In this document: one piece after another, positions 1 through 64,000 of the stretch | How positions within the stretch are numbered: position 1 is the first letter of the stretch | Layout: every line of letters begins with the position of its first letter | Assembly: GCA_018825965.1 (NCBI GenBank) | Contig: JAHKAA010000028.1 | Location: 1-64,000, forward strand | DNA from: Gammaproteobacteria bacterium | GTDB lineage: Bacteria > Pseudomonadota > Gammaproteobacteria > Enterobacterales > Alteromonadaceae | DNA length: 64,000 bases | Direction of reading: 5' to 3' | The notes under the pieces: model-generated | Told to the model about the DNA's origin: nothing | Databases searched by the model: none | Seen by the model: only the letters and a program-made list of their open reading frames with translations | Made by a program: the position numbers and the translations under genes

Positions 1-136
1 GAAAAAATACCGTTCAATTTCAACACGATATGACAAGTTAGCAAGGAACTATCATGCGATGCTCGCTCTTGCCTTTAGCATGATGTGGTTACCAATGTGG
101 GTTGATTGAATTATGTACAACAAAGATCAACACGCT
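1..136 (+). mobile_element. Right end of an IS5-type insertion sequence (partial)
   Basis: The window opens inside an insertion sequence. The reading frame at 2-109 gives a transposase C-terminus. It is followed by a short end sequence whose reverse complement starts GAGCGTGTTGATCTTTG, which looks like an IS5-group terminal inverted repeat. CTAG at 137-140 is a plausible target duplication. The left end is outside the window, so the family is inferred and the exact boundary may be off by a base or two. Confidence 0.65.
2..109 (+). CDS. IS5-family transposase, C-terminal fragment (runs off the window start)
   Basis: Thirty-five codons in frame from position 2 end in TGA at 107-109. They carry a stretch (YDKLARNYHAMLALAFSMMW) typical of the DDE transposase C-terminus in IS5-group elements, where a conserved Arg/Tyr-Lys-Leu segment lies shortly before the end. 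The catalytic DDE residues lie upstream of the window and cannot be checked. The stop is about 27 bases before the inferred element end, the usual compact layout of these elements. Family assignment rests on pattern recognition of this short tail only. Confidence 0.6.
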   Translation, partial: KKYRSISTRYDKLARNYHAMLALAFSMMWLPMWVD

Positions 137-359
137 CTAGCTCTTTACGCATCAAATCAATGAGCTGGTGCTGGTTTAAGCCGTATAAGTTTTCTATGGC
201 TTCAAAAGGGGTTCTGTCTTCCCATGCCATTTCAATAAGGCGGGATAAGTCTTCAGGGCTATATTCAGTATTAAAAGTACTCAAGCTGATGTTACTTCTA
301 CTAATGGTAAGTGCTGTTTTTACGTTACCTATAGCGAACCGGACCAGAAAAATTACCAC
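111..359 (-). pseudogene. TIGR03643/DUF2805 family protein, 3' end truncated by IS insertion
   Basis: Residues from about 34 onward (SPEDLSRLIEMAWEDRTPFE, then a GLNQHQLIDLMRKEL segment) match the TIGR03643/DUF2805 family of small proteins of unknown function. Family members continue after the Arg-Lys-Glu-Leu with a conserved Ser-Ser-Phe-Lys-x-Trp-Arg tail. Here the frame runs instead into the neighbouring insertion sequence, picks up about eight foreign residues (ERVDLCCT) and stops at 111-113. The first possible start (GTG at 357-359) overlaps the DUF2804 stop. A downstream TTG is an alternative and neither has a clear ribosome site. Loss of the conserved tail suggests the gene is broken, though a shortened product could be made. 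Confidence 0.6.
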
Positions 360-1381
360 TTAGCATAATGATCTTCTGCCAACCCTTTGACCGCATTGAG
401 TTGTAGTTTATTGCCATTTTGCAGCACCAAAAAGCCCGTATAAAGCCCAACATACTGACGGAAGTTACTGGCAAGTAAACCAATATTGACCTTTTCCTGA
501 CGGCAATACAAAGGTTGGAATTTAAGCTGAACTTCGCCGCAGAGACTGCTGACTTGCCAGGCTTTTGTATTGTCTTTGCGATCAAACACAAAAGAAGCAG
601 GGCTTAAATGCTGTATCTGGCCATCAAACCAAAGCGCATTTTCACAAAGGCCAGTTTCATTAACACCAGCCGCCATATTCAAACCAAAAGCTTTGCCTTC
701 GACCATAGCGTTAATGCTGGCCCAGCGCCAACTGGTTTGGCGGCGCATAAAACCTGCCGAGAAATCATAACCAGCTAAAGCATTCGTTAAATCTAATGAC
801 TTGCCCTGAAGTTCGAGTGAACCTGAAACCTTTAAGGCATTGGATTTTTCGGTATAAGTAAAACCGTTATAGCCAGTGGGAGCGTTTAAAGCTAAAGGCA
901 TCTGGTTGGCTTTTTCTATGGTTAAACTGGCCTTTAACTCTTTGTTATCAAGGCTTAATTGCCAGTGTGTTGGGCTGGTTTTTATTGCGACTTTATAAGC
1001 GCCAAAGTGCTGTTTCGCTAAACCTTTTGAAGGCGAATCACTCATCTGGCAGCCCAAAGCACCAGGCAATAACAAGCCTTTGCTGACGGCCTGCTTTGTG
1101 TCAAAACGATACAAATAAGCAAAACCTGAATTGGCATACCGAATATCAGCAATAGCCACGGCCAGTAACCAGTCTGAACCTGTAACACAAATAAACTGAA
1201 ACTGCTTGTAGTGAAAATAATGGGCCAGGGCGCTGGCCTTTTTATCCATCAGATTCTGATAAATAAAATCCTGCAAATTAAAATCCACAACTGAACCATC
1301 AAACAAGCCAAAGGCCGGTTGGCCATTGGCTTGAATAAGTTGTGAGGGTACTTTGGTCAGTAGTGGCTGGTAGCTGCTCAT
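353..1381 (-). CDS. DUF2804 domain-containing protein
   Basis: A 342-residue protein whose length and sequence fit the DUF2804 family. Family members are soluble and beta-rich, with a repeated pattern of aromatic and glycine residues (for example the segment around FSAGFMRRQTSWRWASINA at about 205-225). The function is unknown. Family members are often found near acyl-CoA or lipid metabolism genes, and here the neighbour upstream on the same strand is prpE, 44 bases away, so co-transcription is possible. No signal peptide or membrane segment is visible. The ATG is preceded by AGAAG. The stop overlaps the possible start of the truncated DUF2805 gene. Confidence 0.8.
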   Translation of the reverse strand: MSSYQPLLTKVPSQLIQANGQPAFGLFDGSVVDFNLQDFIYQNLMDKKASALAHYFHYKQFQFICVTGSDWLLAVAIADIRYANSGFAYLYRFDTKQAVSKGLLLPGALGCQMSDSPSKGLAKQHFGAYKVAIKTSPTHWQLSLDNKELKASLTIEKANQMPLALNAPTGYNGFTYTEKSNALKVSGSLELQGKSLDLTNALAGYDFSAGFMRRQTSWRWASINAMVEGKAFGLNMAAGVNETGLCENALWFDGQIQHLSPASFVFDRKDNTKAWQVSSLCGEVQLKFQPLYCRQEKVNIGLLASNFRQYVGLYTGFLVLQNGNKLQLNAVKGLAEDHYAKW

Positions 1382-1425
1382 AATGCTTCTTGGTAAAAAC
1401 TTTGTTTTACTTTACTGCAAAGTCA

Positions 1426-3333
1426 TCACTCACCGCCAATTAAATCCTTTTGCTGCATAAGCTTTGCCAGCTCTGCTAAACAGGCCAGGTCGTCTATAGT
1501 GGATGGCACTATATAGTCGCTGCCAGTGGCTATTTGCCGTAGCAATTTACGCAATATTTTGCCTGAGCGGGTTTTAGGTAAGCGTTGGACTATAATGGCT
1601 TTTTTAAAGCAGGCTAAAGCGCCTATTTCTTGTCGCACCATAGCAACAAGTTCAGCTTCAAGCTGGCTTTCACTGATATCCACACCATTTTTCACCAGCA
1701 CCATAGCCAAAGGTTGCTGGCCTTTAATGGCCTCATAAATACCTATGACACAACATTCGGCGACGGCAGGGTGACTGGCAACTATTTGCTCCATTTCACC
1801 TGTGGATAAACGGTGGCCTGCTACGTTAATCACATCGTCAGTGCGGCCCATCACAAATAAATAGCCGTCTTCGTCTATATAACCGCCATCGCCGCTGGCG
1901 TAATAACCTGGGAAAGTTGATAAATAACTATCGACAAAACGTTCGTCATTGCCCCAGATACTGCTTAAACAGCCAGGAGGTAAAGGCAGTTTCAGCGCTA
2001 TATAACCTTGCTGATTGGCTGACACAGGCAGGCCACTTTCATCCAGAATTTCAACCTTAAAACCAGGTACTGGTACTGTGGATGAACCTGCTTTGGCGTT
2101 CATTAATTCCAGGCCTGCCGGATTGGCGCTGATAGGCCAGCCTGTTTCGGTTTGCCACCAATGATCGATCACTGGTTTGCCAATCTTTTCGACCACCCAA
2201 TGGTAAGTCGCAGGGTCAAGTCGCTCTCCGGCCATAAAAATATACTTCAGTGCAGATAAATCATAAGTTTGAAGCGCAGCTTGCGGATCTTCTTTGCGAA
2301 TAGCCCGAAAGGCGGTGGGGGCAGCAAAGAGTACATTCACTTTATGTTCGGCGCAGACCCGCCAAAAAGCACTGGCATTTGGCGTAAATACAGGTTTGCC
2401 TTCGTACAGAACTGTAGTGCAACCAGCGAGCAGGGGGGCATACACAATATAAGAATGACCAACCACCCAGCCCACATCTGAAGCGGCCCAAAATACATCG
2501 CCTGGTTTGGTGTCGTACACAGCCTGCATACTGTAATTTAAAGCCACTGCATGGCCGCCATTGTCCCGCACAACCCCTTTGGGTTTGCCTGTAGTGCCTG
2601 AGGTATACAGAATATAAAGCGGATCTGTAGCAAGCACTGGCATACAGGCAGCAGATTCTGCCAGTTGCATTTGCTGTTGCCAGTCCAGATCCCGGCCTGC
2701 TACTAATTCACAAGGTTGCTGCTGACGTTGATACACAATACTGCAATGCACCTTGTGACTGGCTTTTTGCAAAGCTTCATCCAGCAGAGGTTTGTAGGCA
2801 ATAATGCGGTTAATTTCAATACCACAGGAAGCACTGATAATGAGTTTTGGCTCTGCATCATCGATACGCATCGCCAGCTCATGCGACGAAAAGCCACCAA
2901 AAACAACAGAATGCACTGCACCTAAACGAGCCACTGCCAGCATAGCTATAGCTGCTTCTGGGATCATCGGCATATAAATCACCACCCGATCACCTTTTTC
3001 CAGGCCATTGGCTTTGAGTACACCAGCAAAAAGCGCTACCTGATCCCAGAGCTGTTGGTAGCTGTATTTTTTGCTGGTGCCGGTAACGGGAGAATCGTAA
3101 ATCAAAGCTGTTTGATTGCCACGGCCTTGTTCAATCTGATGATCAAGCGCCATATAACAGGTATTCATCACACCGTCGCTAAACCATTGGTAATGATGCT
3201 GATCCAGCTTTTTTAGGATGGTCCTTGGCTTTTGATACCAAGCCAGTTTGTTGGCCTGCTGGCTCCAGAAATGCTCTGGATCATCTGTGGCCAGCCGCTT
3301 GTGCTGCTGATAAAGCGAAGTGATTGATGTCAT
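1426..3333 (-). CDS. prpE: Propionyl-CoA synthetase / acyl-CoA ligase (AMP-forming)
   Basis: Activates propionate (or another short-chain acid) to its CoA thioester through an acyl-adenylate, in the cytoplasm. The 635 residues are the length expected for PrpE/acetyl-CoA synthetase. Visible motifs in order: the N-terminal acetyl-CoA-synthetase cap with YQWFSDGVMNTCYMALD (about 48-65), the phosphate-binding loop YTSGTTGKPKGVV (about 240), HWWQTETGWPI (about 387), and the C-terminal KTRSGKILRKLLRQIA holding the acylatable catalytic lysine (about 594). PrpE fits better than Acs because of the WYQKPRTIL N-terminus and overall shortness. No prpBCD genes are adjacent, so it may serve general propionate salvage. 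AGGGTA precedes the ATG. Confidence 0.88.
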   Translation of the reverse strand: MTSITSLYQQHKRLATDDPEHFWSQQANKLAWYQKPRTILKKLDQHHYQWFSDGVMNTCYMALDHQIEQGRGNQTALIYDSPVTGTSKKYSYQQLWDQVALFAGVLKANGLEKGDRVVIYMPMIPEAAIAMLAVARLGAVHSVVFGGFSSHELAMRIDDAEPKLIISASCGIEINRIIAYKPLLDEALQKASHKVHCSIVYQRQQQPCELVAGRDLDWQQQMQLAESAACMPVLATDPLYILYTSGTTGKPKGVVRDNGGHAVALNYSMQAVYDTKPGDVFWAASDVGWVVGHSYIVYAPLLAGCTTVLYEGKPVFTPNASAFWRVCAEHKVNVLFAAPTAFRAIRKEDPQAALQTYDLSALKYIFMAGERLDPATYHWVVEKIGKPVIDHWWQTETGWPISANPAGLELMNAKAGSSTVPVPGFKVEILDESGLPVSANQQGYIALKLPLPPGCLSSIWGNDERFVDSYLSTFPGYYASGDGGYIDEDGYLFVMGRTDDVINVAGHRLSTGEMEQIVASHPAVAECCVIGIYEAIKGQQPLAMVLVKNGVDISESQLEAELVAMVRQEIGALACFKKAIIVQRLPKTRSGKILRKLLRQIATGSDYIVPSTIDDLACLAELAKLMQQKDLIGGE

Positions 3334-3474
3334 AGAGTACCCTGTTTGTTTTTAGTTATAGCTATGCTTTTGTTATCTGCTTACTTTAGCTAACTATGAT
3401 GCAAAGCGAACTTAGACTTAAGGTGCATAGACTTTAGGTGTAGCCCAGTCAAAAAAATAAAACAGAAAACAAAA

Positions 3475-3500
3475 AGGGCATCAGTTTTAGCTGATGCCCT
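3475..3500 (-). terminator. Rho-independent terminator after gltBD
   Basis: Perfect 10-bp stem (AGGGCATCAG / CTGATGCCCT) with a 6-base loop. Read on the minus strand it is followed by a T-rich run (TTTTTGTTTTCTGTTTT). It lies just downstream of gltD and before prpE. Confidence 0.85.
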
Positions 3501-3517
3501 GTATTGATTCGAATTTA

Positions 3518-3561
3518 AGACGGGCGGGTACTGTAGGGGCTGGGCTTGCCCCCCGCCCGTC
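3518..3561. repeat. REP-like palindrome, copy A
   Basis: The arms GACGGGCGGG (3519-3528) and CCCGCCCGTC (3552-3561) form a 10-bp stem enclosing a second small stem (GGGGC 3536-3540 / GCCCC 3548-3552). It contains the 12-mer AGACGGGCGGGT found at two other gene ends in this window (19569 and 48686), which suggests a dispersed palindromic repeat and not a gene-specific terminator. Confidence 0.6.
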
Positions 3562-3589
3562 AAGCGCACCCTACAGCAAGTACGAAGGT

Positions 3590-9480
<5,891 letters not shown>

Positions 9481-9879
9481 GACTCTTCCTCCAAACCTGT
9501 CCTGAAAAATAAATATACCCTTAGTTTCTGAAGCTGCAGCTTTGTTGACGACGCTTTATCATTCGTTATCGCGCTGCAATATCAATTTGACTGGGTAAAA
9601 ATGTTAATTTGTTGAATTATTATTCTTGTAAGTGGCGTTTTTATCCCTGAAAGAAAACAACAGCTCTGCTTTCAGTCAGTTAGGTGGTCCGCATAGTTGT
9701 TTTTATGGCGTTTAGACGTCTATCCATAAATAACCAGTTAGATATACCCAGTTCAGGCAGAAATTGCAAGACCAGTCTGGCGCATTTGTTCTACTATTTT
9801 ATTTGAGGCACTGAACAGACTGAGTTGTAATAAAATTACAGAAAGAAGAGGTTTTTACTGATTTAAAAGCAAAAGAGCG
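9481..9879. other. Gene-free region upstream of gltB
   Basis: About 400 bases between the gltB start and the folE2 terminator. It is AT-rich and should contain the gltBD promoter and leader on the minus strand. A single AGACGTCT palindrome at 9714-9721 is visible. I see no ORF with coding character and no recognised RNA gene. Confidence 0.5.
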
Positions 9880-9910
9880 AAAAAAAAGGCCGCTAATGCG
9901 ACCTTTTTTT
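9880..9910 (-). terminator. Terminator after folE2 (bidirectional)
   Basis: AAAAAAAGGCCGC and GCGACCTTTTTTT form a stem with one mismatch around TAAT, flanked by A and T runs on both sides. It can end transcription in either direction and lies just past the folE2 stop. Confidence 0.85.
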
Positions 9911-9939
9911 GTAATTTACACGATATTTTTATGCGGAAC

Positions 9940-10866
9940 TTATGCGTGATAGCCGTTTGAAATACCTTTGACTGTCACTGCAACTGCGTCATGTGCATGC
10001 AGAGACTCATAGTGGTTTACCCGCAGCCAGAAATCATCAAATTCAGACAATTGGTTCAGCGCGTGTTTTAAACGACGGGCTGCATCTTCGCAAAACATCA
10101 GGTTTTGACCGTTTAAGCGGGCAAACTCTTGTTCGTCAGCGCGTTTAACTGCAGCCTGAACAGGTGTTTGCAAAGCATCTTCAATAGCGTCTATTAAAGC
10201 TATCACTGGGAAGTCAGCCACTTTATTATTCAGCTGTACTTTTATTTCAGCGATGGAGCGCTGACTGTGTGGTGTTGCTACTATGCCCTGAGTAGTGCCT
10301 AACCAGTCTTTAACAAGTTCAGCGCTCACTTGCTGGTGACCTGCAAACTTAGCGACAAAAGCTTCCTGAATAAGCTGACGGGCTAAAGCTGCAGAGCAAG
10401 GGCAAGTTGAAGAGTAAGGCACGTTCACCTTCATTTCTACACCTAATTTGCCGTCTTTTAACTGGCCGGTTATAGTCACAGGGTAGGCTTTCCAGCCTTG
10501 TTTTTCTGTGATTAAAGCTTTGCGGCGTAAATGCAGCTCGAAATCAAACTTTACAAAAGCATGAGTACTTAAGTCTTCGTGACTGCTGATAAATTCGTGC
10601 AGCAGTTCGCTTAAGCTGGCAAAACTTAAACTGGATTCAATCGACAGTTGATCCAATAACAGATAAAGCCGCGACATATGAATGCCTTTGGCTTTTGGAT
10701 CCTTTAAGTTCACAAAAGCTTCAACTTTGGCGCTGACCTGGCGTGGTGCTTCGCCTGCCACACTAAACATCAGTGGCAGTTCAATATGGCTCATGCCAAC
10801 CCAATCCAAAACACCTTCAGTGGTGGCGGAAGAATGGTTAGCTACATCTGGCATAGTGGTCGGCAT
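9940..10866 (-). CDS. folE2: GTP cyclohydrolase FolE2 (type IB)
   Basis: Converts GTP to 7,8-dihydroneopterin triphosphate, the first step of tetrahydrofolate and (in queuosine-making bacteria) preQ0 synthesis. The sequence matches the COG1469/FolE2 family: PDVAN start region, a central [17 protein letters not shown] with the conserved cysteines, and [13 protein letters not shown] near the C-terminus. The chosen ATG (10866) has GGAG six bases upstream and gives 308 residues. An upstream in-frame codon at 10893 lacks such a site. FolE2 is the metal-promiscuous alternative to zinc-dependent FolE and is commonly expressed under zinc limitation, but I see no convincing Zur box here. queF, a later queuosine-pathway gene, lies about 32 kb away. 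Confidence 0.93.
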
Positions 10867-11052
10867 GAATACTCCAATGTCCGTCAAATGCAAAGATCTT
10901 CTATCTCCGTCCTTCCTGAAGCCGCAGCATCATTTCGTTGGTTGTATAGAAAACCTTGCTGAAAATTTGGCGCACTTTATACCATATTTTGCCGCGTTGG
11001 CCGGTATAAAATATGTGCTCTATAAGCTGATTTTTTTCGAATAGCTTAAGCG

Positions 11053-11092
11053 AAAAAAGCGAATACCCGACTAAATCTGTCGGATATTCGCT
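11053..11092 (-). terminator. Terminator after the iadA-like gene
   Basis: AGCGAATA/TATTCGCT (8 bp) continues into CCGAC/GTCGG with a one-base bulge. On the minus strand the hairpin is followed by TTTTTT. It closes the TonB receptor-YfcC-IadA operon. Confidence 0.8.
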
Positions 11093-11136
11093 AAATTGGG
11101 ATGATGGAATGGAAAATCAACTCTTAATAGCGGCTT

Positions 11137-12318
11137 TTACTTTTCAAAAGTGCCTTTGACTATAGCCTTGCCGTCTTTTACCAATTGACGGCCTTTGGCA
11201 AAAACATCACGGATGGTTAAATCACTTTTATGCAAAAGCACTAAGTCTGCGTCCATTCCTGCTGCAATACGGCCTTTTTGTTTCAGCCCCAATACTGCTG
11301 CTGGTGCTGCAGTAATAGCAGTGATGGCATCAGGTAAAGGCACCTTATATTCAAGCACAGCCTGGCGGGCGACCTGATATAAAGTTTGTACCTGGCCTAC
11401 CTCAAGCCCAACTAGTTCTCCATGGTCGTTATAGACAGGCAAACTGGCATTGCCATCTGAGCTTAATGTCAGGTTCATGGCTGGAATACCTGCTTCTAAA
11501 GCTCTGGCTAAAGCTGCTGCAGCTGCTACTTCGCCATGTTGTAAGTCGTAGCTGGTTGTGCTGGTGGTAAAATCAATAACAGCACCCGCTTTAGCAAACT
11601 CAAGGCCAGCCTGAAATACAGCTTCATTGCGGTTAATATGAGTAGGGTAGAACTGCGACAACTTAATCTCTGTACCCTCAACTGCTTGCCATAGCGGCTG
11701 TAATAAAGAATCTCCGCTGCCTACATGCACACTGACCAGGCCTGCTTTGCCCGACAAAATACCACCCACTTTAGCTGCAGCTGCCACTTTGCGAATTTCA
11801 TCTATAGTGGGTTGAGAAGAGCGGAAATCGCTGATGGCTATTTCGCCGACGCCGATAAACTTATCAATGAGGATCAGATCGTCTGTGATAGTACCCATTA
11901 AAGTCCGGCATGGAATTTCGTAAGAACCTGTATGGCAATAAGTACTGATGCCTTCAGTTTCCAACGCATGAGCCTTAGCCAGCAGGTTGGTTAAAGTTCT
12001 GGTGGTGGCATCTGTGCCCAAAACGCCAATAGCTGTAGTGACTCCACCTAAAGTGGCATCAGTTAATTGCATTTCAGGAGTGCGGCTGGCAAAACCACCT
12101 TCACCGCCGCCACCAATAAAATGCACTAAAGAATCAACAAAACCCGGTACCAGATAACAATGGCTGGCATCAATCACTTCGATGGGCAAATTACTGCTGC
12201 CAGTATCAAAACCAGGCTGCAAGGCTGCGATCTGTGAACCTGCGACTAAAAGATCCATGGTGCCCAAATCCGCAGGGCTTATCAGATGGGCATTTTTAAA
12301 TAGTTTTACTGTGCTCAT
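11137..12318 (-). CDS. iadA: Isoaspartyl dipeptidase (IadA)-like amidohydrolase
   Basis: Related throughout its 393 residues to IadA, which splits beta-aspartyl (isoAsp) dipeptides. Conserved features are GGGGEGG after the first metal motif, the TGSYEIP segment (catalytic Tyr), VHVG and PTHINR (metal His residues and substrate Arg), and LSSDGNASLP (catalytic Asp). Two points differ from the E. coli enzyme. The expected D-x-H-x-H motif reads GFVDSLVH, so the first metal His is Leu. The bridging carboxylated-lysine position appears to be Glu (IGVGEIAISD), a change I recall in other family members. Start supported by AAGGACAT. It lies 9 bases after the YfcC-type carrier gene, in one operon with a TonB receptor. 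Confidence 0.8.
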   Translation of the reverse strand: MSTVKLFKNAHLISPADLGTMDLLVAGSQIAALQPGFDTGSSNLPIEVIDASHCYLVPGFVDSLVHFIGGGGEGGFASRTPEMQLTDATLGGVTTAIGVLGTDATTRTLTNLLAKAHALETEGISTYCHTGSYEIPCRTLMGTITDDLILIDKFIGVGEIAISDFRSSQPTIDEIRKVAAAAKVGGILSGKAGLVSVHVGSGDSLLQPLWQAVEGTEIKLSQFYPTHINRNEAVFQAGLEFAKAGAVIDFTTSTTSYDLQHGEVAAAAALARALEAGIPAMNLTLSSDGNASLPVYNDHGELVGLEVGQVQTLYQVARQAVLEYKVPLPDAITAITAAPAAVLGLKQKGRIAAGMDADLVLLHKSDLTIRDVFAKGRQLVKDGKAIVKGTFEK

Positions 12319-12327
12319 TTTATGTCC

Positions 12328-13809
12328 TTATTGATATCCAATGGCTACTGCGACCAGCATTGCTGTACTTGCAAGCGCAAAAAGCCAAAGCTGCAAGCGC
12401 CAGGCGAACTTTGCCCATAACATCCAGTCCACCCGTACTACCCCTAAACAACCAATTAAAGAAGCTGATGTAGGCACTATGCAGTTGGTTAAACCATCTC
12501 CCAGTTGAAAGGCCAAAACGGCGATTTGCCTTGATACACCCACCAGGTCGGCCAAAGGAGCAACCAGAGGCATAGTTAAAGCAGCCTGGCCTGAACCTGA
12601 GGTGACAAAGAAGTTAAATACAGATTGGAAAATCAACATAAACCAGGCAGAAATATAAGACGAAAAACCATCAAAGCTGCTGCCTGCATAATGCAGTAAA
12701 GTATTGAGTATTGAAGGTTCTGTTGCGTTGTCTCCCCCTAACAGCAGCACTATGCCTTTGGCCATACCTACTATCATAGCTGCAGGTAATAACTCAGCGG
12801 CGCCTTGCTTAAAGGCATCAGCTGACTCGTTCACTGTCAGTCGTTTGCCAAATACAGCCAAAATGGCTGTAGCAACACCCAATGCAAAAAACTGAGTGGC
12901 AATTTCAGGAATATAATAACCCCTGGCTACTACGCCCCAGATTACCCAGATAATGCCTGCAACAAAGAGCAATAAAATAGCGGCGTCTAAGGTACCGAAG
13001 CTACTGCTTTGTTGTTCCTGCTGCACAGCCCGCAGCTTTTGATCTGAAGCAAAGCTGACAGAAAGTTCAGGGTTCTTTTTAATTTTTCTGGCATAACGCA
13101 TGGTAAAAACAATGCCAAACAAGGTGAACACAACCCAGAGTGCAATACGATAATCTGCTCCTGACATCAAGGGTAAACCCGCTATGCCTTGGGCAATAGA
13201 CACACTGAATGGGTTCATCCAGGACGTAGCAAAACCAATTTGGGTTGCTATATAAGTCACCAGCACAGTGGTAATAGCGTCGTAGCCTAAAGCCAGCATC
13301 AGAGGTAATAAAACGATACAAAAGGCGATGGCTTCTTCACCCATGCCAAAGACAGCACCACCTAAAGAAAACAGCAGAAACATCAGAGGGATAAACAAAA
13401 AGTCTATGTCTTTGGTTTTGGCTATTAACGCCAGAATGCCATTATTCACAGCTCCTGTTTTCATAATGATGCCAAAGGCACCACCTGTCAGCAGAATAAA
13501 GGCAATAACCCCTATAGCCGCACCCATTTTGTCGCCTGAAACCATGCCTTCAAAGGCATAGTTCAGAAAGCCGACTTCACCTGCTTCGCCAAATAAAGGC
13601 ACTGCTTTATTTTGTTCAGCTGCCAGTTGAAAACTATTTGGATCAATACGTGCTTTAACAGTTTCACCTGTTGCATTTACTGTTTCCGGTACCATCTGAA
13701 AATAACCAGCCGGAATAAGATGAGATGCAATAGCTGCCGCTATCATCACAAAAAAAAGTATGACAAAAGCGTCCGGCATGCTGACCGGTTTTTTGCTTGT
13801 AACTTGCAT
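12328..13809 (-). CDS. YfcC/DcuC/ArcD-family inner-membrane carrier
   Basis: A 493-residue polytopic membrane protein with about 11-13 hydrophobic segments and the N-terminal SMPDAFVILFFVMIAAAIAS typical of the YfcC group (Pfam C4dic_anaerob, which includes DcuC dicarboxylate and ArcD-like arginine/ornithine carriers). A glycine-rich GGAVFGMGEEAIAF motif near 150-163 and the FVTSGSGQAALTMPLVAPL segment near 395 are characteristic. The substrate is not deducible from sequence. Linkage to an isoaspartyl-dipeptidase-like gene (9 bp downstream) and a TonB receptor (64 bp upstream) suggests uptake of short acidic or isoaspartyl peptides or export of their products. Ribosome site AGGTAA. Confidence 0.82.
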   Translation of the reverse strand: MQVTSKKPVSMPDAFVILFFVMIAAAIASHLIPAGYFQMVPETVNATGETVKARIDPNSFQLAAEQNKAVPLFGEAGEVGFLNYAFEGMVSGDKMGAAIGVIAFILLTGGAFGIIMKTGAVNNGILALIAKTKDIDFLFIPLMFLLFSLGGAVFGMGEEAIAFCIVLLPLMLALGYDAITTVLVTYIATQIGFATSWMNPFSVSIAQGIAGLPLMSGADYRIALWVVFTLFGIVFTMRYARKIKKNPELSVSFASDQKLRAVQQEQQSSSFGTLDAAILLLFVAGIIWVIWGVVARGYYIPEIATQFFALGVATAILAVFGKRLTVNESADAFKQGAAELLPAAMIVGMAKGIVLLLGGDNATEPSILNTLLHYAGSSFDGFSSYISAWFMLIFQSVFNFFVTSGSGQAALTMPLVAPLADLVGVSRQIAVLAFQLGDGLTNCIVPTSASLIGCLGVVRVDWMLWAKFAWRLQLWLFALASTAMLVAVAIGYQ

Positions 13810-13873
13810 GAGATTTACCTGTTCAATGCAGCCGGGCTAAAAGCCCGGCTTATATTATTCGCTTCGGGTACTG

Positions 13874-16786
13874 TTAAAACTTGTGGCTTAATGCAATACG
13901 GAAGCTGCGGCCTAAAGCATCATGATTAATAGAGTCAAAACCACGGCTTGAACCATAAGCTGCTGGTGGCTCCCTATCAAACAGATTGTCGATATTAAAG
14001 CTGATTGTGGTTTGAGCAAAATCATATCCCAGATTCATACGCCATGTAGTCCAGGACGAGACCTGACGGGTACCTTCTGCGTTTAATACACCTAATTCAT
14101 CCAACTCGTCCAGCTCGCGGCCACGCAGGCCTTCGATATCATCTTCATAGGAATCTGTGTAGTTCGCCGAAATACTGCTGAAGAAGTCTCCTCTGGACCA
14201 GCTAAAGCGCACACCAGCTACAGTTTCAGGGTAACGCCAGCTGCCAATCAGCTCTTCAATTTCGTCTGAGCCCGCTTTGTTGCGTTCAAAAGATAAATAA
14301 TGAGTGGCATCCAGACTAAGGCCAAAGGTGCCGGCTTCAGTATTAAACCTGTGATCGTAGGCCAGATCTATACCGCTTACAGTTTGCTCGCCGGTATTTT
14401 CCAGCAGTAATACGTGGTCACGGAACAGTGGTAACTCCGCAAAACGTGGGTCGTCGTATGCTACCCAGGCGTCCAGTATTTCCGCCATATTAGCGCCGTC
14501 TTGCTCTACATTCAGGCCTGCATTGTCTGTTACATCACAAAGAGCTTCGTCAAAAGAAATGCCCTGTGCACCTTCAGGTACTAAACCACAATGGCGTAAT
14601 GATGCATCCCCAATAGCGCGGGCCAGAACACCTGTCATATTGGTATCGACCAGATTTTCATGCTCAAAGCGCCAGTAATCTACTGTTAAAGTACTGTCTT
14701 CAGACAAACTTAAAGCAAAACCTAAACTGATAGAGTCTGACTCCTCAGCCTGCAGTTGTGGGTTACCCAACTCCAGCACATTGTTGCCGCGTTCATCACT
14801 AAAACCTTCGCAGAATAAATCAGCAACAGCCTGATTGGCACTACAGTCAAAGCTTGCTGTGGTGGTTCTGAGTTTAACCCCGGCCTGAGTCAGAGAAGGC
14901 GCACGGAAGGAGGTTGCGTAAGAGGCCCTGACAATCAGCTCTTCTACTGGGCGATAGCTAAAGCCAACTTTAGGGTTAAAAGTGCTGCCAAAATCATCAA
15001 AATGATCATAACGTGCAGCCAGCTGCATATCTAAAGTACTGGCCAGTGGCACGTTAAATTCTGAAAATGCCGCCCATTGAGTGCGTTCAGCTGCAGATAA
15101 ACTGGAACCAAAACCAAAGACATCGACCAGATAACCATTTTCAGCTCTGGCTATTGCATTGTCTGAAGGGGTATCAGTGATTTTTTCTTTGCGGATTTCA
15201 AGGCCAAAAGCAGAGCTAATGACGCTGTCGTTAAATTCCATTAAATCGCCATTAAAACGCGCATCCCAGCCCATCACTGTGCTTTTGCCTTTGCGGCTTG
15301 GCATTTCCTGAGCCAGAGCTAACAAGGCATCATTGTTGCTGTCATTTTGCAGGAAAGGGTTATACATGCCGGCCAAAGTACCGCTGGCACAGTTCAGACT
15401 ATCGTTGTCTGCGTCGTAGCTGGCGATACTGCCATTGGAGCAAAGTTCTCCTGCTAAAGCTGCATGATATTTATATCTGTTATAAATACCCTGAGTGGCC
15501 AACTGATCAGATTTTGATTCAGAGTAAATCACGGCTGACTCCCAGCCCCAATCGCCAATAGAACCAGACAAAGCACTGACTAAACGTAAAGCATCTGTTT
15601 CCACTTCTACTGTACGGGGTGTGCCAAAACGGGCATCAAAAGCAAAACCATACAGCTCGCGGCCTGCAACAGTATCAAAAGGGTCTATATACAACTGGTC
15701 GAGTAACTCATCCCGCAAAGCCGGACCAAAAACATCCAAAGCGCTTTCGTCGACATAAGGGCCTTCGCTGTCATCCAACTGGTTAATTGGCGCCGGGCTT
15801 GAGAGGGCAACAGATTTGGTCTTGCTGAAAAATACATCTGTATTCCAGCTGATATCGCCAAAATCTTTTTGGAAAATAGCTCCAGTGGAGTAACTGGTTA
15901 AATCTGAGTTCAGTTGGTCATCTTCATTGGGGTAATAAGCGCAAATTTCTTCACCAAACTCTGTAGTGACAAGAGCTGTAGCACAGCCTGGTGTGGCCAG
16001 TTCATTACCTGAACGTACAGAGTTGTAATAAATATTTGGTGTGTTTTTGGGCAGATAAGAGTAAGAGCTTTTTAACAGTGGAGAGCGGGTAAAATCTCTG
16101 TCCAGAGCACTAAAGGCATTACGGTCAAAATAATCCGCGAATACAGTCAACTGACCACCAGCCACTTGCTGGCCAAACACCAGATCCAGGTTGCGGCGGC
16201 TTTCATCGCTGGACGCCATGCTGTCGCCATAAGAAGCATTTAGCTCCATGCCTTCGTAATCTTTTTTCAGTATGTAGTTAATAACACCAGCTACGGCGTC
16301 GGCACCATAAATGGCTGAAGCGCCTGTGGCTAATACTTCAATACGCTCAATAGCGGCTAAAGGAATACTGTTCACATCAACAAAGTTCTGAGTACCAGCG
16401 GCAAAAGAGCTGGCTGCAACACGACGGCCGTTAATCAGTGTCAAGGTAGAAGCCGGGCCTAAACCACGCAATGATGCTGCAGCCTGACCTGCAGGTGTTG
16501 AAGTTGAAGTAGCACCACTTTCAGAGGTAGAAAAAGTACCTTCACCTCCTCTCAATTGGCCTACGTCTTTCAATAAGTCAAAAATAGTATTAGCGCCGGA
16601 CTTTTTAATATCGTCGCTGCTGATCACAACAAGAGGCTGAGCACCCTCTAAATCAACTCCTTTGAGGCGGGAACCTGTGACTTCGATTTTTTCTATTGAA
16701 TCGTTTTCTGTTGCAGTTTCAGTTTGAGCAGATACGGAAAAGCAGCAAGCCGCAATGGCCAGCGAAAGCATAGATGGTTTAAACAT
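13874..16786 (-). CDS. TonB-dependent outer-membrane receptor
   Basis: Energy-coupled outer-membrane importer of about 970 residues. The N-terminal signal peptide (MFKPSMLSLAIAACCFSVSA) is followed by a TonB-box-like IEKIEVTGSRL and the plug domain (SGANTIFDLLKDVGQL, INGRRVA, IERIEVLATGASAIYGADA). A 22-strand-type barrel follows, ending in a terminal Phe (ALSHKF), as expected for outer-membrane insertion. The class with RLKGVDLEGAQPL and serine/glycine-rich plug resembles receptors often linked to peptide or oligosaccharide uptake. The ATG at 16786 puts the signal peptide at the N-terminus. The upstream ATG (16807) adds seven residues. First gene of an operon with a YfcC carrier and an isoaspartyl-dipeptidase homologue. 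Confidence 0.9.
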   Translation of the reverse strand: MFKPSMLSLAIAACCFSVSAQTETATENDSIEKIEVTGSRLKGVDLEGAQPLVVISSDDIKKSGANTIFDLLKDVGQLRGGEGTFSTSESGATSTSTPAGQAAASLRGLGPASTLTLINGRRVAASSFAAGTQNFVDVNSIPLAAIERIEVLATGASAIYGADAVAGVINYILKKDYEGMELNASYGDSMASSDESRRNLDLVFGQQVAGGQLTVFADYFDRNAFSALDRDFTRSPLLKSSYSYLPKNTPNIYYNSVRSGNELATPGCATALVTTEFGEEICAYYPNEDDQLNSDLTSYSTGAIFQKDFGDISWNTDVFFSKTKSVALSSPAPINQLDDSEGPYVDESALDVFGPALRDELLDQLYIDPFDTVAGRELYGFAFDARFGTPRTVEVETDALRLVSALSGSIGDWGWESAVIYSESKSDQLATQGIYNRYKYHAALAGELCSNGSIASYDADNDSLNCASGTLAGMYNPFLQNDSNNDALLALAQEMPSRKGKSTVMGWDARFNGDLMEFNDSVISSAFGLEIRKEKITDTPSDNAIARAENGYLVDVFGFGSSLSAAERTQWAAFSEFNVPLASTLDMQLAARYDHFDDFGSTFNPKVGFSYRPVEELIVRASYATSFRAPSLTQAGVKLRTTTASFDCSANQAVADLFCEGFSDERGNNVLELGNPQLQAEESDSISLGFALSLSEDSTLTVDYWRFEHENLVDTNMTGVLARAIGDASLRHCGLVPEGAQGISFDEALCDVTDNAGLNVEQDGANMAEILDAWVAYDDPRFAELPLFRDHVLLLENTGEQTVSGIDLAYDHRFNTEAGTFGLSLDATHYLSFERNKAGSDEIEELIGSWRYPETVAGVRFSWSRGDFFSSISANYTDSYEDDIEGLRGRELDELDELGVLNAEGTRQVSSWTTWRMNLGYDFAQTTISFNIDNLFDREPPAAYGSSRGFDSINHDALGRSFRIALSHKF

Positions 16787-17257
16787 TTTTATTACCTGTT
16801 GCTTCATTACAGCACTGTCTGCTCTGGCAACCGGGTTGCAGAGTGATTTTCAGCAGGCTGTTAGTTGTTATGGTTTAGTTTTAAATAGCAAAACACCCAG
16901 CAGTGAGCTGGTGGTTTGGCTACTCGTTAAACCACTCCGACAGGTAGTAGGACGAGTAGTAATATGTAGAGAGCGATACCGCTTTTTTTAGCATATTACT
17001 TTGCAGATGATTAAATTCAGATGGCTTTAAGATTTAACCGCTCTGCCATCTTCTGTCAATCATTCTTCGTCAGTAAAACTGATCTTTGGTTAAAAAATAC
17101 CCACAACCATAGGCCTTTACCTGTTTTAGCTCTGTAGAAGGCAAAATTTAGCAGGACAAAAAGCTGCAGGATCTGGCAGACTTGCTGGACTAAAAACAAC
17201 ACTATGTATCGGGTAGTTTGCCCCTTGTTGTGACGAATTGATTTTCAAAGGCAGATA
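16787..17257. other. Divergent intergenic region between TonB receptor and arcB
   Basis: About 470 gene-free bases that must hold the promoters for the leftward TonB operon and rightward arcB. A small imperfect stem (CACCCAGC-AGTGA-GCTGGTG, around 16892-16911) is present in what would be the TonB-operon leader. I recognise no riboswitch, RNA gene or coding sequence. Confidence 0.45.
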
Positions 17258-19543
17258 ATGCAGCAAAGTGTTCACCCGCTAGTCCGGCGCTTAGCCGGGT
17301 TTTTAACGCAATGGGGCTGGTTACAGTGTTTTTGCCTGTGCTTTATCCTGTTGCAGGCGCTGACAGGGGTAATGACAGGGCTGTACAGTCTGTTGATCCA
17401 CGATATGGTACTTTGGTCCATGGTTCTGGGAGCTTTGCTGTTTTCTGCTTCTGTTACTCCTGCCTTTTTGTTAAGTAGTTTTTACCTGGTGCGGCATTTA
17501 GATGAGGCGTTGTTTTATTTGCAGGATTCTATCCGGCAGGAAAAACTACTGAACCAGAATATGCAGGAAACCATTCGTCAGCTGAACTTTGAAATTGAAG
17601 AGCGGAAAAAAGCTTTTCAGGCCAAACGCCGTGCTGTGGACGAATTACGCCGTGAAATTACTGAACGCCGTAAAACTCAGCAAGAGCTGGAAGAACAAAG
17701 TTTATTAATCCGCTCTATAGTCGACAGCTCGCCTGACTTATTTTATTACCGCGACGAAACCGGCCGTTTTGTCAGCTGTAATAAGATGTTTGAAGTCATT
17801 ATGGGTAAATCCGCTAAAGAGTTGATAGGTCATTATCCGGCAGAACTCTATGACGCTGAATCAACGCCTATAGCTATACTGACGGATCAGGAAATTTCTG
17901 CCAGTCGGGTAGAGCTGACATTGGATGTGGATTATCAAACCCCTGATGGCCGCATGTTATGGTTTGAAATGCGCAAAGTGCCGTTTTTTGATAAACAAGG
18001 CCGCTATATAGGTTTGCTTGGTTTTGGCCGTGATATTACCTCCCGTAAACTGGCTGAGCAGGCGCTGGAAAAAGCTTATCAGGACAAAGGCAAGTTTATT
18101 GCCACCTTAAGTCATGAACTGCGTACGCCGCTCAACGGCATTGTAGGTTTAACAAGGCGTTTATTGGAAAGTCCGTTATCCACAGAGCAACGCAGCTGGA
18201 GCAATACCATCTTCAGTAGTGCAGAAACCTTAGGAAATATTTTTAACGATATTATCGACTTAGATAAAATAGACCGTCAGGATTTGGATATTGTTTATCA
18301 GTCGGTGCCACTGAATGATTTTGTCCACGATATTTGTAATTTTGCCCATTTAATCTGTCAGCAAAAAGGCCTGTTGTTTATTGAACCAGAAGTTGTGCCA
18401 GAGCAGCTTTATGTCCGTTTGGATCCAACCCGGGTCCGGCAAGTGTTATGGAATTTAATTAATAATGCAGTGAAATTTACCGCCAGGGGTTCTGTAAAAC
18501 TGGAAGTTTCATTAGCTACTGCTGATCCGTCTGAGCTTTATTTTAGCGTCACAGATACAGGCATAGGTATAGTTGAGGCTGAACAGCAGCGTATTTTTGA
18601 TATGTACTACAAATCCAGCGACGGCAGGCGTTTAAGCATAGTGGGCTCAGGCATAGGTTTGTCTGTGTCCCGTGCTTTAGTTGAAGCTATGTCCGGTCAG
18701 ATTAAACTGAGCAGTGTGCCGGGTCAGGGCAGTACTTTTAGCATGTCTTTACCAGCACAGCTGACATCAGCGCCAGTTGCAGTGCCGCAGGCCATGTATC
18801 CGGCTTTAACTATATTGCTGGTGGAGGATGTGCCTTTAAATGCTGAGATTGCTACTAATTTGCTGGAGCAGCGTGGTCATCAGGTCATTCTGGCGGAAAC
18901 AGGCGAAGATGCCATGGCTTTGCTTGAAACCGAAGATGATATAGATCTGGTGCTGCTGGATATGCAATTACCTGATATGTCAGGTGATCAGGTGGCGCGT
19001 TTTATCCGCTCTGAACCTGCTTTAGCCAGACTGCCGATAGTAGTGCTGAGTGCAAATGTGCGTAAAGCCGAACAACAGTTGCAAGATGTGCGGGTGGACG
19101 GCTCTTTAGCTAAACCTATTAATACCAATAAGCTTGACCAAATTTTACATCAGCTGTTTGGCGCTCCTGCGCCTAAAGAAATCACTGCAGAAAAAGAGCA
19201 TGACCAGCAAATTCTGGATCAGCAAACTCTGGACGACTATCTGCAGTCTTTAGGTAAAAAGACCATGTTACGCAGTGTGCAGCTATTTACCCAATTGTTG
19301 CCTGGTTATATTAATAAAATGATGGAGACTGCTGTGCAGCAGGACGTCACAGAATTTCAGGAGGCGGCCCATAAACTAAAAGGGGCTGCAGCTTCGGTAG
19401 GGCTATTGTGGGTGCAACATCAGGCCAAACTACTGGAACAAAGTACTGAACTTCAAGGTATGGAAAATCAGCTGATCAATTTCCATTTAACAATAGAGCG
19501 GCACCTGGCCGCTCTGGAGGAATATATAGAACAATCTGTTTAA
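17258..19543 (+). CDS. arcB: Aerobic respiration control sensor kinase ArcB
   Basis: Tripartite hybrid kinase that senses quinone-pool redox state and phosphorylates ArcA. Order: two membrane segments (about 20-50 and 48-75), a coiled-coil linker rich in Glu/Arg (about 85-145), a PAS domain (about 146-270), HisKA with His286 (SHELRTPLNGIVG), HATPase (NLINNAVKF, DTGIGI, GSGIGLSVSR), a receiver domain with Asp568 (VLLDMQLPD), and a C-terminal HPt domain with His705 (AHKLKGAAASVGL). The 761 residues and the phrase ETLGNIFNDIIDLDKIDR are close to E. coli ArcB (778). It is convergent with arcA, only 58 bases apart at the 3' ends, unlike E. coli where the two are unlinked. Confidence 0.92.
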   Translation: MQQSVHPLVRRLAGFLTQWGWLQCFCLCFILLQALTGVMTGLYSLLIHDMVLWSMVLGALLFSASVTPAFLLSSFYLVRHLDEALFYLQDSIRQEKLLNQNMQETIRQLNFEIEERKKAFQAKRRAVDELRREITERRKTQQELEEQSLLIRSIVDSSPDLFYYRDETGRFVSCNKMFEVIMGKSAKELIGHYPAELYDAESTPIAILTDQEISASRVELTLDVDYQTPDGRMLWFEMRKVPFFDKQGRYIGLLGFGRDITSRKLAEQALEKAYQDKGKFIATLSHELRTPLNGIVGLTRRLLESPLSTEQRSWSNTIFSSAETLGNIFNDIIDLDKIDRQDLDIVYQSVPLNDFVHDICNFAHLICQQKGLLFIEPEVVPEQLYVRLDPTRVRQVLWNLINNAVKFTARGSVKLEVSLATADPSELYFSVTDTGIGIVEAEQQRIFDMYYKSSDGRRLSIVGSGIGLSVSRALVEAMSGQIKLSSVPGQGSTFSMSLPAQLTSAPVAVPQAMYPALTILLVEDVPLNAEIATNLLEQRGHQVILAETGEDAMALLETEDDIDLVLLDMQLPDMSGDQVARFIRSEPALARLPIVVLSANVRKAEQQLQDVRVDGSLAKPINTNKLDQILHQLFGAPAPKEITAEKEHDQQILDQQTLDDYLQSLGKKTMLRSVQLFTQLLPGYINKMMETAVQQDVTEFQEAAHKLKGAAASVGLLWVQHQAKLLEQSTELQGMENQLINFHLTIERHLAALEEYIEQSV

Positions 19544-19568
19544 CCCGTCAGCATCGGATTGAAACTAG

Positions 19569-19600
19569 AGACGGGCGGGTACCAGACCCGCCCTTACGGG
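19569..19600. terminator. Convergent terminator / REP-like copy B between arcB and arcA
   Basis: GGGCGGGT (19573-19580) pairs perfectly with ACCCGCCC (19586-19593) around ACCAG, with T-rich sequence on the right. It contains the 12-mer AGACGGGCGGGT shared with 3518 and 48686. It probably serves as terminator for both convergent genes. Confidence 0.65.
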
Positions 19601-19601
19601 A

Positions 19602-20309
19602 TTATTTTTCCAGTTTGCCTACAAAGCGGTAACCTTCACCGTGAATGGTGCTGATTAACTCCGGGCTATCCACGTCGGACTCAAAATGCTTACGGATACG
19701 GCGAACTGTGACATCCACAGTTCTGTCGTTTGCTCTGAGTTCGCGGCCTGTCATATGACGGATCAGTTGTTCACGGGTGAATATTTTACCCGGGCTGTCC
19801 AGCATTAAACGTAAGGCACGGTATTCACCTTTAGGCAAACGGCGTGACACACCTTCAGGAGATGTCAGGTTGCGGCTGTTTTCATCCAATACCCAACCAT
19901 TAAATTTCACCACACTTTTATGCTCTTCCACTACAGGTTGAGAGACGGTACGGTTTAACAGGTTGCGGGCACGAATTGTCAGTTCACGTGGGTTAAAAGG
20001 CTTGGTCAGGTAATCGTCTGCACCAATTTCCAGGCCTAAAATGCGATCGACTTCACTGTCACGTCCGGTCAGAAAAATCAGACCTACATTTTCTTTCTGG
20101 CGTAATTCACGGGCAAGAATCAAGCCGTTTTTGCCAGGTAGATTGATATCCATAACAATCAGATTAACTTTGTGTTCGGACAGTTTTTGGTTCATTTCTT
20201 CACCATTCACCGCTTCAACAACATCATAGCCTTCGCCTTCAAACAGGCTGACCAGATTAAGTCGTGTTACTTCTTCATCTTCAACAATCAGAATAACAGG
20301 GGTCTGCAT
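19602..20309 (-). CDS. arcA: Two-component response regulator ArcA
   Basis: OmpR-type regulator of 235 residues controlling respiratory and TCA-cycle genes under low oxygen. The receiver domain has the acidic pair Asp11/Glu12 (VEDEE), phosphoacceptor Asp54 ([12 protein letters not shown]), Thr81 ([10 protein letters not shown]) and Lys103 ([17 protein letters not shown]). The C-terminal winged helix has [19 protein letters not shown] and the recognition region [17 protein letters not shown]. Identity to E. coli ArcA is obvious over the first 120 residues. Upstream 20310-20494 contains two copies of a perfect 10-bp palindrome. The cognate sensor gene arcB is the convergent neighbour. Confidence 0.95.
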
Positions 20310-20413
20310 TATGCTTAAACCTTATGTGAACGTAGTTAAGTATTTGATTTATATCTTTTTAGAAAGAAAGTGACCCATGGTCATTGTCTGAGCAATTATA
20401 TAGACCACAGATT

Positions 20414-20439
20414 TTGTTAACAAGTTTATTTGTTAACAA
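20414..20439. promoter_or_regulatory. Twin TTGTTAACAA palindromes upstream of arcA
   Basis: Two identical perfect palindromes TTGTTAACAA at 20414-20423 and 20430-20439, centres 16 bp apart, about 105-130 bases before the arcA start. The arrangement looks like a tandem operator. The binding protein is unknown, and the spacing does not match the 10-11 bp direct repeats of ArcA sites. Confidence 0.45.
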
Positions 20440-20494
20440 TTAGCCGGAGCTCAATTAAGTGGTTGAAAACTATATTGTTGTTTATACATTTATC

Positions 20495-22123
20495 TTATTT
20501 AGGGATCACCGGAAAGTCGATTTGAATGTCTATACCATGATCCAAAGAGCTTTCCAGTTGAATTTTTCCGTTTAAAGCCTGTGTTACCAGGTTATAAACC
20601 AGATGCATACCTAAACCGCTGCCACCTTCGCCTCTTTTTGTAGTGACAAAAGGGTCAAAAATGCGCTTTTTAATATTCTCTGGGACACCAGCGCCGTTAT
20701 CCTGATAATGCAGGTAACAACGGCTATTGGCCATAGTCACGCTGATGGTCATAGTGCCTTGTTCTTTATTTTCAAAGGCATGGATCAGGCTATTCATAAT
20801 AAGATTAATCAGGATCTGGCTGATAGGGCCTGGTTTACTCTCCAGCTCAAGTTTTTCATCACAATTCAGTATCACCTGGTGCTGAGTTTTTTTCAGGTTA
20901 GGCCGCAGTGACAACAGCACTTCGTTGAGCAACTGATACATATTAAAGTATCTTCTGTTGTCGTTGGACTGATCCACAGCCACTTGCTTAAAGCTACGGA
21001 TAAGGTTAGCTGCACGTTCAAGATTGCGGTAAATAATGCCAAGGTTTTCAGCGCTGTCGCCAAGAAATTTTGCCAGTTGATTCGAAGTTAATTTCTTATC
21101 ATCAAAAGCTTTTTGTATTTCGGCCAGCTTGTCCTGCATTAAAGTAGAAGCTGTAACTCCAAGCCCTATAGGCGTATTTACTTCATGGGCTACACCAGCC
21201 ACCATTTGGCCTAAACTGGCCATTTTTTCAGTTTCAACAATTTGATTCTGATACTGGTGCAAGGTGGATAAAGTGTTTAATAAATCTTGATTTGAAGTTT
21301 TTAGTGCCAGAGTTCTGTCATTAATTTTTTGTTCTAAATCCTGGTTAAGCTGACGTATTTCACTTTCGGCGCTGCGCAGTTTGGTCATTTGCTGCTCAGT
21401 TCTGTCCAGCATAGTGTTGATTGCCCGGCCCAGATTATGAAACTCAACTATTTCCATAGAAGGTACACGGATTTGATAATCTTTTTCTTTGGAAATTTTT
21501 TGCACTAAAGCCAGCAGGCTGTACAAGGGTTTGGTAAAACGCCGTTGTAATCTGTTGGCAATAATAAAAGCGCCAATTAAAGAGCAGAGGGCAATTAACA
21601 TATCGAATAACACTCTGTTTTGCACATAGCGGCTCAGTTCATCCAGACTGGCGCGTATATAGACATAACCTATTAATTTACCGTCAGATTCTATTTTTTT
21701 AGTCAGTTCCATTACGCCATCGCCTATGGTGGCGTTTTGGTACTGTTCTACTTTGTTGAACTGGGTAGGATAGGGGCCAACGTCTCTTCTGTTGTAACTG
21801 GCAAAAAAGCTCAGCTCGCCGTTTTCCTGAACTTTATAAATATGAATATTGTGCAGCCTGGATTCAGCGGCAAAAGATGCGATACGTTTGTCTTCTACTT
21901 CGGAATCATCTGTTTCGATAGAGCCTACAGCGTTAAAAGCAATGATGGCGGCGTAGGAGTGTAGTTGTTCAGACAGGTTTTTCTTTTCAGCTTTTACATC
22001 TTGTAAGGTGGCAATGGTCAGAGACACACAAAGAGTGATGCTGCAAATCAGCATCACAACCCAGATCAGTGCGCTTTTAATTGAACTCACTTTTAACGCT
22101 GGGCCCATTAATCCTTCCGTCAT
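20495..22123 (-). CDS. Membrane sensor histidine kinase (HAMP + HATPase)
   Basis: A 542-residue kinase with no clear partner. An N-terminal membrane segment (about 17-38) is followed by a periplasmic domain (about 39-168) resembling the small CHASE8-type sensor, a second membrane segment (about 172-190), HAMP (about 190-245), a coiled coil (about 248-300), the H-box with His at about 313 (VAGVAHEVNTPIG), and an ATPase domain with ILINLIMNSLIHAF, DNGAGVP and a GGSGLGMHLVYNL G-box. The H-box type HEVNTPIG is that of the HPK4-like kinases. No response regulator is adjacent except arcA, 185 bases downstream on the same strand, which already has ArcB. An alternative ATG at 22108 with AAGGA is possible. 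Confidence 0.85.
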   Translation of the reverse strand: MTEGLMGPALKVSSIKSALIWVVMLICSITLCVSLTIATLQDVKAEKKNLSEQLHSYAAIIAFNAVGSIETDDSEVEDKRIASFAAESRLHNIHIYKVQENGELSFFASYNRRDVGPYPTQFNKVEQYQNATIGDGVMELTKKIESDGKLIGYVYIRASLDELSRYVQNRVLFDMLIALCSLIGAFIIANRLQRRFTKPLYSLLALVQKISKEKDYQIRVPSMEIVEFHNLGRAINTMLDRTEQQMTKLRSAESEIRQLNQDLEQKINDRTLALKTSNQDLLNTLSTLHQYQNQIVETEKMASLGQMVAGVAHEVNTPIGLGVTASTLMQDKLAEIQKAFDDKKLTSNQLAKFLGDSAENLGIIYRNLERAANLIRSFKQVAVDQSNDNRRYFNMYQLLNEVLLSLRPNLKKTQHQVILNCDEKLELESKPGPISQILINLIMNSLIHAFENKEQGTMTISVTMANSRCYLHYQDNGAGVPENIKKRIFDPFVTTKRGEGGSGLGMHLVYNLVTQALNGKIQLESSLDHGIDIQIDFPVIPK

Positions 22124-22259
22124 CCGTCAATCTTCTGTCAAAGCTATAATATTGAAGTTACACGCATTTGCAAACTTTCACCAGTAACAGCAGCTAATCC
22201 CCTGACAAAAAATAAAAACAGGTTTATAGTTGACGCACTTGTGGCGATGAGGACAAACC

Positions 22260-22658
22260 ATGGACTTATGGGACAACTACAAAACGAGTGTTTTTTTGTG
22301 CCATCAACCCCTGGGTGATCAAATTAACTTTGCTATTATCAGTGCCCAAAACCCCTGTGGCCATGTTCAAACTCCTTCCAGAAATCTATTACTTGATAAT
22401 CACTTTGCCAACACCCTCGACAGCATGAACGTGCCTTACCGCGAAATTGTTGGTTGTTCACCGGATCTAAGTTTTCAGGAGAAAAGCTGGGCCGTGCTTT
22501 GTGATAAAACCAAAGCCATTAAGCTGGCCATTATGTTTGAGCAAAATGCGATTTATTGGGTAGAGCAGGGCAAGTTATTTTTGGTACCAGCTTTGTTGCA
22601 GCAAAATGAAGAGTATTTAGGCGAGTTTAATCCACGTCAGATTATAGTGGGACAATAA
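22260..22658 (+). CDS. DUF3293 domain-containing protein
   Basis: A 132-residue soluble protein with the DUF3293 hallmarks: FAIISAQNPCG near 27-37, the Arg-Asn-x-x-L segment (SRNLLLDNHF) and SWAV near the middle. The function is unknown. It stands alone between the divergently read histidine kinase and the convergently read small periplasmic protein, so it is likely monocistronic. GATGAGGACAAACC precedes the ATG. Confidence 0.75.
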   Translation: MDLWDNYKTSVFLCHQPLGDQINFAIISAQNPCGHVQTPSRNLLLDNHFANTLDSMNVPYREIVGCSPDLSFQEKSWAVLCDKTKAIKLAIMFEQNAIYWVEQGKLFLVPALLQQNEEYLGEFNPRQIIVGQ

Positions 22659-22664
22659 GCCAAA

Positions 22665-22958
22665 TTAGTTTTTCAGTACTTGCAGTATGGGTTCTATTTT
22701 TTGACCTAAAGCGTACTCCAGCTTCAGGCGTTTCAGCTTTTGTTTATGGGCTTCGTCTTCGTCTGCTGGCACTGTTAAAAATTCTTTAAAATCAGCGGCA
22801 CAGATGCATAACATGGCGGGTTTTGCCATGTTCTCCAACTGACCAAGCCGGTAAATCTGATGAGGGCAGGCCTGGGTTCTCTCTGGTGACTGAATACAGT
22901 TCGCCAAAACGCCGTTGCTGAAGGTTAATCCAGCCAGAACAACCAAAACCAGTCTCAT
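22665..22958 (-). CDS. Small secreted cysteine-containing protein, unknown
   Basis: Ninety-seven residues beginning with a clear signal peptide (MRLVLVVLAGLTFSNGVLA, cleavage before NCIQSP), then four cysteines in the mature part (Cys21, Cys31, Cys51, Cys53 by my count) that could form disulphides in the periplasm, and a charged helical C-terminus. I do not recognise the family. It starts 12 bases after rsmC and probably shares the trmB-rsmC transcript. AAGGATCTGCTG precedes the ATG. Confidence 0.6.
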   Translation of the reverse strand: MRLVLVVLAGLTFSNGVLANCIQSPERTQACPHQIYRLGQLENMAKPAMLCICAADFKEFLTVPADEDEAHKQKLKRLKLEYALGQKIEPILQVLKN

Positions 22959-22970
22959 CAGCAGATCCTT

Positions 22971-23999
22971 TTATTTGCGGTCTTTTTTACAATAATAAAC
23001 CACAAAACCATCGCGACGACCAAGCTCTTTTACCTGACCAAAAATTTCAGTTAACTGAGCCACATAGGGTAAATGCACGTTCGCTACTAAAGTTAAAGTG
23101 CCACCAGGCTTTAATTCATTAAAGGCGTCACGGAAAAACTGCTCACTGATGTGATAGTCCGTTTTTAAACCTGTATGGAAAGGCGGGTTACTAACAATAT
23201 GGTCGTAGGCTGCGCTGCGTGACGGAATACCATCAGCTGCAATAGCTTCACCAGGCAGCTTGTTGGCCTTTAAAGTGGCTGCTGTGGAGCTGACTGCCAA
23301 AGTACTGATATCAGAAGCTGTTAGTTTAATTTCCGGATGCCTTTTTACTAAAAACGCACCTATAAAACCTGCACCACAAGCAAAATCCAGCACTTTACCT
23401 TGCTGAATATGGCCTAAATGTTCCAGCAATAAATTAGTGCCTAAATCCAGTTTGCCGTGGTTAAAGACGCCAGGCAAAGAACAGAGCTTTAAGCTGATCC
23501 CAGCTTTTTCGATACTGAACTGATGAAACTCTGCGGTTTTTAACTCGTTTTGTAATAAGCCATCCAGTTCAAACCATAAGCAGTGTTTGGCATTGTCATG
23601 TTTAAAAGCTTTTAAACCGAGTTTTTCTGCCTGATTACCTAAGCTTTTAATACCACCTTTGTTGTCACCAACCAGATAAACTTCGGTTTTGTCGTTCAGT
23701 ACAGTTTTAATCTGAGCTAAAGAGCTTTGCAGCTGATCTTTGCTTTTAGGGTAAAACAGCACCACTTTGTCTACTGTTAAATCAGCTGGTAAAGCATCAC
23801 CCAAATAACAAGGGCTTTTGCTTTGCTGCTGCCAGTTATTAGCAACAGCAATGTTGGAAGTTAAACAAAACAGCTCCAGCTCTGGCGCTTTTTGTTTTAA
23901 CTCTGCCGCCAGACGGTCGGCCATAGGTTCTACCAGCAGCACTTTGCCTGATAAAAAATCAATATTACGCAGCAGCAGCTGACTGGTATTGTCCAACAT
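22971..23999 (-). CDS. rsmC: 16S rRNA (guanine(1207)-N(2))-methyltransferase RsmC
   Basis: Methylates G1207 of 16S rRNA in the 30S subunit. The 342 residues fit the two-domain RsmC layout: a degenerate N-terminal methyltransferase-like half and a catalytic C-terminal half with the SAM loop VLDFACGAGFIGAFL (about 198-212) and the amino-group methyltransferase motif SNPPFHTG (about 262). The start codon lies one base after the trmB stop, so translation is probably coupled. Assignment over RlmG rests on length and the N-terminal NTSQLLLRN. Confidence 0.9.
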   Translation of the reverse strand: MLDNTSQLLLRNIDFLSGKVLLVEPMADRLAAELKQKAPELELFCLTSNIAVANNWQQQSKSPCYLGDALPADLTVDKVVLFYPKSKDQLQSSLAQIKTVLNDKTEVYLVGDNKGGIKSLGNQAEKLGLKAFKHDNAKHCLWFELDGLLQNELKTAEFHQFSIEKAGISLKLCSLPGVFNHGKLDLGTNLLLEHLGHIQQGKVLDFACGAGFIGAFLVKRHPEIKLTASDISTLAVSSTAATLKANKLPGEAIAADGIPSRSAAYDHIVSNPPFHTGLKTDYHISEQFFRDAFNELKPGGTLTLVANVHLPYVAQLTEIFGQVKELGRRDGFVVYYCKKDRK

Positions 24000-24000
24000 C

Positions 24001-24732
24001 TTAACTTTCCTTCCTGAACATTAAATCCCAAACACCATGGCCTAAATTAACACCACGGTTTTCGAACTTAGTCAGAGGTCTGTGATCAGGGCGCGGCACA
24101 TAGTCATTGGTTTCTGACAGATTGCTGTAACCTTCGGCCACTTTCATCACTTCCAGCATATGTTCAGCGTAGTTTTCCCAGTCAGTGGCCATATGAAATA
24201 CACCACCAATTTTTAATTTACGGCGTAATAATTGGGCAAACTCAGCCTGCACTATACGTCTTTTATGGTGACGTTTTTTATGCCATGGATCAGGGAAAAA
24301 CAGTTGCACTGTGCTTAAGCTGTTGTCTGCAATAGAGTCGTTTAAAATTTCGATAGCGTCGTGTTCAAATACCCGAAGGTTTTTAACGCCTTCAGTTTCG
24401 GCTTCACCTAAACAAGCACCTACACCTGGTTTATGTACTTCGATACCAATAAAGTCTTTATCCGGCGCAGCTTTAGCCATTTGCACCAAAGATTTGCCCA
24501 TACCAAAACCAATTTCCAGCACTAAGTCGGCTTCACGGCCAAAGACTGCTTTCATATCGTAAGCTGTAGCCTGATGCTCAAGACCCATAGTTGGCCAAAA
24601 TAAATCTAAACTACGCTGCTGGCCTTTGGTCAGACGACCTTCCCTTAAAACAAAGCTACGGATACGGCGCAGGTATTTGTTTTCCTCAGCTTCGTTCTGT
24701 GGCTCTGTATTTGGTTGTTCCGGGTGGGTCAT
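24001..24732 (-). CDS. trmB: tRNA (guanine-N7-)-methyltransferase
   Basis: Forms m7G46 in tRNA. The chosen ATG at 24732 has GGAG six bases upstream (GGAGACCAAG) and gives 243 residues. Motifs: [15 protein letters not shown] (about 24-38), the SAM site [15 protein letters not shown], the [10 protein letters not shown] segment and the family signature [14 protein letters not shown] (about 160). The C-terminus [17 protein letters not shown] is also typical. Divergent from mutY with about 160 bases between starts, and followed directly by rsmC. Confidence 0.95.
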
Positions 24733-24890
24733 CTTGGTCTCCAAAAAATGTGATGCAGCTTGTGTTTATAGCGCTGCGAATGCGGCGCTTATTATCCTTG
24801 TTCTGCCGTCAATGCTCAACCGCTAATCTTGATTCAACAAAAATGGCAAAAAATGCTAGGCTAAGCGCCGTTTCGAATGGCTAACTTTGA

Positions 24891-25928
24891 GTGCTTAACA
24901 CTGTGCTGACTTCTGAGTATTTAACCTGTCCTGATCTTTTTGCCGACACAGTAGTCGACTGGCAAAAAACCGATGGCCGTAATGCCTTGCCCTGGCAACA
25001 AGACCCAAGCCCTTACCGCGTTATGGTTAGCGAATTGATGTTGCAGCAAACTCAGGTCACTACAGTGATCCCTTATTTTCAGCGCTGGATGCAAAAGCTG
25101 CCTGATATTCATGCTTTAGCTGCAGCTGACACCGACACTGTGATGGCGTTATGGCAAGGTTTAGGTTATTACGCCAGAGCCCGTAATTTACATAAAGCCG
25201 CTAAATATATAGTTCATGATTTAGGTGAGTTTCCTTTTGAATTAAATGACTTATTAACTATTCCTGGCATAGGCCGTTACACAGCCGGGGCTATCCGCTC
25301 TTTTGCTTATGATGCTTATGGCCCGATAGTAGATGGTAATGTCAGACGTTTATTCTGCCGCCTATTTGGCATCGAAGGTGTACCTACCACTTCTGCTGTA
25401 GATAAAAAACTGTGGGCTTTGGCTGATTTGTTAACGCCAAAACAAAACAACAGACGTTTTGCTCAGGCCTTGCTGGACTTAGGCGCTACTGTTTGCAAAC
25501 CTAAGCAGGCCGATTGTTTAAGCTGCCCGCTTCAAACTCAGTGTGTGGCTTTTAATAAGGGCCTTGTGGCAGAGCTGCCAACAGCTAAACCTAAAAAGAT
25601 GACTCCAACTAAAGCTGGGCATTTTTTATGGATAGAACAAGACGATAAGTTGTTGCTGCAGAAAAGACCAGACTCCGGTATCTGGGCTGATTTATGGTCT
25701 TTACCCCAGGTTGATGAAAGTGCTGAAGCCTTGTTGCAAGCTAAGTTGCAAGGTCAATTTCAGCATGTGTTTTCACATTACAAGTTAGATGCTTCGGTTT
25801 GGCATCCGCTATCAAGTGTATCTGAGCCTGCAGGCAGCAGCTGGTATAACAAAGAGCAAGTGATGGAAATTGGTTTGCCAGCCCCTATTCGCAGCTGGAT
25901 TGAAAAAAACTGGCTGAATAAAAACTAA
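24891..25928 (+). CDS. mutY: Adenine DNA glycosylase MutY
   Basis: Removes adenine mispaired with 8-oxoguanine. N-terminal helix-hairpin-helix glycosylase with catalytic Glu in SELMLQQTQV (about 47), HhH LLTIPGIGRYTAGAIRSFA and the Asp motif VDGNVRRL. The [4Fe-4S] ligands CKPKQADCLSCPLQTQC have the canonical C-x6-C-x2-C-x5-C spacing. A C-terminal NUDIX-like 8-oxoG recognition domain follows. The start is uncertain. GTG at 24891 is used here, but GTG at 24903 is also possible and the family N-terminus is about ten residues shorter. Followed by yggX as in E. coli (mutY-yggX). Confidence 0.95.
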   Translation: MLNTVLTSEYLTCPDLFADTVVDWQKTDGRNALPWQQDPSPYRVMVSELMLQQTQVTTVIPYFQRWMQKLPDIHALAAADTDTVMALWQGLGYYARARNLHKAAKYIVHDLGEFPFELNDLLTIPGIGRYTAGAIRSFAYDAYGPIVDGNVRRLFCRLFGIEGVPTTSAVDKKLWALADLLTPKQNNRRFAQALLDLGATVCKPKQADCLSCPLQTQCVAFNKGLVAELPTAKPKKMTPTKAGHFLWIEQDDKLLLQKRPDSGIWADLWSLPQVDESAEALLQAKLQGQFQHVFSHYKLDASVWHPLSSVSEPAGSSWYNKEQVMEIGLPAPIRSWIEKNWLNKN

Positions 25929-25990
25929 CTGCTTGCGATGAAGTCGTTTACAATATCGGCCTTTTTAAAAGCTAAGCAATGAGGTGAATA

Positions 25991-26263
25991 ATGTCCCGTC
26001 AGGTATTTTGTGTTTATTTGCAAAAAGAAGCAGCAGGTTTAGATTTTCAGCTGTACCCGGGTGAGCTTGGCAAAAAAATCTTCGACAGCATCAGCAAAGA
26101 AGCCTGGGCTTTATGGCAGTCAAAACAAATTATGCTGATCAATGAAAAAAAGCTGAATATGATGAATCTGGAACACCGCAAATTGCTGGAAGAACAGATG
26201 CAGCAATTTTTATTTGAAGGCAAAGAAGTTCAGATCGAAGGTTACGTTCCTAAAGCTAAATAA
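25991..26263 (+). CDS. yggX: Fe(2+)-trafficking protein YggX
   Basis: A 90-residue protein almost collinear with E. coli YggX, including the conserved Cys7 (MSRQVFC), [23 protein letters not shown] and [11 protein letters not shown]. YggX protects Fe-S enzymes from oxidative damage and supports MutY function. The mutY-yggX order is conserved. GAGGTGAATA precedes the ATG. Confidence 0.96.
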
Positions 26264-26278
26264 TTCCAGCAAATCTCT

Positions 26279-26310
26279 AAGGCGTGGCTGGTTTAAAGTT
26301 GCGCCTTTCT
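26279..26310 (+). terminator. Possible terminator after yggX
   Basis: AAGGCG (26279-26284) can pair with CGCCTT (26302-26307) across a 17-base loop, followed by TCTTTATAATT. The stem is short, so this is tentative. Confidence 0.4.
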
Positions 26311-26361
26311 TTATAATTCGCATTAGAAAAATTAATTCTATTTTACCTAAGGCTGCAGGCT

Positions 26362-27294
26362 ATGGCTCGGCGCTTACCCCCACTTAACGCGTTAAAGGCT
26401 TTTGAAACTGCAGCACGCCATCTTAGTTTTACTAAAGCGGCTGAAGAGATGTTTGTCACTCAGGCTGCTATTAGTCACCAGATCAAAGCGCTGGAAGACC
26501 ATTTAGGCTTAAAGCTGTTTATGCGGAAAAACCGCTCTTTGCTTTTGACCGAAGAAGGCCAGAGCTACTTTTTAGATATTAAAGAAATTTTCCTGCAACT
26601 GCATGAAGCCACAGAAAAGTTATTAGCCCGTGGCGCTAAAGGCTCCTTAACCGTCAGTTTGCAGCCAAGTTTTGCGATTCAGTGGCTGGTGCCACGTTTA
26701 AGTTTATTCAGTGAAGAACATTCTGATATAGACGTAAGGATTAAAGCTGTCGACTCAGACGAAGGTTCGTTAACAGACGATGTGGACGTAGCCATTTATT
26801 ATGGCCGCGGCAGCTGGCGTAACTTGCATGCCGACAAACTACATACCGAATATTTGCTGCCGGTTTGTTCGCCTTTGTTATTAAACGGCGTCAAACCTTT
26901 AAAAGATGTGGCCGATTTACGCCATCATACTTTGTTGCATGACGGTTCACGCCAGGCTTGGAAAGACTGGTTTGTCGGACAAGGTTTTAAAAACTTTAAT
27001 GTGAATCAAGGGCCTATTTTTTCGCATACAGCTATGGTACTGCAGGCTGCTATTCATGGTCAGGGTGTGGCTTTAGCGCATAACGTGATGGCAAGGCCCG
27101 ACATTAACTCAGGCCGCTTAATAGTGCCCTTTCATCATGTATTGCTAAGCAAAGATTCTCATTATTTGGTGTGCCGTGAAAACCAGACTGAACTTGGCAA
27201 AATTGTCGCGTTCAGGCAGTGGATGGCCAAGCAAGTAGAGCTGGATCAGCAGGATTTTGTTGAACAACATTTTAATAATTCGACACCGGATTAA
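26362..27294 (+). CDS. gcvA: LysR-type regulator GcvA
   Basis: LysR regulator of 310 residues with an N-terminal winged HTH (PLNALKAFETAARHLSFTKA, VTQAAISHQIKALEDHLG, LFMRKNRSLLLTEEG) closely matching GcvA, activator/repressor of glycine-cleavage genes. The substrate-binding domain (about 90-295) has the expected IRVKAVDSD-like region (DVRIKAVDSDEGSLTDDVDV). It starts the conserved series gcvA - DUF423 (ygdD) - rlmM of E. coli, with an extra hydrolase gene inserted. Neighbouring gcv genes are absent from the window. Confidence 0.9.
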   Translation: MARRLPPLNALKAFETAARHLSFTKAAEEMFVTQAAISHQIKALEDHLGLKLFMRKNRSLLLTEEGQSYFLDIKEIFLQLHEATEKLLARGAKGSLTVSLQPSFAIQWLVPRLSLFSEEHSDIDVRIKAVDSDEGSLTDDVDVAIYYGRGSWRNLHADKLHTEYLLPVCSPLLLNGVKPLKDVADLRHHTLLHDGSRQAWKDWFVGQGFKNFNVNQGPIFSHTAMVLQAAIHGQGVALAHNVMARPDINSGRLIVPFHHVLLSKDSHYLVCRENQTELGKIVAFRQWMAKQVELDQQDFVEQHFNNSTPD

Positions 27295-27297
27295 CAG

Positions 27298-27927
27298 ATG
27301 CCAGAACAACTAGTTTTGTGCGACAAGCCTGTTGCAAGATTGCTGTTATCTCATGGTGCCGGAGCACCGGTGCAATCAGAGTTCTGTCAGCTTTTGGCGC
27401 AGCAACTGGCAAATCAAGGTATTGAAGTTTGGGGTTTTAACTTTGCTTACATGCAAAAGACGCTGGCTGGCAAAAGGCAGTTGCCAGCCAAAATGCCGGT
27501 TTTAATGGCTGAATTTTTAGAGCAACTAAGCCAAATGCCAACAGATTTACCATTGGTTATTGCGGGTAAGTCGATGGGGGGCAGGGTTGCCACTCTGCTT
27601 GCTGCATCTGAATTGCTGCCGGGCGCAGTAAAAGCAGTGATAGCTTTTGGTTATCCTTTTCACCCGCCGAAGAAAGACAATTGGCGTACAGAACATTTTG
27701 CTGATTTAAAAAGGCCTGTATTGGTGCTGCAGGGGGAAAGAGACCCTTTTGGCAGCATTCAGGAACTGGCTGGTAAAAGCTGGCCTTTAATAGAGATTAA
27801 GTGGCTACAAAGTGGCGATCATGATTTTTCGCCGCTGAAGAAATCAGGTTTTAGCCAACAGCAGCTTATTGAACAAGCCTCTTTGCTAAGCAGGAGCTTT
27901 ATTAATGAATTTATTCTGGAAAATTAA
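27298..27927 (+). CDS. Alpha/beta-hydrolase (KANL3/Tex30-like)
   Basis: A 209-residue alpha/beta-hydrolase. It has LLSHGAGAP near the N-terminus (oxyanion region), the nucleophile elbow IAGKSMGGRVA with Ser about 93, LVLQGERDPFG carrying the acid Asp (about 145), and GDHDFSP carrying the His (about 172). The compact form is that of the dienelactone-hydrolase-like KANL3/Tex30 group, whose bacterial substrates are unknown. It starts three bases after gcvA and its 3' end overlaps the DUF423 gene by 23 bases, so the genes are co-transcribed. Confidence 0.82.
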   Translation: MPEQLVLCDKPVARLLLSHGAGAPVQSEFCQLLAQQLANQGIEVWGFNFAYMQKTLAGKRQLPAKMPVLMAEFLEQLSQMPTDLPLVIAGKSMGGRVATLLAASELLPGAVKAVIAFGYPFHPPKKDNWRTEHFADLKRPVLVLQGERDPFGSIQELAGKSWPLIEIKWLQSGDHDFSPLKKSGFSQQQLIEQASLLSRSFINEFILEN

Positions 27928-28291
27928 CTTTAGTCTGGCCGCTTTTTACGGCGCCGTGACTGTAGGTTCAGCCGCTGCTTTAATGCATTTATGGCGTGGC
28001 ACTATAGCTACAGAACAACTGGCCGTGCTTTTAAGTGCAGGTTTTATTTTAGCTTTTCATGTTGTGGCTTTATTGGCTTTATCAGCCTTTGACAAGCTGC
28101 AACAACAAAGCCCATGGCTAAGCCGTATTGCAGTAACTGCGATGCAAGTTGGGCTTTGGTTCTTTGTTTATACTCTGGTGGCTGGCGTATTTAAGCTACC
28201 TTTACATTTTTCAGCTCTGGCACCTTTAGGTGGTCAGTTGCTTATTTTAAGCTGGCTGGCTTTGGCCATCAGCCCTTGGATCAGGAAATAA
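27905..28291 (+). CDS. DUF423 membrane protein (YgdD-like)
   Basis: A 128-residue protein with four hydrophobic helices (about 8-28, 40-62, 75-97, 105-124) and the DUF423 C-terminal signature APLGGQLLILSWLALAI. It occupies the place of ygdD between gcvA and rlmM. The function is unknown. The usual HALG-like motif of the family is altered here. Translation is likely coupled to the overlapping hydrolase gene. Confidence 0.8.
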   Translation: MNLFWKINFSLAAFYGAVTVGSAAALMHLWRGTIATEQLAVLLSAGFILAFHVVALLALSAFDKLQQQSPWLSRIAVTAMQVGLWFFVYTLVAGVFKLPLHFSALAPLGGQLLILSWLALAISPWIRK

Positions 28292-28292
28292 C

Positions 28293-29369
28293 ATGAAGAT
28301 GAACCAACTTTTGCTGTATTGCCGTTCAGGTTTTGAAAAAGAATGTGCCGGCGAAATTCAGGATAAAGCAGCACAGCAAGAGGTGTTTGGTTTTTGCAAA
28401 CTGACCAAAGACGCAGCTTTTGTCATTTTTGAAGCCTACGACAGTGAGGCATTAGCTGCCTTTTATCGTGACTATGACTTTACTAACTTTATCTTTGCCC
28501 GCCAGTGGTTTTTGCTGGTGGAAGATATGCTGCAACTGGATCCGGCCGACCGTATCACTACAGTGGTAGAATCTGCAATAGCTGCTGAATTATCAGCTTT
28601 TGGTGAGCTGCGGGTGGAATACCCTGAAACCAACGACGGCAAAACTTTATCTACTTTAGCCCGTAAACTGACAGTACCGCTGCGCCAGTCGTTACGTAAA
28701 GCTGGTGTATTGCTGCAAAAAGAAAATTCCCGCGCCCCGGTGCTGCATTTGTTTATGCAAAGCGGCAGCAGTGCTTATTTAGGTATTTCTTACCCTGAAA
28801 ACAACAGCCCGCTGGAAAACGGCATTATGCGGCTGAAGTTTCCATCTGACGCTCCTAGTCGCAGTACTTTAAAGCTGGAAGAAGCTTTTATTCAGTTTAT
28901 TCCAAAGGACGAATGGGAAACCCGTTTGACCTCAGGCATGAGAGCAGTGGATTTAGGCGCTTGTCCTGGTGGCTGGACTTATCAGCTGGTTAAACGCAGC
29001 ATGATGGTAACAGCTATAGACAACGGCATGATGGCCCAGTCTTTAATGGATACAGGCCAGGTGAAACACTTTCAGGTAGACGGTTTTAAATTCAGCCCGG
29101 ACAAACGTAATGTGTATTGGCTGGTCTGCGACATGATTGAAAAACCACAACGTGTTGGCAAACTGGTTTGTGACTGGCTGATCAACGACTGGTGTCAGGA
29201 AAGTATTTTTAACCTGAAACTACCTATGAAAAAACGCTACGAAACTGTGGTTGAAGTGCTGGATATGATGCAGCATAACTTCAACGAAGCAGGACTGGAC
29301 GTCGAAATTCAGGCCAAACATTTGTACCACGACCGCGAGGAAGTGACAGTGCATGTGCGTAAAGTTTGA
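28293..29369 (+). CDS. rlmM: 23S rRNA (cytidine(2498)-2'-O)-methyltransferase RlmM
   Basis: Adds a 2'-O-methyl group to C2498 of 23S rRNA. The N-terminal THUMP-related RNA-binding part (about 1-180) is followed by a Rossmann methyltransferase with the SAM loop DLGACPGGWTYQLV (about 222-235), the catalytic Lys/Asp region WLVCDMIEKPQRV and LKLPMKKRYETV (K-D-K-E tetrad of 2'-O-methyltransferases). The 358 residues match E. coli RlmM (366). ATG at 28299 is an alternative start two codons downstream. Confidence 0.95.
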   Translation: MKMNQLLLYCRSGFEKECAGEIQDKAAQQEVFGFCKLTKDAAFVIFEAYDSEALAAFYRDYDFTNFIFARQWFLLVEDMLQLDPADRITTVVESAIAAELSAFGELRVEYPETNDGKTLSTLARKLTVPLRQSLRKAGVLLQKENSRAPVLHLFMQSGSSAYLGISYPENNSPLENGIMRLKFPSDAPSRSTLKLEEAFIQFIPKDEWETRLTSGMRAVDLGACPGGWTYQLVKRSMMVTAIDNGMMAQSLMDTGQVKHFQVDGFKFSPDKRNVYWLVCDMIEKPQRVGKLVCDWLINDWCQESIFNLKLPMKKRYETVVEVLDMMQHNFNEAGLDVEIQAKHLYHDREEVTVHVRKV

Positions 29370-29386
29370 CGTTAATTGACTGAAGC

Positions 29387-29410
29387 GGGCAGGGATAATC
29401 TCTGCCCCTT
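29387..29410. terminator. Convergent terminator between rlmM and GST gene
   Basis: GGGCAGGGA and TCTCTGCCC form a 9-bp stem with one G-T pair around a TAA loop, followed by CTTAAAT. It lies in the gap between two converging genes. Confidence 0.6.
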
Positions 29411-29427
29411 AAATACCACTGTTCCTA

Positions 29428-30072
29428 TCAAACATAAGGCTTAACCAGGCCATCATAATCCATCACTTTTTGCACCGCAGGGCGGGCTAATACCTTTTGT
29501 ACCCAGAGGGCGATAAAAGGGAAATCCCGGGCTTTCTTCTCGTCAAAATGTCGGGTCCAGCGGCATAACATCATGGCGTAAATATCTATCAGTGAAAACT
29601 CTTCGCCTAAAAACCATGGGCTGCAGTGGCTGGCTAAATGTTTATCCATTTGCTCCAGCAAGCCTTGGGCTTTTTGCTCTGCATGACGTTTTACATCTGC
29701 TGCATTTTGCTCATTACTTACCCAACGCTCCGGATAAAAATACACCACTAATGTGCTTTGTAAGGTGGCAGATAACCAAAGCAGCCATTTGTAAGCTTCG
29801 GCGCGTTGAAGAGTGCCGGCAGCCGGGAATAAGTTCTTTTCCGGGTGGCTATCCACTAAGTGCAGGCAAATGGCTGCAGTTTCAAAAATAGCCTGACCGC
29901 GATCCACTAAAGTTGGAATAGTGCCATTAGGGTTTAACGCCAGATAGTCAGCTTTTTTATGTGAGCCAGTGGCCGTGTCTGTTAAAACCAGCTCGTAAGG
30001 AACTGCCAGTTCTTCCAGCAGAATATGGGGCGCCATACTGGCGGTGCCAGGTGAATAATACAGTTGGTACAT
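29428..30072 (-). CDS. Glutathione S-transferase family protein
   Basis: A 214-residue cytosolic GST. The thioredoxin-fold N-terminal half has YYSPGTASMAPHILLEEL, the cis-Pro motif NPNGTIPTLVD and FETAAICLHLVD (glutathione gamma-glutamyl site at Glu-Thr). The all-helical C-terminal half contains SLIDIYAMMLCRWTRHF, the N-capping-box region. The nearest type is the beta/theta-like bacterial GST. The substrate is unknown. It is monocistronic, with GGGGAG upstream of the ATG. Confidence 0.85.
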   Translation of the reverse strand: MYQLYYSPGTASMAPHILLEELAVPYELVLTDTATGSHKKADYLALNPNGTIPTLVDRGQAIFETAAICLHLVDSHPEKNLFPAAGTLQRAEAYKWLLWLSATLQSTLVVYFYPERWVSNEQNAADVKRHAEQKAQGLLEQMDKHLASHCSPWFLGEEFSLIDIYAMMLCRWTRHFDEKKARDFPFIALWVQKVLARPAVQKVMDYDGLVKPYV

Positions 30073-30166
30073 CGATATAACTCCCCGCTGTTAAAAAGTT
30101 TTAATCACAGAATTTAAGCTGATTTCTCTGCGTTGTTTTCTAACTTGAACCAGTCGCAGATATAAA

Positions 30167-30188
30167 AAAACCGCCCTGAGGCGGTTTT
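30167..30188 (-). terminator. Terminator after isocitrate dehydrogenase
   Basis: Perfect AAAACCGCC / GGCGGTTTT stem with CTGA loop. On the minus strand it is followed by TTTTTTTATA. Confidence 0.88.
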
Positions 30189-30196
30189 CAACGAGC

Positions 30197-31204
30197 TTAT
30201 AAGCGTTCCAGCATAGCTGCTGTAAAGTCTGTAGTGCCATGGCTGCCACCTAAGTCGCGGGTGGTGCGGTCGCCTGATGCAATCACATCAGTTAAAGCGG
30301 CCAGAATTTTTTCTGCTTTGTCTTTCATGCCCAAATATTCCAGCATCTGAATAGAAGCTAAAATCACTGAGCTTGGGTTTGCCAGGTTTTTGCCTGCAAT
30401 GTCCGGCGCGCTGCCGTGTACTGCTTCAAAAATGGCGCAATCTTTGCCGATATTGGCACCTGGTGCCATACCTAAACCACCGACCAAACCAGCACATAAG
30501 TCAGATAAAATATCGCCAAACAGGTTGGTGGTCACAATCACATCAAACTGTTGTGGGTTCATTACCAACTGCATACAAGCATTATCAACGATCATCTCGC
30601 TGGCCTGAATATCAGGGTAACGTAAAGCCACTTCACGGGCTGTTTTTAAGAACAGACCAGAGGTAGATTTCAGAATATTGGCTTTGTGAACTATAGTCAC
30701 TTTTTTGCGGTTTTCGCGACGGGCCAGTTCAAAGGCGAACTCAACAATACGTTCAGAACCTTCACGGGTCACTACGCTCATGGCTTCTGCCAGCTCGCCT
30801 TCGTTTTTCACGATTTGGCCAGCACCTGAGTACATACCTTCAGTGTTTTCACGCACTGTAATAATGTCGATATTTTCGTAACGGGCTTTAGTGCCTTTAA
30901 ACGAAATCACCGGACGCACGTTCGAGTACAGGCTGAATTTTTTACGTAAAGTTACGTTGATAGAAGTGAAACCTTCACCTACAGGCGTAGTTAACGGGCC
31001 TTTTAAGGTGATTTTGTTGCGGGCTATAGCATCAAGGGTGGTTTGAGGCAATAATTCGCCAGTAGCTTCTAAAGCAGTTAAGCCAGCTTCAACATATTCG
31101 TAGTTAAAGTTACAGCCTACTTTATCCAGAATCTGGATAGCAGCTTCTACTATGCTTGGGCCTATGCCATCACCTTTGATAACAGTAATAGTTTGTGAAC
31201 TCAT
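30197..31204 (-). CDS. Isocitrate dehydrogenase, NAD-type
   Basis: A 335-residue beta-decarboxylating dehydrogenase of the IDH/IMDH family, smaller than E. coli Icd. Visible motifs: VIKGDGIGPSIV, the isocitrate site TSINVTLRKKFSLYSNVRP (Ser and Arg residues), VRENTEGMYSG, the family pattern TNLFGDILSDLCAGLVGGLG, and the cofactor segment GSAPDIAGKNLANPSS. Asp-Ile at the positions where NADP enzymes have Lys-Tyr indicates NAD+ use. It should act in the TCA cycle. The leader AAAGGAAGG gives a strong ribosome site. It lies 144 bases downstream of the HDOD-like gene and probably has its own promoter. Confidence 0.88.
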   Translation of the reverse strand: MSSQTITVIKGDGIGPSIVEAAIQILDKVGCNFNYEYVEAGLTALEATGELLPQTTLDAIARNKITLKGPLTTPVGEGFTSINVTLRKKFSLYSNVRPVISFKGTKARYENIDIITVRENTEGMYSGAGQIVKNEGELAEAMSVVTREGSERIVEFAFELARRENRKKVTIVHKANILKSTSGLFLKTAREVALRYPDIQASEMIVDNACMQLVMNPQQFDVIVTTNLFGDILSDLCAGLVGGLGMAPGANIGKDCAIFEAVHGSAPDIAGKNLANPSSVILASIQMLEYLGMKDKAEKILAALTDVIASGDRTTRDLGGSHGTTDFTAAMLERL

Positions 31205-31348
31205 AACCTTCCTTTAATAACTTAATCTGATGTGGACTCTGGTACTCAACACAACGCTGGATTTATACATTCTTCTTATGACAGCTGTTGTAGCAGTGGT
31301 TGTGGAAAAACGCCGAAAATATACCAGTTTTGGTGTTTATTTTCCAGT

Positions 31349-33115
31349 TTATGCCGACATCTGCGACAAATCTGTTACTTCCTGCGGCATAACTTTAGAA
31401 AATGGAGAAATAAAACTACAACTGGCAATAAGTTGGGTAACGGGCTGAGTTTGTTCAGTCAATAAAGCCTGCCAGGCTGCTGCAGAGCTTGCTGCCTGTG
31501 GTTGTGTTGTGAAATGAGGTTCTACAAATTTATAACTATGATCCAGCCTGCGCTGATCTTCCTTGTCGGAGAACACCGAATCTGTCAGATCAAAAGCAAA
31601 AGCCAATACAAAAGCCATAGGGTAAGAATGACTGGCTGTCGGCAAGGATCTGTAATGCAGGCAGGCGTCTTGCCAACTTTGATTAAACTGCACATGCTTC
31701 AGAGTTTTTACTGCGAGTTGTTGGTAGTGTTCACTTTGCCATAACTGCTGTTTTAACCAGAGACTGATAAGGCTGACGGGCTCTGTAGGATGCGACAAGG
31801 CCAAAAAACGCAGATCGGATTGTTGCCACAAAGGCCAGCATAAACACCAGGCCAAAAGCTCAGCTTGTTGAGAAGTTAAGGCATAAAACTTTACGGGCTG
31901 GGTTAATAAATACAAAGCTTTGGCTAATACCCGTCTGAACTCCAGCAACCAGTTATGCAGGGGCTGATGTTGTTGCTGACAATGTTGCTCCAGCCAGGCT
32001 TGTTTTAATAAGGGCAGCAATTGCTCTTGCCCCAGCATGGCAATAGCATGTTGAGTGGACTGAATTTTTTGTTGTTGCCTGCTTTGTGCTGAAGCCTTTT
32101 CCTGTAGTTGCCGCATCAACCAGGGATGTTGCTCAATCAATTCTGCCTGCTGGCTTACTTTGGCTGCATGGCTCAGTTGTTGTAGCCAGCTCAATGCAGG
32201 TAAATCTGCAGGTTCGGGCCATTGCGGCAGTAGTTTATTCTCTTGTTGCCAGCCGTTGAGCCAATCGTCCTGACTGTATTGTCTGGGGTTTAGTAACTGC
32301 CAGTCTGCTGCAGTGACAGTCTGTACCGGCAATAGATGTTTTGTACTTTTATCATAAGGTTGCAGCAACAGCTGCATTTGTTCTGTGGTTTGAATTTCAC
32401 AAAGCAGTAAGGCAAGGTTGGCTTCAGAGTCACGCACAAAACGCCCTGTGCTGTAGCTGCTGCTGTTTAAACAAGACAGAGCCTGCCAGAATTGTTGCTC
32501 TGTGGTTGTGGCTTGTGGCAGCAGCATAACGGCAATTTTTTCCAGTGCTATCAGTTTGCCTGCACCTGGTAACATCAAACGAGTGACCTGCCAGCAAAAA
32601 CTAATCAACTGGCTGAAATAGGGGCTTTGCCAGGTCGCTAAGCCTTTGTTTTTGCCATAACACTGGCGCAGCAGCTTTACTACTCCGGCTTTTTCCGCTA
32701 ATTCTTTATGCTGTTTAATAGTCACTACAGCAGGAAATTTCAGCTGTTGTTGTTCTAAAGCGCTTAGCTCTTCAGCTTTGGCCGACTTTTCCAGTAAAGC
32801 AGTGACAGACAAATGCTGCAGCAGGCAGCTTTTTAACAGCTGCATAAATAATTCTTCAGGCCAACGCCCGGCCATAGCCATAGCTGTTAGCAGCGCCGCT
32901 TCTTTGATAAAGACTTTACCTGAAATGCAACCAATGGCTGGGGTCAGAGATAACTGAGATAACAGCAACAAAGGAGACTGATAGGCCAGTTGAGTGCAAA
33001 GCTGGCAGATCCGTTGCAGCAAATCCAGTTGCTTGACTAAGCTAAGCTCATGATTTTTTGAGTAAAAATCACTGCATTCCTGATAAAGTGCTGTTAAAGA
33101 TCCCAAAGTTGCCAT
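31349..33115 (-). CDS. HDOD-like protein of unknown function
   Basis: A Gln/Leu-rich soluble protein of about 588 residues with no clear catalytic motif. The segment around IQSTQHAIAMLGQEQLLPLL (near 370) resembles the core of HDOD domains (bacterial HD-fold signalling modules without the HD residues), so a degenerate HDOD protein is the best guess. The ATG at 33115 has GGATTA upstream and starts two bases after the DUF3192 stop, which points to coupled translation. An upstream in-frame codon at 33154 would overlap that gene. Last gene of the leftward run that begins with the diguanylate cyclase, fitting a signalling link, but this is inference. Confidence 0.5.
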   Translation of the reverse strand: MATLGSLTALYQECSDFYSKNHELSLVKQLDLLQRICQLCTQLAYQSPLLLLSQLSLTPAIGCISGKVFIKEAALLTAMAMAGRWPEELFMQLLKSCLLQHLSVTALLEKSAKAEELSALEQQQLKFPAVVTIKQHKELAEKAGVVKLLRQCYGKNKGLATWQSPYFSQLISFCWQVTRLMLPGAGKLIALEKIAVMLLPQATTTEQQFWQALSCLNSSSYSTGRFVRDSEANLALLLCEIQTTEQMQLLLQPYDKSTKHLLPVQTVTAADWQLLNPRQYSQDDWLNGWQQENKLLPQWPEPADLPALSWLQQLSHAAKVSQQAELIEQHPWLMRQLQEKASAQSRQQQKIQSTQHAIAMLGQEQLLPLLKQAWLEQHCQQQHQPLHNWLLEFRRVLAKALYLLTQPVKFYALTSQQAELLAWCLCWPLWQQSDLRFLALSHPTEPVSLISLWLKQQLWQSEHYQQLAVKTLKHVQFNQSWQDACLHYRSLPTASHSYPMAFVLAFAFDLTDSVFSDKEDQRRLDHSYKFVEPHFTTQPQAASSAAAWQALLTEQTQPVTQLIASCSFISPFSKVMPQEVTDLSQMSA

Positions 33116-33116
33116 C

Positions 33117-33500
33117 TTAATCCAGTTGGTTAAATTGCTCGACTGCTGTTTCACCTATAGCAATGAGTTGCTGATTTTTAAATAAGATAGCAGTGCATTC
33201 ATCTTTGGTGGTGAGGCCGTCAGTTTTTGTTCTGTGAGTGCGGTAATACAGTACCTGATACACCTGTTGCCGGTGCTTTTTGGCTTCAGTAATGTCAGGC
33301 CCACCCAAGTAATCAATCACCTGATTTCGGCTTATGGCTTTGGTTAAATCCAGTTTATAAATATATTTGGTGTTAAAGGCTTCTCTGTCCTGCCAGTCCA
33401 TCTGATCAGGATCGTCTTTGTAGAACATCAGGGTAACACTGGTTAAACCGGCATACAGCACTAATCCTGCAAGTAAGAAGGCTATGGTTTTTACTTTCAT
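33117..33500 (-). CDS. DUF3192 family protein, membrane-anchored
   Basis: About 127 residues: one N-terminal hydrophobic segment (TIAFLLAGLVLYAGLTSVTL) anchoring or exporting the protein, then a DUF3192 domain with LDLTKAISRNQVIDYLGGPD and YYRTHRTKTDGLTTKDECTA. The ATG at 33500 is preceded by GAGGCAGAAG and follows xni by 8 bases. A paralogue with a lipobox lies at 44883. The fold resembles BamE/SmpA-like small periplasmic domains (GxPD then a YYR strand), which suggests an envelope role, but no function is established. Confidence 0.8.
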   Translation of the reverse strand: MKVKTIAFLLAGLVLYAGLTSVTLMFYKDDPDQMDWQDREAFNTKYIYKLDLTKAISRNQVIDYLGGPDITEAKKHRQQVYQVLYYRTHRTKTDGLTTKDECTAILFKNQQLIAIGETAVEQFNQLD

Positions 33501-33508
33501 CTTCTGCC

Positions 33509-34312
33509 TCAGCATGCTGTAAAACGTACTTGCTGCAAGTTAAGCCCCAACTGCAAATCAGTTTTCAGGCTTAAGATCTGCATAAAGAGTTGCAGTTCAG
33601 CACGGGACGCCACAATCTTGTCTTTTAGTTTGGCCGGACAATCCGGATGAGCCAGAGCCGTTTTTATATCAGGCCCCAGTTTTAACAGTTCTGTTGCCGT
33701 TTTTGGCCCTATACCTGTCAGACCACTAATGTTATTCGTTTTATCACCCACCAGGCTCCAATATCGGACTAACTGCTCTGGTAACACGCCAAACTTCTGC
33801 TGCACTGTCTCAGCGCTATGCTGCTGGCGATTAAAATGGTCGTACACAGCCACACCTTCGACCAGCAAAGGTAAATAACCTTTGTCAGTTGATACTATGG
33901 TGACTTGCTGCTGATGTTTACGCATCGTCATAGCCAGGCTGGCTATCACATCATCGGCTTCCTGATCGGGCATTTGCAGGCTTTCGATGCCTATATCTGC
34001 CAGTTTTTGCTTCAGTGCAGGCAAAGCCGTTTGTAAATGCTCAGGCATAGGCAGGCGATCTGCTTTGTACGCAGGGTACAGCTGGGTGCGCCAGTTCAGG
34101 TGAGTTACTTCAAACACCGCCAGTGCATGGCTGGGTTTAAACTGTCGTGTCAGCTTAACTACGATTTGTTGCAGTTGCTCAGCAGTATTATGCAGCAGTT
34201 GCTGGCCTGTGGCTTCACTGTAAGGGGCAGGGGAATTATGAAAAGGTCGTTCCTGTGCTGCGTATAAACGACGGACTAAGTTGAGTCCGTCGAGTAATAA
34301 CAAATGTGCCAT
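33509..34312 (-). CDS. xni: Flap endonuclease Xni (ExoIX)
   Basis: Structure-specific 5' flap endonuclease of 267 residues, homologous to the 5'-nuclease domain of DNA polymerase I. Metal-binding acidic residues are visible in LLLDGLNLVRRLY (Asp8), QEADDVIASLA and VSTDKGYLPLL. The helix-hairpin-helix region is VGDKTNNISGLTGIGPKTATELL. It starts one base after the ppnN stop. In E. coli xni also lies near ppnN. Length is slightly above E. coli Xni (251). Confidence 0.92.
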   Translation of the reverse strand: MAHLLLLDGLNLVRRLYAAQERPFHNSPAPYSEATGQQLLHNTAEQLQQIVVKLTRQFKPSHALAVFEVTHLNWRTQLYPAYKADRLPMPEHLQTALPALKQKLADIGIESLQMPDQEADDVIASLAMTMRKHQQQVTIVSTDKGYLPLLVEGVAVYDHFNRQQHSAETVQQKFGVLPEQLVRYWSLVGDKTNNISGLTGIGPKTATELLKLGPDIKTALAHPDCPAKLKDKIVASRAELQLFMQILSLKTDLQLGLNLQQVRFTAC

Positions 34313-34313
34313 A

Positions 34314-35669
34314 TCAGTTCAGAATTTGATAACAAGGCTCATATTTTGAACCAGGTAATTTCATCCGGCCCTGAGCAACAAAAGCCTGCAGCAGTTTATC
34401 CATCAGGTTCATTAACACAGGTTCACCCGACAGCTGAAAAGGCCCGTTTTGTTTGATGGCTCTTATACCTTCATCTTTGACATTACCTGCCACTATGCCA
34501 GAGAAAGCACGGCGCAGATGAGCTGCTAATTTTGCTTTATCCTGCTCCAGATGCAGATCCAAAGACGCCATATTCTGGTGAGTAGGAGCAAATGGATGCT
34601 GGAAGTCAGGCGCTATATGTAAGGTCCAGTTAAAGTGATAGGCATCACCACAACTCTTCCGATACTGCCGAACTTCAGTGCAACCATGTTTCAGTTTGCG
34701 GGCTACTTCAGCCGGATCGTCTATCACTATTTCAATCAGATCCAGCGCTTCTTTACCTAAAGTTTGTTCAATAAAACTGGCCAGTTCAGCAAAATAAGCC
34801 GCACTTTGTTGTGGCCCTGTCAGGATCACCGGCAACTTCTGATTTTTGTTTTTTTCGTGCAGCATAATGCCCAACAAATACAGCAGCTCTTCTGCTGTGC
34901 CTGCACCACCAGGGAAAATAATAATGCCGTGTGCAACCCGGATAAAAGCTTCAAGACGTTTTTCGATATCAGGCAAAATCACCAACTCGTTGACTATAGG
35001 GTTTGGTGGTTCAGCTGCAATAATGCTTGGTTCTGTTAAGCCTAAATAACGGCCTTTGGTATTACGTTGTTTGGCATGGCCTATGGTTGCACCTTTCATC
35101 GGGCCTTTCATAGCGCCAGGGCCACAGCCAGTGCAGATATCCATGCCACGTAAACCTAACTGGTAACCGACTTCTTTAGTGTATTTGTATTCTGCTTCGT
35201 TTATCGAATGACCACCCCAGCAGACAATCATATTTGGCTCTACGGCTGAATCTATCACGCGGGCATTACGCAAAATGTCGTACACAGTATGAGTAATATG
35301 ATCGCTGTTTTGTAAATCCAGTCTGTTGGCGTGGGTCAGTTGAGTGTGGAAAAACAGAATGTCACGCAAGACTGCAAATAAATGCTCATGAATACCACGG
35401 ATAATCTGACCATCAACAAAAGCGCTTTCCGGTGGATTAAACAGCTCAATTTTGATACCGCGTTCACGGGCTAATAAATTCACGTCAAAGTTTTTAAATT
35501 GATCATAAATTTCGCTGGAACTGTCAGTATGGCTACCTACGTTTAATACGGCAAGGCAACAATTGCGGAATAAGCTAAAGGCGTCAGTGCTGGTGTTGTT
35601 CTTCAGGCGGTCAACTTCAAGTTGAGACAAAAGCGCCATAGCGCCCAACGGATTCAGTTGTACATGCAT
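34314..35669 (-). CDS. ppnN: Pyrimidine/purine nucleotide 5'-monophosphate nucleosidase PpnN
   Basis: Hydrolyses the N-glycosidic bond of nucleoside monophosphates, giving base and ribose 5-phosphate. In E. coli it is stimulated by (p)ppGpp. The 451 residues align end to end with E. coli PpnN (YgdH). Motifs: [52 protein letters not shown] and the lysine-decarboxylase-like fold signature [15 protein letters not shown] (about 253-267). The C-terminus [17 protein letters not shown] is conserved. Second gene of the leftward operon after a diguanylate cyclase. Confidence 0.95.
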
Positions 35670-35704
35670 AGATTACTTCCTTATGACCCGGCTTGCGCCG
35701 ATGC

Positions 35705-37267
35705 TTAGCTTTTTAATACGACTAAATCCCTGCCTGCACGTTTGGCTTCGTATAAAGCTTCGTCTGCACGGTCAAAAGCTGCTCTGTTATTGTCAGAGGC
35801 CTTGAGTTCAGTCGCACCAAAAGAAATTGAAATGGGCACGTTCTGGTCTTTGAATTTAAAGGGGATTTTCTTGATCCTTTCCCTCAGATTATTCAGAGGC
35901 TGTTTAAGTTCAGATAAATGTGTTTCCGGGAACAAAATAATAAACTCCTCACCACCATAACGGGCGATAAAGTCAGTTTCACGTAAGCTTTGTTTTAACG
36001 CCTGAGCTATGACTTTTAAGGTTTTATCACCAGCACTGTGGCCATAGTTATCGTTAATTTGTTTAAAGTGATCCACATCAGCCAAAGCTATAGCCAAAGG
36101 TTTACCATAACGTTGAGCGCGGCGGATTTCCAGCTCAAAACGTTCGTCAAAAGCTGCTCTGTTAGGTAATTCTGTTAAGGCATCCTGCAAGCTTCTGAAT
36201 TTTTGCTCGGCCAGACGTTTTTTAAATTGGGTTGCTTCCTGTTCCAGTTCAGACAGGCGGGATTCCATATGACGTAAGGTGGTTAACATCAACTCACGTT
36301 CGTCTTTTTCCAGTTGCTCTTTTTCACGCAAAGAATTTGTAATAGCACCCAGCTTGGTGCTGACCAAAGACTGCAACTGCTCCAGCGAAGTGGCTGATTT
36401 GGTATCTGCAGTTAAATTGGTGATTTGCTGCTCTATTTGCTTGTTCAGCAGCAGCATTTTTTCTTTGATGTTGTTTGACGTATTCAGCGATGAAACAACA
36501 GCTTGCTGCACCCCGGTCAGGGCTTCGTTTAGTTTGAGCAGGAAATGTTGAGCCGACTGACGCTCGTCTGTCACTGAGGCAATAATAATTTCAATGGTGC
36601 GTAAGCAGGATTCCAGCAGGGACTCAATGCTGACATCAGACAATAACGTTAAGCGAATTCGTTCTATATCCTGGCCATATTTACCTTCAAAGGCCAGTTC
36701 ACTCAGCAGGTTAGTCAGTTCAACAGAAATTTGCCGGCAAATAGCCTGATACTTCTTGTCGTCCTCAGCGCCGTTTTGCTCATTTTGTTGTTTAGTGGCC
36801 AAAGCTGATTGATACAACTCTGTTAAACGGGTGATATGGGGTAAAAATGCCTGCACAGTAGGAGATGGTTCTTCTACTTTTGTCAGCAAATCACGTAAAT
36901 CGCGCCTTAACTGATCCGGTAAGCCACGTTGTTTTTGCAGCATTTTCCCGGCATCTGTCAAAGTGCTTTGTGCTTTTTTCAGATCGGACTGCTGACGGGC
37001 TTCCAGTGTTTTCAGAGTTTCAACTGCACTTTCCACCAAAGGCAGAATTTTTTCCAGATCAGTGCCTTTGGCAAACTCCTGACGCAAACGCGCCAGCTTA
37101 TTATCCAGCTCAATATCTATGCCTTTACAGGCCAAAGACAGCCTGGATACAAATTGAGACAAAATTTTAAACTGACTTTCGTAGGTATCTTCCAGCTGTT
37201 TGCGTGCTTTTACTGCATTTGCCAGCTGTTGTTTTACATCACTTTGCTGCTCGGCCACCAGAATCAT
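35705..37267 (-). CDS. Diguanylate cyclase (GGDEF) with long coiled-coil N-terminus
   Basis: A 520-residue soluble protein. About 345 residues of heptad-like helix (many Leu/Gln/Glu) precede a complete GGDEF domain. LTELPNRAAFDERFELEIRR, ALADVDHFKQINDNYGHSAGD (metal Asp) and the active-site YGGEEFIILFPE are all intact, and an inhibitory I-site RETD lies five residues upstream of GGEEF. It should make c-di-GMP and be product-inhibited. No membrane segment. The signal is probably cytoplasmic or through partner binding. It precedes ppnN by 35 bases. The start could be this ATG (GGGGA very close) or the GTG three codons on. Confidence 0.9.
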   Translation of the reverse strand: MILVAEQQSDVKQQLANAVKARKQLEDTYESQFKILSQFVSRLSLACKGIDIELDNKLARLRQEFAKGTDLEKILPLVESAVETLKTLEARQQSDLKKAQSTLTDAGKMLQKQRGLPDQLRRDLRDLLTKVEEPSPTVQAFLPHITRLTELYQSALATKQQNEQNGAEDDKKYQAICRQISVELTNLLSELAFEGKYGQDIERIRLTLLSDVSIESLLESCLRTIEIIIASVTDERQSAQHFLLKLNEALTGVQQAVVSSLNTSNNIKEKMLLLNKQIEQQITNLTADTKSATSLEQLQSLVSTKLGAITNSLREKEQLEKDERELMLTTLRHMESRLSELEQEATQFKKRLAEQKFRSLQDALTELPNRAAFDERFELEIRRAQRYGKPLAIALADVDHFKQINDNYGHSAGDKTLKVIAQALKQSLRETDFIARYGGEEFIILFPETHLSELKQPLNNLRERIKKIPFKFKDQNVPISISFGATELKASDNNRAAFDRADEALYEAKRAGRDLVVLKS

Positions 37268-37354
37268 TCCCCAGGTACAAAACCCGCTCGGTTTGAGCTA
37301 AGTATATCTGCAATAATGATAAAAGCGACAGCTTAATCTGGCAGCAAATGAAAA

Positions 37355-37375
37355 AAGCGGACTAAAAGTCCGCTT
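37355..37375 (-). terminator. Hairpin terminator upstream of the diguanylate cyclase
   Basis: Perfect AAGCGGAC / GTCCGCTT stem with TAAAA loop. On the minus strand TTTTTT follows. It would stop leftward transcription from the short frame ending at 37410 before it enters the diguanylate cyclase promoter. Confidence 0.75.
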
Positions 37376-37684
37376 AAAATCAGCAATTATGTAGGGTATT
37401 TTTTTGTGGTTACTTTTTGGTTAAATAGTAGGGTAACCAGCTTTGTTCTTCAGCAGAGGTCAGATAGTTCATCTTGTTCACTTTTGGTCTGAAGTTAATA
37501 GGGTTGTCCCTGTCAGGACGAGGTGCATTAAAGCAGAATTTGATCTGAAAGTAAAAGTTAAAATGTAATAGTACGAAGCGGGTTACATAATTTTGATCGC
37601 TTTTATTGGGTGTTTGGTGGTGTTTTATTCGCTATTTATTTGAATTTATGGTTGTTTTTCATTTTTGGTTCTGGAGGTTGTAGC
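37376..37684. other. Gene-free region before the M61 peptidase gene
   Basis: About 310 AT-rich bases. It should hold the promoter of the peptidase gene. On the minus strand an open frame without a good start ends at 37410-37412 (final residues MNYLTSAEEQSWLPYYLTKK) just before the terminator at 37355. It could be a small gene or a remnant. Confidence 0.35.
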
Positions 37685-37687
37685 GTG
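37673..37687 (+). promoter_or_regulatory. Ribosome-binding site and GTG start of the M61 peptidase gene
   Basis: GGAGGT at 37673-37678 with a 6-base spacer to GTG at 37685. This decides the start. The upstream in-frame ATG (37610) would give an extra hydrophobic stretch before the real signal peptide. Confidence 0.8.
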
Positions 37688-39451
37688 AGATTTCTGAAAG
37701 TGTTTTTTGCACTGATCATAATTGGCAGTTCAGCTTACAGCTGGGCACAAGTGGATTATCAAATCAGTATCACTGAACCAGAGCATCATTTAGCAAAAGT
37801 CCGGGTGGAGCTGAATGTGGCAGAGGCCAAAGCTCTGACTTTGATGTTGCCAGCCTGGCGCAGTGGTAAATATAAAATTCTGGATTTAGCTAATGGTATC
37901 AGTGGCTTCAGCGCCATGGATGCACAAGGCAAGGCCATCAACTGGCAAAAAACTGAGAAAAGCAGCTGGACTATAGAGCCAACATCAGCAGGTAAAGTTG
38001 TAGTGGAATATACAGTCTATGCCAATCAACTGGCGGAGCGCACCCGCCATATTGATGAAACTCATGCTTATATCAACGCCAGCGCTTATTTAATGTTCAG
38101 CCAGCCACACAAAGCTGAGGCAGTATCAGTGCAGCTGGAAGTACCACAAGGCTGGCGCTCTTTTTCCGGTATGGATAAAAAAGATAACGAGCATAAATTT
38201 ATTGCCGCTAATTACGATGTGCTGGCCGATTCACCTATAGAAACAGGCATCAACCAGCACCACAATTTTCAGGTGGATGGCCGTGATTACGATCTGGTGA
38301 TTTGGGGCGAAGGCAATTACAACGCGACCCAGATGCAAAAAGACTTAGCAAAGCTGGTGCAGCAAACGGACTCTATCTGGCAAGGTTATCCTTACCGCCG
38401 TTATTTGTTTATTGTGCATGCCACAGACGGCGTTCGTGGAGCCACTGAGCATTTAAATTCAACTGTGATCCAACGCGACAGATTTACCTTTGCACCCCGG
38501 GCTAATTATCTGGAGTTTTTAGGTACAGCCTCACACGAAATAGTGCATACCTGGAACGTCAAAGCTTACAGGCCGGCTGAGTTAGTGCCTTATGACTATA
38601 TCAACCCTAATTACAGCAAGCTGTTGTGGCTAGCTGAAGGCTCTACCAGTTATTTCCAGAACCAGTTGTTATTGCGCGCAGGTTTAATGACAAAAGCAGA
38701 GTTTTATCAGGATCTGACAAAACGTTTGCACAGATTTATGCATACACCAGGGCGTTTAGTGCAGTCGGTGGCTGAAGGTAGTTTTGACAGTTGGATCAGT
38801 GCTGGTGGCGACCATGGCACTAACTTTGGTGTGAATATTTACTCTGAAGGTTATATCGCCAGTTGGCTGATGGATGAATTAATTTTAAGGCAGTCAGGGC
38901 GCAAAGCCAGCTACCGCGAACTGCATAATCAGCTGTATCAGCGTTTTGCTAAAACCACTGCTTTTACCGCCGAAGACGTGATCCAGATTGCTTCACAGCT
39001 GACAGGTGAAGATCAAAACTTATGGTGGCAACAACAAATAGAACAGCCGATGAAATTTGAGCCTGAACAGCTGTTAGCCAGCTTTGGTTTGCAATGGCAA
39101 AGGGGCAAAGAACGTGAAACCTTTGCAGGTATTACAGCTGAAGACAAAAGCGGTTTTGCGCTGGTGAAAAAGGTAGAACGTGATGGCCCTGCCTGGAAAG
39201 CGGGTTTTACTTCTGAAGATTTAATTGTTGCTATCAATGCTTTGCAGTTAAAAGGCGATTTGGGCCACCGTTTGCAGGATTTTAAAGCTGGCGACAAGGT
39301 ACAAGTCAGCTATTTCCGCCAAGGCAGATTACAGCATCAACCACTGGTGTTGGCTGATAAGCCTAAAGGGATGGGGAAAATTGAGCCTGTGGCTAAACCA
39401 AGTCGTCAGCAAAAGGCGATGCATAAGGCGTGGTTGGGGGTGGATCTTTAG
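37685..39451 (+). CDS. M61 family metallopeptidase (glycyl-aminopeptidase type) with PDZ domain
   Basis: Secreted or periplasmic peptidase of 588 residues from the GTG start. Signal peptide FLKVFFALIIIGSSAYSWA, N-terminal beta-rich M61 domain (about 22-185), gluzincin catalytic domain with SHEIVHTWNVKAYRP (HExxH, about 280) and the third zinc ligand in LWLAEGSTSYF (Glu about 322), then a C-terminal PDZ-like domain (about 470-565) with FALVKKVERDGPAWKAGF. M61 enzymes prefer N-terminal Gly/Ala and are common in Alteromonadales. Monocistronic, followed by the stem-loop array. Confidence 0.88.
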   Translation: MRFLKVFFALIIIGSSAYSWAQVDYQISITEPEHHLAKVRVELNVAEAKALTLMLPAWRSGKYKILDLANGISGFSAMDAQGKAINWQKTEKSSWTIEPTSAGKVVVEYTVYANQLAERTRHIDETHAYINASAYLMFSQPHKAEAVSVQLEVPQGWRSFSGMDKKDNEHKFIAANYDVLADSPIETGINQHHNFQVDGRDYDLVIWGEGNYNATQMQKDLAKLVQQTDSIWQGYPYRRYLFIVHATDGVRGATEHLNSTVIQRDRFTFAPRANYLEFLGTASHEIVHTWNVKAYRPAELVPYDYINPNYSKLLWLAEGSTSYFQNQLLLRAGLMTKAEFYQDLTKRLHRFMHTPGRLVQSVAEGSFDSWISAGGDHGTNFGVNIYSEGYIASWLMDELILRQSGRKASYRELHNQLYQRFAKTTAFTAEDVIQIASQLTGEDQNLWWQQQIEQPMKFEPEQLLASFGLQWQRGKERETFAGITAEDKSGFALVKKVERDGPAWKAGFTSEDLIVAINALQLKGDLGHRLQDFKAGDKVQVSYFRQGRLQHQPLVLADKPKGMGKIEPVAKPSRQQKAMHKAWLGVDL

Positions 39452-40107
39452 AAACTGTTGGGCATGGTTTAACTCTGCCCGTGCTGTTAGAGCGACAAAC
39501 GAAGTTCGTTTACAACTTCTTGCTTCACTCTGCAGTAACTGTTTTTAATTGCTACATTTTTTGCTTTAAAGCTTTCGCCGCTGGCGAGATACTTTCTTTT
39601 GCTTCGCCAAAAGAAAGTATCCAAAGCTAGAAAGTGCAGGAAGCACTTTCTAACAGCCGAAGGCTGGCCCGCAGGGTGAATTGCATGGACGCAATTCATA
39701 AAAGGCGACCCCAGGTCACAGCGACAACGCTTGCGTTGAACAGCTTTAGCTGGCCCCGAAGGGGTACGAACGAAGTGAGTATAAAGCCCGGCTCAAAATC
39801 ATGCGTCCAAGGCGACGCGGTAACTCGCTCGTCGCTACCGATCCTAACTCAAACAGTCCGCGTCTTAAAACCTTGGCCACCCAATTTTGTCCGGCTTGCG
39901 TCCTAATGGGGATTTGGTGCCTGTAGTTGATTACGATTTTTTTGATGGACTGCAAAAAGCGAAATGAGGCATCGGGGCACATCGCAAGGCCTGACCCTCT
40001 GAGTTTCTTTGATGGCTATCAAATGCGAATAGGGGCAGTGACGCACAGCACAAGACTAGATCCTGAGGTATCATTAGGCGTTTACCTAACTGCAATGAAG
40101 AAAAATC
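39452..40107. other. Gene-free stretch with structured repeat
   Basis: 656 bases between the M61 peptidase and the cyclase-like gene. The left half is filled by consecutive stem-loops (39588-39764, listed separately). The right half has a loosely repeated TTTGATGG...GGGGCA segment (around 39939-39977 and 40008-40037). Frames across it look non-coding. The region resembles dispersed intergenic repeats seen in gammaproteobacteria. Confidence 0.5.
39588..39764. repeat. Array of seven consecutive stem-loops
   Basis: Perfect stems in series: GATACTTTCTTTT/AAAAGAAAGTATC (39588-39621, 13 bp), AGAAAGTGC/GCACTTTCT (39629-39651), CAGCC/GGCTG (39654-39666), GAATTGC/GCAATTC (39678-39697), CAACG/CGTTG (39725-39738), CAGCT/AGCTG (39741-39752), CCCC/GGGG (39754-39764). 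Such a dense run is far beyond a normal terminator and suggests a structured mobile repeat or RNA. Confidence 0.7.
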
Positions 40108-40920
40108 ATGTACGAAGAACGTTATATTGCTTTTATCGATATATTGGGTTTTGGTTCTTTAGTCGAGACCAGTGCTTCAAACCCAGAGATAGTTCAAGGA
40201 ATAGAAAATGCTTTGTCAGAGATGGTACCAGCTAAGTTAATCGAAGAAATGTATGGGTTCCTTAATGAAGATGTCATTCCTGATGACAGCCTTGCAAGAG
40301 CGAGAAATGTAGCTAAAACTCTGGGTGAAATATTGGCTAAGAAAAATCCAATAACCGTCTCTTACTTTTCAGACTCACTTGTACTATCAGCTGCATATGA
40401 TGATGTAATCGCGTCACAAACGATTTTAGAGTTGATTGCAAAACTTAGCGTTAGACTATGGAATGAATACTCTTTAGTAATTCGCGGTGGAATTACAATT
40501 GGCAGTTTGACACATAAACCGAATGGGCCGTTATTCGGTCCTGCAATGAATCGAGCTTACCATCTTGAATCAAAAGAAGCTCTATATCCAAGAGTACTAG
40601 TAGATAAGATATGTCTAGAACATTTCCAGCGTATACGCACATTTCAAATTTTTGATTCACTGATCGAGCACGATGAGCATCATGCATATTTCTCACTGCC
40701 CTCAGCATTGAGATATTTAGCTACATCCAGCACCTTAGCAATGTACGACAACGAAAGGTTAAGAGATGTCATAAAAACTCGAAAAGAACTGGAAGCAAAA
40801 ATTAATGAAATAATCGCCCTAACTACAGTGACTTCCGTACGTGATAAGTACATCTGGCTGGCTCAAGAGTCTAGGATGTCTTCGTTCGAGCACAGACTTC
40901 TCATACAAACACCGAAATAA
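40108..40920 (+). CDS. Standalone class III nucleotide-cyclase-like protein
   Basis: A 270-residue soluble protein of no named family. The pattern of a class III cyclase homology domain is visible. AFIDILGFGSL (about 8-18) gives the first metal Asp on strand 1, VSYFSDSLVLSA (about 87-98) the second Asp on the hairpin, VIRGGITIGSL (about 126-136) the RxGIxxG strand, and FGPAMNRAYHLESKEALYPR (about 144-163) matches GxxVNxAARLE..A. The transition-state Asn is kept but the usual Arg four residues on is His. Codons such as AGA, CTA and ATA are frequent, unlike neighbours, and the gene is AT-rich, so it was probably acquired by transfer. Cyclase activity is possible but unproved. The next gene is an HTH-membrane protein. 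Confidence 0.55.
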   Translation: MYEERYIAFIDILGFGSLVETSASNPEIVQGIENALSEMVPAKLIEEMYGFLNEDVIPDDSLARARNVAKTLGEILAKKNPITVSYFSDSLVLSAAYDDVIASQTILELIAKLSVRLWNEYSLVIRGGITIGSLTHKPNGPLFGPAMNRAYHLESKEALYPRVLVDKICLEHFQRIRTFQIFDSLIEHDEHHAYFSLPSALRYLATSSTLAMYDNERLRDVIKTRKELEAKINEIIALTTVTSVRDKYIWLAQESRMSSFEHRLLIQTPK

Positions 40921-41070
40921 TTAGCTGTATGAATATTTGAGTTAGAAAATGGCTGTAAAGATTGTTATTTTCGCTTGCTAGGTCATGGCTACTAAGTCCT
41001 TATAACTAACGTTAAAAGTCAGCTTCTGCCACTGAACCGAAATCTAGATTTGAATGCACCAGGGGAAAAA

Positions 41071-41204
41071 TGGGGTCGGGTCTTGCCCTTTGCCCTGATC
41101 TTTGAGAGATAGATTTGTTAGCAGTTTTCTATGGTTTTTTTCTTTAAACTCACTGAAATTTAATCAATAAATTATTTTGGGGCAAGGGGCAAGACCTTGC
41201 CCTG
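41071..41204. repeat. REPIN-like pair of inverted REP sequences
   Basis: GGTCGGGTCTTGCCCTTTGC (about 41073-41092) and, in inverted orientation, GGGGCAAGGGGCAAGACC (about 41179-41196), about 85 bases apart. This GTCTTGCCCyTTGCCC motif is the kind linked to REP-associated tyrosine transposases (TnpA-REP) in marine gammaproteobacteria. No transposase is in the window. Confidence 0.6.
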
Positions 41205-41266
41205 CTGGCTGCTCAAGCACGAGTTTAAATGGAGTAAATCACTAAATTCTTTTGATTTCTTTCCCA

Positions 41267-41304
41267 ATGTCATATTGATGTCGCATTAATGACGCTAGCA
41301 CGAC
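41267..41304. promoter_or_regulatory. Four helically phased 11-bp repeats (candidate operator)
   Basis: ATGTC at 41267, ATGTC at 41278, ATGAC at 41289 and ACGAC at 41300 are each exactly 11 bases apart, one helical turn. They lie 63-100 bases upstream of the HTH-membrane regulator start, as expected for an autoregulatory site bound along one face of the DNA. Confidence 0.5.
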
Positions 41305-41366
41305 GTTTTCAAAGGCTTAAAAAGCTTCAAAATGATATCTTTAGCAACTTGGGAAGGTAGCGGTTC

Positions 41367-42113
41367 ATGTACATGCAAATAAACAGTAAAATTTTAATAG
41401 AGCTGAGAAAAAAGCGTGCCTGGAGTCAGAGTGAGTTGGCTGAAGTGACGGGGTTAAGCTTGCGAACTGTGCAGCGAATCGAAAAAAGTGGTACAGCATC
41501 GCTGGAGTCTGTAAAGGCATTTGCTGCTGTGTTTGAATTAGCGCCAGAATCATTGCAGTTAGCTACAGTTACAGATGAAGAGGCCGCGGATTCAAACGAA
41601 ACCTGCGTTATCGTCAGCCAAACCCGAGCTTCGTTTACGTTAAGCGATCAGGCAATTCAGCTCTCTTTAGCGCTGTTTTTACCCGCTTCAATGGTCATGC
41701 TGTTTATGTTGTTTACTAAAATCCCGAATGTAGACTGGATCCATACCACGAGGCTGACGTTATTTAGTGAGGTTTTGCCGCAATGGATAAGCTTGATCAT
41801 TAATCTAACCATAGCTTTGTTGCCGCTTCTTGTTCTCTCTACAATAGCCGGAATTTGTTGGGATTTATATAAACGGCAAGGGGTTTCGGACTTCATAAGG
41901 CAAATGATCAAGAGACCTTTCCCCCTAAGAGCACTGTTAAGTAAACTTCATACAAATTCGCGTCGGGCTGCCTTTTTGTTTCGGAAACCCGCTCTGTTCT
42001 CTGTTCTGCTATTCATCCTGACGGTTAGTGTTATAGGTTTCACTATGGAGCCTTATCAGAAAGCTAATTTTAAACATTTTATCGCCCAAATTTTATATAC
42101 CAGCGACCAATAA
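41367..42113 (+). CDS. Membrane-anchored XRE-type HTH regulator
   Basis: 248 residues. The N-terminal HTH (about 5-58: LIELRKKRAWSQSELAEVTG, LSLRTVQRIEKSG) is of the Cro/C1 type with a strong recognition helix. The rest has three hydrophobic segments, about 92-113, 130-157 and 207-228 (FLPASMVMLFMLF, LIINLTIALLPLLVLSTIAG, LFSVLLFILTVSVIGF). This arrangement implies a membrane-tethered DNA-binding regulator. The signal and targets are unknown. GGGAAGG precedes the ATG (a second ATG is two codons on). Upstream phased repeats may be its operator. It follows the cyclase-like gene by 446 bases in the same direction. Confidence 0.7.
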   Translation: MYMQINSKILIELRKKRAWSQSELAEVTGLSLRTVQRIEKSGTASLESVKAFAAVFELAPESLQLATVTDEEAADSNETCVIVSQTRASFTLSDQAIQLSLALFLPASMVMLFMLFTKIPNVDWIHTTRLTLFSEVLPQWISLIINLTIALLPLLVLSTIAGICWDLYKRQGVSDFIRQMIKRPFPLRALLSKLHTNSRRAAFLFRKPALFSVLLFILTVSVIGFTMEPYQKANFKHFIAQILYTSDQ

Positions 42114-42231
42114 GTCTTAGTGCTAACACCTGGCTGCATAGAGAAAACAATCAAGGCATAAAAGTCATAGTTGTGACAGCCAGCTTTGACTGTACTGCGG
42201 TATTTGGGGGCGATAAAACTCACCCCATTAA

Positions 42232-43071
42232 TCACTGCCGTGTTAACCGTAAATTAGGCTGGTCGCAAGCTTCGCTGCTGCGTAGTGGGTTGATATCCAG
42301 GCCGCCTCTTCTGGTGTAGCGGGCGTATACCATTAGAAATTCTGGTTGGCACAGCTTCCACAAATCGAGATAAATCCGCTCTACACATTGCTCGTGAAAT
42401 TCATTGTGGCTTCTGAAACTGATCAGGTACTTCAGCAAGGATGCATGGTCAATAGCTTTGCCTTTGTAATGAATATAAACACTGGCCCAGTCTGGCTGGG
42501 ACGTGATTAAGCAGTTGGATTTCAGTAAATGCGAATGCAGCTTCTCGTCCACCAAAGCACCTGTTGGCTTTAGTTGCAGCAGCTCTGGTTTGTAGTCGTA
42601 ATGCTCAACTTCAATATCTAAATCGTCGATGCAACGGCCTGGCAACCAGGTCGGTTGAAAAGCGGTGAGCTCATTCACGTTATGCAAAGTCACTTGCACA
42701 GGACCACCGGCACAGGTCGATAAATCGGTTTTCATAGTGCGGTACAGCTGGCTGATATCGGCAAATTTACTTTGATTTAAGCTGTTTAAATACAGTTTAA
42801 ACGACTTGGATTCAATCAGGTTCGGCGTATTAAAGGGCACCACAAAAGTGGCTAAAGCCACCATAGGTTTACCTTTAGGGGTCAGCCATGACAACTCGTA
42901 GCCATGCCAGGTATCCTGACCAACAAAAGGTAATTCTTCGCCTAAACCTATAGCCTGACGGCCTAAAGTGCGTGGCACAGCCTGCAATAATTCGGGACTG
43001 TAGTGATCAATATAAGCAGTGGCCTGGCCTAATGTCAGTCCAGATAACTGCTCTGTTTGTATTTTTGTCAT
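42232..43071 (-). CDS. queF: NADPH-dependent 7-cyano-7-deazaguanine reductase QueF
   Basis: Reduces preQ0 to preQ1 in queuosine biosynthesis. The long unimodular-pair (YqcD) type, 279 residues from the ATG at 43071 (the earlier in-frame TTG is unlikely). Motifs: the QueF signature LIESKSFKLYLNSLNQ (about 91-106), the catalytic region KSNCLITSQPDWA (about 186-198) with active Cys and Asp, and the substrate Glu/His segment FRSHNEFHEQCVERIYLDLW. It is divergent from syd as in E. coli. Confidence 0.95.
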   Translation of the reverse strand: MTKIQTEQLSGLTLGQATAYIDHYSPELLQAVPRTLGRQAIGLGEELPFVGQDTWHGYELSWLTPKGKPMVALATFVVPFNTPNLIESKSFKLYLNSLNQSKFADISQLYRTMKTDLSTCAGGPVQVTLHNVNELTAFQPTWLPGRCIDDLDIEVEHYDYKPELLQLKPTGALVDEKLHSHLLKSNCLITSQPDWASVYIHYKGKAIDHASLLKYLISFRSHNEFHEQCVERIYLDLWKLCQPEFLMVYARYTRRGGLDINPLRSSEACDQPNLRLTRQ

Positions 43072-43125
43072 AACACCAACAACCAAGTTAGAATGGCGGC
43101 AATTTTAGCACAGAAGCGAATCACC

Positions 43126-43653
43126 ATGCCGGGCCAATTCCATCAGCAATTCACAGAATTTGTAGAGTCTTATCAAAAACAACATCCTACACTTCTCAGT
43201 TGGGTCGATCCTGAACATCATTCACCTTGTCAGTATGGTGAGGTGCTGGACGGTGAAGTGCATTGGCGCCCGGTAAAAGCTGTACCCACATTAGATTTAG
43301 CTAAAACTCAGCACGCTTTAGAGCTGGAATTTCCTGAACAATTAACAGAGTTTTACACCAGCTATTTTGGCGGGGGTTTAAAGGTTCAGCACGAAAGGGG
43401 AGAGCTGGAGCTCTTGATGAGCTGGCATCAGGCCGATTTTGAGCGGCTGCAGCAAAATATCATCGCCCATATTTTGATGAAAAGACGCTTAAAGCAACGT
43501 GAAACTGTATTTATTGCCGCCACCGATCACGATGATTATCTGATCTCAGTGCTGGTGGCGACAGGCGAAGTGTATCTGGAAAAAGTGGGGATGGAAGTCA
43601 AGGACCTGTTAGCGCCGGACTTAGCCACTTTTTTACAGCAGCTAAGTTTCTGA
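43126..43653 (+). CDS. syd: SecY-interacting protein Syd
   Basis: Soluble protein that binds SecY and acts in quality control of the translocon. The ATG at 43126 gives 175 residues and aligns with the E. coli start (MPGQFHQQFTEFVESY against MDDLTAQALKDFTARY). Earlier in-frame codons (43057, 43093) overlap the queF start region and lack support. Conserved features include LTEFYTSYFGGGLKVQ, LMSWHQADFERLQQNIIAH and the C-terminal LAPDLATFLQQL. Next to queF as in E. coli. Confidence 0.9.
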   Translation: MPGQFHQQFTEFVESYQKQHPTLLSWVDPEHHSPCQYGEVLDGEVHWRPVKAVPTLDLAKTQHALELEFPEQLTEFYTSYFGGGLKVQHERGELELLMSWHQADFERLQQNIIAHILMKRRLKQRETVFIAATDHDDYLISVLVATGEVYLEKVGMEVKDLLAPDLATFLQQLSF

Positions 43654-43659
43654 GCTGCT

Positions 43660-44436
43660 TTAAGGCTGACAGTCAAAAGCTATATTCGATATCAACTGGC
43701 AAGGTTCACAACAAAAATCAAAGAGGCTATGCCAGCTCTGATCTAATGTCCAGTCCGCGCCACAGCAAGGGCATTTTTTCTCAGCTTCAGCTGCACAGTT
43801 GGTACTGCTGCCGCTGTACAGATAATAATAAACCGGCTTATTCAGCTCTTTGCTCAGCGCTTTGGCCTGTTTATAACCTTGTTGGTTTAAACCACTGTAA
43901 AAACCCTGCACACTTTGTTCTGCGCTTTTAAACAGCACTCTTGTTTCCTGCATCTGAATTTCATCCAGCGCCTGATACTGCAATTGCCAGCGCACTAAAG
44001 GCTCAAAATCTTCACCTGATATCCGGCCCACTTTGTATAAAGGCACAGGGGCAAAATGTTCAGCGCAGTACAGCACTGAGTTAGTGGCTGAAAAGCTACA
44101 AAATAAAATCAAAGCAGAGTGATTGGGGCAGGGGTCGGTATGATTTGACATTAAATCATCACCCAGAATAGTCAGTTTTGGATAACTTAAGCCTGCTTGT
44201 TGCAATTGCTCTAAAGCACTGAGGCCAGCTGTGCTGTGGGATTTTTTGTCCAACGCATCAGCTTGTGGCAAAACAACACGGCTGAAAAAACTGTCTTTGG
44301 TCTGATAAGTTGGGAATTCACGGCCTAAGATCTGGCCCTGAAAAATCAGCTTTTCCAGATAATGGCGAATACCCTGTTCCGCTTGGTCAAAGCTGGTATC
44401 GGCAATAATTTTAAATTCCAGCTCTGCAACTAACAT
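43660..44436 (-). CDS. DUF2310 family Zn-ribbon-containing protein
   Basis: A 258-residue soluble protein matching DUF2310 (Zn-ribbon-containing protein, COG3357-like annotation in Alteromonadales and Vibrio). The C-terminal zinc ribbon is clear: KCPCCGADW (about 221) and FDFCCEPCQLISN (about 240), two Cys-x-x-Cys knuckles. The N-terminal region has a beta-rich domain with GREFPTY. The function is unknown. Its start overlaps the stop of the upstream 92-residue gene by one base, so the two are co-translated. Confidence 0.82.
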   Translation of the reverse strand: MLVAELEFKIIADTSFDQAEQGIRHYLEKLIFQGQILGREFPTYQTKDSFFSRVVLPQADALDKKSHSTAGLSALEQLQQAGLSYPKLTILGDDLMSNHTDPCPNHSALILFCSFSATNSVLYCAEHFAPVPLYKVGRISGEDFEPLVRWQLQYQALDEIQMQETRVLFKSAEQSVQGFYSGLNQQGYKQAKALSKELNKPVYYYLYSGSSTNCAAEAEKKCPCCGADWTLDQSWHSLFDFCCEPCQLISNIAFDCQP

Positions 44437-44714
44437 CAGATCCCCAGCTTTTTGATAATCAAATCAAGTTTGGCTTCAATGCGTGCCAGGTCAGCCTGCA
44501 GATCTGAAGGTTGTTCACTCAGCGGCTGAGATTTTTGCTCAGCAGTGTTTTGCACACTAACACCGCCATTACGCCAGGCCTGATAGGCCTGTAATAAAGC
44601 CGGGCTCATAGTGGCTATGCCTAAACGGGCTTTCACTAAAGCCAGGCTGGGTTCTTTACCTTCTTGCTGCAGTTGAGCCGCAATTTTTGCGACTTGTTGG
44701 CTTAGTTGTTCCAT
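44436..44714 (-). CDS. Small conserved protein with C-terminal coiled coil
   Basis: 92 residues. An N-terminal helical part (VAKIAAQLQQEGKEPSLALV, KARLGI) resembles the DNA-binding region of KfrA-like and other small HTH proteins. A disordered Gln/Ser stretch follows, then a C-terminal amphipathic helix (LARIEAKLDLIIKKLGI) likely to oligomerise. Function unknown. The stop overlaps the DUF2310 gene start by one base. Confidence 0.6.
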   Translation of the reverse strand: MEQLSQQVAKIAAQLQQEGKEPSLALVKARLGIATMSPALLQAYQAWRNGGVSVQNTAEQKSQPLSEQPSDLQADLARIEAKLDLIIKKLGI

Positions 44715-44882
44715 TATTTTCTTATTTCGCTAAAAGTTAGTGAAATTTACCACTTAAATTGCTTTCATCACCAGTCTGATTTGTTAAGTTATTGTTTTTT
44801 ATGAATTTTAAAAGTTGGCCCCAGTTTTGCTTTTGATTATCAACAAGTTAAAAGCAACAAGTTTAAACTCTAAGGATAAGCA

Positions 44883-45251
44883 ATGAACTATTTAAAGGTA
44901 TTAACAGTAGCTACAGCCATGATGGCATTATCTGGTTGTGTTGTGGCTATAGGCGGCAAGGATGAGAATGGCAGCAGCAATAATTCATCCTGGAAAAAAG
45001 CGCAAAAATTAAATAATCAGGTGATCAGCCAGTTAAATTTGGGCACTGCATTAGATTCAGTCCGTGGTCAGTTAGGCGCACCTGATTTCAGCGAGTCTTT
45101 CCTTGAAGGCGACAAAGAGACTGTAGTGCTGTTTTACCGCACTCATCATCAGCATAGTGACGGCGAAACCAGTAAAGATGAATGCACACCCTTGGTATTT
45201 AAAAACGGTGTGTTAACTGGTTGGGGCGAAAAAGCCTATCGCCAGCTGTAA
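44883..45251 (+). CDS. DUF3192 lipoprotein
   Basis: A 122-residue exported lipoprotein: signal peptide with lipobox MALSGC (Cys at about 19), then a short linker rich in Gly/Ser/Asn, then the DUF3192 domain (LNLGTALDSVRGQLGAPDF and LFYRTHHQHSDGETSKDECT). It is paralogous to the gene at 33117-33500, which carries a plain membrane anchor. The family fold resembles BamE-like small outer-membrane lipoproteins. Function unknown. AAGGATAAGCA precedes the ATG. Monocistronic, with a terminator downstream. Confidence 0.83.
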   Translation: MNYLKVLTVATAMMALSGCVVAIGGKDENGSSNNSSWKKAQKLNNQVISQLNLGTALDSVRGQLGAPDFSESFLEGDKETVVLFYRTHHQHSDGETSKDECTPLVFKNGVLTGWGEKAYRQL

Positions 45252-45265
45252 CAATCCCCGGACCA

Positions 45266-45302
45266 GGGGAGTGTTGCCCATGCGGCAGCACTTCCCTTTA
45301 TT
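45266..45302 (+). terminator. Terminator after the DUF3192 lipoprotein gene
   Basis: A 13-bp stem (45266-45278 with 45284-45296, two G-T pairs) around CATGC, followed by TTTATT. Confidence 0.85.
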
Positions 45303-45308
45303 AGAGTA

Positions 45309-45539
45309 TTAGTTCCTTAACTGCACATTTAACTGATCAATCACTACACACCAATCAGCATCCTGCCTCCAGTTTTCTTTAAGAAAATTGGCCTGAGCCT
45401 CTGTCCAGAAAGCAGCTTCAGATAAAGATAATTCTGCGGGAAGTTTATGATTGGCGATAAAAGCTGTGATAGCGGAAGGGCTATTCTCCAAACCAAGCTG
45501 AGCAAATAAAGTGGCCATATCGTGAGCGGTCATATCCAT
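45309..45539 (-). CDS. DUF2789 domain-containing protein
   Basis: A small acidic protein of 76 residues from the ATG at 45539, which has AGAGGA upstream. Upstream in-frame codons lack such a site. The DUF2789 pattern is clear: ATLFAQLGLENSPSAITAFI, the AAFWTEAQANFLKENW segment and DADWCVVIDQLNVQLR. The function is unknown. Divergent from a GNAT gene. Confidence 0.8.
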   Translation of the reverse strand: MDMTAHDMATLFAQLGLENSPSAITAFIANHKLPAELSLSEAAFWTEAQANFLKENWRQDADWCVVIDQLNVQLRN

Positions 45540-45656
45540 AATGCAATTCCTCTGTTGTGTTCTGTTTACTATAGTTGGTTGAGCGGGCCGACGCATTGGC
45601 AATCCGTCTCTTCGCTGCTATGTTGATACTCAAACTAGAATAAATAACAGGGACAT

Positions 45657-46319
45657 ATGATGCCAAACCAACCAGCTCTTGATCTTAGCCAGCTTAAAGC
45701 ACAGTTGTTAACCCCCGATGAACTGAAACTAGCAGCTTCTTTGTTATATCAGTCTTATCACGATGATCCGGTGTTTATGGATATTTTTCAGTCGGAAAAA
45801 ACTGACTATGAACAAAGGCTAAGAGCGGCTATCCGTGAAGAGCTGAATGTGTTCTGGCAGGAAGAGCAACCTGTGATAGGTATTTTTATTGATCAGCAGT
45901 TGTTAGGTGTGGCTTGTGTTACAGAACCAGGCTCAAAATTAAGTGGTGACAGATTCTGGCATTGGCGGCTAAAAATGTTACTGACAGCAGGTTTTGTTTC
46001 GACCAAACAATTATTAGAAAAAGAACAACGAATTCATGCAGCTATGCCGGTAAAGCATTACCATATGCTGGCTTTTATTGCTATTTCTCCTAAGTATCAG
46101 CATCTGGGCTTAGGTCATTATTTAATGCATGCAGTAGACTCTATAGTAGAGAAAAATCCAGCTTCTTTAGGTACAGGCGTTTTTGTGACTCTGGATAAAA
46201 ACAAAGCTTTTTTTAGTTCGGATCATTATCAGCAGGTTACAGAGTTGAGTTTCAGCAAAGTCAAAGGGACCTTAATGTTCAGACCAAGGCAAAGTAGCCC
46301 TTTAACGCTAGTGGAGTAA
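45657..46319 (+). CDS. GNAT family N-acetyltransferase
   Basis: A 220-residue acetyltransferase. The acetyl-CoA pyrophosphate loop appears as SPKYQHLGLGHYLMHA (about 141-156, Q/R-x-x-G-x-G/A type). The N-terminal half has KLAASLLYQSYHDDPVFMDIF, as in GNAT proteins acting on small molecules. The substrate is unknown. AGGGACAT precedes two adjacent ATGs. The DUF962 gene starts eight bases after its stop. Confidence 0.82.
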   Translation: MMPNQPALDLSQLKAQLLTPDELKLAASLLYQSYHDDPVFMDIFQSEKTDYEQRLRAAIREELNVFWQEEQPVIGIFIDQQLLGVACVTEPGSKLSGDRFWHWRLKMLLTAGFVSTKQLLEKEQRIHAAMPVKHYHMLAFIAISPKYQHLGLGHYLMHAVDSIVEKNPASLGTGVFVTLDKNKAFFSSDHYQQVTELSFSKVKGTLMFRPRQSSPLTLVE

Positions 46320-46326
46320 GCAGCAG

Positions 46327-46647
46327 ATGTCCGGTTTTCGTAGTTTTTCAGAGTTTTATCCTTATTATTTATCTGAACATAAAAACCCTGTTTGTCGCCG
46401 TTTGCATTACATAGGTTCTACTTTAGTGCTGGTGATTTTGGCCACTTTGTTGGCTACAGGCTTATGGAGTTACTGGTGGCTGATGTTGCTGGCGGGTTAT
46501 GGTTTTGCATGGGTAGGGCACTTTAAGTTTGAACACAATAAACCCGCCACCTTTAAATATCCCTTTTATAGTCTGGCAGCGGATTGGGTGATGTATAAAG
46601 ATTTTCTTACGGGGCAGCTGGAGCAAAAATTACAACAGTTGCCTTAA
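46327..46647 (+). CDS. DUF962 / Mpo1-like membrane protein
   Basis: 106 residues with the DUF962 signature: YPYYLSEHKNPVCRRLHYIG (conserved His residues), two membrane helices (about 30-62), WVGHFKFEHNKPATFKYP and a C-terminal DWVMYKDFL. Yeast Mpo1, a DUF962 member, is a dioxygenase in fatty-acid alpha-oxidation, and the conserved histidines here fit metal binding. The bacterial role is unproved. Co-transcribed with the upstream GNAT gene. Confidence 0.85.
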   Translation: MSGFRSFSEFYPYYLSEHKNPVCRRLHYIGSTLVLVILATLLATGLWSYWWLMLLAGYGFAWVGHFKFEHNKPATFKYPFYSLAADWVMYKDFLTGQLEQKLQQLP

Positions 46648-46940
46648 ACTCTGTAGGGTGGCAATTGAAAACTCAGGTAACGCAGGCCGGATAAACGTAA
46701 TTCGGCCTGATACCGACTTTCGCCATCGCCACTAAAATCCACCTGATAGCTGGTAAACCAGCGCCATCTGTTATCCACTTTTGAAAACTGATGTTTGCCT
46801 CTGGCGCATTCCAAAAACTGCAATTCTTGTTGCTTACACAAATGTTTGGCCAGCTTCACGGCAGTTTCATCCTGCTTACGTTGCAGCAAAAATGCATAAA
46901 CAAAAGCCATACCTAACAATAATAACCAGACAAAATCCAT
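46644..46940 (-). CDS. DUF3301 domain-containing protein
   Basis: 98 residues from the ATG at 46940, which has GGAG upstream (the longer frame to 47042 is not supported). One N-terminal membrane helix (FVWLLLLGMAFVYAFLL) then a small cytoplasmic or periplasmic domain with KHLCKQQELQFLECARGKHQ and WRWFTSYQVDFSGDGESRY, which is DUF3301. Function unknown. Its stop overlaps the DUF962 stop region on the opposite strand. Confidence 0.8.
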   Translation of the reverse strand: MDFVWLLLLGMAFVYAFLLQRKQDETAVKLAKHLCKQQELQFLECARGKHQFSKVDNRWRWFTSYQVDFSGDGESRYQAELRLSGLRYLSFQLPPYRV

Positions 46941-47042
46941 CACGACTCCTTTGTTATGAAACAGCATAATGGCGACGCGCAGCTGTTTTTGCAAGGTAAG
47001 GCTGGCTCTGGCTGTGATAAAATCGACCAGCATCAAGCCCAT

Positions 47043-47396
47043 ATGAACAGAACTATGTACTTACAAGTCGATTTATTGTTGGATCAGATTGAGACTGAAT
47101 TAAAAGCCTGCGGGCTTTGGGCGCTTATCACACCAAGCGCTGAGGCAATGCAAAGCGCAGCGCCATTTTTTTGTGACACTATGCCGCTGGAAAACTGGCT
47201 GCAATTTGTATTTTTGCCGCGTATGCGGGCTTTAGTGGCAGGGCGTTTGCCCTTGCCTCAACAAATTGCGGTCTGTCCTATCGCTGAAGAAGCTTTTAAA
47301 CCTGTAGACAGGCAAAGATTGTTGCTGATTAATCGTATTGCGGATTTGGATGAATTATTAAGTGGTAAACGTGAGCAAACAACACCCAGAGTCTGA
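47043..47396 (+). CDS. yqcC: YqcC family protein
   Basis: 117 residues from the ATG at 47043, which aligns with E. coli YqcC. Motifs: PFFCDTMPLENWLQFVFLPRM and LLLINRIADLDELL. It is an all-helical small domain of unknown function. It sits directly before truC and after syd/queF, as in E. coli (queF-syd-yqcC-truC-yqcA), apart from the inserted small genes. The 3' end overlaps the truC start by about 35 bases. Confidence 0.88.
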   Translation: MNRTMYLQVDLLLDQIETELKACGLWALITPSAEAMQSAAPFFCDTMPLENWLQFVFLPRMRALVAGRLPLPQQIAVCPIAEEAFKPVDRQRLLLINRIADLDELLSGKREQTTPRV

Positions 47397-48186
47397 ACTG
47401 ATTGCTGCTCCTGTGCTGACGATTTTATATCAGGACGAGTTTCTGGTGGCGATAGATAAACCTGCCGGCATGCTGGTACATCGCTCCTTTTTAGACAGAC
47501 ACGAAACTGTATTTGTGATGCAAACCCTGCGTAATCAGCTGGGGCAGCATGTGTTTCCGGTGCACCGGCTCGACAGACCCACCTCTGGTGTGTTGTTATT
47601 TGCTTTGTCTTCTGATGTAGCACGTTTACTGACAGAACAGTTAACCGAACAGCACTGGCGCAAGTTTTATCTGGCGGTTTGCCGTGGTTTTGTTAAACAA
47701 GCGGGTATTCTGGATTATCCGCTTAAAGAGCAGCTGGATAAAATTGCCGATAAATTAGCAGATCAGGATAAAGACAAGCAGGAGGCGGTAACGGCTTTAT
47801 GGCCGTTGTCTGTAGTGGAGTTGCCCATAGCTGTAGGTAAATATCCGGTCGCACGTTATTCGTTGCTGGCGTTGCAGCCTCTAACGGGTCGTAAGCATCA
47901 GCTGCGTCGGCATTTATCGCACTTACGCCATCCCATAGTGGGGGATACCACTCATGGTGAAGGCAGGCATAACCGCTTATTTGCCGAGCATTTCAATAGC
48001 CACAGATTATTACTAATTGCCAAACGGCTTGAATTAAAACACCCGATTAGTGGTGCTGATTTAGTGATCGAAGCACCACTTGGTGAAGTAAAACAGTTAT
48101 TTACAGAATTCGGTTGGCCAGCGGATGACAGCTGGTACAGCAATTTTTTTGAGCAGTCAGAGCTTAGTGTTTTGACGCCGCTTTAA
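47362..48186 (+). CDS. truC: tRNA pseudouridine(65) synthase TruC
   Basis: Makes pseudouridine at position 65 of tRNAs. RluA-type synthase with catalytic Asp in FPVHRLDRPTSGVLLFALSS (about 61-80) and PLTGRKHQLRRHLSHLRHPI (motif III region), and the TruC-specific DKPAGMLVHRSFLDRHE. The start is uncertain: GTG at 47362 (used) or GTG at 47371 inside the yqcC end. E. coli TruC has 260 residues against 274 here. Overlap with yqcC suggests coupled translation. Confidence 0.93.
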   Translation: MVNVSKQHPESELIAAPVLTILYQDEFLVAIDKPAGMLVHRSFLDRHETVFVMQTLRNQLGQHVFPVHRLDRPTSGVLLFALSSDVARLLTEQLTEQHWRKFYLAVCRGFVKQAGILDYPLKEQLDKIADKLADQDKDKQEAVTALWPLSVVELPIAVGKYPVARYSLLALQPLTGRKHQLRRHLSHLRHPIVGDTTHGEGRHNRLFAEHFNSHRLLLIAKRLELKHPISGADLVIEAPLGEVKQLFTEFGWPADDSWYSNFFEQSELSVLTPL

Positions 48187-48212
48187 CATGAAAGTTATAA
48201 AGCAGAGGGTTT

Positions 48213-48653
48213 ATGAAAAAAGTAGCTATTATGGTGGGCACAGTGTACGGCGGTGCTCAGTTTGTTGCCGAAGAGGCAGAAAAAATTTTGCAGGGAAAAG
48301 GCTATAGTACCCAGTTAAATACTGAACCTAAACTCAATGATGTATTGGCTTTTGCGCCTGATATCTGGCTGGTGATCACATCCACCACAGGCCAGGGTGA
48401 TATTCCGGATAACCTGTTGCCATTTTTTATTGATGTAAAAGACAGATTCCCTTTATTAACAGGCAAACACTACGCAGTGATTTGTTTAGGCGACAGTGGT
48501 TATGGCGATACGTTTTGTGGCGCTGGCAAACAGTTTTCTGAATTATTGGCTGAATTGCAAGGCACAGCTTTAGCACCAGCCTTAGAAATTGATGCAGGCG
48601 AAACCCTGCAGGCCGAAGATATAGCTTTACCCTGGATAGAACAGCAGTTTTAA
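48213..48653 (+). CDS. yqcA: Flavodoxin-like protein YqcA/MioC type
   Basis: A 146-residue FMN flavodoxin. The phosphate loop is VGTVYGGAQFVAEEA (about 8-22), followed by TSTTGQGDIPDNL and the isoalloxazine region CLGDSGYGDTFCGAGK. It is downstream of truC as in E. coli, which supports YqcA. The partner is unknown. A weak site (AGAGGGTTT) precedes the ATG. Confidence 0.9.
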   Translation: MKKVAIMVGTVYGGAQFVAEEAEKILQGKGYSTQLNTEPKLNDVLAFAPDIWLVITSTTGQGDIPDNLLPFFIDVKDRFPLLTGKHYAVICLGDSGYGDTFCGAGKQFSELLAELQGTALAPALEIDAGETLQAEDIALPWIEQQF

Positions 48654-48685
48654 CTCATAGAGGTTGCATCAAGGCGTTGTAGGGG

Positions 48686-48697
48686 ACCCGCCCGTCT
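48686..48697. repeat. REP-like motif, copy C
   Basis: ACCCGCCCGTCT, the exact reverse complement of the AGACGGGCGGGT 12-mer at 3518 and 19569. It lies in the yqcA-dapD convergent gap. Confidence 0.55.
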
Positions 48698-48720
48698 ATT
48701 GATACCGCGGAGCCTGAAGA

Positions 48721-48760
48721 AATGGGGCAGAACACATACCCAATGTGTTCTACCCCCATT
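48721..48760. terminator. Convergent hairpin between yqcA and dapD
   Basis: A long stem (AATGGGG with CCCCATT, and AGAACACAT with ATGTGTTCT, small internal mismatch) around ACCCA. It lies between converging genes and likely terminates dapD. Confidence 0.65.
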
Positions 48761-48766
48761 TTCGTC

Positions 48767-49591
48767 TTAATCTATGCTACGCAGCAGAGCGTTAATCCCT
48801 ACTTTAGCACGGGTCTGGGCATCTACTTTTTTGACGATAATAGCGGCGTACAGGCTGTGTGTGCCATCTTTTGATGGAATAGAACCTGGCACTACTACTG
48901 CACCTGCAGGTACTCGGCCATAAGTGATTTCGCCGGTTTCACGGTCGTAAATACGGGTCGACTGGCTGATATAAACACCCATAGAAAGCACTGCGCCTTC
49001 TTCGATAATCACACCTTCCACTACTTCAGAGCGGGCGCCGATAAAGCAGTTGTCTTCAATAATGGTTGGGTTGGCTTGCAGCGGCTCTAATACACCACCT
49101 ATGCCTACGCCACCTGATAAGTGTACGTTTTTACCTATCTGAGCACATGACCCTACAGTGGCCCATGTATCGACCATAGTGCCTTCACCTACATAAGCGC
49201 CAATATTGACGTACGAAGGCATCAACACCACGTTTTTATCGATAAAGCTGCCTTTACGCACTGCGGCAGGAGGCACAACACGTACACCTTCAGCGACAAA
49301 ACGCTCGTGCGTGTAGTCAGCAAATTTCATCGGGACTTTATCGAAGAAACGGTTTTCTGCGCCGTCCATCACCTGATTGTCATTGATACGAAAAGACAAT
49401 AACACAGCTTTTTTCAACCACTGGTGCGTGACCCATTCGCCTGCTACTTTTTCGGCAACACGGGCTTTACCGCTGTCCAACAGCTCAATGGCCGCTGTTA
49501 CTGCAGCTTTCACTTCAGCAGTAACACTAGCCGGAGTAATGGATGCACGTTGTTCAAACGCGGCTTCGATAATGGATTTTAAATCTGACAA
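48767..49591 (-). CDS. dapD: 2,3,4,5-tetrahydropyridine-2,6-dicarboxylate N-succinyltransferase
   Basis: Succinylates tetrahydrodipicolinate in the succinylase route to lysine and meso-diaminopimelate. 274 residues, the length of E. coli DapD. The left-handed beta-helix hexapeptide region runs about 100-210 ([40 protein letters not shown]). Start and order glnD-dapD follow E. coli. dapD starts four bases after glnD, so the two form an operon. Confidence 0.96.
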
Positions 49592-49595
49592 AACT

Positions 49596-52220
49596 TTATC
49601 CCTCTGTCACATGAGTTAATTGTTCGACAAGAACACGGCGCAGCTGTGATTGTTGATCGGCATCCAGCGCCTGATCCTGTCTCGTTGAAATCATAAAAAA
49701 GTCTTCGGCTTTTTCGCCTATGGTGGTGATTTTGGCGGCGTGAATACTGATTTCACACTGCTGGAATACAGAACCTATATCAGCCAGTAAACCCGGCATA
49801 TCCAAAGCGGTAATTTCCACCATAGTGCGATGTTTTTGTGAACCCGGAATAAACACCACTTTGGGCGCTATATTAAAGGGCCGCATCTGACGGGATAAAC
49901 GGGGTTTACCGCGTGACAGCTCCGGTTTACCGCTAATATAAGTTTCCAGAGCACGTTTGAGGCTTTGTAAGCGCGAAGGCGAAGTAACGGGTTCACCATT
50001 TTGCTCCAGCACCACAAAGGTATCCATGGCATAACCGTCTTTATTGGTCATGATTTGGGCGTCAAAAATATTAACCTTTTTGCTGTCGAGCGCGGCCACT
50101 AAGTGGGCAAATAAGTTGTCCTGATCCGGTGTATAGATAAACACCTGAGTGCTGCCGCGAAATGGTGTTTTATCCACCAGCACTAAAGGTTCATCCGGAT
50201 CTTTATGACGCAGAATATGTTCGCAGTGCCAGACAATTTGTTTAGGGTTATAACGGGCAAAATAATCTGCTTTGATCCGGCCCCACAGCTGCAGCACTTC
50301 TTGTTCGCTAAAACCTTGTTTTTGCAGCAGCTTCATGGCTTCGGCCTGGTTTTCGCGAATTAAATCACGTAAATCCATGGGTTTTTCGAGGCCACGGCGG
50401 AAGGCTTTTTGAGTGCCTAAATAGAGTTCTCGTAATAACGAGCCTTTCCAGTCATTCCATAAATTGTCATTGGTAGCACGAATATCGGCTAAGGTCAGGC
50501 AATACAAATAATTAAGCCGGGTTTCGTCCCGCACTTTATCGGCAAATTCTGCGATCACTGCCGGGTCGTGAATATCCCGGCGTTGTGCTGTCACCGACAT
50601 CAATAAATGACTTTCGACCAGCCAGGCCAGCAGTTTACTGTCAAAGTCACTTAACTTATGCAGCTTGCCAAATTCACGCGCATCCAGCGAACCAAGCTCT
50701 GAGTGATCGCCACCTCTGCCTTTGGCAATATCGTGAAAAATACCGGCCAGATATAAAATTTCTGGTTTTTCCATACGTTTGACTATGTCGGTACAAAGCG
50801 GAAATTCGTTTTCAAAACCTGCTTGTGAGTAGCGGTATAAGTTTTTCAGCACCCTGTGGGTGTGTTCATCCACTGTGTAGGCATGGAACAAATCGAATTG
50901 CATCTGACCAACAATATTGCGCCAGGCTGGTAAATAGGAGGCCAGAACACCGTGGCGATGCATCAGCGTAATGGCTCTGTCCATGCCACGAGGATGACGG
51001 ATAATGCTCATAAAGAGCTGACGGCAGGCTTCATAATCCTGCAAGTCGCCCATCAGACGACGCCTGACTAAACGCAATAAACGAATCGTATCAGAGTGAA
51101 TACCGGTGATATTGGAGTTGTTGGCTATATGCCAGAACAAACGCAGAATATTTTCACGACGGGCAAAGACTGCATTGTCGGTGGCGCGGATTAGATGACC
51201 TGTCAGCTCAAAAAAGTCATCCAGCTTTTGTTGTTTCAGCTTGCTTTGGCCGTTCAGAATACTGCCGTCAAAATGCTGCAGCAGCATATCGTTTAGCTCA
51301 GCAACCCGTTGCACCGTCTGAAAAAAGCGTTTCATCATACGTTCAACGGACGCTTTGCCATCATCACCAAAACCTAAACGTTTGGCAACTGCTGGCTGAT
51401 AGTCAAACAAAATACGGTTTTCATTACGGCCTGATTCGACGTGCAAAGCAAAACGCATTTGCCACAAATAGGCTTCACACTCCATCAGTTCCTGATATTC
51501 ATCTTCGGTCAGGTACTGGTAAGCCACCAGTTCACGCATGGTTCTGGTATTAAAATGTTTTTTTGCCACCCAGCCTATGGTCTGAATATCACGTAAACCA
51601 CCAGGGTTGGCTTTTAAATTCGGTTCTAAGTTGTAGGCTGTGCCATGGTATTGGGCATGACGTTGTTGTTGCTCATCACGTTTGGCCTGGAAAAATGCCT
51701 GTGAAGTCCAGAAGTTGTCTTTGCAGACCTGCAGCTGCAGCTCATCAAATAGCTCTTTGCTGCCGGTCAGCAGGCGCATTTCCATCAGGTTGGTGGCTAT
51801 AGTGATGTCTTCTTTACCGAGCGTCACAGATTCCTTGACGCTGCGTACACTGTGACCCACTTCTAAACGTAAGTCCCACAGCAGGGTAATAAACTGGCTG
51901 ATTTGTTCTTTTTGTGTGTTATCCAGCCTGCTGTCTGTCAGCAATAACAAGTCGATATCAGAGCAGGGGTGCAATTCACCCCTGCCATAACCACCTACAG
52001 CTATCAGACTGATTTTTTTATGTTTATGCAGGTCAAAATGCTGCCATAAGGACTCCAGCACTTCGTCGATAAAACGGGCGCGGGCTTTCACCAGGCTGCC
52101 CACTGTCTGATGCTCAAAAGCATGTTTCAGCCAGTCGTTAAACTCGGCAAAATGTTTTTTATAGCTATCCAGAGTACATAAACCGGGTAAAGACTTAGTA
52201 AACGCCAGGGCCATGTTCAT
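49596..52220 (-). CDS. glnD: Bifunctional PII uridylyltransferase/uridylyl-removing enzyme
   Basis: Glutamine sensor that uridylylates PII and removes UMP. 874 residues. Nucleotidyltransferase motif [20 protein letters not shown] (about 77-96), HD domain ([19 protein letters not shown], about 490-508) for UMP removal, and two C-terminal ACT domains (starting near 690 and 800, the latter with [17 protein letters not shown]). All key residues are present. A GAGG site supports the start. First gene of glnD-dapD. gltBD, the glutamate synthase it indirectly controls, is elsewhere in the window. Confidence 0.96.
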
Positions 52221-52267
52221 TTGCTTTACCTCAAATCTTAAACGGCCGTCGTTTGTCTGAACCCGAC

Positions 52268-53059
52268 TTATTCGGCCGTAACTATTCGTTCTATGCTGTC
52301 GTCCGATCTCAGAGTTAAAATTTCGCAGCCAGTCTCTGTGACGACAATAGTGTGTTCAAACTGCGCTGATAAACTACGATCTTTGGTGACAACCGTCCAG
52401 CCGTCTTTTAACAATTTACTATGACGCTCACCAGCGTTGATCATTGGCTCTATGGTTAAACACATACCGGTTTTTAAGGTATCACCTGTGCCAGGGCGGC
52501 CATAATGCAGCACTTGTGGGTCTTCGTGGAAGACCTGACCTATGCCATGACCACAGTATTCACGCACTACTGAGTAGCTGTGTTTTTCGGCATGCTGCTG
52601 GATCACAAAACCAATATCACCTAAACGGGCACCGTTTTTCACTTTACGAATGCCCATGTATAAGCATTCCTGCGTCACACGAATTAAGCGGTCTGCCAGA
52701 ATACTGGGTTTGCCAATCACAAACATTTTTGAGGTATCACCGTGATAACCATCTTTAATCACTGTGATATCTATATTGATAATGTCGCCTTCTTTGAGTT
52801 TTTTCTCAGCCGACGGAATACCGTGGCAAATCACCTGATTGACTGAAGTACAGATGGATTTTGGAAAGCCGTGGTAATTCAGTGGGGCAGGGATAGCCTG
52901 CTGCACATCCACAATATAGTTGTGGCAAATCGTATTCAGCTCTTCGGTGGTGACACCAGCTTTGACGTATGGCTCAATCATCTCTAATACTTCGGCTGCT
53001 AATTTGCCTGCCACACGCATTTTTTCGATCTGATCTGCTGTTTTAATAATCGCGGCCAT
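52268..53059 (-). CDS. map: Type I methionine aminopeptidase
   Basis: Removes the initiator Met from new proteins. Chosen ATG at 53059 (AGAGAGAG upstream) giving 263 residues, like E. coli (264). Metal ligands are all visible: Asp in INIDITVIKDGYHGDTSK (two Asp), His in GHGIGQVFHEDP, Glu in MCLTIEPMI and Glu in SAQFEHTIVVTE. The longer frame to 53116 has no support. Divergent from rpsB, the standard arrangement. Confidence 0.96.
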   Translation of the reverse strand: MAAIIKTADQIEKMRVAGKLAAEVLEMIEPYVKAGVTTEELNTICHNYIVDVQQAIPAPLNYHGFPKSICTSVNQVICHGIPSAEKKLKEGDIINIDITVIKDGYHGDTSKMFVIGKPSILADRLIRVTQECLYMGIRKVKNGARLGDIGFVIQQHAEKHSYSVVREYCGHGIGQVFHEDPQVLHYGRPGTGDTLKTGMCLTIEPMINAGERHSKLLKDGWTVVTKDRSLSAQFEHTIVVTETGCEILTLRSDDSIERIVTAE

Positions 53060-53277
53060 GCCATCTCTCTCTCTGCTGCAAACAGCTGTAAAAAGCTGTA
53101 AAAATACACATTTCATTGTGTTTAAAGGGTGTCTATGGTATAAAGCGCGCCGCGATTTGGCAAATCAGATTCTGCTAAAAACGCAAAACGCAGATTAAAA
53201 CTGCAATTAACTAAACAACACACATACATCGACACATAATCCGGGGTGCTGTAACTCATTGAGTTTCGGTCGGTTTT

Positions 53278-53304
53278 ATGGGGTGTATGGAGGCCCAACC
53301 CCAT
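53278..53304 (+). promoter_or_regulatory. Leader hairpin of rpsB (possible S2 autoregulation)
   Basis: ATGGGGT and ACCCCAT form a 7-bp stem just before the rpsB ribosome site (AAGGA). In E. coli S2 represses its own rpsB-tsf mRNA through the leader. Whether this hairpin is the equivalent is inferred. Confidence 0.4.
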
Positions 53305-53322
53305 TACTAAGGAATATTTATA

Positions 53323-54051
53323 ATGGCAAAAGTTTCTATGCGCGATATGCTCCAGGCGGGCGTACATTTCGGTCACCAAACACGTTACTGGAACCCAAAA
53401 ATGAAGCCATTCATTTTCGGCGCTCGTAACCGTGTTCATATCATCAACCTGGAACAAACTGTTCCTATGATGAACGATGCTTTAGCTTTCATTCAGTCTG
53501 TTGCTGCTAAAAAAGGCAAAATCCTGTTTGTTGGTACTAAGCGCGCTGCCTCTGAAGCGATCAAAGAAGCTGCTTCTCAAGTTGACCAGTACTATGTAAA
53601 CCACCGTTGGTTAGGTGGCATGCTGACTAACTGGAAAACTGTTCGCCAGTCTATCAAGCGTTTAAAAGACCTGGAATCTCAAAGCCAGGACGGTACTTTC
53701 GACAAGCTGACTAAAAAAGAAGCTTTAGACCGTACCCGTGAAATGGACAAGCTGGAAAAAAGCTTAGGCGGTATCAAAGACATGGGCGGCTTGCCTGATG
53801 TTCTGTTTGTGATCGACGCCGACCACGAACACATTGCAATTAAAGAAGCCAACAACCTGGGTATCCCTGTTGTATCTATCGTTGATACTAACTCTGATCC
53901 TAAAGGTGTTGACTATGTGATCCCTGGTAACGATGACGCTATCCGCGCTATCCAGTTATACCTGGGCGCAGTAAATCAGGCCATCACTGAAGGCCGCAGC
54001 AAAAACATCGAAGTTCAGGCTGAATCTGAAAACTTCGTAGCTGCTGAGTAA
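53323..54051 (+). CDS. rpsB: 30S ribosomal protein S2
   Basis: 242 residues, essential small-subunit protein. Standard features: [20 protein letters not shown], the coiled-coil hairpin region and [29 protein letters not shown] precedes the ATG. Starts the rpsB-tsf unit. Confidence 0.98.
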
Positions 54052-54064
54052 TTGCATTGTCTCT

Positions 54065-54126
54065 GTAGCCTTGTAACCAAGGCTACATAAAGCAAGTTTA
54101 AACTTACAGGGGCATTTGCCCCCTGT
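54065..54126 (+). terminator. Tandem hairpins between rpsB and tsf
   Basis: GTAGCCTTG/CAAGGCTAC (54065-54086, loop TAAC), then ACAGGGGCA/TGCCCCCTGT (about 54106-54126, one bulge). Neither has a good T run, so they are more likely partial attenuators or mRNA-processing/stabilising structures than full terminators. Confidence 0.55.
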
Positions 54127-54159
54127 TTGTCCACGAAAAAATTTTGCGAGGAACTCCCC

Positions 54160-55032
54160 ATGGCTGTAACTGCCGGTATGGTAAAAGAATTACGCGAGCG
54201 CACTGGCGCTGGCATGATGGACTGCAAAAAAGCTTTAGAAGAAACTGCAGGCGACATCGAAGGCGCAATCGAATTAATGCGTAAAAACGGTCAGGCTAAA
54301 GCTGCCAAGAAAGCTGGCCGTATTGCTGCTGAAGGTACTGTAATCACTCGCGTTGGTAACGGTTACGCTGTTGCAATCGAATTTAACTGTGAAACAGATT
54401 TCGTAGGCCGTGACGCAAGCTTCCTGGCTTTCTCTAACGCTGCTGCTGATCTGGCTCACGCCAACAAGCTGTTCACTGTGGAAGAGCTGTCTGCTGCGAA
54501 GCTTGGTGATACTACAGTTGAAGAAGCGCGCGCTACACTGGTGACTAAAATCGGTGAAAACATCAACATCCGTCGTATCTCTGTAGTTCAGGGTGACGTG
54601 ATTGGTCAGTACACTCACTCAGGCCGTATCGGCGTGTTAGTGGTACTGGAAGGCGGTAACGAAGATATCGCTAAAGACGTTGCTATGCACGTTGCTGCTA
54701 ACAACCCTTCATTCCTGACTCCTGAGTCAGTGCCAGCTGAAGTTGTTGCTAAAGAGCAGGAAATCCAGATCGAAATCGCTATCAACAGCGGCAAGCCAAA
54801 AGAAATCGCTGAGAAGATGGTTGCTGGTCGTATGACTAAGTTCACTGGCGAAGTTTCTTTAACTGGCCAGATGTTCGTAAAAGATCCTTCAATCACTACA
54901 GGTGAATTCCTGAAGCAAAACGGTGCTAAAGCTGTTAGCTACATCCGTTTAGAAGTAGGTGAAGGCATCGAAAAAGCAGAAACTGATTTTGCTGCTGAAG
55001 TTGCTGCTCAAATCGCTGCTGCTAAGAAGTAA
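54160..55032 (+). CDS. tsf: Elongation factor Ts
   Basis: Nucleotide exchange factor for EF-Tu. The ATG at 54160 has GAGGAA upstream and gives 290 residues with the conserved N-terminus [20 protein letters not shown]. The core has CETDFVGRD and VAMHVAAN. Follows rpsB. Confidence 0.98.
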
Positions 55033-55068
55033 TTTACGCTTTAGCAATGCTTTGAAACCAGCTAGAAT

Positions 55069-55105
55069 AACCGCGACCTGACCTTCGTCTGTCGCGGTTT
55101 TTTTT
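55069..55105 (+). terminator. Terminator after tsf
   Basis: Perfect AACCGCGAC / GTCGCGGTT stem followed by eight T. It separates rpsB-tsf from pyrH. Confidence 0.9.
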
Positions 55106-55167
55106 ATGTACAGGATGTACGGTACGTCGAAAATGCAGGAGCAACTTTTCGACGATGTACAGGATGT
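55106..55167. repeat. Direct-repeat-flanked hairpin element between tsf and pyrH
   Basis: Two identical 13-mers ATGTACAGGATGT (55106-55118 and 55155-55167) flank a hairpin with a perfect 9-bp stem (CGTCGAAAA/TTTTCGACG, loop of 12). It is just upstream of the pyrH leader. The layout looks like a small dispersed intergenic element. Confidence 0.55.
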
Positions 55168-55243
55168 CGGGTTTGTTGTACGAGCCCATGTATATAAAAT
55201 TGACCCACAACAAGGTTATACCTTCCAGATAAATGAGGACCAC

Positions 55244-55981
55244 ATGAGCAATCCAAAACTAGCCTACAGAAGAATTTTATTAAAACTCAGTGGTGAAGCC
55301 CTGATGGGTGAAGAAGGCTTTGGTATAGATCCTAAAGTGTTGGATCGGATGGCTCAGGAAATCAAAGAGCTGGTTGAATTAGGTATTCAGGTCGCCATCG
55401 TCATTGGTGGTGGCAATATTTTCCGTGGTGAAGGCCTGGCTAAAGCGGGTATGAACCGTGTAGTCGGTGACCATATGGGTATGTTAGCGACAGTGATGAA
55501 TGGTCTGGCGATGCGTGATGCACTGCACCGCGCTTTTGTAAATGCCCGTTTGATGTCTGCTATCCCATTAAACGGCGTTTGTGACAATTACAGCTGGGCA
55601 GAAGCCATAAGTCTGTTAAAGTCTGGCCGTGTGGTGATTTTCTCTGCCGGTACTGGTAACCCGTTTTTCACGACAGACTCAGCCGCTTGTTTACGTGGTA
55701 TTGAAATTGAAGCCGATGCGGTTTTAAAAGCCACTAAAGTAGATGGTGTCTATTCAGCTGATCCGGTGAAAGACCCAACAGCCACTCTGTATAGCAAATT
55801 GAGCTACACAGAAGTACTGGAAAAAGAATTAAAAGTTATGGATTTAGCCGCCTTTACGCTGGCTCGCGACCATAATATGCAAATTCGTGTATTCAATATG
55901 AATACGCCTGGCGCACTGAAACGTGTGGTGCTGGGTGAAGAAGAAGGCACAGTGATCGACCACGCTGAAAAATTACAGTAA
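55244..55981 (+). CDS. pyrH: UMP kinase
   Basis: Phosphorylates UMP to UDP. The ATG at 55244 (GAGGAC upstream) gives 245 residues, matching E. coli (241). The longer frame to 55106 runs through the repeat element and is not real. Motifs: [39 protein letters not shown] and the C-terminal [12 protein letters not shown]. Confidence 0.97.
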
Positions 55982-56026
55982 ACTAACTGCCACTTTTTTG
56001 GTGTAGCAAAAAAAGGAATAGCCAAA

Positions 56027-56584
56027 GTGATTAACGATATTCTCAAAGACAGCAAAACCCGGATGGAAAAAAGCGTTGAAGCGCTGAAAAGCCAATTATC
56101 CAAAATTCGTACCGGCCGTGCTCACCCAAGTTTATTAGACGGCATTCAGGTGTCTTATTACGGCGCTAATACGCCATTACGCCAGGTCGCTAACGTGTCG
56201 GTGGAAGACGCCCGTACTCTGAGCATCAGTGTGTTTGATAAAACCCTGGTTCAGCCTGTAGAGAAAGCCATTATGCAGTCAGATTTGGGTTTAAATCCAA
56301 TGAGCGCTGGTACTACTATTCGTGTGCCTTTGCCTCCACTGACAGAAGAACGTCGTCGTGATTTAGTCAAAGTCGTGCGTAACGAAGCCGAAGGCGCCCG
56401 TGTGGCTGTGCGTAACATTCGCCGTGATGCAAACGCTGATCTGAAATCTTTATTAAAAGATAAAGAAATTGGTGAAGACGATGAGCGTAAAGCCACTGAT
56501 GAAGTTCAGAAGCTGACCGACGCTTTCGTGAAGAAGGTTGACGAGGTTTTAGCTGACAAAGAAAAAGAGTTGATGGAAGTTTAA
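56027..56584 (+). CDS. frr: Ribosome recycling factor
   Basis: Dissociates post-termination ribosomes with EF-G. 185 residues from a GTG start with AAGGA upstream ([20 protein letters not shown] aligns with the E. coli start). The conserved [19 protein letters not shown] and [11 protein letters not shown] are present. Confidence 0.97.
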
Positions 56585-56611
56585 TCAACTCTGCCCTGAT
56601 TAGGGAAATAG

Positions 56612-56650
56612 CGCCGTGTAGGGTATACTTCGCGGCGTTTTTTATTATTT
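56612..56650 (+). terminator. Terminator/attenuator after frr
   Basis: A CGCCG / CGGCG stem (56612-56616, 56633-56637) followed by TTTTTTATTATTTT. The loop is 16 bases, so it may be partial and let uppS be reached. Confidence 0.6.
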
Positions 56651-56668
56651 TGACAAGGTCAGATTCAG

Positions 56669-57436
56669 ATGACAGAAGTGCAAACTGCGTTACAAAACGC
56701 GTTGCCACAACATGTCGCCATTATCATGGACGGCAACGGACGCTGGGCTGAACGGCAGGGCAGACCCAGGGTATGGGGTCATAAAAAAGGTGTTGACGCA
56801 GTGCGTCGTGCTGTCAGCTTTTGTCGTAAATTAGGCATCCAGTCTCTTACCTTATTTGCTTTTAGCAGTGAAAACTGGCGCCGTCCTGAAGACGAAGTCA
56901 GTGGTTTGATGCAACTGTTTTTACTGGTGTTACAGCAGGAAGTGAAAACCCTGCATAAGAATAATGTACGGCTGAATATTATTGGAGACTTGTCTCCTTT
57001 TAGCGACAAACTCAAACAACTTATTAAAGAGGCGCAACAGCTTACAGCTCAGAATACAGCTTTGACCCTGAATGTTGCCGCTAATTACGGCGGACGCTGG
57101 GACATAGTGCAGGCGGCACAACAATTAGCTCAGAAAGTAGCTGATGGTGAAATGACGGCTGCACAGATTGACGAACAATTGTTATCAGGCTGCATGCAGA
57201 TGCACGACCAACCTGAACTGGATCTGATGATCCGTACTGGTGGTGATGTACGCATCAGTAACTTTTTGTTGTGGCAAGCTGCTTATGCTGAGTTATGGTT
57301 TACCGAAACTTTATGGCCTGACTTTGATGATCAGGTGTTTTCGGAAGCTTTGGCCACCTACGCCAGCAGAGAGCGGCGTTTTGGTTGTACCGGAGCTCAA
57401 ATCCGTGAGCTGGCAATGCGTCCGATACAAGGATAA
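56669..57436 (+). CDS. uppS: Undecaprenyl diphosphate synthase
   Basis: Makes the C55 lipid carrier for peptidoglycan and other envelope polymers. 255 residues. The substrate motif [20 protein letters not shown] holds catalytic Asp at about 22. Others: [14 protein letters not shown] and the C-terminal [19 protein letters not shown]. Followed by cdsA 5 bases on. Confidence 0.97.
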
Positions 57437-57441
57437 CCAAT

Positions 57442-58305
57442 TTGTTTAAGCAACGAGTGATTACAGCCCTGATCATGGCGCCTTTGGCGTTAGCCGCAGT
57501 TTTTTTTCTTCCTTTACACTTTTTCGCTATTTTTATTGCCGCGGCTTTTTTGATTGGTGCCTGGGAGTGGAGTCTGTTTTGTGGCTACAGCAGCAAAGCC
57601 AGCCAATACGCTTTTGTTACTGTGATTGCTGTGAGTATGGCGCTGATTTACTGGCAGTTGCCTGATACAACCTATTGGCCAGTGCAAATGGATAATCTGA
57701 GCAACAGCTTATTGGCTATGGGCGTGGTCTGGTGGCTGATTGCTGTACTTTTGGTATTAAGTTACCCGCGTAGCAGCCAAAGCTGGGCTAAAGGCAATCT
57801 GCGCCGGGCTTTGATGGGCTGGCTGACTTTAGTTCCCGCCTGGACAGCCTTGTTATTAATACGTTCTGTTGATTTTCATCAATCCAGCTTCACAGGGGCC
57901 TGGTTGATTTGCTTATTACTTGGAATAGTCTGGGCTGCTGATATTGGTGGCTATTTTATTGGCAAACCTTTTGGCAAACGTAAACTTTTACCAGCTGTCA
58001 GTCCGGGAAAAACCCTGGAGGGCATGCTCGGTGGTGTTGGTTTTGTTATGCTGCTGGTGACAGCTGTGGCTTATTACCATGGTTTCCCGCAAGAGGTTGC
58101 GACCTGGTATCTGGCGGCTTTAGTGCTGACTGTGTTATCAGTTTTTGGTGATTTAAGCGAAAGTATGTTTAAACGTGTGGCTGGCTTAAAAGATAGCGGC
58201 TCCATTATTCCTGGTCATGGCGGCATATTAGACCGTATTGACAGCCTGACGGCCACAGCGCCACTTTATGCTGTATTGGTGGCTCTGATTGGAGGTTTCG
58301 CGTAA
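57442..58305 (+). CDS. cdsA: Phosphatidate cytidylyltransferase
   Basis: Makes CDP-diacylglycerol, precursor of all phospholipids, in the inner membrane. The TTG start (57442) gives FKQRVITALIMAPLALAAVF, aligned with the E. coli start. About eight membrane helices. The CDS signature GGILDRIDSLTATAPLYAVL (about 262-281) with metal Asp and SPGKTLEGMLGG are conserved. Confidence 0.95.
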   Translation: MFKQRVITALIMAPLALAAVFFLPLHFFAIFIAAAFLIGAWEWSLFCGYSSKASQYAFVTVIAVSMALIYWQLPDTTYWPVQMDNLSNSLLAMGVVWWLIAVLLVLSYPRSSQSWAKGNLRRALMGWLTLVPAWTALLLIRSVDFHQSSFTGAWLICLLLGIVWAADIGGYFIGKPFGKRKLLPAVSPGKTLEGMLGGVGFVMLLVTAVAYYHGFPQEVATWYLAALVLTVLSVFGDLSESMFKRVAGLKDSGSIIPGHGGILDRIDSLTATAPLYAVLVALIGGFA

Positions 58306-59498
58306 TGCGGACGCTGGTGATCCTTGGTGCTACAGGCTCTATTGGCTGTAATACACTGGATGTAGTGGCTATGCATCCTGACGACTATCAGGTGCTTGGA
58401 TTAACAGGTGCCACTCAGGTGGATAAGCTGTTTGCACAAATTCAGCAGTTTAAACCACCTTATGCCGTGATGACGGACTTACAGGCTGCCCATAAATTAA
58501 AACAGCTGGTCAAAGATGCCGGGCTTAGCACAGAGGTCTGGGCTGGCCCGCAAGCACTTTGTGACTTAGCCGCCCATCCAGATGCTGATATGGTGATGGC
58601 TGCTATTGTTGGCGCTGCTGGTTTATTACCTACGCTGGCAGCTGTTGAACAAGGTAAAACTGTGTTACTGGCGAACAAAGAAGCGCTGGTGATGAGTGGT
58701 GAGCTTTTTATCAATAAGGTGCAACTTCATGGTGCTACTTTATTGCCAATAGACAGCGAACATAATGCTATTTTTCAATGTTTACCTTCAGCTTTACAGC
58801 AAAATACCGCCACCCAAAAATTATCTGATTACGGCATCAGTAAGTTATTGCTGACTGGCAGTGGCGGCCCGTTTTTACGCAAAGAGCTGACAGAGTTCGC
58901 AAGCATTACGCCAGCTCAGGCTGTGGCGCACCCAAATTGGGTGATGGGACAAAAAATTTCTGTCGACAGCGCCACCATGATGAATAAAGGGTTGGAATTT
59001 ATTGAAGCGCGCTGGTTGTTTAACTGTGCTGCAGACGATATTCAGGTGGTTATTCATCCACAAAGTATTATTCATTCAATGGTGCAATACACAGACGGTT
59101 CTGTACTGGCACAATTAGGTCAGCCGGATATGCGTACTCCTATAGCTCATGCGCTGGCTTTCCCAAAACGTATTCAAACCCATGTAAAACCGCTGAATTT
59201 CTTCGAGCTGGCTGACTTTAGCTTCTCCAGACCTGAACCTGGGCGTTACCCGAATTTGTATCTGGCCATAGCGGCTTGTGGTTATGGCCAGGGCGCTACC
59301 ACGGCTCTGAACGCAGCCAATGAAATGACAGTAGCCGCATTTTTAGCGGGCCAAATTCGTTTTACCGATATAGCTCTGTTAAACGAAAAGGCACTGGAGC
59401 GTTTTGCCACTATAAAAGCGCCTGATTTAGAAAGCATTCTGGCTCTGGACCAAGAGGCAAGAATATACATGCAAGACCAACTGAAAAAGGTGAGTTAA
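58305..59498 (+). CDS. dxr: 1-deoxy-D-xylulose 5-phosphate reductoisomerase
   Basis: First committed step of the MEP isoprenoid route, feeding uppS. 397 residues. NADPH loop ILGATGSIGCNTLDV, substrate and metal motifs LPIDSEHNAIFQCL and SATMMNKGLEFIEA, and fosmidomycin-loop region HPNWVMGQKI. Its ATG overlaps the cdsA stop by one base. The gene order uppS-cdsA-dxr differs from E. coli (dxr first) and matches other gammaproteobacteria. Confidence 0.97.
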   Translation: MRTLVILGATGSIGCNTLDVVAMHPDDYQVLGLTGATQVDKLFAQIQQFKPPYAVMTDLQAAHKLKQLVKDAGLSTEVWAGPQALCDLAAHPDADMVMAAIVGAAGLLPTLAAVEQGKTVLLANKEALVMSGELFINKVQLHGATLLPIDSEHNAIFQCLPSALQQNTATQKLSDYGISKLLLTGSGGPFLRKELTEFASITPAQAVAHPNWVMGQKISVDSATMMNKGLEFIEARWLFNCAADDIQVVIHPQSIIHSMVQYTDGSVLAQLGQPDMRTPIAHALAFPKRIQTHVKPLNFFELADFSFSRPEPGRYPNLYLAIAACGYGQGATTALNAANEMTVAAFLAGQIRFTDIALLNEKALERFATIKAPDLESILALDQEARIYMQDQLKKVS

Positions 59499-60850
59499 TG
59501 TCGGGTTTTGTCTGGAATTTAATCAGTTTTGTCATTGCAATTGGTCTTCTGGTGACTGTGCATGAGTTTGGCCATTTCTGGGTGGCACGTAAAAATAATG
59601 TGTTAGTAAAGCGCTTTTCTATAGGTTTTGGCAAAGCACTTTACCGCTGGCGTGACAAACAAGGCACAGAATTTGTGATTGCGATGATCCCTTTAGGGGG
59701 TTATGTCCGCATGCTGGATGAGCGTATTGATCCAGTATTGCCTCAACACAAAAATTTAAGCTTTAACAGTAAAACTGTCTGGCAACGTATGGCTATTATT
59801 GCAGCCGGCCCCATAGCGAACTTCCTGTTTGCCATCTTGCTGTTGTGGGGCATGTATCTGACAGGCGTGCCCAATATCAAGCCTATGATAGGTCAGGTCA
59901 CAGCTGAGTCTATTGCCGCTAAAGCTGGTGTGCCGTCAAATGCTCAGATCATTGCAGTCAATGGTGAAAAAGCCGAAGACTGGCGCGCTGTCAGTTTGTT
60001 GCTGGTAGAACAGGTGGGTAGTTCCTCTGTTGATATTACAGTGCAGCAACTGGAAGGCAGCGATCAGAGTTATCAACTGGATTTAACCCAATGGGTGTTT
60101 AACCCGGATACACAAAGCGTATTTGGCAGTTTAGGCTTAGAGCCGTTAAGGCCGGAGGTGCTGAATGAAATCAGTCAAATCCAGCCAGGCTCAGCAGCCG
60201 AAGCTGCGGCTTTGCAACTGGGTGATAAGCTGATTACTGTGGATGGCAAAACAGTATCTGACTGGAATTCTGTAGTCAGTCTGGTTCAGAATAGTCCGGA
60301 ACGCCCCTTGCTGTTTGGTATCGAACGTGCCGGTCAGTCGATGGATATTCTGGTGACACCACAAAGCCGTGAAACTGCAGATGGTTTTCATCAGGGTTAT
60401 CTTGGAGTCAGTCCCAAAGTATTGCCCTGGCCTGAACATTTATTGTTCACTCAGCAATATGGCCCTGTACAGGCGGTCTGGGTTGGGGTAGAAAAGACCT
60501 GGCAATTGGTACGATTAAGCTTCTCAATGATTGGAAAATTCATTTTTGGTGATATTTCTGTCAAACATTTAAGCGGACCAATTTCGATAGCGCAAGGCGC
60601 TGGAAGCAGCGCAGATATTGGCCTGATCGCCTTTATCTCCTTTTTAGCACTGATTAGCGTCAACCTTGGGGTGATAAATTTACTGCCTCTGCCTATTTTG
60701 GATGGTGGCCATTTAATGTATCTTGTGCTGGAACTAATACGCGGCAAACCTGTCTCTGAGAAGGCGCAGGAGCTGGGTTTCCGGATCGGAGCTCTGTTGC
60801 TGCTGACATTAATGGGAATTGCGCTGCTCAACGATATTTCTCGTTTGTAA
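59498..60850 (+). CDS. rseP: Site-2 protease RseP
   Basis: Intramembrane zinc protease that cleaves RseA to release sigma-E under envelope stress. HEFGH at residues 22-26 and LDGGH near 401-405 provide the zinc and Asp ligands. Two PDZ domains lie between (about 115-195 and 205-290). 450 residues, equal to E. coli. The start overlaps the dxr stop by one base. Confidence 0.96.
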   Translation: MSGFVWNLISFVIAIGLLVTVHEFGHFWVARKNNVLVKRFSIGFGKALYRWRDKQGTEFVIAMIPLGGYVRMLDERIDPVLPQHKNLSFNSKTVWQRMAIIAAGPIANFLFAILLLWGMYLTGVPNIKPMIGQVTAESIAAKAGVPSNAQIIAVNGEKAEDWRAVSLLLVEQVGSSSVDITVQQLEGSDQSYQLDLTQWVFNPDTQSVFGSLGLEPLRPEVLNEISQIQPGSAAEAAALQLGDKLITVDGKTVSDWNSVVSLVQNSPERPLLFGIERAGQSMDILVTPQSRETADGFHQGYLGVSPKVLPWPEHLLFTQQYGPVQAVWVGVEKTWQLVRLSFSMIGKFIFGDISVKHLSGPISIAQGAGSSADIGLIAFISFLALISVNLGVINLLPLPILDGGHLMYLVLELIRGKPVSEKAQELGFRIGALLLLTLMGIALLNDISRL

Positions 60851-60877
60851 TAAACTAATCAAAAGTAGTCCAAAACA

Positions 60878-63373
60878 ATGACAATTAAACGATTAGTAGC
60901 TGCGATGTTACTTGCTGGTTTAAGTAACTCGGTGCTCGCTGAACAATCATTTACTGTGCAAGACATTCAGGTTGAAGGCTTGCAGCGTGTTGCGCTTGGT
61001 GCAGCATTAAATAATTTGCCGTTTAATATCGGCGATACCATCACAGATGCAACTTTATCACGCAGTATTAAAAGTCTGTATGCAGCTGGCCATTTTGACG
61101 ACATTCAGGTGTTTCGTGATGGCAACGCTGTTATTTATCGCTTAAAAGAGCGTCCAACCATCAACAACATTGAGTTTGATGGCAATAAAGACATCAAGGA
61201 AGAACAATTAAACGAAAGTTTAATGGGTCAAAAAATTATAGTAGGTGAGCCTTTAGATAAAACCGTGATCAAAGAAGTTGAAAACGGTTTAACGGAGTTT
61301 TACCACGGCGTAGGTAAATACAACGCTGAAGTTGAAGTGAAGGTGACCTACCTGCCCCGCAACAGGGTTAACCTGAAAATCGAGTTTGAAGAAGGTGACG
61401 CTGCCTCTGTTCGCCAAATCAATATTGTAGGTAACGAGATATTCGGCGATGACGAGTTGCTGAAAAATATCGAGTCTATGTACGATTTACCATGGTGGCG
61501 CTTTTTGTCTTCCGACCGTTACCAGAAGCAAACCTTACAGGGTGACTTTGAAAAAATTCGCAGTTACTACTTAGACCGTGGTTACCTGCGTTTTAACATT
61601 GATGCCAATCAGGTGTCAGTCAGCACGGACAAAACTTCTGTCTATGTGACTCTGAACGTAACCGAAGGTGAGCAATACACTATTACTGATGTTGATTTTG
61701 TCGGTGATTTAATTGGTCAGGACGCTTTTATCAAGGCGTTATTACCTTTAAAAGCAGGTCAGTTATATAACGGTGCTTTGGTGACTTACACCGAAGAAAG
61801 TATCGCCAAGTTACTGGCACGTTTTGGGTATGCCAATTCTAAAGTCCGGACTATTCCAAATATTGATGACGATACCAAAGAAGTTGCTTTGACCATCAGT
61901 GTCGACCCGGGCAAACGCGTTTATGTGCGTCGTCTTGACGTTACAGGTAATGCGTCAACTAAAGATGAAGTGATACGCCGTGAAGTCCGGCAAATGGAAG
62001 GCGCCTGGTTATCCAATGACGCGCTGGAGTTGTCAAAGGATCGTATTCAACGTTTATCTTATATAGAGAAAGTTGACTTTGAAACTAAAGAAGTTCCTGG
62101 TGTGGATGACAAAGTAGACGTCACCTACAAAATTAAAGAACAGCCTTCAGGCAACTTTAATGCTGGTATTTCGTATGGCGACTTCCAGGGCTTATCATTC
62201 CAGATAGGTGTTGAGCAGCAAAACTTCTTTGGTACAGGTAATTCTGCTGGTATCAGCTTAAGTACCAACAAATACAACAAGCAAATCTCGTTATCTGTAA
62301 CAGACCCTTATTTCACACTGGATGCAATCAGTTTAGGTGGCCAGATCTTTTATTCGGATACGGACTACTCCAGTTTGTCATCTAACTTAGAAGCTTATAA
62401 ACAAAAACGTTATGGTTTTGGTGCTTCTGTGGGTTATCCGATCAATGAATACAACAGACTCAACTTCGGCACCAACTATGCGGTGAATGAAATCAGCTCT
62501 TTGTCTGAATACGACCAGTTGCGTCATTTCAGAGCTGTGCTGGTTGATAAAAACGATCCGGATGGTGGTTATAAGTTTACCAACTATGAGCTGATTGCCA
62601 GTTGGATCCAAAGCACCTTAAACCGTGGTTTATTTCCTACCGCTGGTCATGAGATGGTATTAAGTGGCCGTGTGACCACACCAAACTCAGACTTGCAGTA
62701 TTACAAAACTACTTTTGAAGCTCGTAAGTATATTCCGCTGAGTAATGATCATCGCTGGTCATTTTTAAGCAAGCTGGAACTGGGTTACGGTAATGGTTAC
62801 GGTGATAAGGATGGCTATGATTATACCTTGCCATTTACCGATAACTTCTATGCAGGTGGTCAGAATTTACGTGGTTTTGAATCCCGTATTGTAGGTCCAC
62901 ATGCGATTTACCGTACCGTTACTACTGTGCCTGGATTGCCTGATCCAGTTGGCCGACCAGTGAACGGATTACCTACAAGTCCGGACTTCGACACTTATAT
63001 AGTGTCTCCACGGTCAACGGGTGGTAATGCTATGGCCATTGCGACCCTTGAGTTAATCACACCAACACCTTTTGTTGGTGAGGATTATGTGAACCAGATA
63101 CGCACCAGCTTGTTTGTGGATGCGGGCAACGTCTGGGACACAGAGTTTGACCTCAGTCGTTACAGCAACTTAAATCCGGCTAATAACCAGGGATTCGACA
63201 GCCCACCGCTGCTTGATTATTCTGATGCTGGTTTAATTCGGGTTTCGGCTGGTGTGTCAGTACAATGGATTTCGCCTATGGGTCCATTAACATTCAGTTT
63301 GGCAAAAATCATCCGCAAAGAAGAGGGTGATGAGCAAGAAAACTTTAGTTTCAATATTGGTACTACATTCTAA
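60878..63373 (+). CDS. bamA: Outer-membrane protein assembly factor BamA
   Basis: Central pore of the BAM complex. Signal peptide to ALA at about 21, five POTRA domains (about 23-420), then a 16-strand barrel. The barrel motif NLRGFESRIVG (VRGF-type, lid-loop L6) and a terminal Phe (SFNIGTTF) are present. 831 residues is a bit longer than E. coli (810), with loop insertions after RGF (GLPDPVGRPVNGLPTS region). Confidence 0.97.
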   Translation: MTIKRLVAAMLLAGLSNSVLAEQSFTVQDIQVEGLQRVALGAALNNLPFNIGDTITDATLSRSIKSLYAAGHFDDIQVFRDGNAVIYRLKERPTINNIEFDGNKDIKEEQLNESLMGQKIIVGEPLDKTVIKEVENGLTEFYHGVGKYNAEVEVKVTYLPRNRVNLKIEFEEGDAASVRQINIVGNEIFGDDELLKNIESMYDLPWWRFLSSDRYQKQTLQGDFEKIRSYYLDRGYLRFNIDANQVSVSTDKTSVYVTLNVTEGEQYTITDVDFVGDLIGQDAFIKALLPLKAGQLYNGALVTYTEESIAKLLARFGYANSKVRTIPNIDDDTKEVALTISVDPGKRVYVRRLDVTGNASTKDEVIRREVRQMEGAWLSNDALELSKDRIQRLSYIEKVDFETKEVPGVDDKVDVTYKIKEQPSGNFNAGISYGDFQGLSFQIGVEQQNFFGTGNSAGISLSTNKYNKQISLSVTDPYFTLDAISLGGQIFYSDTDYSSLSSNLEAYKQKRYGFGASVGYPINEYNRLNFGTNYAVNEISSLSEYDQLRHFRAVLVDKNDPDGGYKFTNYELIASWIQSTLNRGLFPTAGHEMVLSGRVTTPNSDLQYYKTTFEARKYIPLSNDHRWSFLSKLELGYGNGYGDKDGYDYTLPFTDNFYAGGQNLRGFESRIVGPHAIYRTVTTVPGLPDPVGRPVNGLPTSPDFDTYIVSPRSTGGNAMAIATLELITPTPFVGEDYVNQIRTSLFVDAGNVWDTEFDLSRYSNLNPANNQGFDSPPLLDYSDAGLIRVSAGVSVQWISPMGPLTFSLAKIIRKEEGDEQENFSFNIGTTF

Positions 63374-63394
63374 TTTTATCGGAAAGGGAAACAC

Positions 63395-63913
63395 ATGTTT
63401 AAGCAAAGCTTAGCAAAAACTGCATTGGTATTAATGGCTGGTCTGTTGATGGCTGGTACCGCTGCGGCAAAAGAAATGAAAATTGGTTTAGTGGATGTGC
63501 AAGCTATTGTTGCTCAGTTACCTCAGACCACTACTATTCAAAATACATTAAAAGCTGAATTCGAAGGCCGTATTGCTGCAGTGCAAAAGCTGGAAAAAGA
63601 CATCGCTTTTAATCAGGAAAAATTAAAGCGTGACGGCGCGACCATGAACGACAAGCAGAAAAAAGATCTGCAAGACGAAATGGAAAAGCAAATGCGTAGC
63701 TACGAGCAGTTAGCTCGTCCTTTGGATGAAGATTACCGTAATCGTCAGGCCGAAGAGCGTAACAAGCTGATGGCTTTAGTGAAAACTGCCATTGACGCTC
63801 TTGCGAAAAAAGACAACTACGACCTGATCTTAAGTGCTCAGGCTGGTGTGTTTGTGAAGCCTGAATACGACATCTCTAGTGCTGTTGTAGCTCAGGTGAG
63901 CAAAGCCAAATAA
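63395..63913 (+). CDS. skp: Periplasmic chaperone Skp (OmpH)
   Basis: Holds outer-membrane proteins unfolded in the periplasm. 172 residues with a signal peptide (LVLMAGLLMAGTAAA) and a long coiled-coil arm of charged heptads (about 50-130). GGAAAGGGAAACAC precedes the ATG. Its stop overlaps the lpxD start. Confidence 0.93.
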   Translation: MFKQSLAKTALVLMAGLLMAGTAAAKEMKIGLVDVQAIVAQLPQTTTIQNTLKAEFEGRIAAVQKLEKDIAFNQEKLKRDGATMNDKQKKDLQDEMEKQMRSYEQLARPLDEDYRNRQAEERNKLMALVKTAIDALAKKDNYDLILSAQAGVFVKPEYDISSAVVAQVSKAK

Positions 63914-64000
63914 TGGCAAAGCTTAGTCTGGCCTTTATAGCTGAGCAGCTTAATGCTCAGCTAGTTGGAGATGCCACGGCACTGATTAGTGCCGTTGGTA
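63913..64000 (+). CDS. lpxD: UDP-3-O-(3-hydroxymyristoyl)glucosamine N-acyltransferase, N-terminal part (cut by window end)
   Basis: The last 88 bases encode 29 residues beginning MAKLSLAFIAEQLNAQLVGD, which fits the LpxD N-terminus, and the gene follows skp with a TAATG overlap as in E. coli. LpxD acts in lipid A synthesis. The rest is outside the window. Confidence 0.85.
   Translation, partial: MAKLSLAFIAEQLNAQLVGDATALISAVG

Follow-up and report, generated by a model that had tools for sequence, protein, structure and literature searches.

A predicted class III cyclase-fold protein with non-canonical active-site residues at a variable site in an Alteromonadaceae genome, and its probable kinship with the toxin PanT

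The gene and its genomic site

The stretch of DNA analysed here, referred to below as the window, comprises 64,000 nucleotides of contig JAHKAA010000028.1 from a gammaproteobacterium of the Alteromonadaceae, and the gene of interest lies on its forward strand at positions 40108–40920. The frame is intact, begins with ATG and encodes a protein of 270 amino acids with a predicted cyclase fold. Because this protein matches PHROG 23933 (E 1.1e-27) and PHROG 21097 (E 7.2e-11), for both of which the function is listed as unknown, and because four homologues from other Gammaproteobacteria are 52–58% identical to it over their best segments, the frame is not a chance one. Pfam returned nothing below E 0.2 for the window protein, with no match to PF00211 at E 1, neither NCBIfam nor PADLOC matched it at E 1, and a search of Rfam at gathering scores over positions 39400–41500 gave no match. 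A weak resemblance to the Pfam family Palm_thioest (E 0.23) was dismissed as an identity for the protein. The first-pass annotation of this DNA had called the gene AT-rich, which the composition bears out, viz. a GC content of 38.7% compared to 45.0% for the window, and 31.7% at third codon positions compared to 45–51% in five neighbouring ORFs.

The gene sits between two well-kept borders, each of which has a match in all 22 genomes of the genus (own genome included). On the left is a peptidase-like gene (37610–39451, forward strand), for which the name 'M61-like' is our own, taken from the sequence rather than from a family search, and on the right is queF (42232–43086, reverse strand), recognised by the Pfam models QueF_N and QueF. 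A dispersed non-coding repeat (39567–40006, forward strand), which is repeated within the same genome, directly precedes the gene and follows the peptidase-like gene; the interval 39452–40107 used as a query gave 34 matches in the genome, itself included, some of them composite or tandem pieces, and pieces of the repeat also occur at the peptidase–queF site of related genomes that do not have the gene. Downstream lie genes for an HTH protein, QueF and Syd. The HTH gene at 41367 was rejected as a partner, as a close match stands at the same site with the gene absent in three of ten hotspot regions (L215, L217 and L221). Two further features were noted by eye: an inverted GGGCAAG-type repeat at 41060–41205, downstream of the gene and resembling a REP or MITE element, and, two genes upstream, an ORF for a GGDEF-type diguanylate cyclase (35705–37267, with a GGEEF motif), which is unrelated to the gene.

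The distance between the two borders is about 2.8 kb in the window. Among the other 21 genomes of the genus it is about 70–170 bp in ten, all of which have more distant flanks (peptidase 57–61% identical), about 0.7–4.2 kb in a further ten, and split over contigs in one. The cargo of the ten long gaps, judged by eye, includes an ATPase-like pair, a 349-aa ORF, a TonB-receptor-like gene (two genomes) and a LysR/SDR set (two genomes), and in the other four there is little beyond repeats, at most an HTH gene or a small ORF. One genome, G370, keeps a remnant of the gene, consisting of its last 37 residues (78% identical) with about 800 bp missing, and three other genomes of the genus encode different members of the family that are about 37% identical to the window protein. 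The variable cargo of the site and the G370 remnant together indicate that the gene is a single hotspot cargo which has been lost at least once. It had been placed in an accessory island, and of that description the accessory setting stands and the word 'island' is too strong, since this is one gene within about 2.8 kb of variable DNA. As a separate observation, the same hotspot in genome G374 (L214, 582–4140) holds an ATPase-like gene and a 756-aa gene, possibly another defence pair.

Among homologues matched over their full length, the most similar one, from Cognaticolwellia (L024, 55% identical), forms one cassette of an array that resembles an integron. This array spans positions 3380–15922 of its locus, where 11 copies of a 94-nt attC-like repeat and related ones were recognised by eye, and on its opposite strand there is a broken integrase-like frame. 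As integron cassettes usually hold one gene each, the location of this homologue agrees with a protein acting by itself. A search around the window gene gave no attC-like pair, and integron carriage is thus limited to this one case among 165 rows, as judged with a crude pattern.

Predicted fold and active site

An AlphaFold2 model of the window protein built from an 80-row alignment of the family is confident (pLDDT 91.3, pTM 0.88), compared to a poor model from the single sequence (pLDDT 35). When this model was compared to the PDB with Foldseek, class III cyclases made up 48 of the 50 rows listed (best E 4.7e-6), the other two being Csm (Cas10) complexes placed below cyclases at ranks 47 and 49. 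With VIA-align all 50 rows listed were class III cyclases, the best having a Z-score of 13.5 and an rmsd of 2.6 over 157 aligned residues, and the matches mainly cover model residues 1–207. Neither PycC nor mCpol was among these 50 VIA-align rows, an absence that excludes neither. The structure prediction therefore assigns a class III cyclase fold to the window protein, extending over roughly residues 1–207, in agreement with the first-pass annotation. No known sensor domain is attached, as had also been proposed; instead, DSSP of the model places two long helices at residues 216–266 (40753–40905, forward strand), which lie outside the cyclase fold and carry the conserved K247 and W250. A profile search of the PDB with our first profile, A1, found class III cyclases at an E-value of about 0.001. 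With a larger profile, A3, two beta-propeller chains (E 9.9e-7 and 7.8e-4) ranked above the cyclases, and these were set aside as artefactual, as none of their individual stretches passed.

To place individual residues, the family was aligned by hhalign to a reference profile of 18 class III cyclases, drawn from 30 PF00211 loci of which the other 12 failed a simple motif; this single pairwise comparison gave a probability of 93 and an E-value of 2.8e-7. The functional roles of the aligned positions are those we take over from mammalian adenylyl cyclase. The alignment puts D11 of the motif FIDILGF (codon 40138–40140, forward strand) on the first metal-binding Asp and D89 of the motif FSDS (codon 40372–40374, forward strand) on the second, which upholds the two Asp motifs read originally from the sequence. 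Two metal ions would be bound by D11 and D89 if these residues act as their counterparts do. The segment GPAMNRAYH, which had been read as a GxxxNxA motif, does indeed align N148 (codon 40549–40551, forward strand) with the catalytic Asn and, four residues on, H152 (codon 40561–40563, forward strand) with the transition-state Arg, in line with the His noted there at first. Asn is present at the former position in 32 of 137 family rows, with Ile or Val in 87, and Arg at the latter in only 11, Glu being the commonest residue (37/137). The canonical Asn/Arg pair is complete in a single row (L189). By these alignments the Arg-to-His change is real, yet members of the family as a rule lack the canonical pair.

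The positions that select the base have diverged in the same manner. S85 aligns with the adenine-selecting Lys by hhalign, and the base-selecting Asp position corresponds to P141, which was assigned by counting back from G144 because hhalign gapped there; across 80 rows the two positions are mostly Thr or Ser and Ile, Val or Pro, respectively. PF00211 itself gave only four weak matches among 80 family members at E-values up to 0.1, the best being 7.3e-4.

Conservation, distribution and gene neighbourhoods

The family was assembled in two ways. A first set of 22 relatives, including the window's own copy, was gathered by searching plasmids and genomes at the protein level with no motif used, and in the 19 of these that were aligned D11, G14, S88, D89, R126, G132, E154 and P161 are invariant. 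In 84,980 species genomes one conserved peptide pattern matched 418 stretches, 251 of which encode relatives, and the best 80 of the 251 were kept; among viral contigs, relatives are encoded in 44 of 80 stretches matching the pattern. The final alignment has 137 rows after omission of ten loci (fragments, repeat fetches and the window's own copy) and merging of identical proteins. All 137 rows have both D11 and D89, although the invariance of D11 is partly by construction in the pattern-found rows because the recruiting pattern contains it. D89 is absent from the recruiting patterns, and D11 was also kept in 19 of 19 rows found without a pattern. G14 is invariant as well, and R126 (136), E154 (135), K247 (131), R162 (121), W250 (118) and H136 (112) follow in decreasing order; D190 is found in 114 of the 137 rows and is Glu in the window protein. 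On this alignment a new conserved set, formed by R126, E154, K247 and mostly H136, appears to replace the canonical residues. That the protein might be a dead enzyme, one of the options raised at the outset, is made unlikely by the invariance of both metal Asp residues.

Relatives occur on 39 plasmid records and on chromosomal contigs of many phyla, and they were found in 6 of 369 genomes of the class, 5 of 22 of the genus and, by profile, 11 of 299 of the phylum, with the own genome counted each time. NCBIfam models gave only scattered, chance-like matches to 80 members, and PADLOC gave one weak match to 19 members (PycTM, E 0.021). The curated Pfam and NCBIfam models therefore do not cover the 80 members scanned, the weak cyclase matches apart, and PADLOC has none for the 19. 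Among the journal papers listed by the literature searches, none besides PMC8832971 was seen to deal with this family.

The genes next to the homologues were clustered by BLAST (E 1e-6, half coverage, up to about 8 kb from the homologue) for 112 homologue clusters. The commonest neighbours are a resolvase-like recombinase (7 of 112), a type I restriction-like protein and a terminase (6 each), and ParA and a type I modification-like protein (5 each), these names being our own reading, partly backed by family searches. No effector-like gene family recurs beside the homologues among the 112 clusters, and Pfam applied to 150 adjacent ORFs found no family in more than three of them, as judged from the 25 of 127 families listed. 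Among 106 representative loci, an ORF on the same strand lies within 60 bp upstream in 35 of 105 and downstream in 25 of 104. A Pycsar-type system, suggested initially as one home for a new nucleotide-signal synthase, is not borne out by this survey: no effector is linked to the gene in the window, and the gene is not part of a Pycsar operon, given that no effector-like family recurs beside its homologues.

Some special cases, chosen by eye and then family-tested, place homologues within or next to defence loci. One homologue (L082) precedes a Guanylate_cyc gene and a PycTM gene, and another (L042) follows a nucleotidyltransferase gene and a Cap15 gene inside a type I restriction–modification-like locus. 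Since both of these loci have their own candidate signal enzymes, the homologue is not the missing synthase in either. A third homologue (L063) lies after an HsdM-like gene and before a PIN gene, and a fourth (L101) is two genes before a QueC-family gene in what we read as a Qat-like locus. Regarding the layout of these loci, the L042 region (2915–6534) has the CBASS-like nucleotidyltransferase and Cap15 genes and the homologue between hsdM-like and hsdS/hsdR-like genes, and in L101 (7926–11295) the homologue overlaps the start of an apparent qatB–qatC–qatD series that has no recognised qatA-like gene immediately ahead and of which the QueC match was family-tested. Three viral contigs (L141, L144 and L145) have the homologue immediately after a ParA-like gene, a place in which a ParB gene might be expected.

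A comparison was also made on plasmids, for which 13 of the 39 matching records were taken and one locus (L018) was dropped as a copy of the L012 region, leaving 12 loci. An annotated Abi, toxin–antitoxin, restriction–modification or dsr1 gene lies within 6 kb of the homologue in seven of them (L011, L013, L015, L017, L019, L020 and L022), compared to two of 12 control windows half a plasmid away (L208 and L210; an ArdC anti-restriction gene in control L202 was not counted). Fisher's test gives 0.045 one-sided and 0.089 two-sided, and as the scoring was by eye from product names and unblinded, with two target windows shorter than 12 kb, this enrichment of defence genes near plasmid homologues is suggestive only.

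The Panacea-paired clade, PanT and the possible role of the protein

The strongest lead to function, and one absent from the first-pass annotation, is a clade of homologues paired with the antitoxin domain Panacea, which points to a toxin role. A Panacea (PF13274) gene lies directly upstream of the homologue in L080 and L134, and in L134 the frame of the homologue can begin at a TTG codon 2 bp past the Panacea stop codon. A search of 349 genomes of the Burkholderiaceae, the family of genome G668, found a homologue match in 14, and in three of these (L191, L193 and L194) the homologue is overlapped or directly adjoined on its upstream side by an open frame resembling the two Panacea proteins. 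In a quick tree these five loci form one clade (SH-aLRT 100), and the window protein belongs to a different clade of ten rows (support 98). No Panacea gene was found beside the window gene or the nine other rows of its clade with a model made from two Panacea proteins; because this model is narrow, the window clade may yet have other antitoxins. The toxin reading rests on one clade of the family, which is not that of the window gene. In the terminase–portal–capsid region, the part compared, the prophage carrying L134 has 86–87% DNA identity to Burkholderia phages such as Milagro and KL3, over 75% of the length. The L134 protein scores 698 bits against phrog_21097, and the Panacea clade is the best fit to PHROG 21097; a search of a phage collection gave no match to the window protein, L134 or L191, though PHROG 21097 was built from phage proteins.

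This clade recalls a published toxin. Excerpts of the study by Kurata et al. 2022 (PMC8832971) describe PanT, a 'putative nucleotide cyclase' toxin of the Burkholderia prophage phi52237 that is neutralised by a Panacea antitoxin, with which it forms a complex. According to the same excerpts, PanT has no CDD domain, an HHpred similarity of 97% to adenylate/guanylate cyclase and a weakly predicted membrane segment; it inhibits transcription more than translation and raises ppGpp via RelA, its inhibition of growth being independent of ppGpp, and under its action GTP falls slightly and ATP is unchanged (PMC8832971). The prophage phi52237 is classed in the Peduoviridae. We take this to be the P2-like phage family, and phi52237 would accordingly be P2-like. 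On indirect evidence, viz. the classification of its phage, the score of L134 against phrog_21097 and the likeness of the L134 prophage to Burkholderia phages, PanT in our judgement very probably belongs to the family of the window protein.

Considering the question of what the window protein does, our leading interpretation, which we hold tentatively and at slightly less than even confidence, is that it is a stand-alone, metal-dependent toxin or defence enzyme of cyclase fold with non-canonical chemistry. It has the cyclase fold in its model, its metal Asp residues are invariant in the family and the canonical pair is lost, its relatives are spread sporadically in accessory settings with no recurrent effector found, and one clade is paired with an antitoxin. 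In such an enzyme D11 and D89 would hold two metal ions within the class III fold, the substrate would be a nucleoside triphosphate, and R126, E154, K247 and H136 would form a putative catalytic set in place of the Asn/Arg and base-selecting pairs. Its product, or the reaction itself, would stop growth, and the protein might act as a toxin-like factor, in abortive infection or in the stabilisation of a mobile element. A lone toxin would need control, for which tight expression, a dimer that forms only upon a trigger, or the C-terminal helices are candidates.

This interpretation may be extended to the family as a whole, which is found in many bacterial phyla, on prophages and plasmids and in at least one integron array. 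Its members, having exchanged the class III catalytic pair for the new conserved set, could share a different two-metal nucleotide reaction, other than the synthesis of cAMP, cGMP, cCMP or cUMP, that arrests transcription, with many acting solo in abortive infection and one clade restrained by Panacea. We offer this as a speculative possibility and would not expect it to hold in full.

Among the alternatives, the idea that the protein is a nucleotide-binding regulator or sponge, which would bind a nucleoside triphosphate or cyclic nucleotide without turnover, e.g. as a counter-defence factor of prophages and plasmids, would account for the loss of the transition-state residues and for the relatives on 44 viral contig stretches and 39 plasmid records, and the two homologues beside CBASS-like and Pycsar genes would have potential targets close by. 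We consider it unlikely, however, as binding alone does not obviously demand both Asp residues in every row together with near-invariant charged residues, and as the family is also chromosomal in many phyla and has an antitoxin pairing in one clade. A Pycsar-like synthase, making a cyclic mononucleotide on infection for an effector encoded elsewhere in the genome, is improbable too. It shares the class III fold and both metal Asp residues, and one homologue (L082) adjoins a Pycsar pair; PycC also has, in the excerpted account of PMC11224242, two metal Asp residues and divergent base-selecting residues. Nevertheless, the PycTM gene of L082 already has its own cyclase gene, effector-like neighbours do not recur among the 112 clusters or, in the 25 of 127 families listed, the 150 adjacent ORFs, 136 of the 137 rows lack the canonical Asn/Arg pair, and PADLOC gives no match. 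An ordinary adenylate or guanylate cyclase that tolerates His at the Arg position would explain the fold and the metal Asp residues, yet we give it very little credence in view of the family-wide lack of conservation at the Arg, Asn and both base-selecting positions and of PF00211, which has no match to the window protein at E 1 and reaches 4 of 80 members at E-values up to 0.1. The least credible reading is a degenerate, inactive relic, to which the sporadic occurrence (5 of 22 genus genomes, own included, of which three have members about 37% identical, with a remnant in G370) lends some colour, and which is opposed by the intact frame, the invariant D11, G14 and D89, the nearly invariant R126 and E154, and the quite different look of the true relic in G370.

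The preferred reading, a toxin or defence enzyme acting alone, can finally be set against the systems already known. Like the window protein, class III cyclases such as Rv1625c, CyaC and soluble guanylate cyclase have the fold (Z up to 13.5, on the predicted model) and the two metal Asp residues; unlike them, the family has no conserved Arg/Asn and Lys/Asp, and it has its own conserved residues and two C-terminal helices. Where these cyclases have a base-selecting Lys/Asp (or Glu/Cys) pair, the window protein has S85 and P141. Pycsar PycC, as excerpted from PMC11224242, resembles the window protein in its cyclase core, its two metal Asp residues and its phage-defence setting, and differs in that the window gene has no PycTIR- or PycTM-type partner and no PADLOC Pycsar match at E 1. 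The Panoptes protein OptS (mCpol) is likewise a small nucleotide enzyme with two active-site Asp residues encoded in defence operons, but in the excerpts available of PMC12657218 it resembles Cas10/GGDEF enzymes and pairs with OptE, whereas the window protein best matches class III cyclases, and no OptE-type gene was seen among the genes next to the window gene.

PanT of phi52237 shares several features with the family, being cyclase-like by HHpred, lacking a CDD domain and being prophage-borne in the excerpted description (PMC8832971). Moreover, a Panacea gene immediately precedes family homologues of a P2-like Burkholderia prophage and of Burkholderiaceae; the window gene differs from PanT in having no Panacea gene and in belonging to another clade of the family. 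What was already known, then, is the cyclase fold and one published toxin that is probably of this family, and the curated models applied here do not cover the family itself. That toxin stops transcription and sets off the stringent response in E. coli, as described in PMC8832971, and the 137-row alignment, the conserved residues, the confident model and the relatives in which no antitoxin was recognised now bear on the question of how it acts. If stand-alone members do protect against phage, a large family outside the curated models applied here would join the systems of nucleotide-based immunity.
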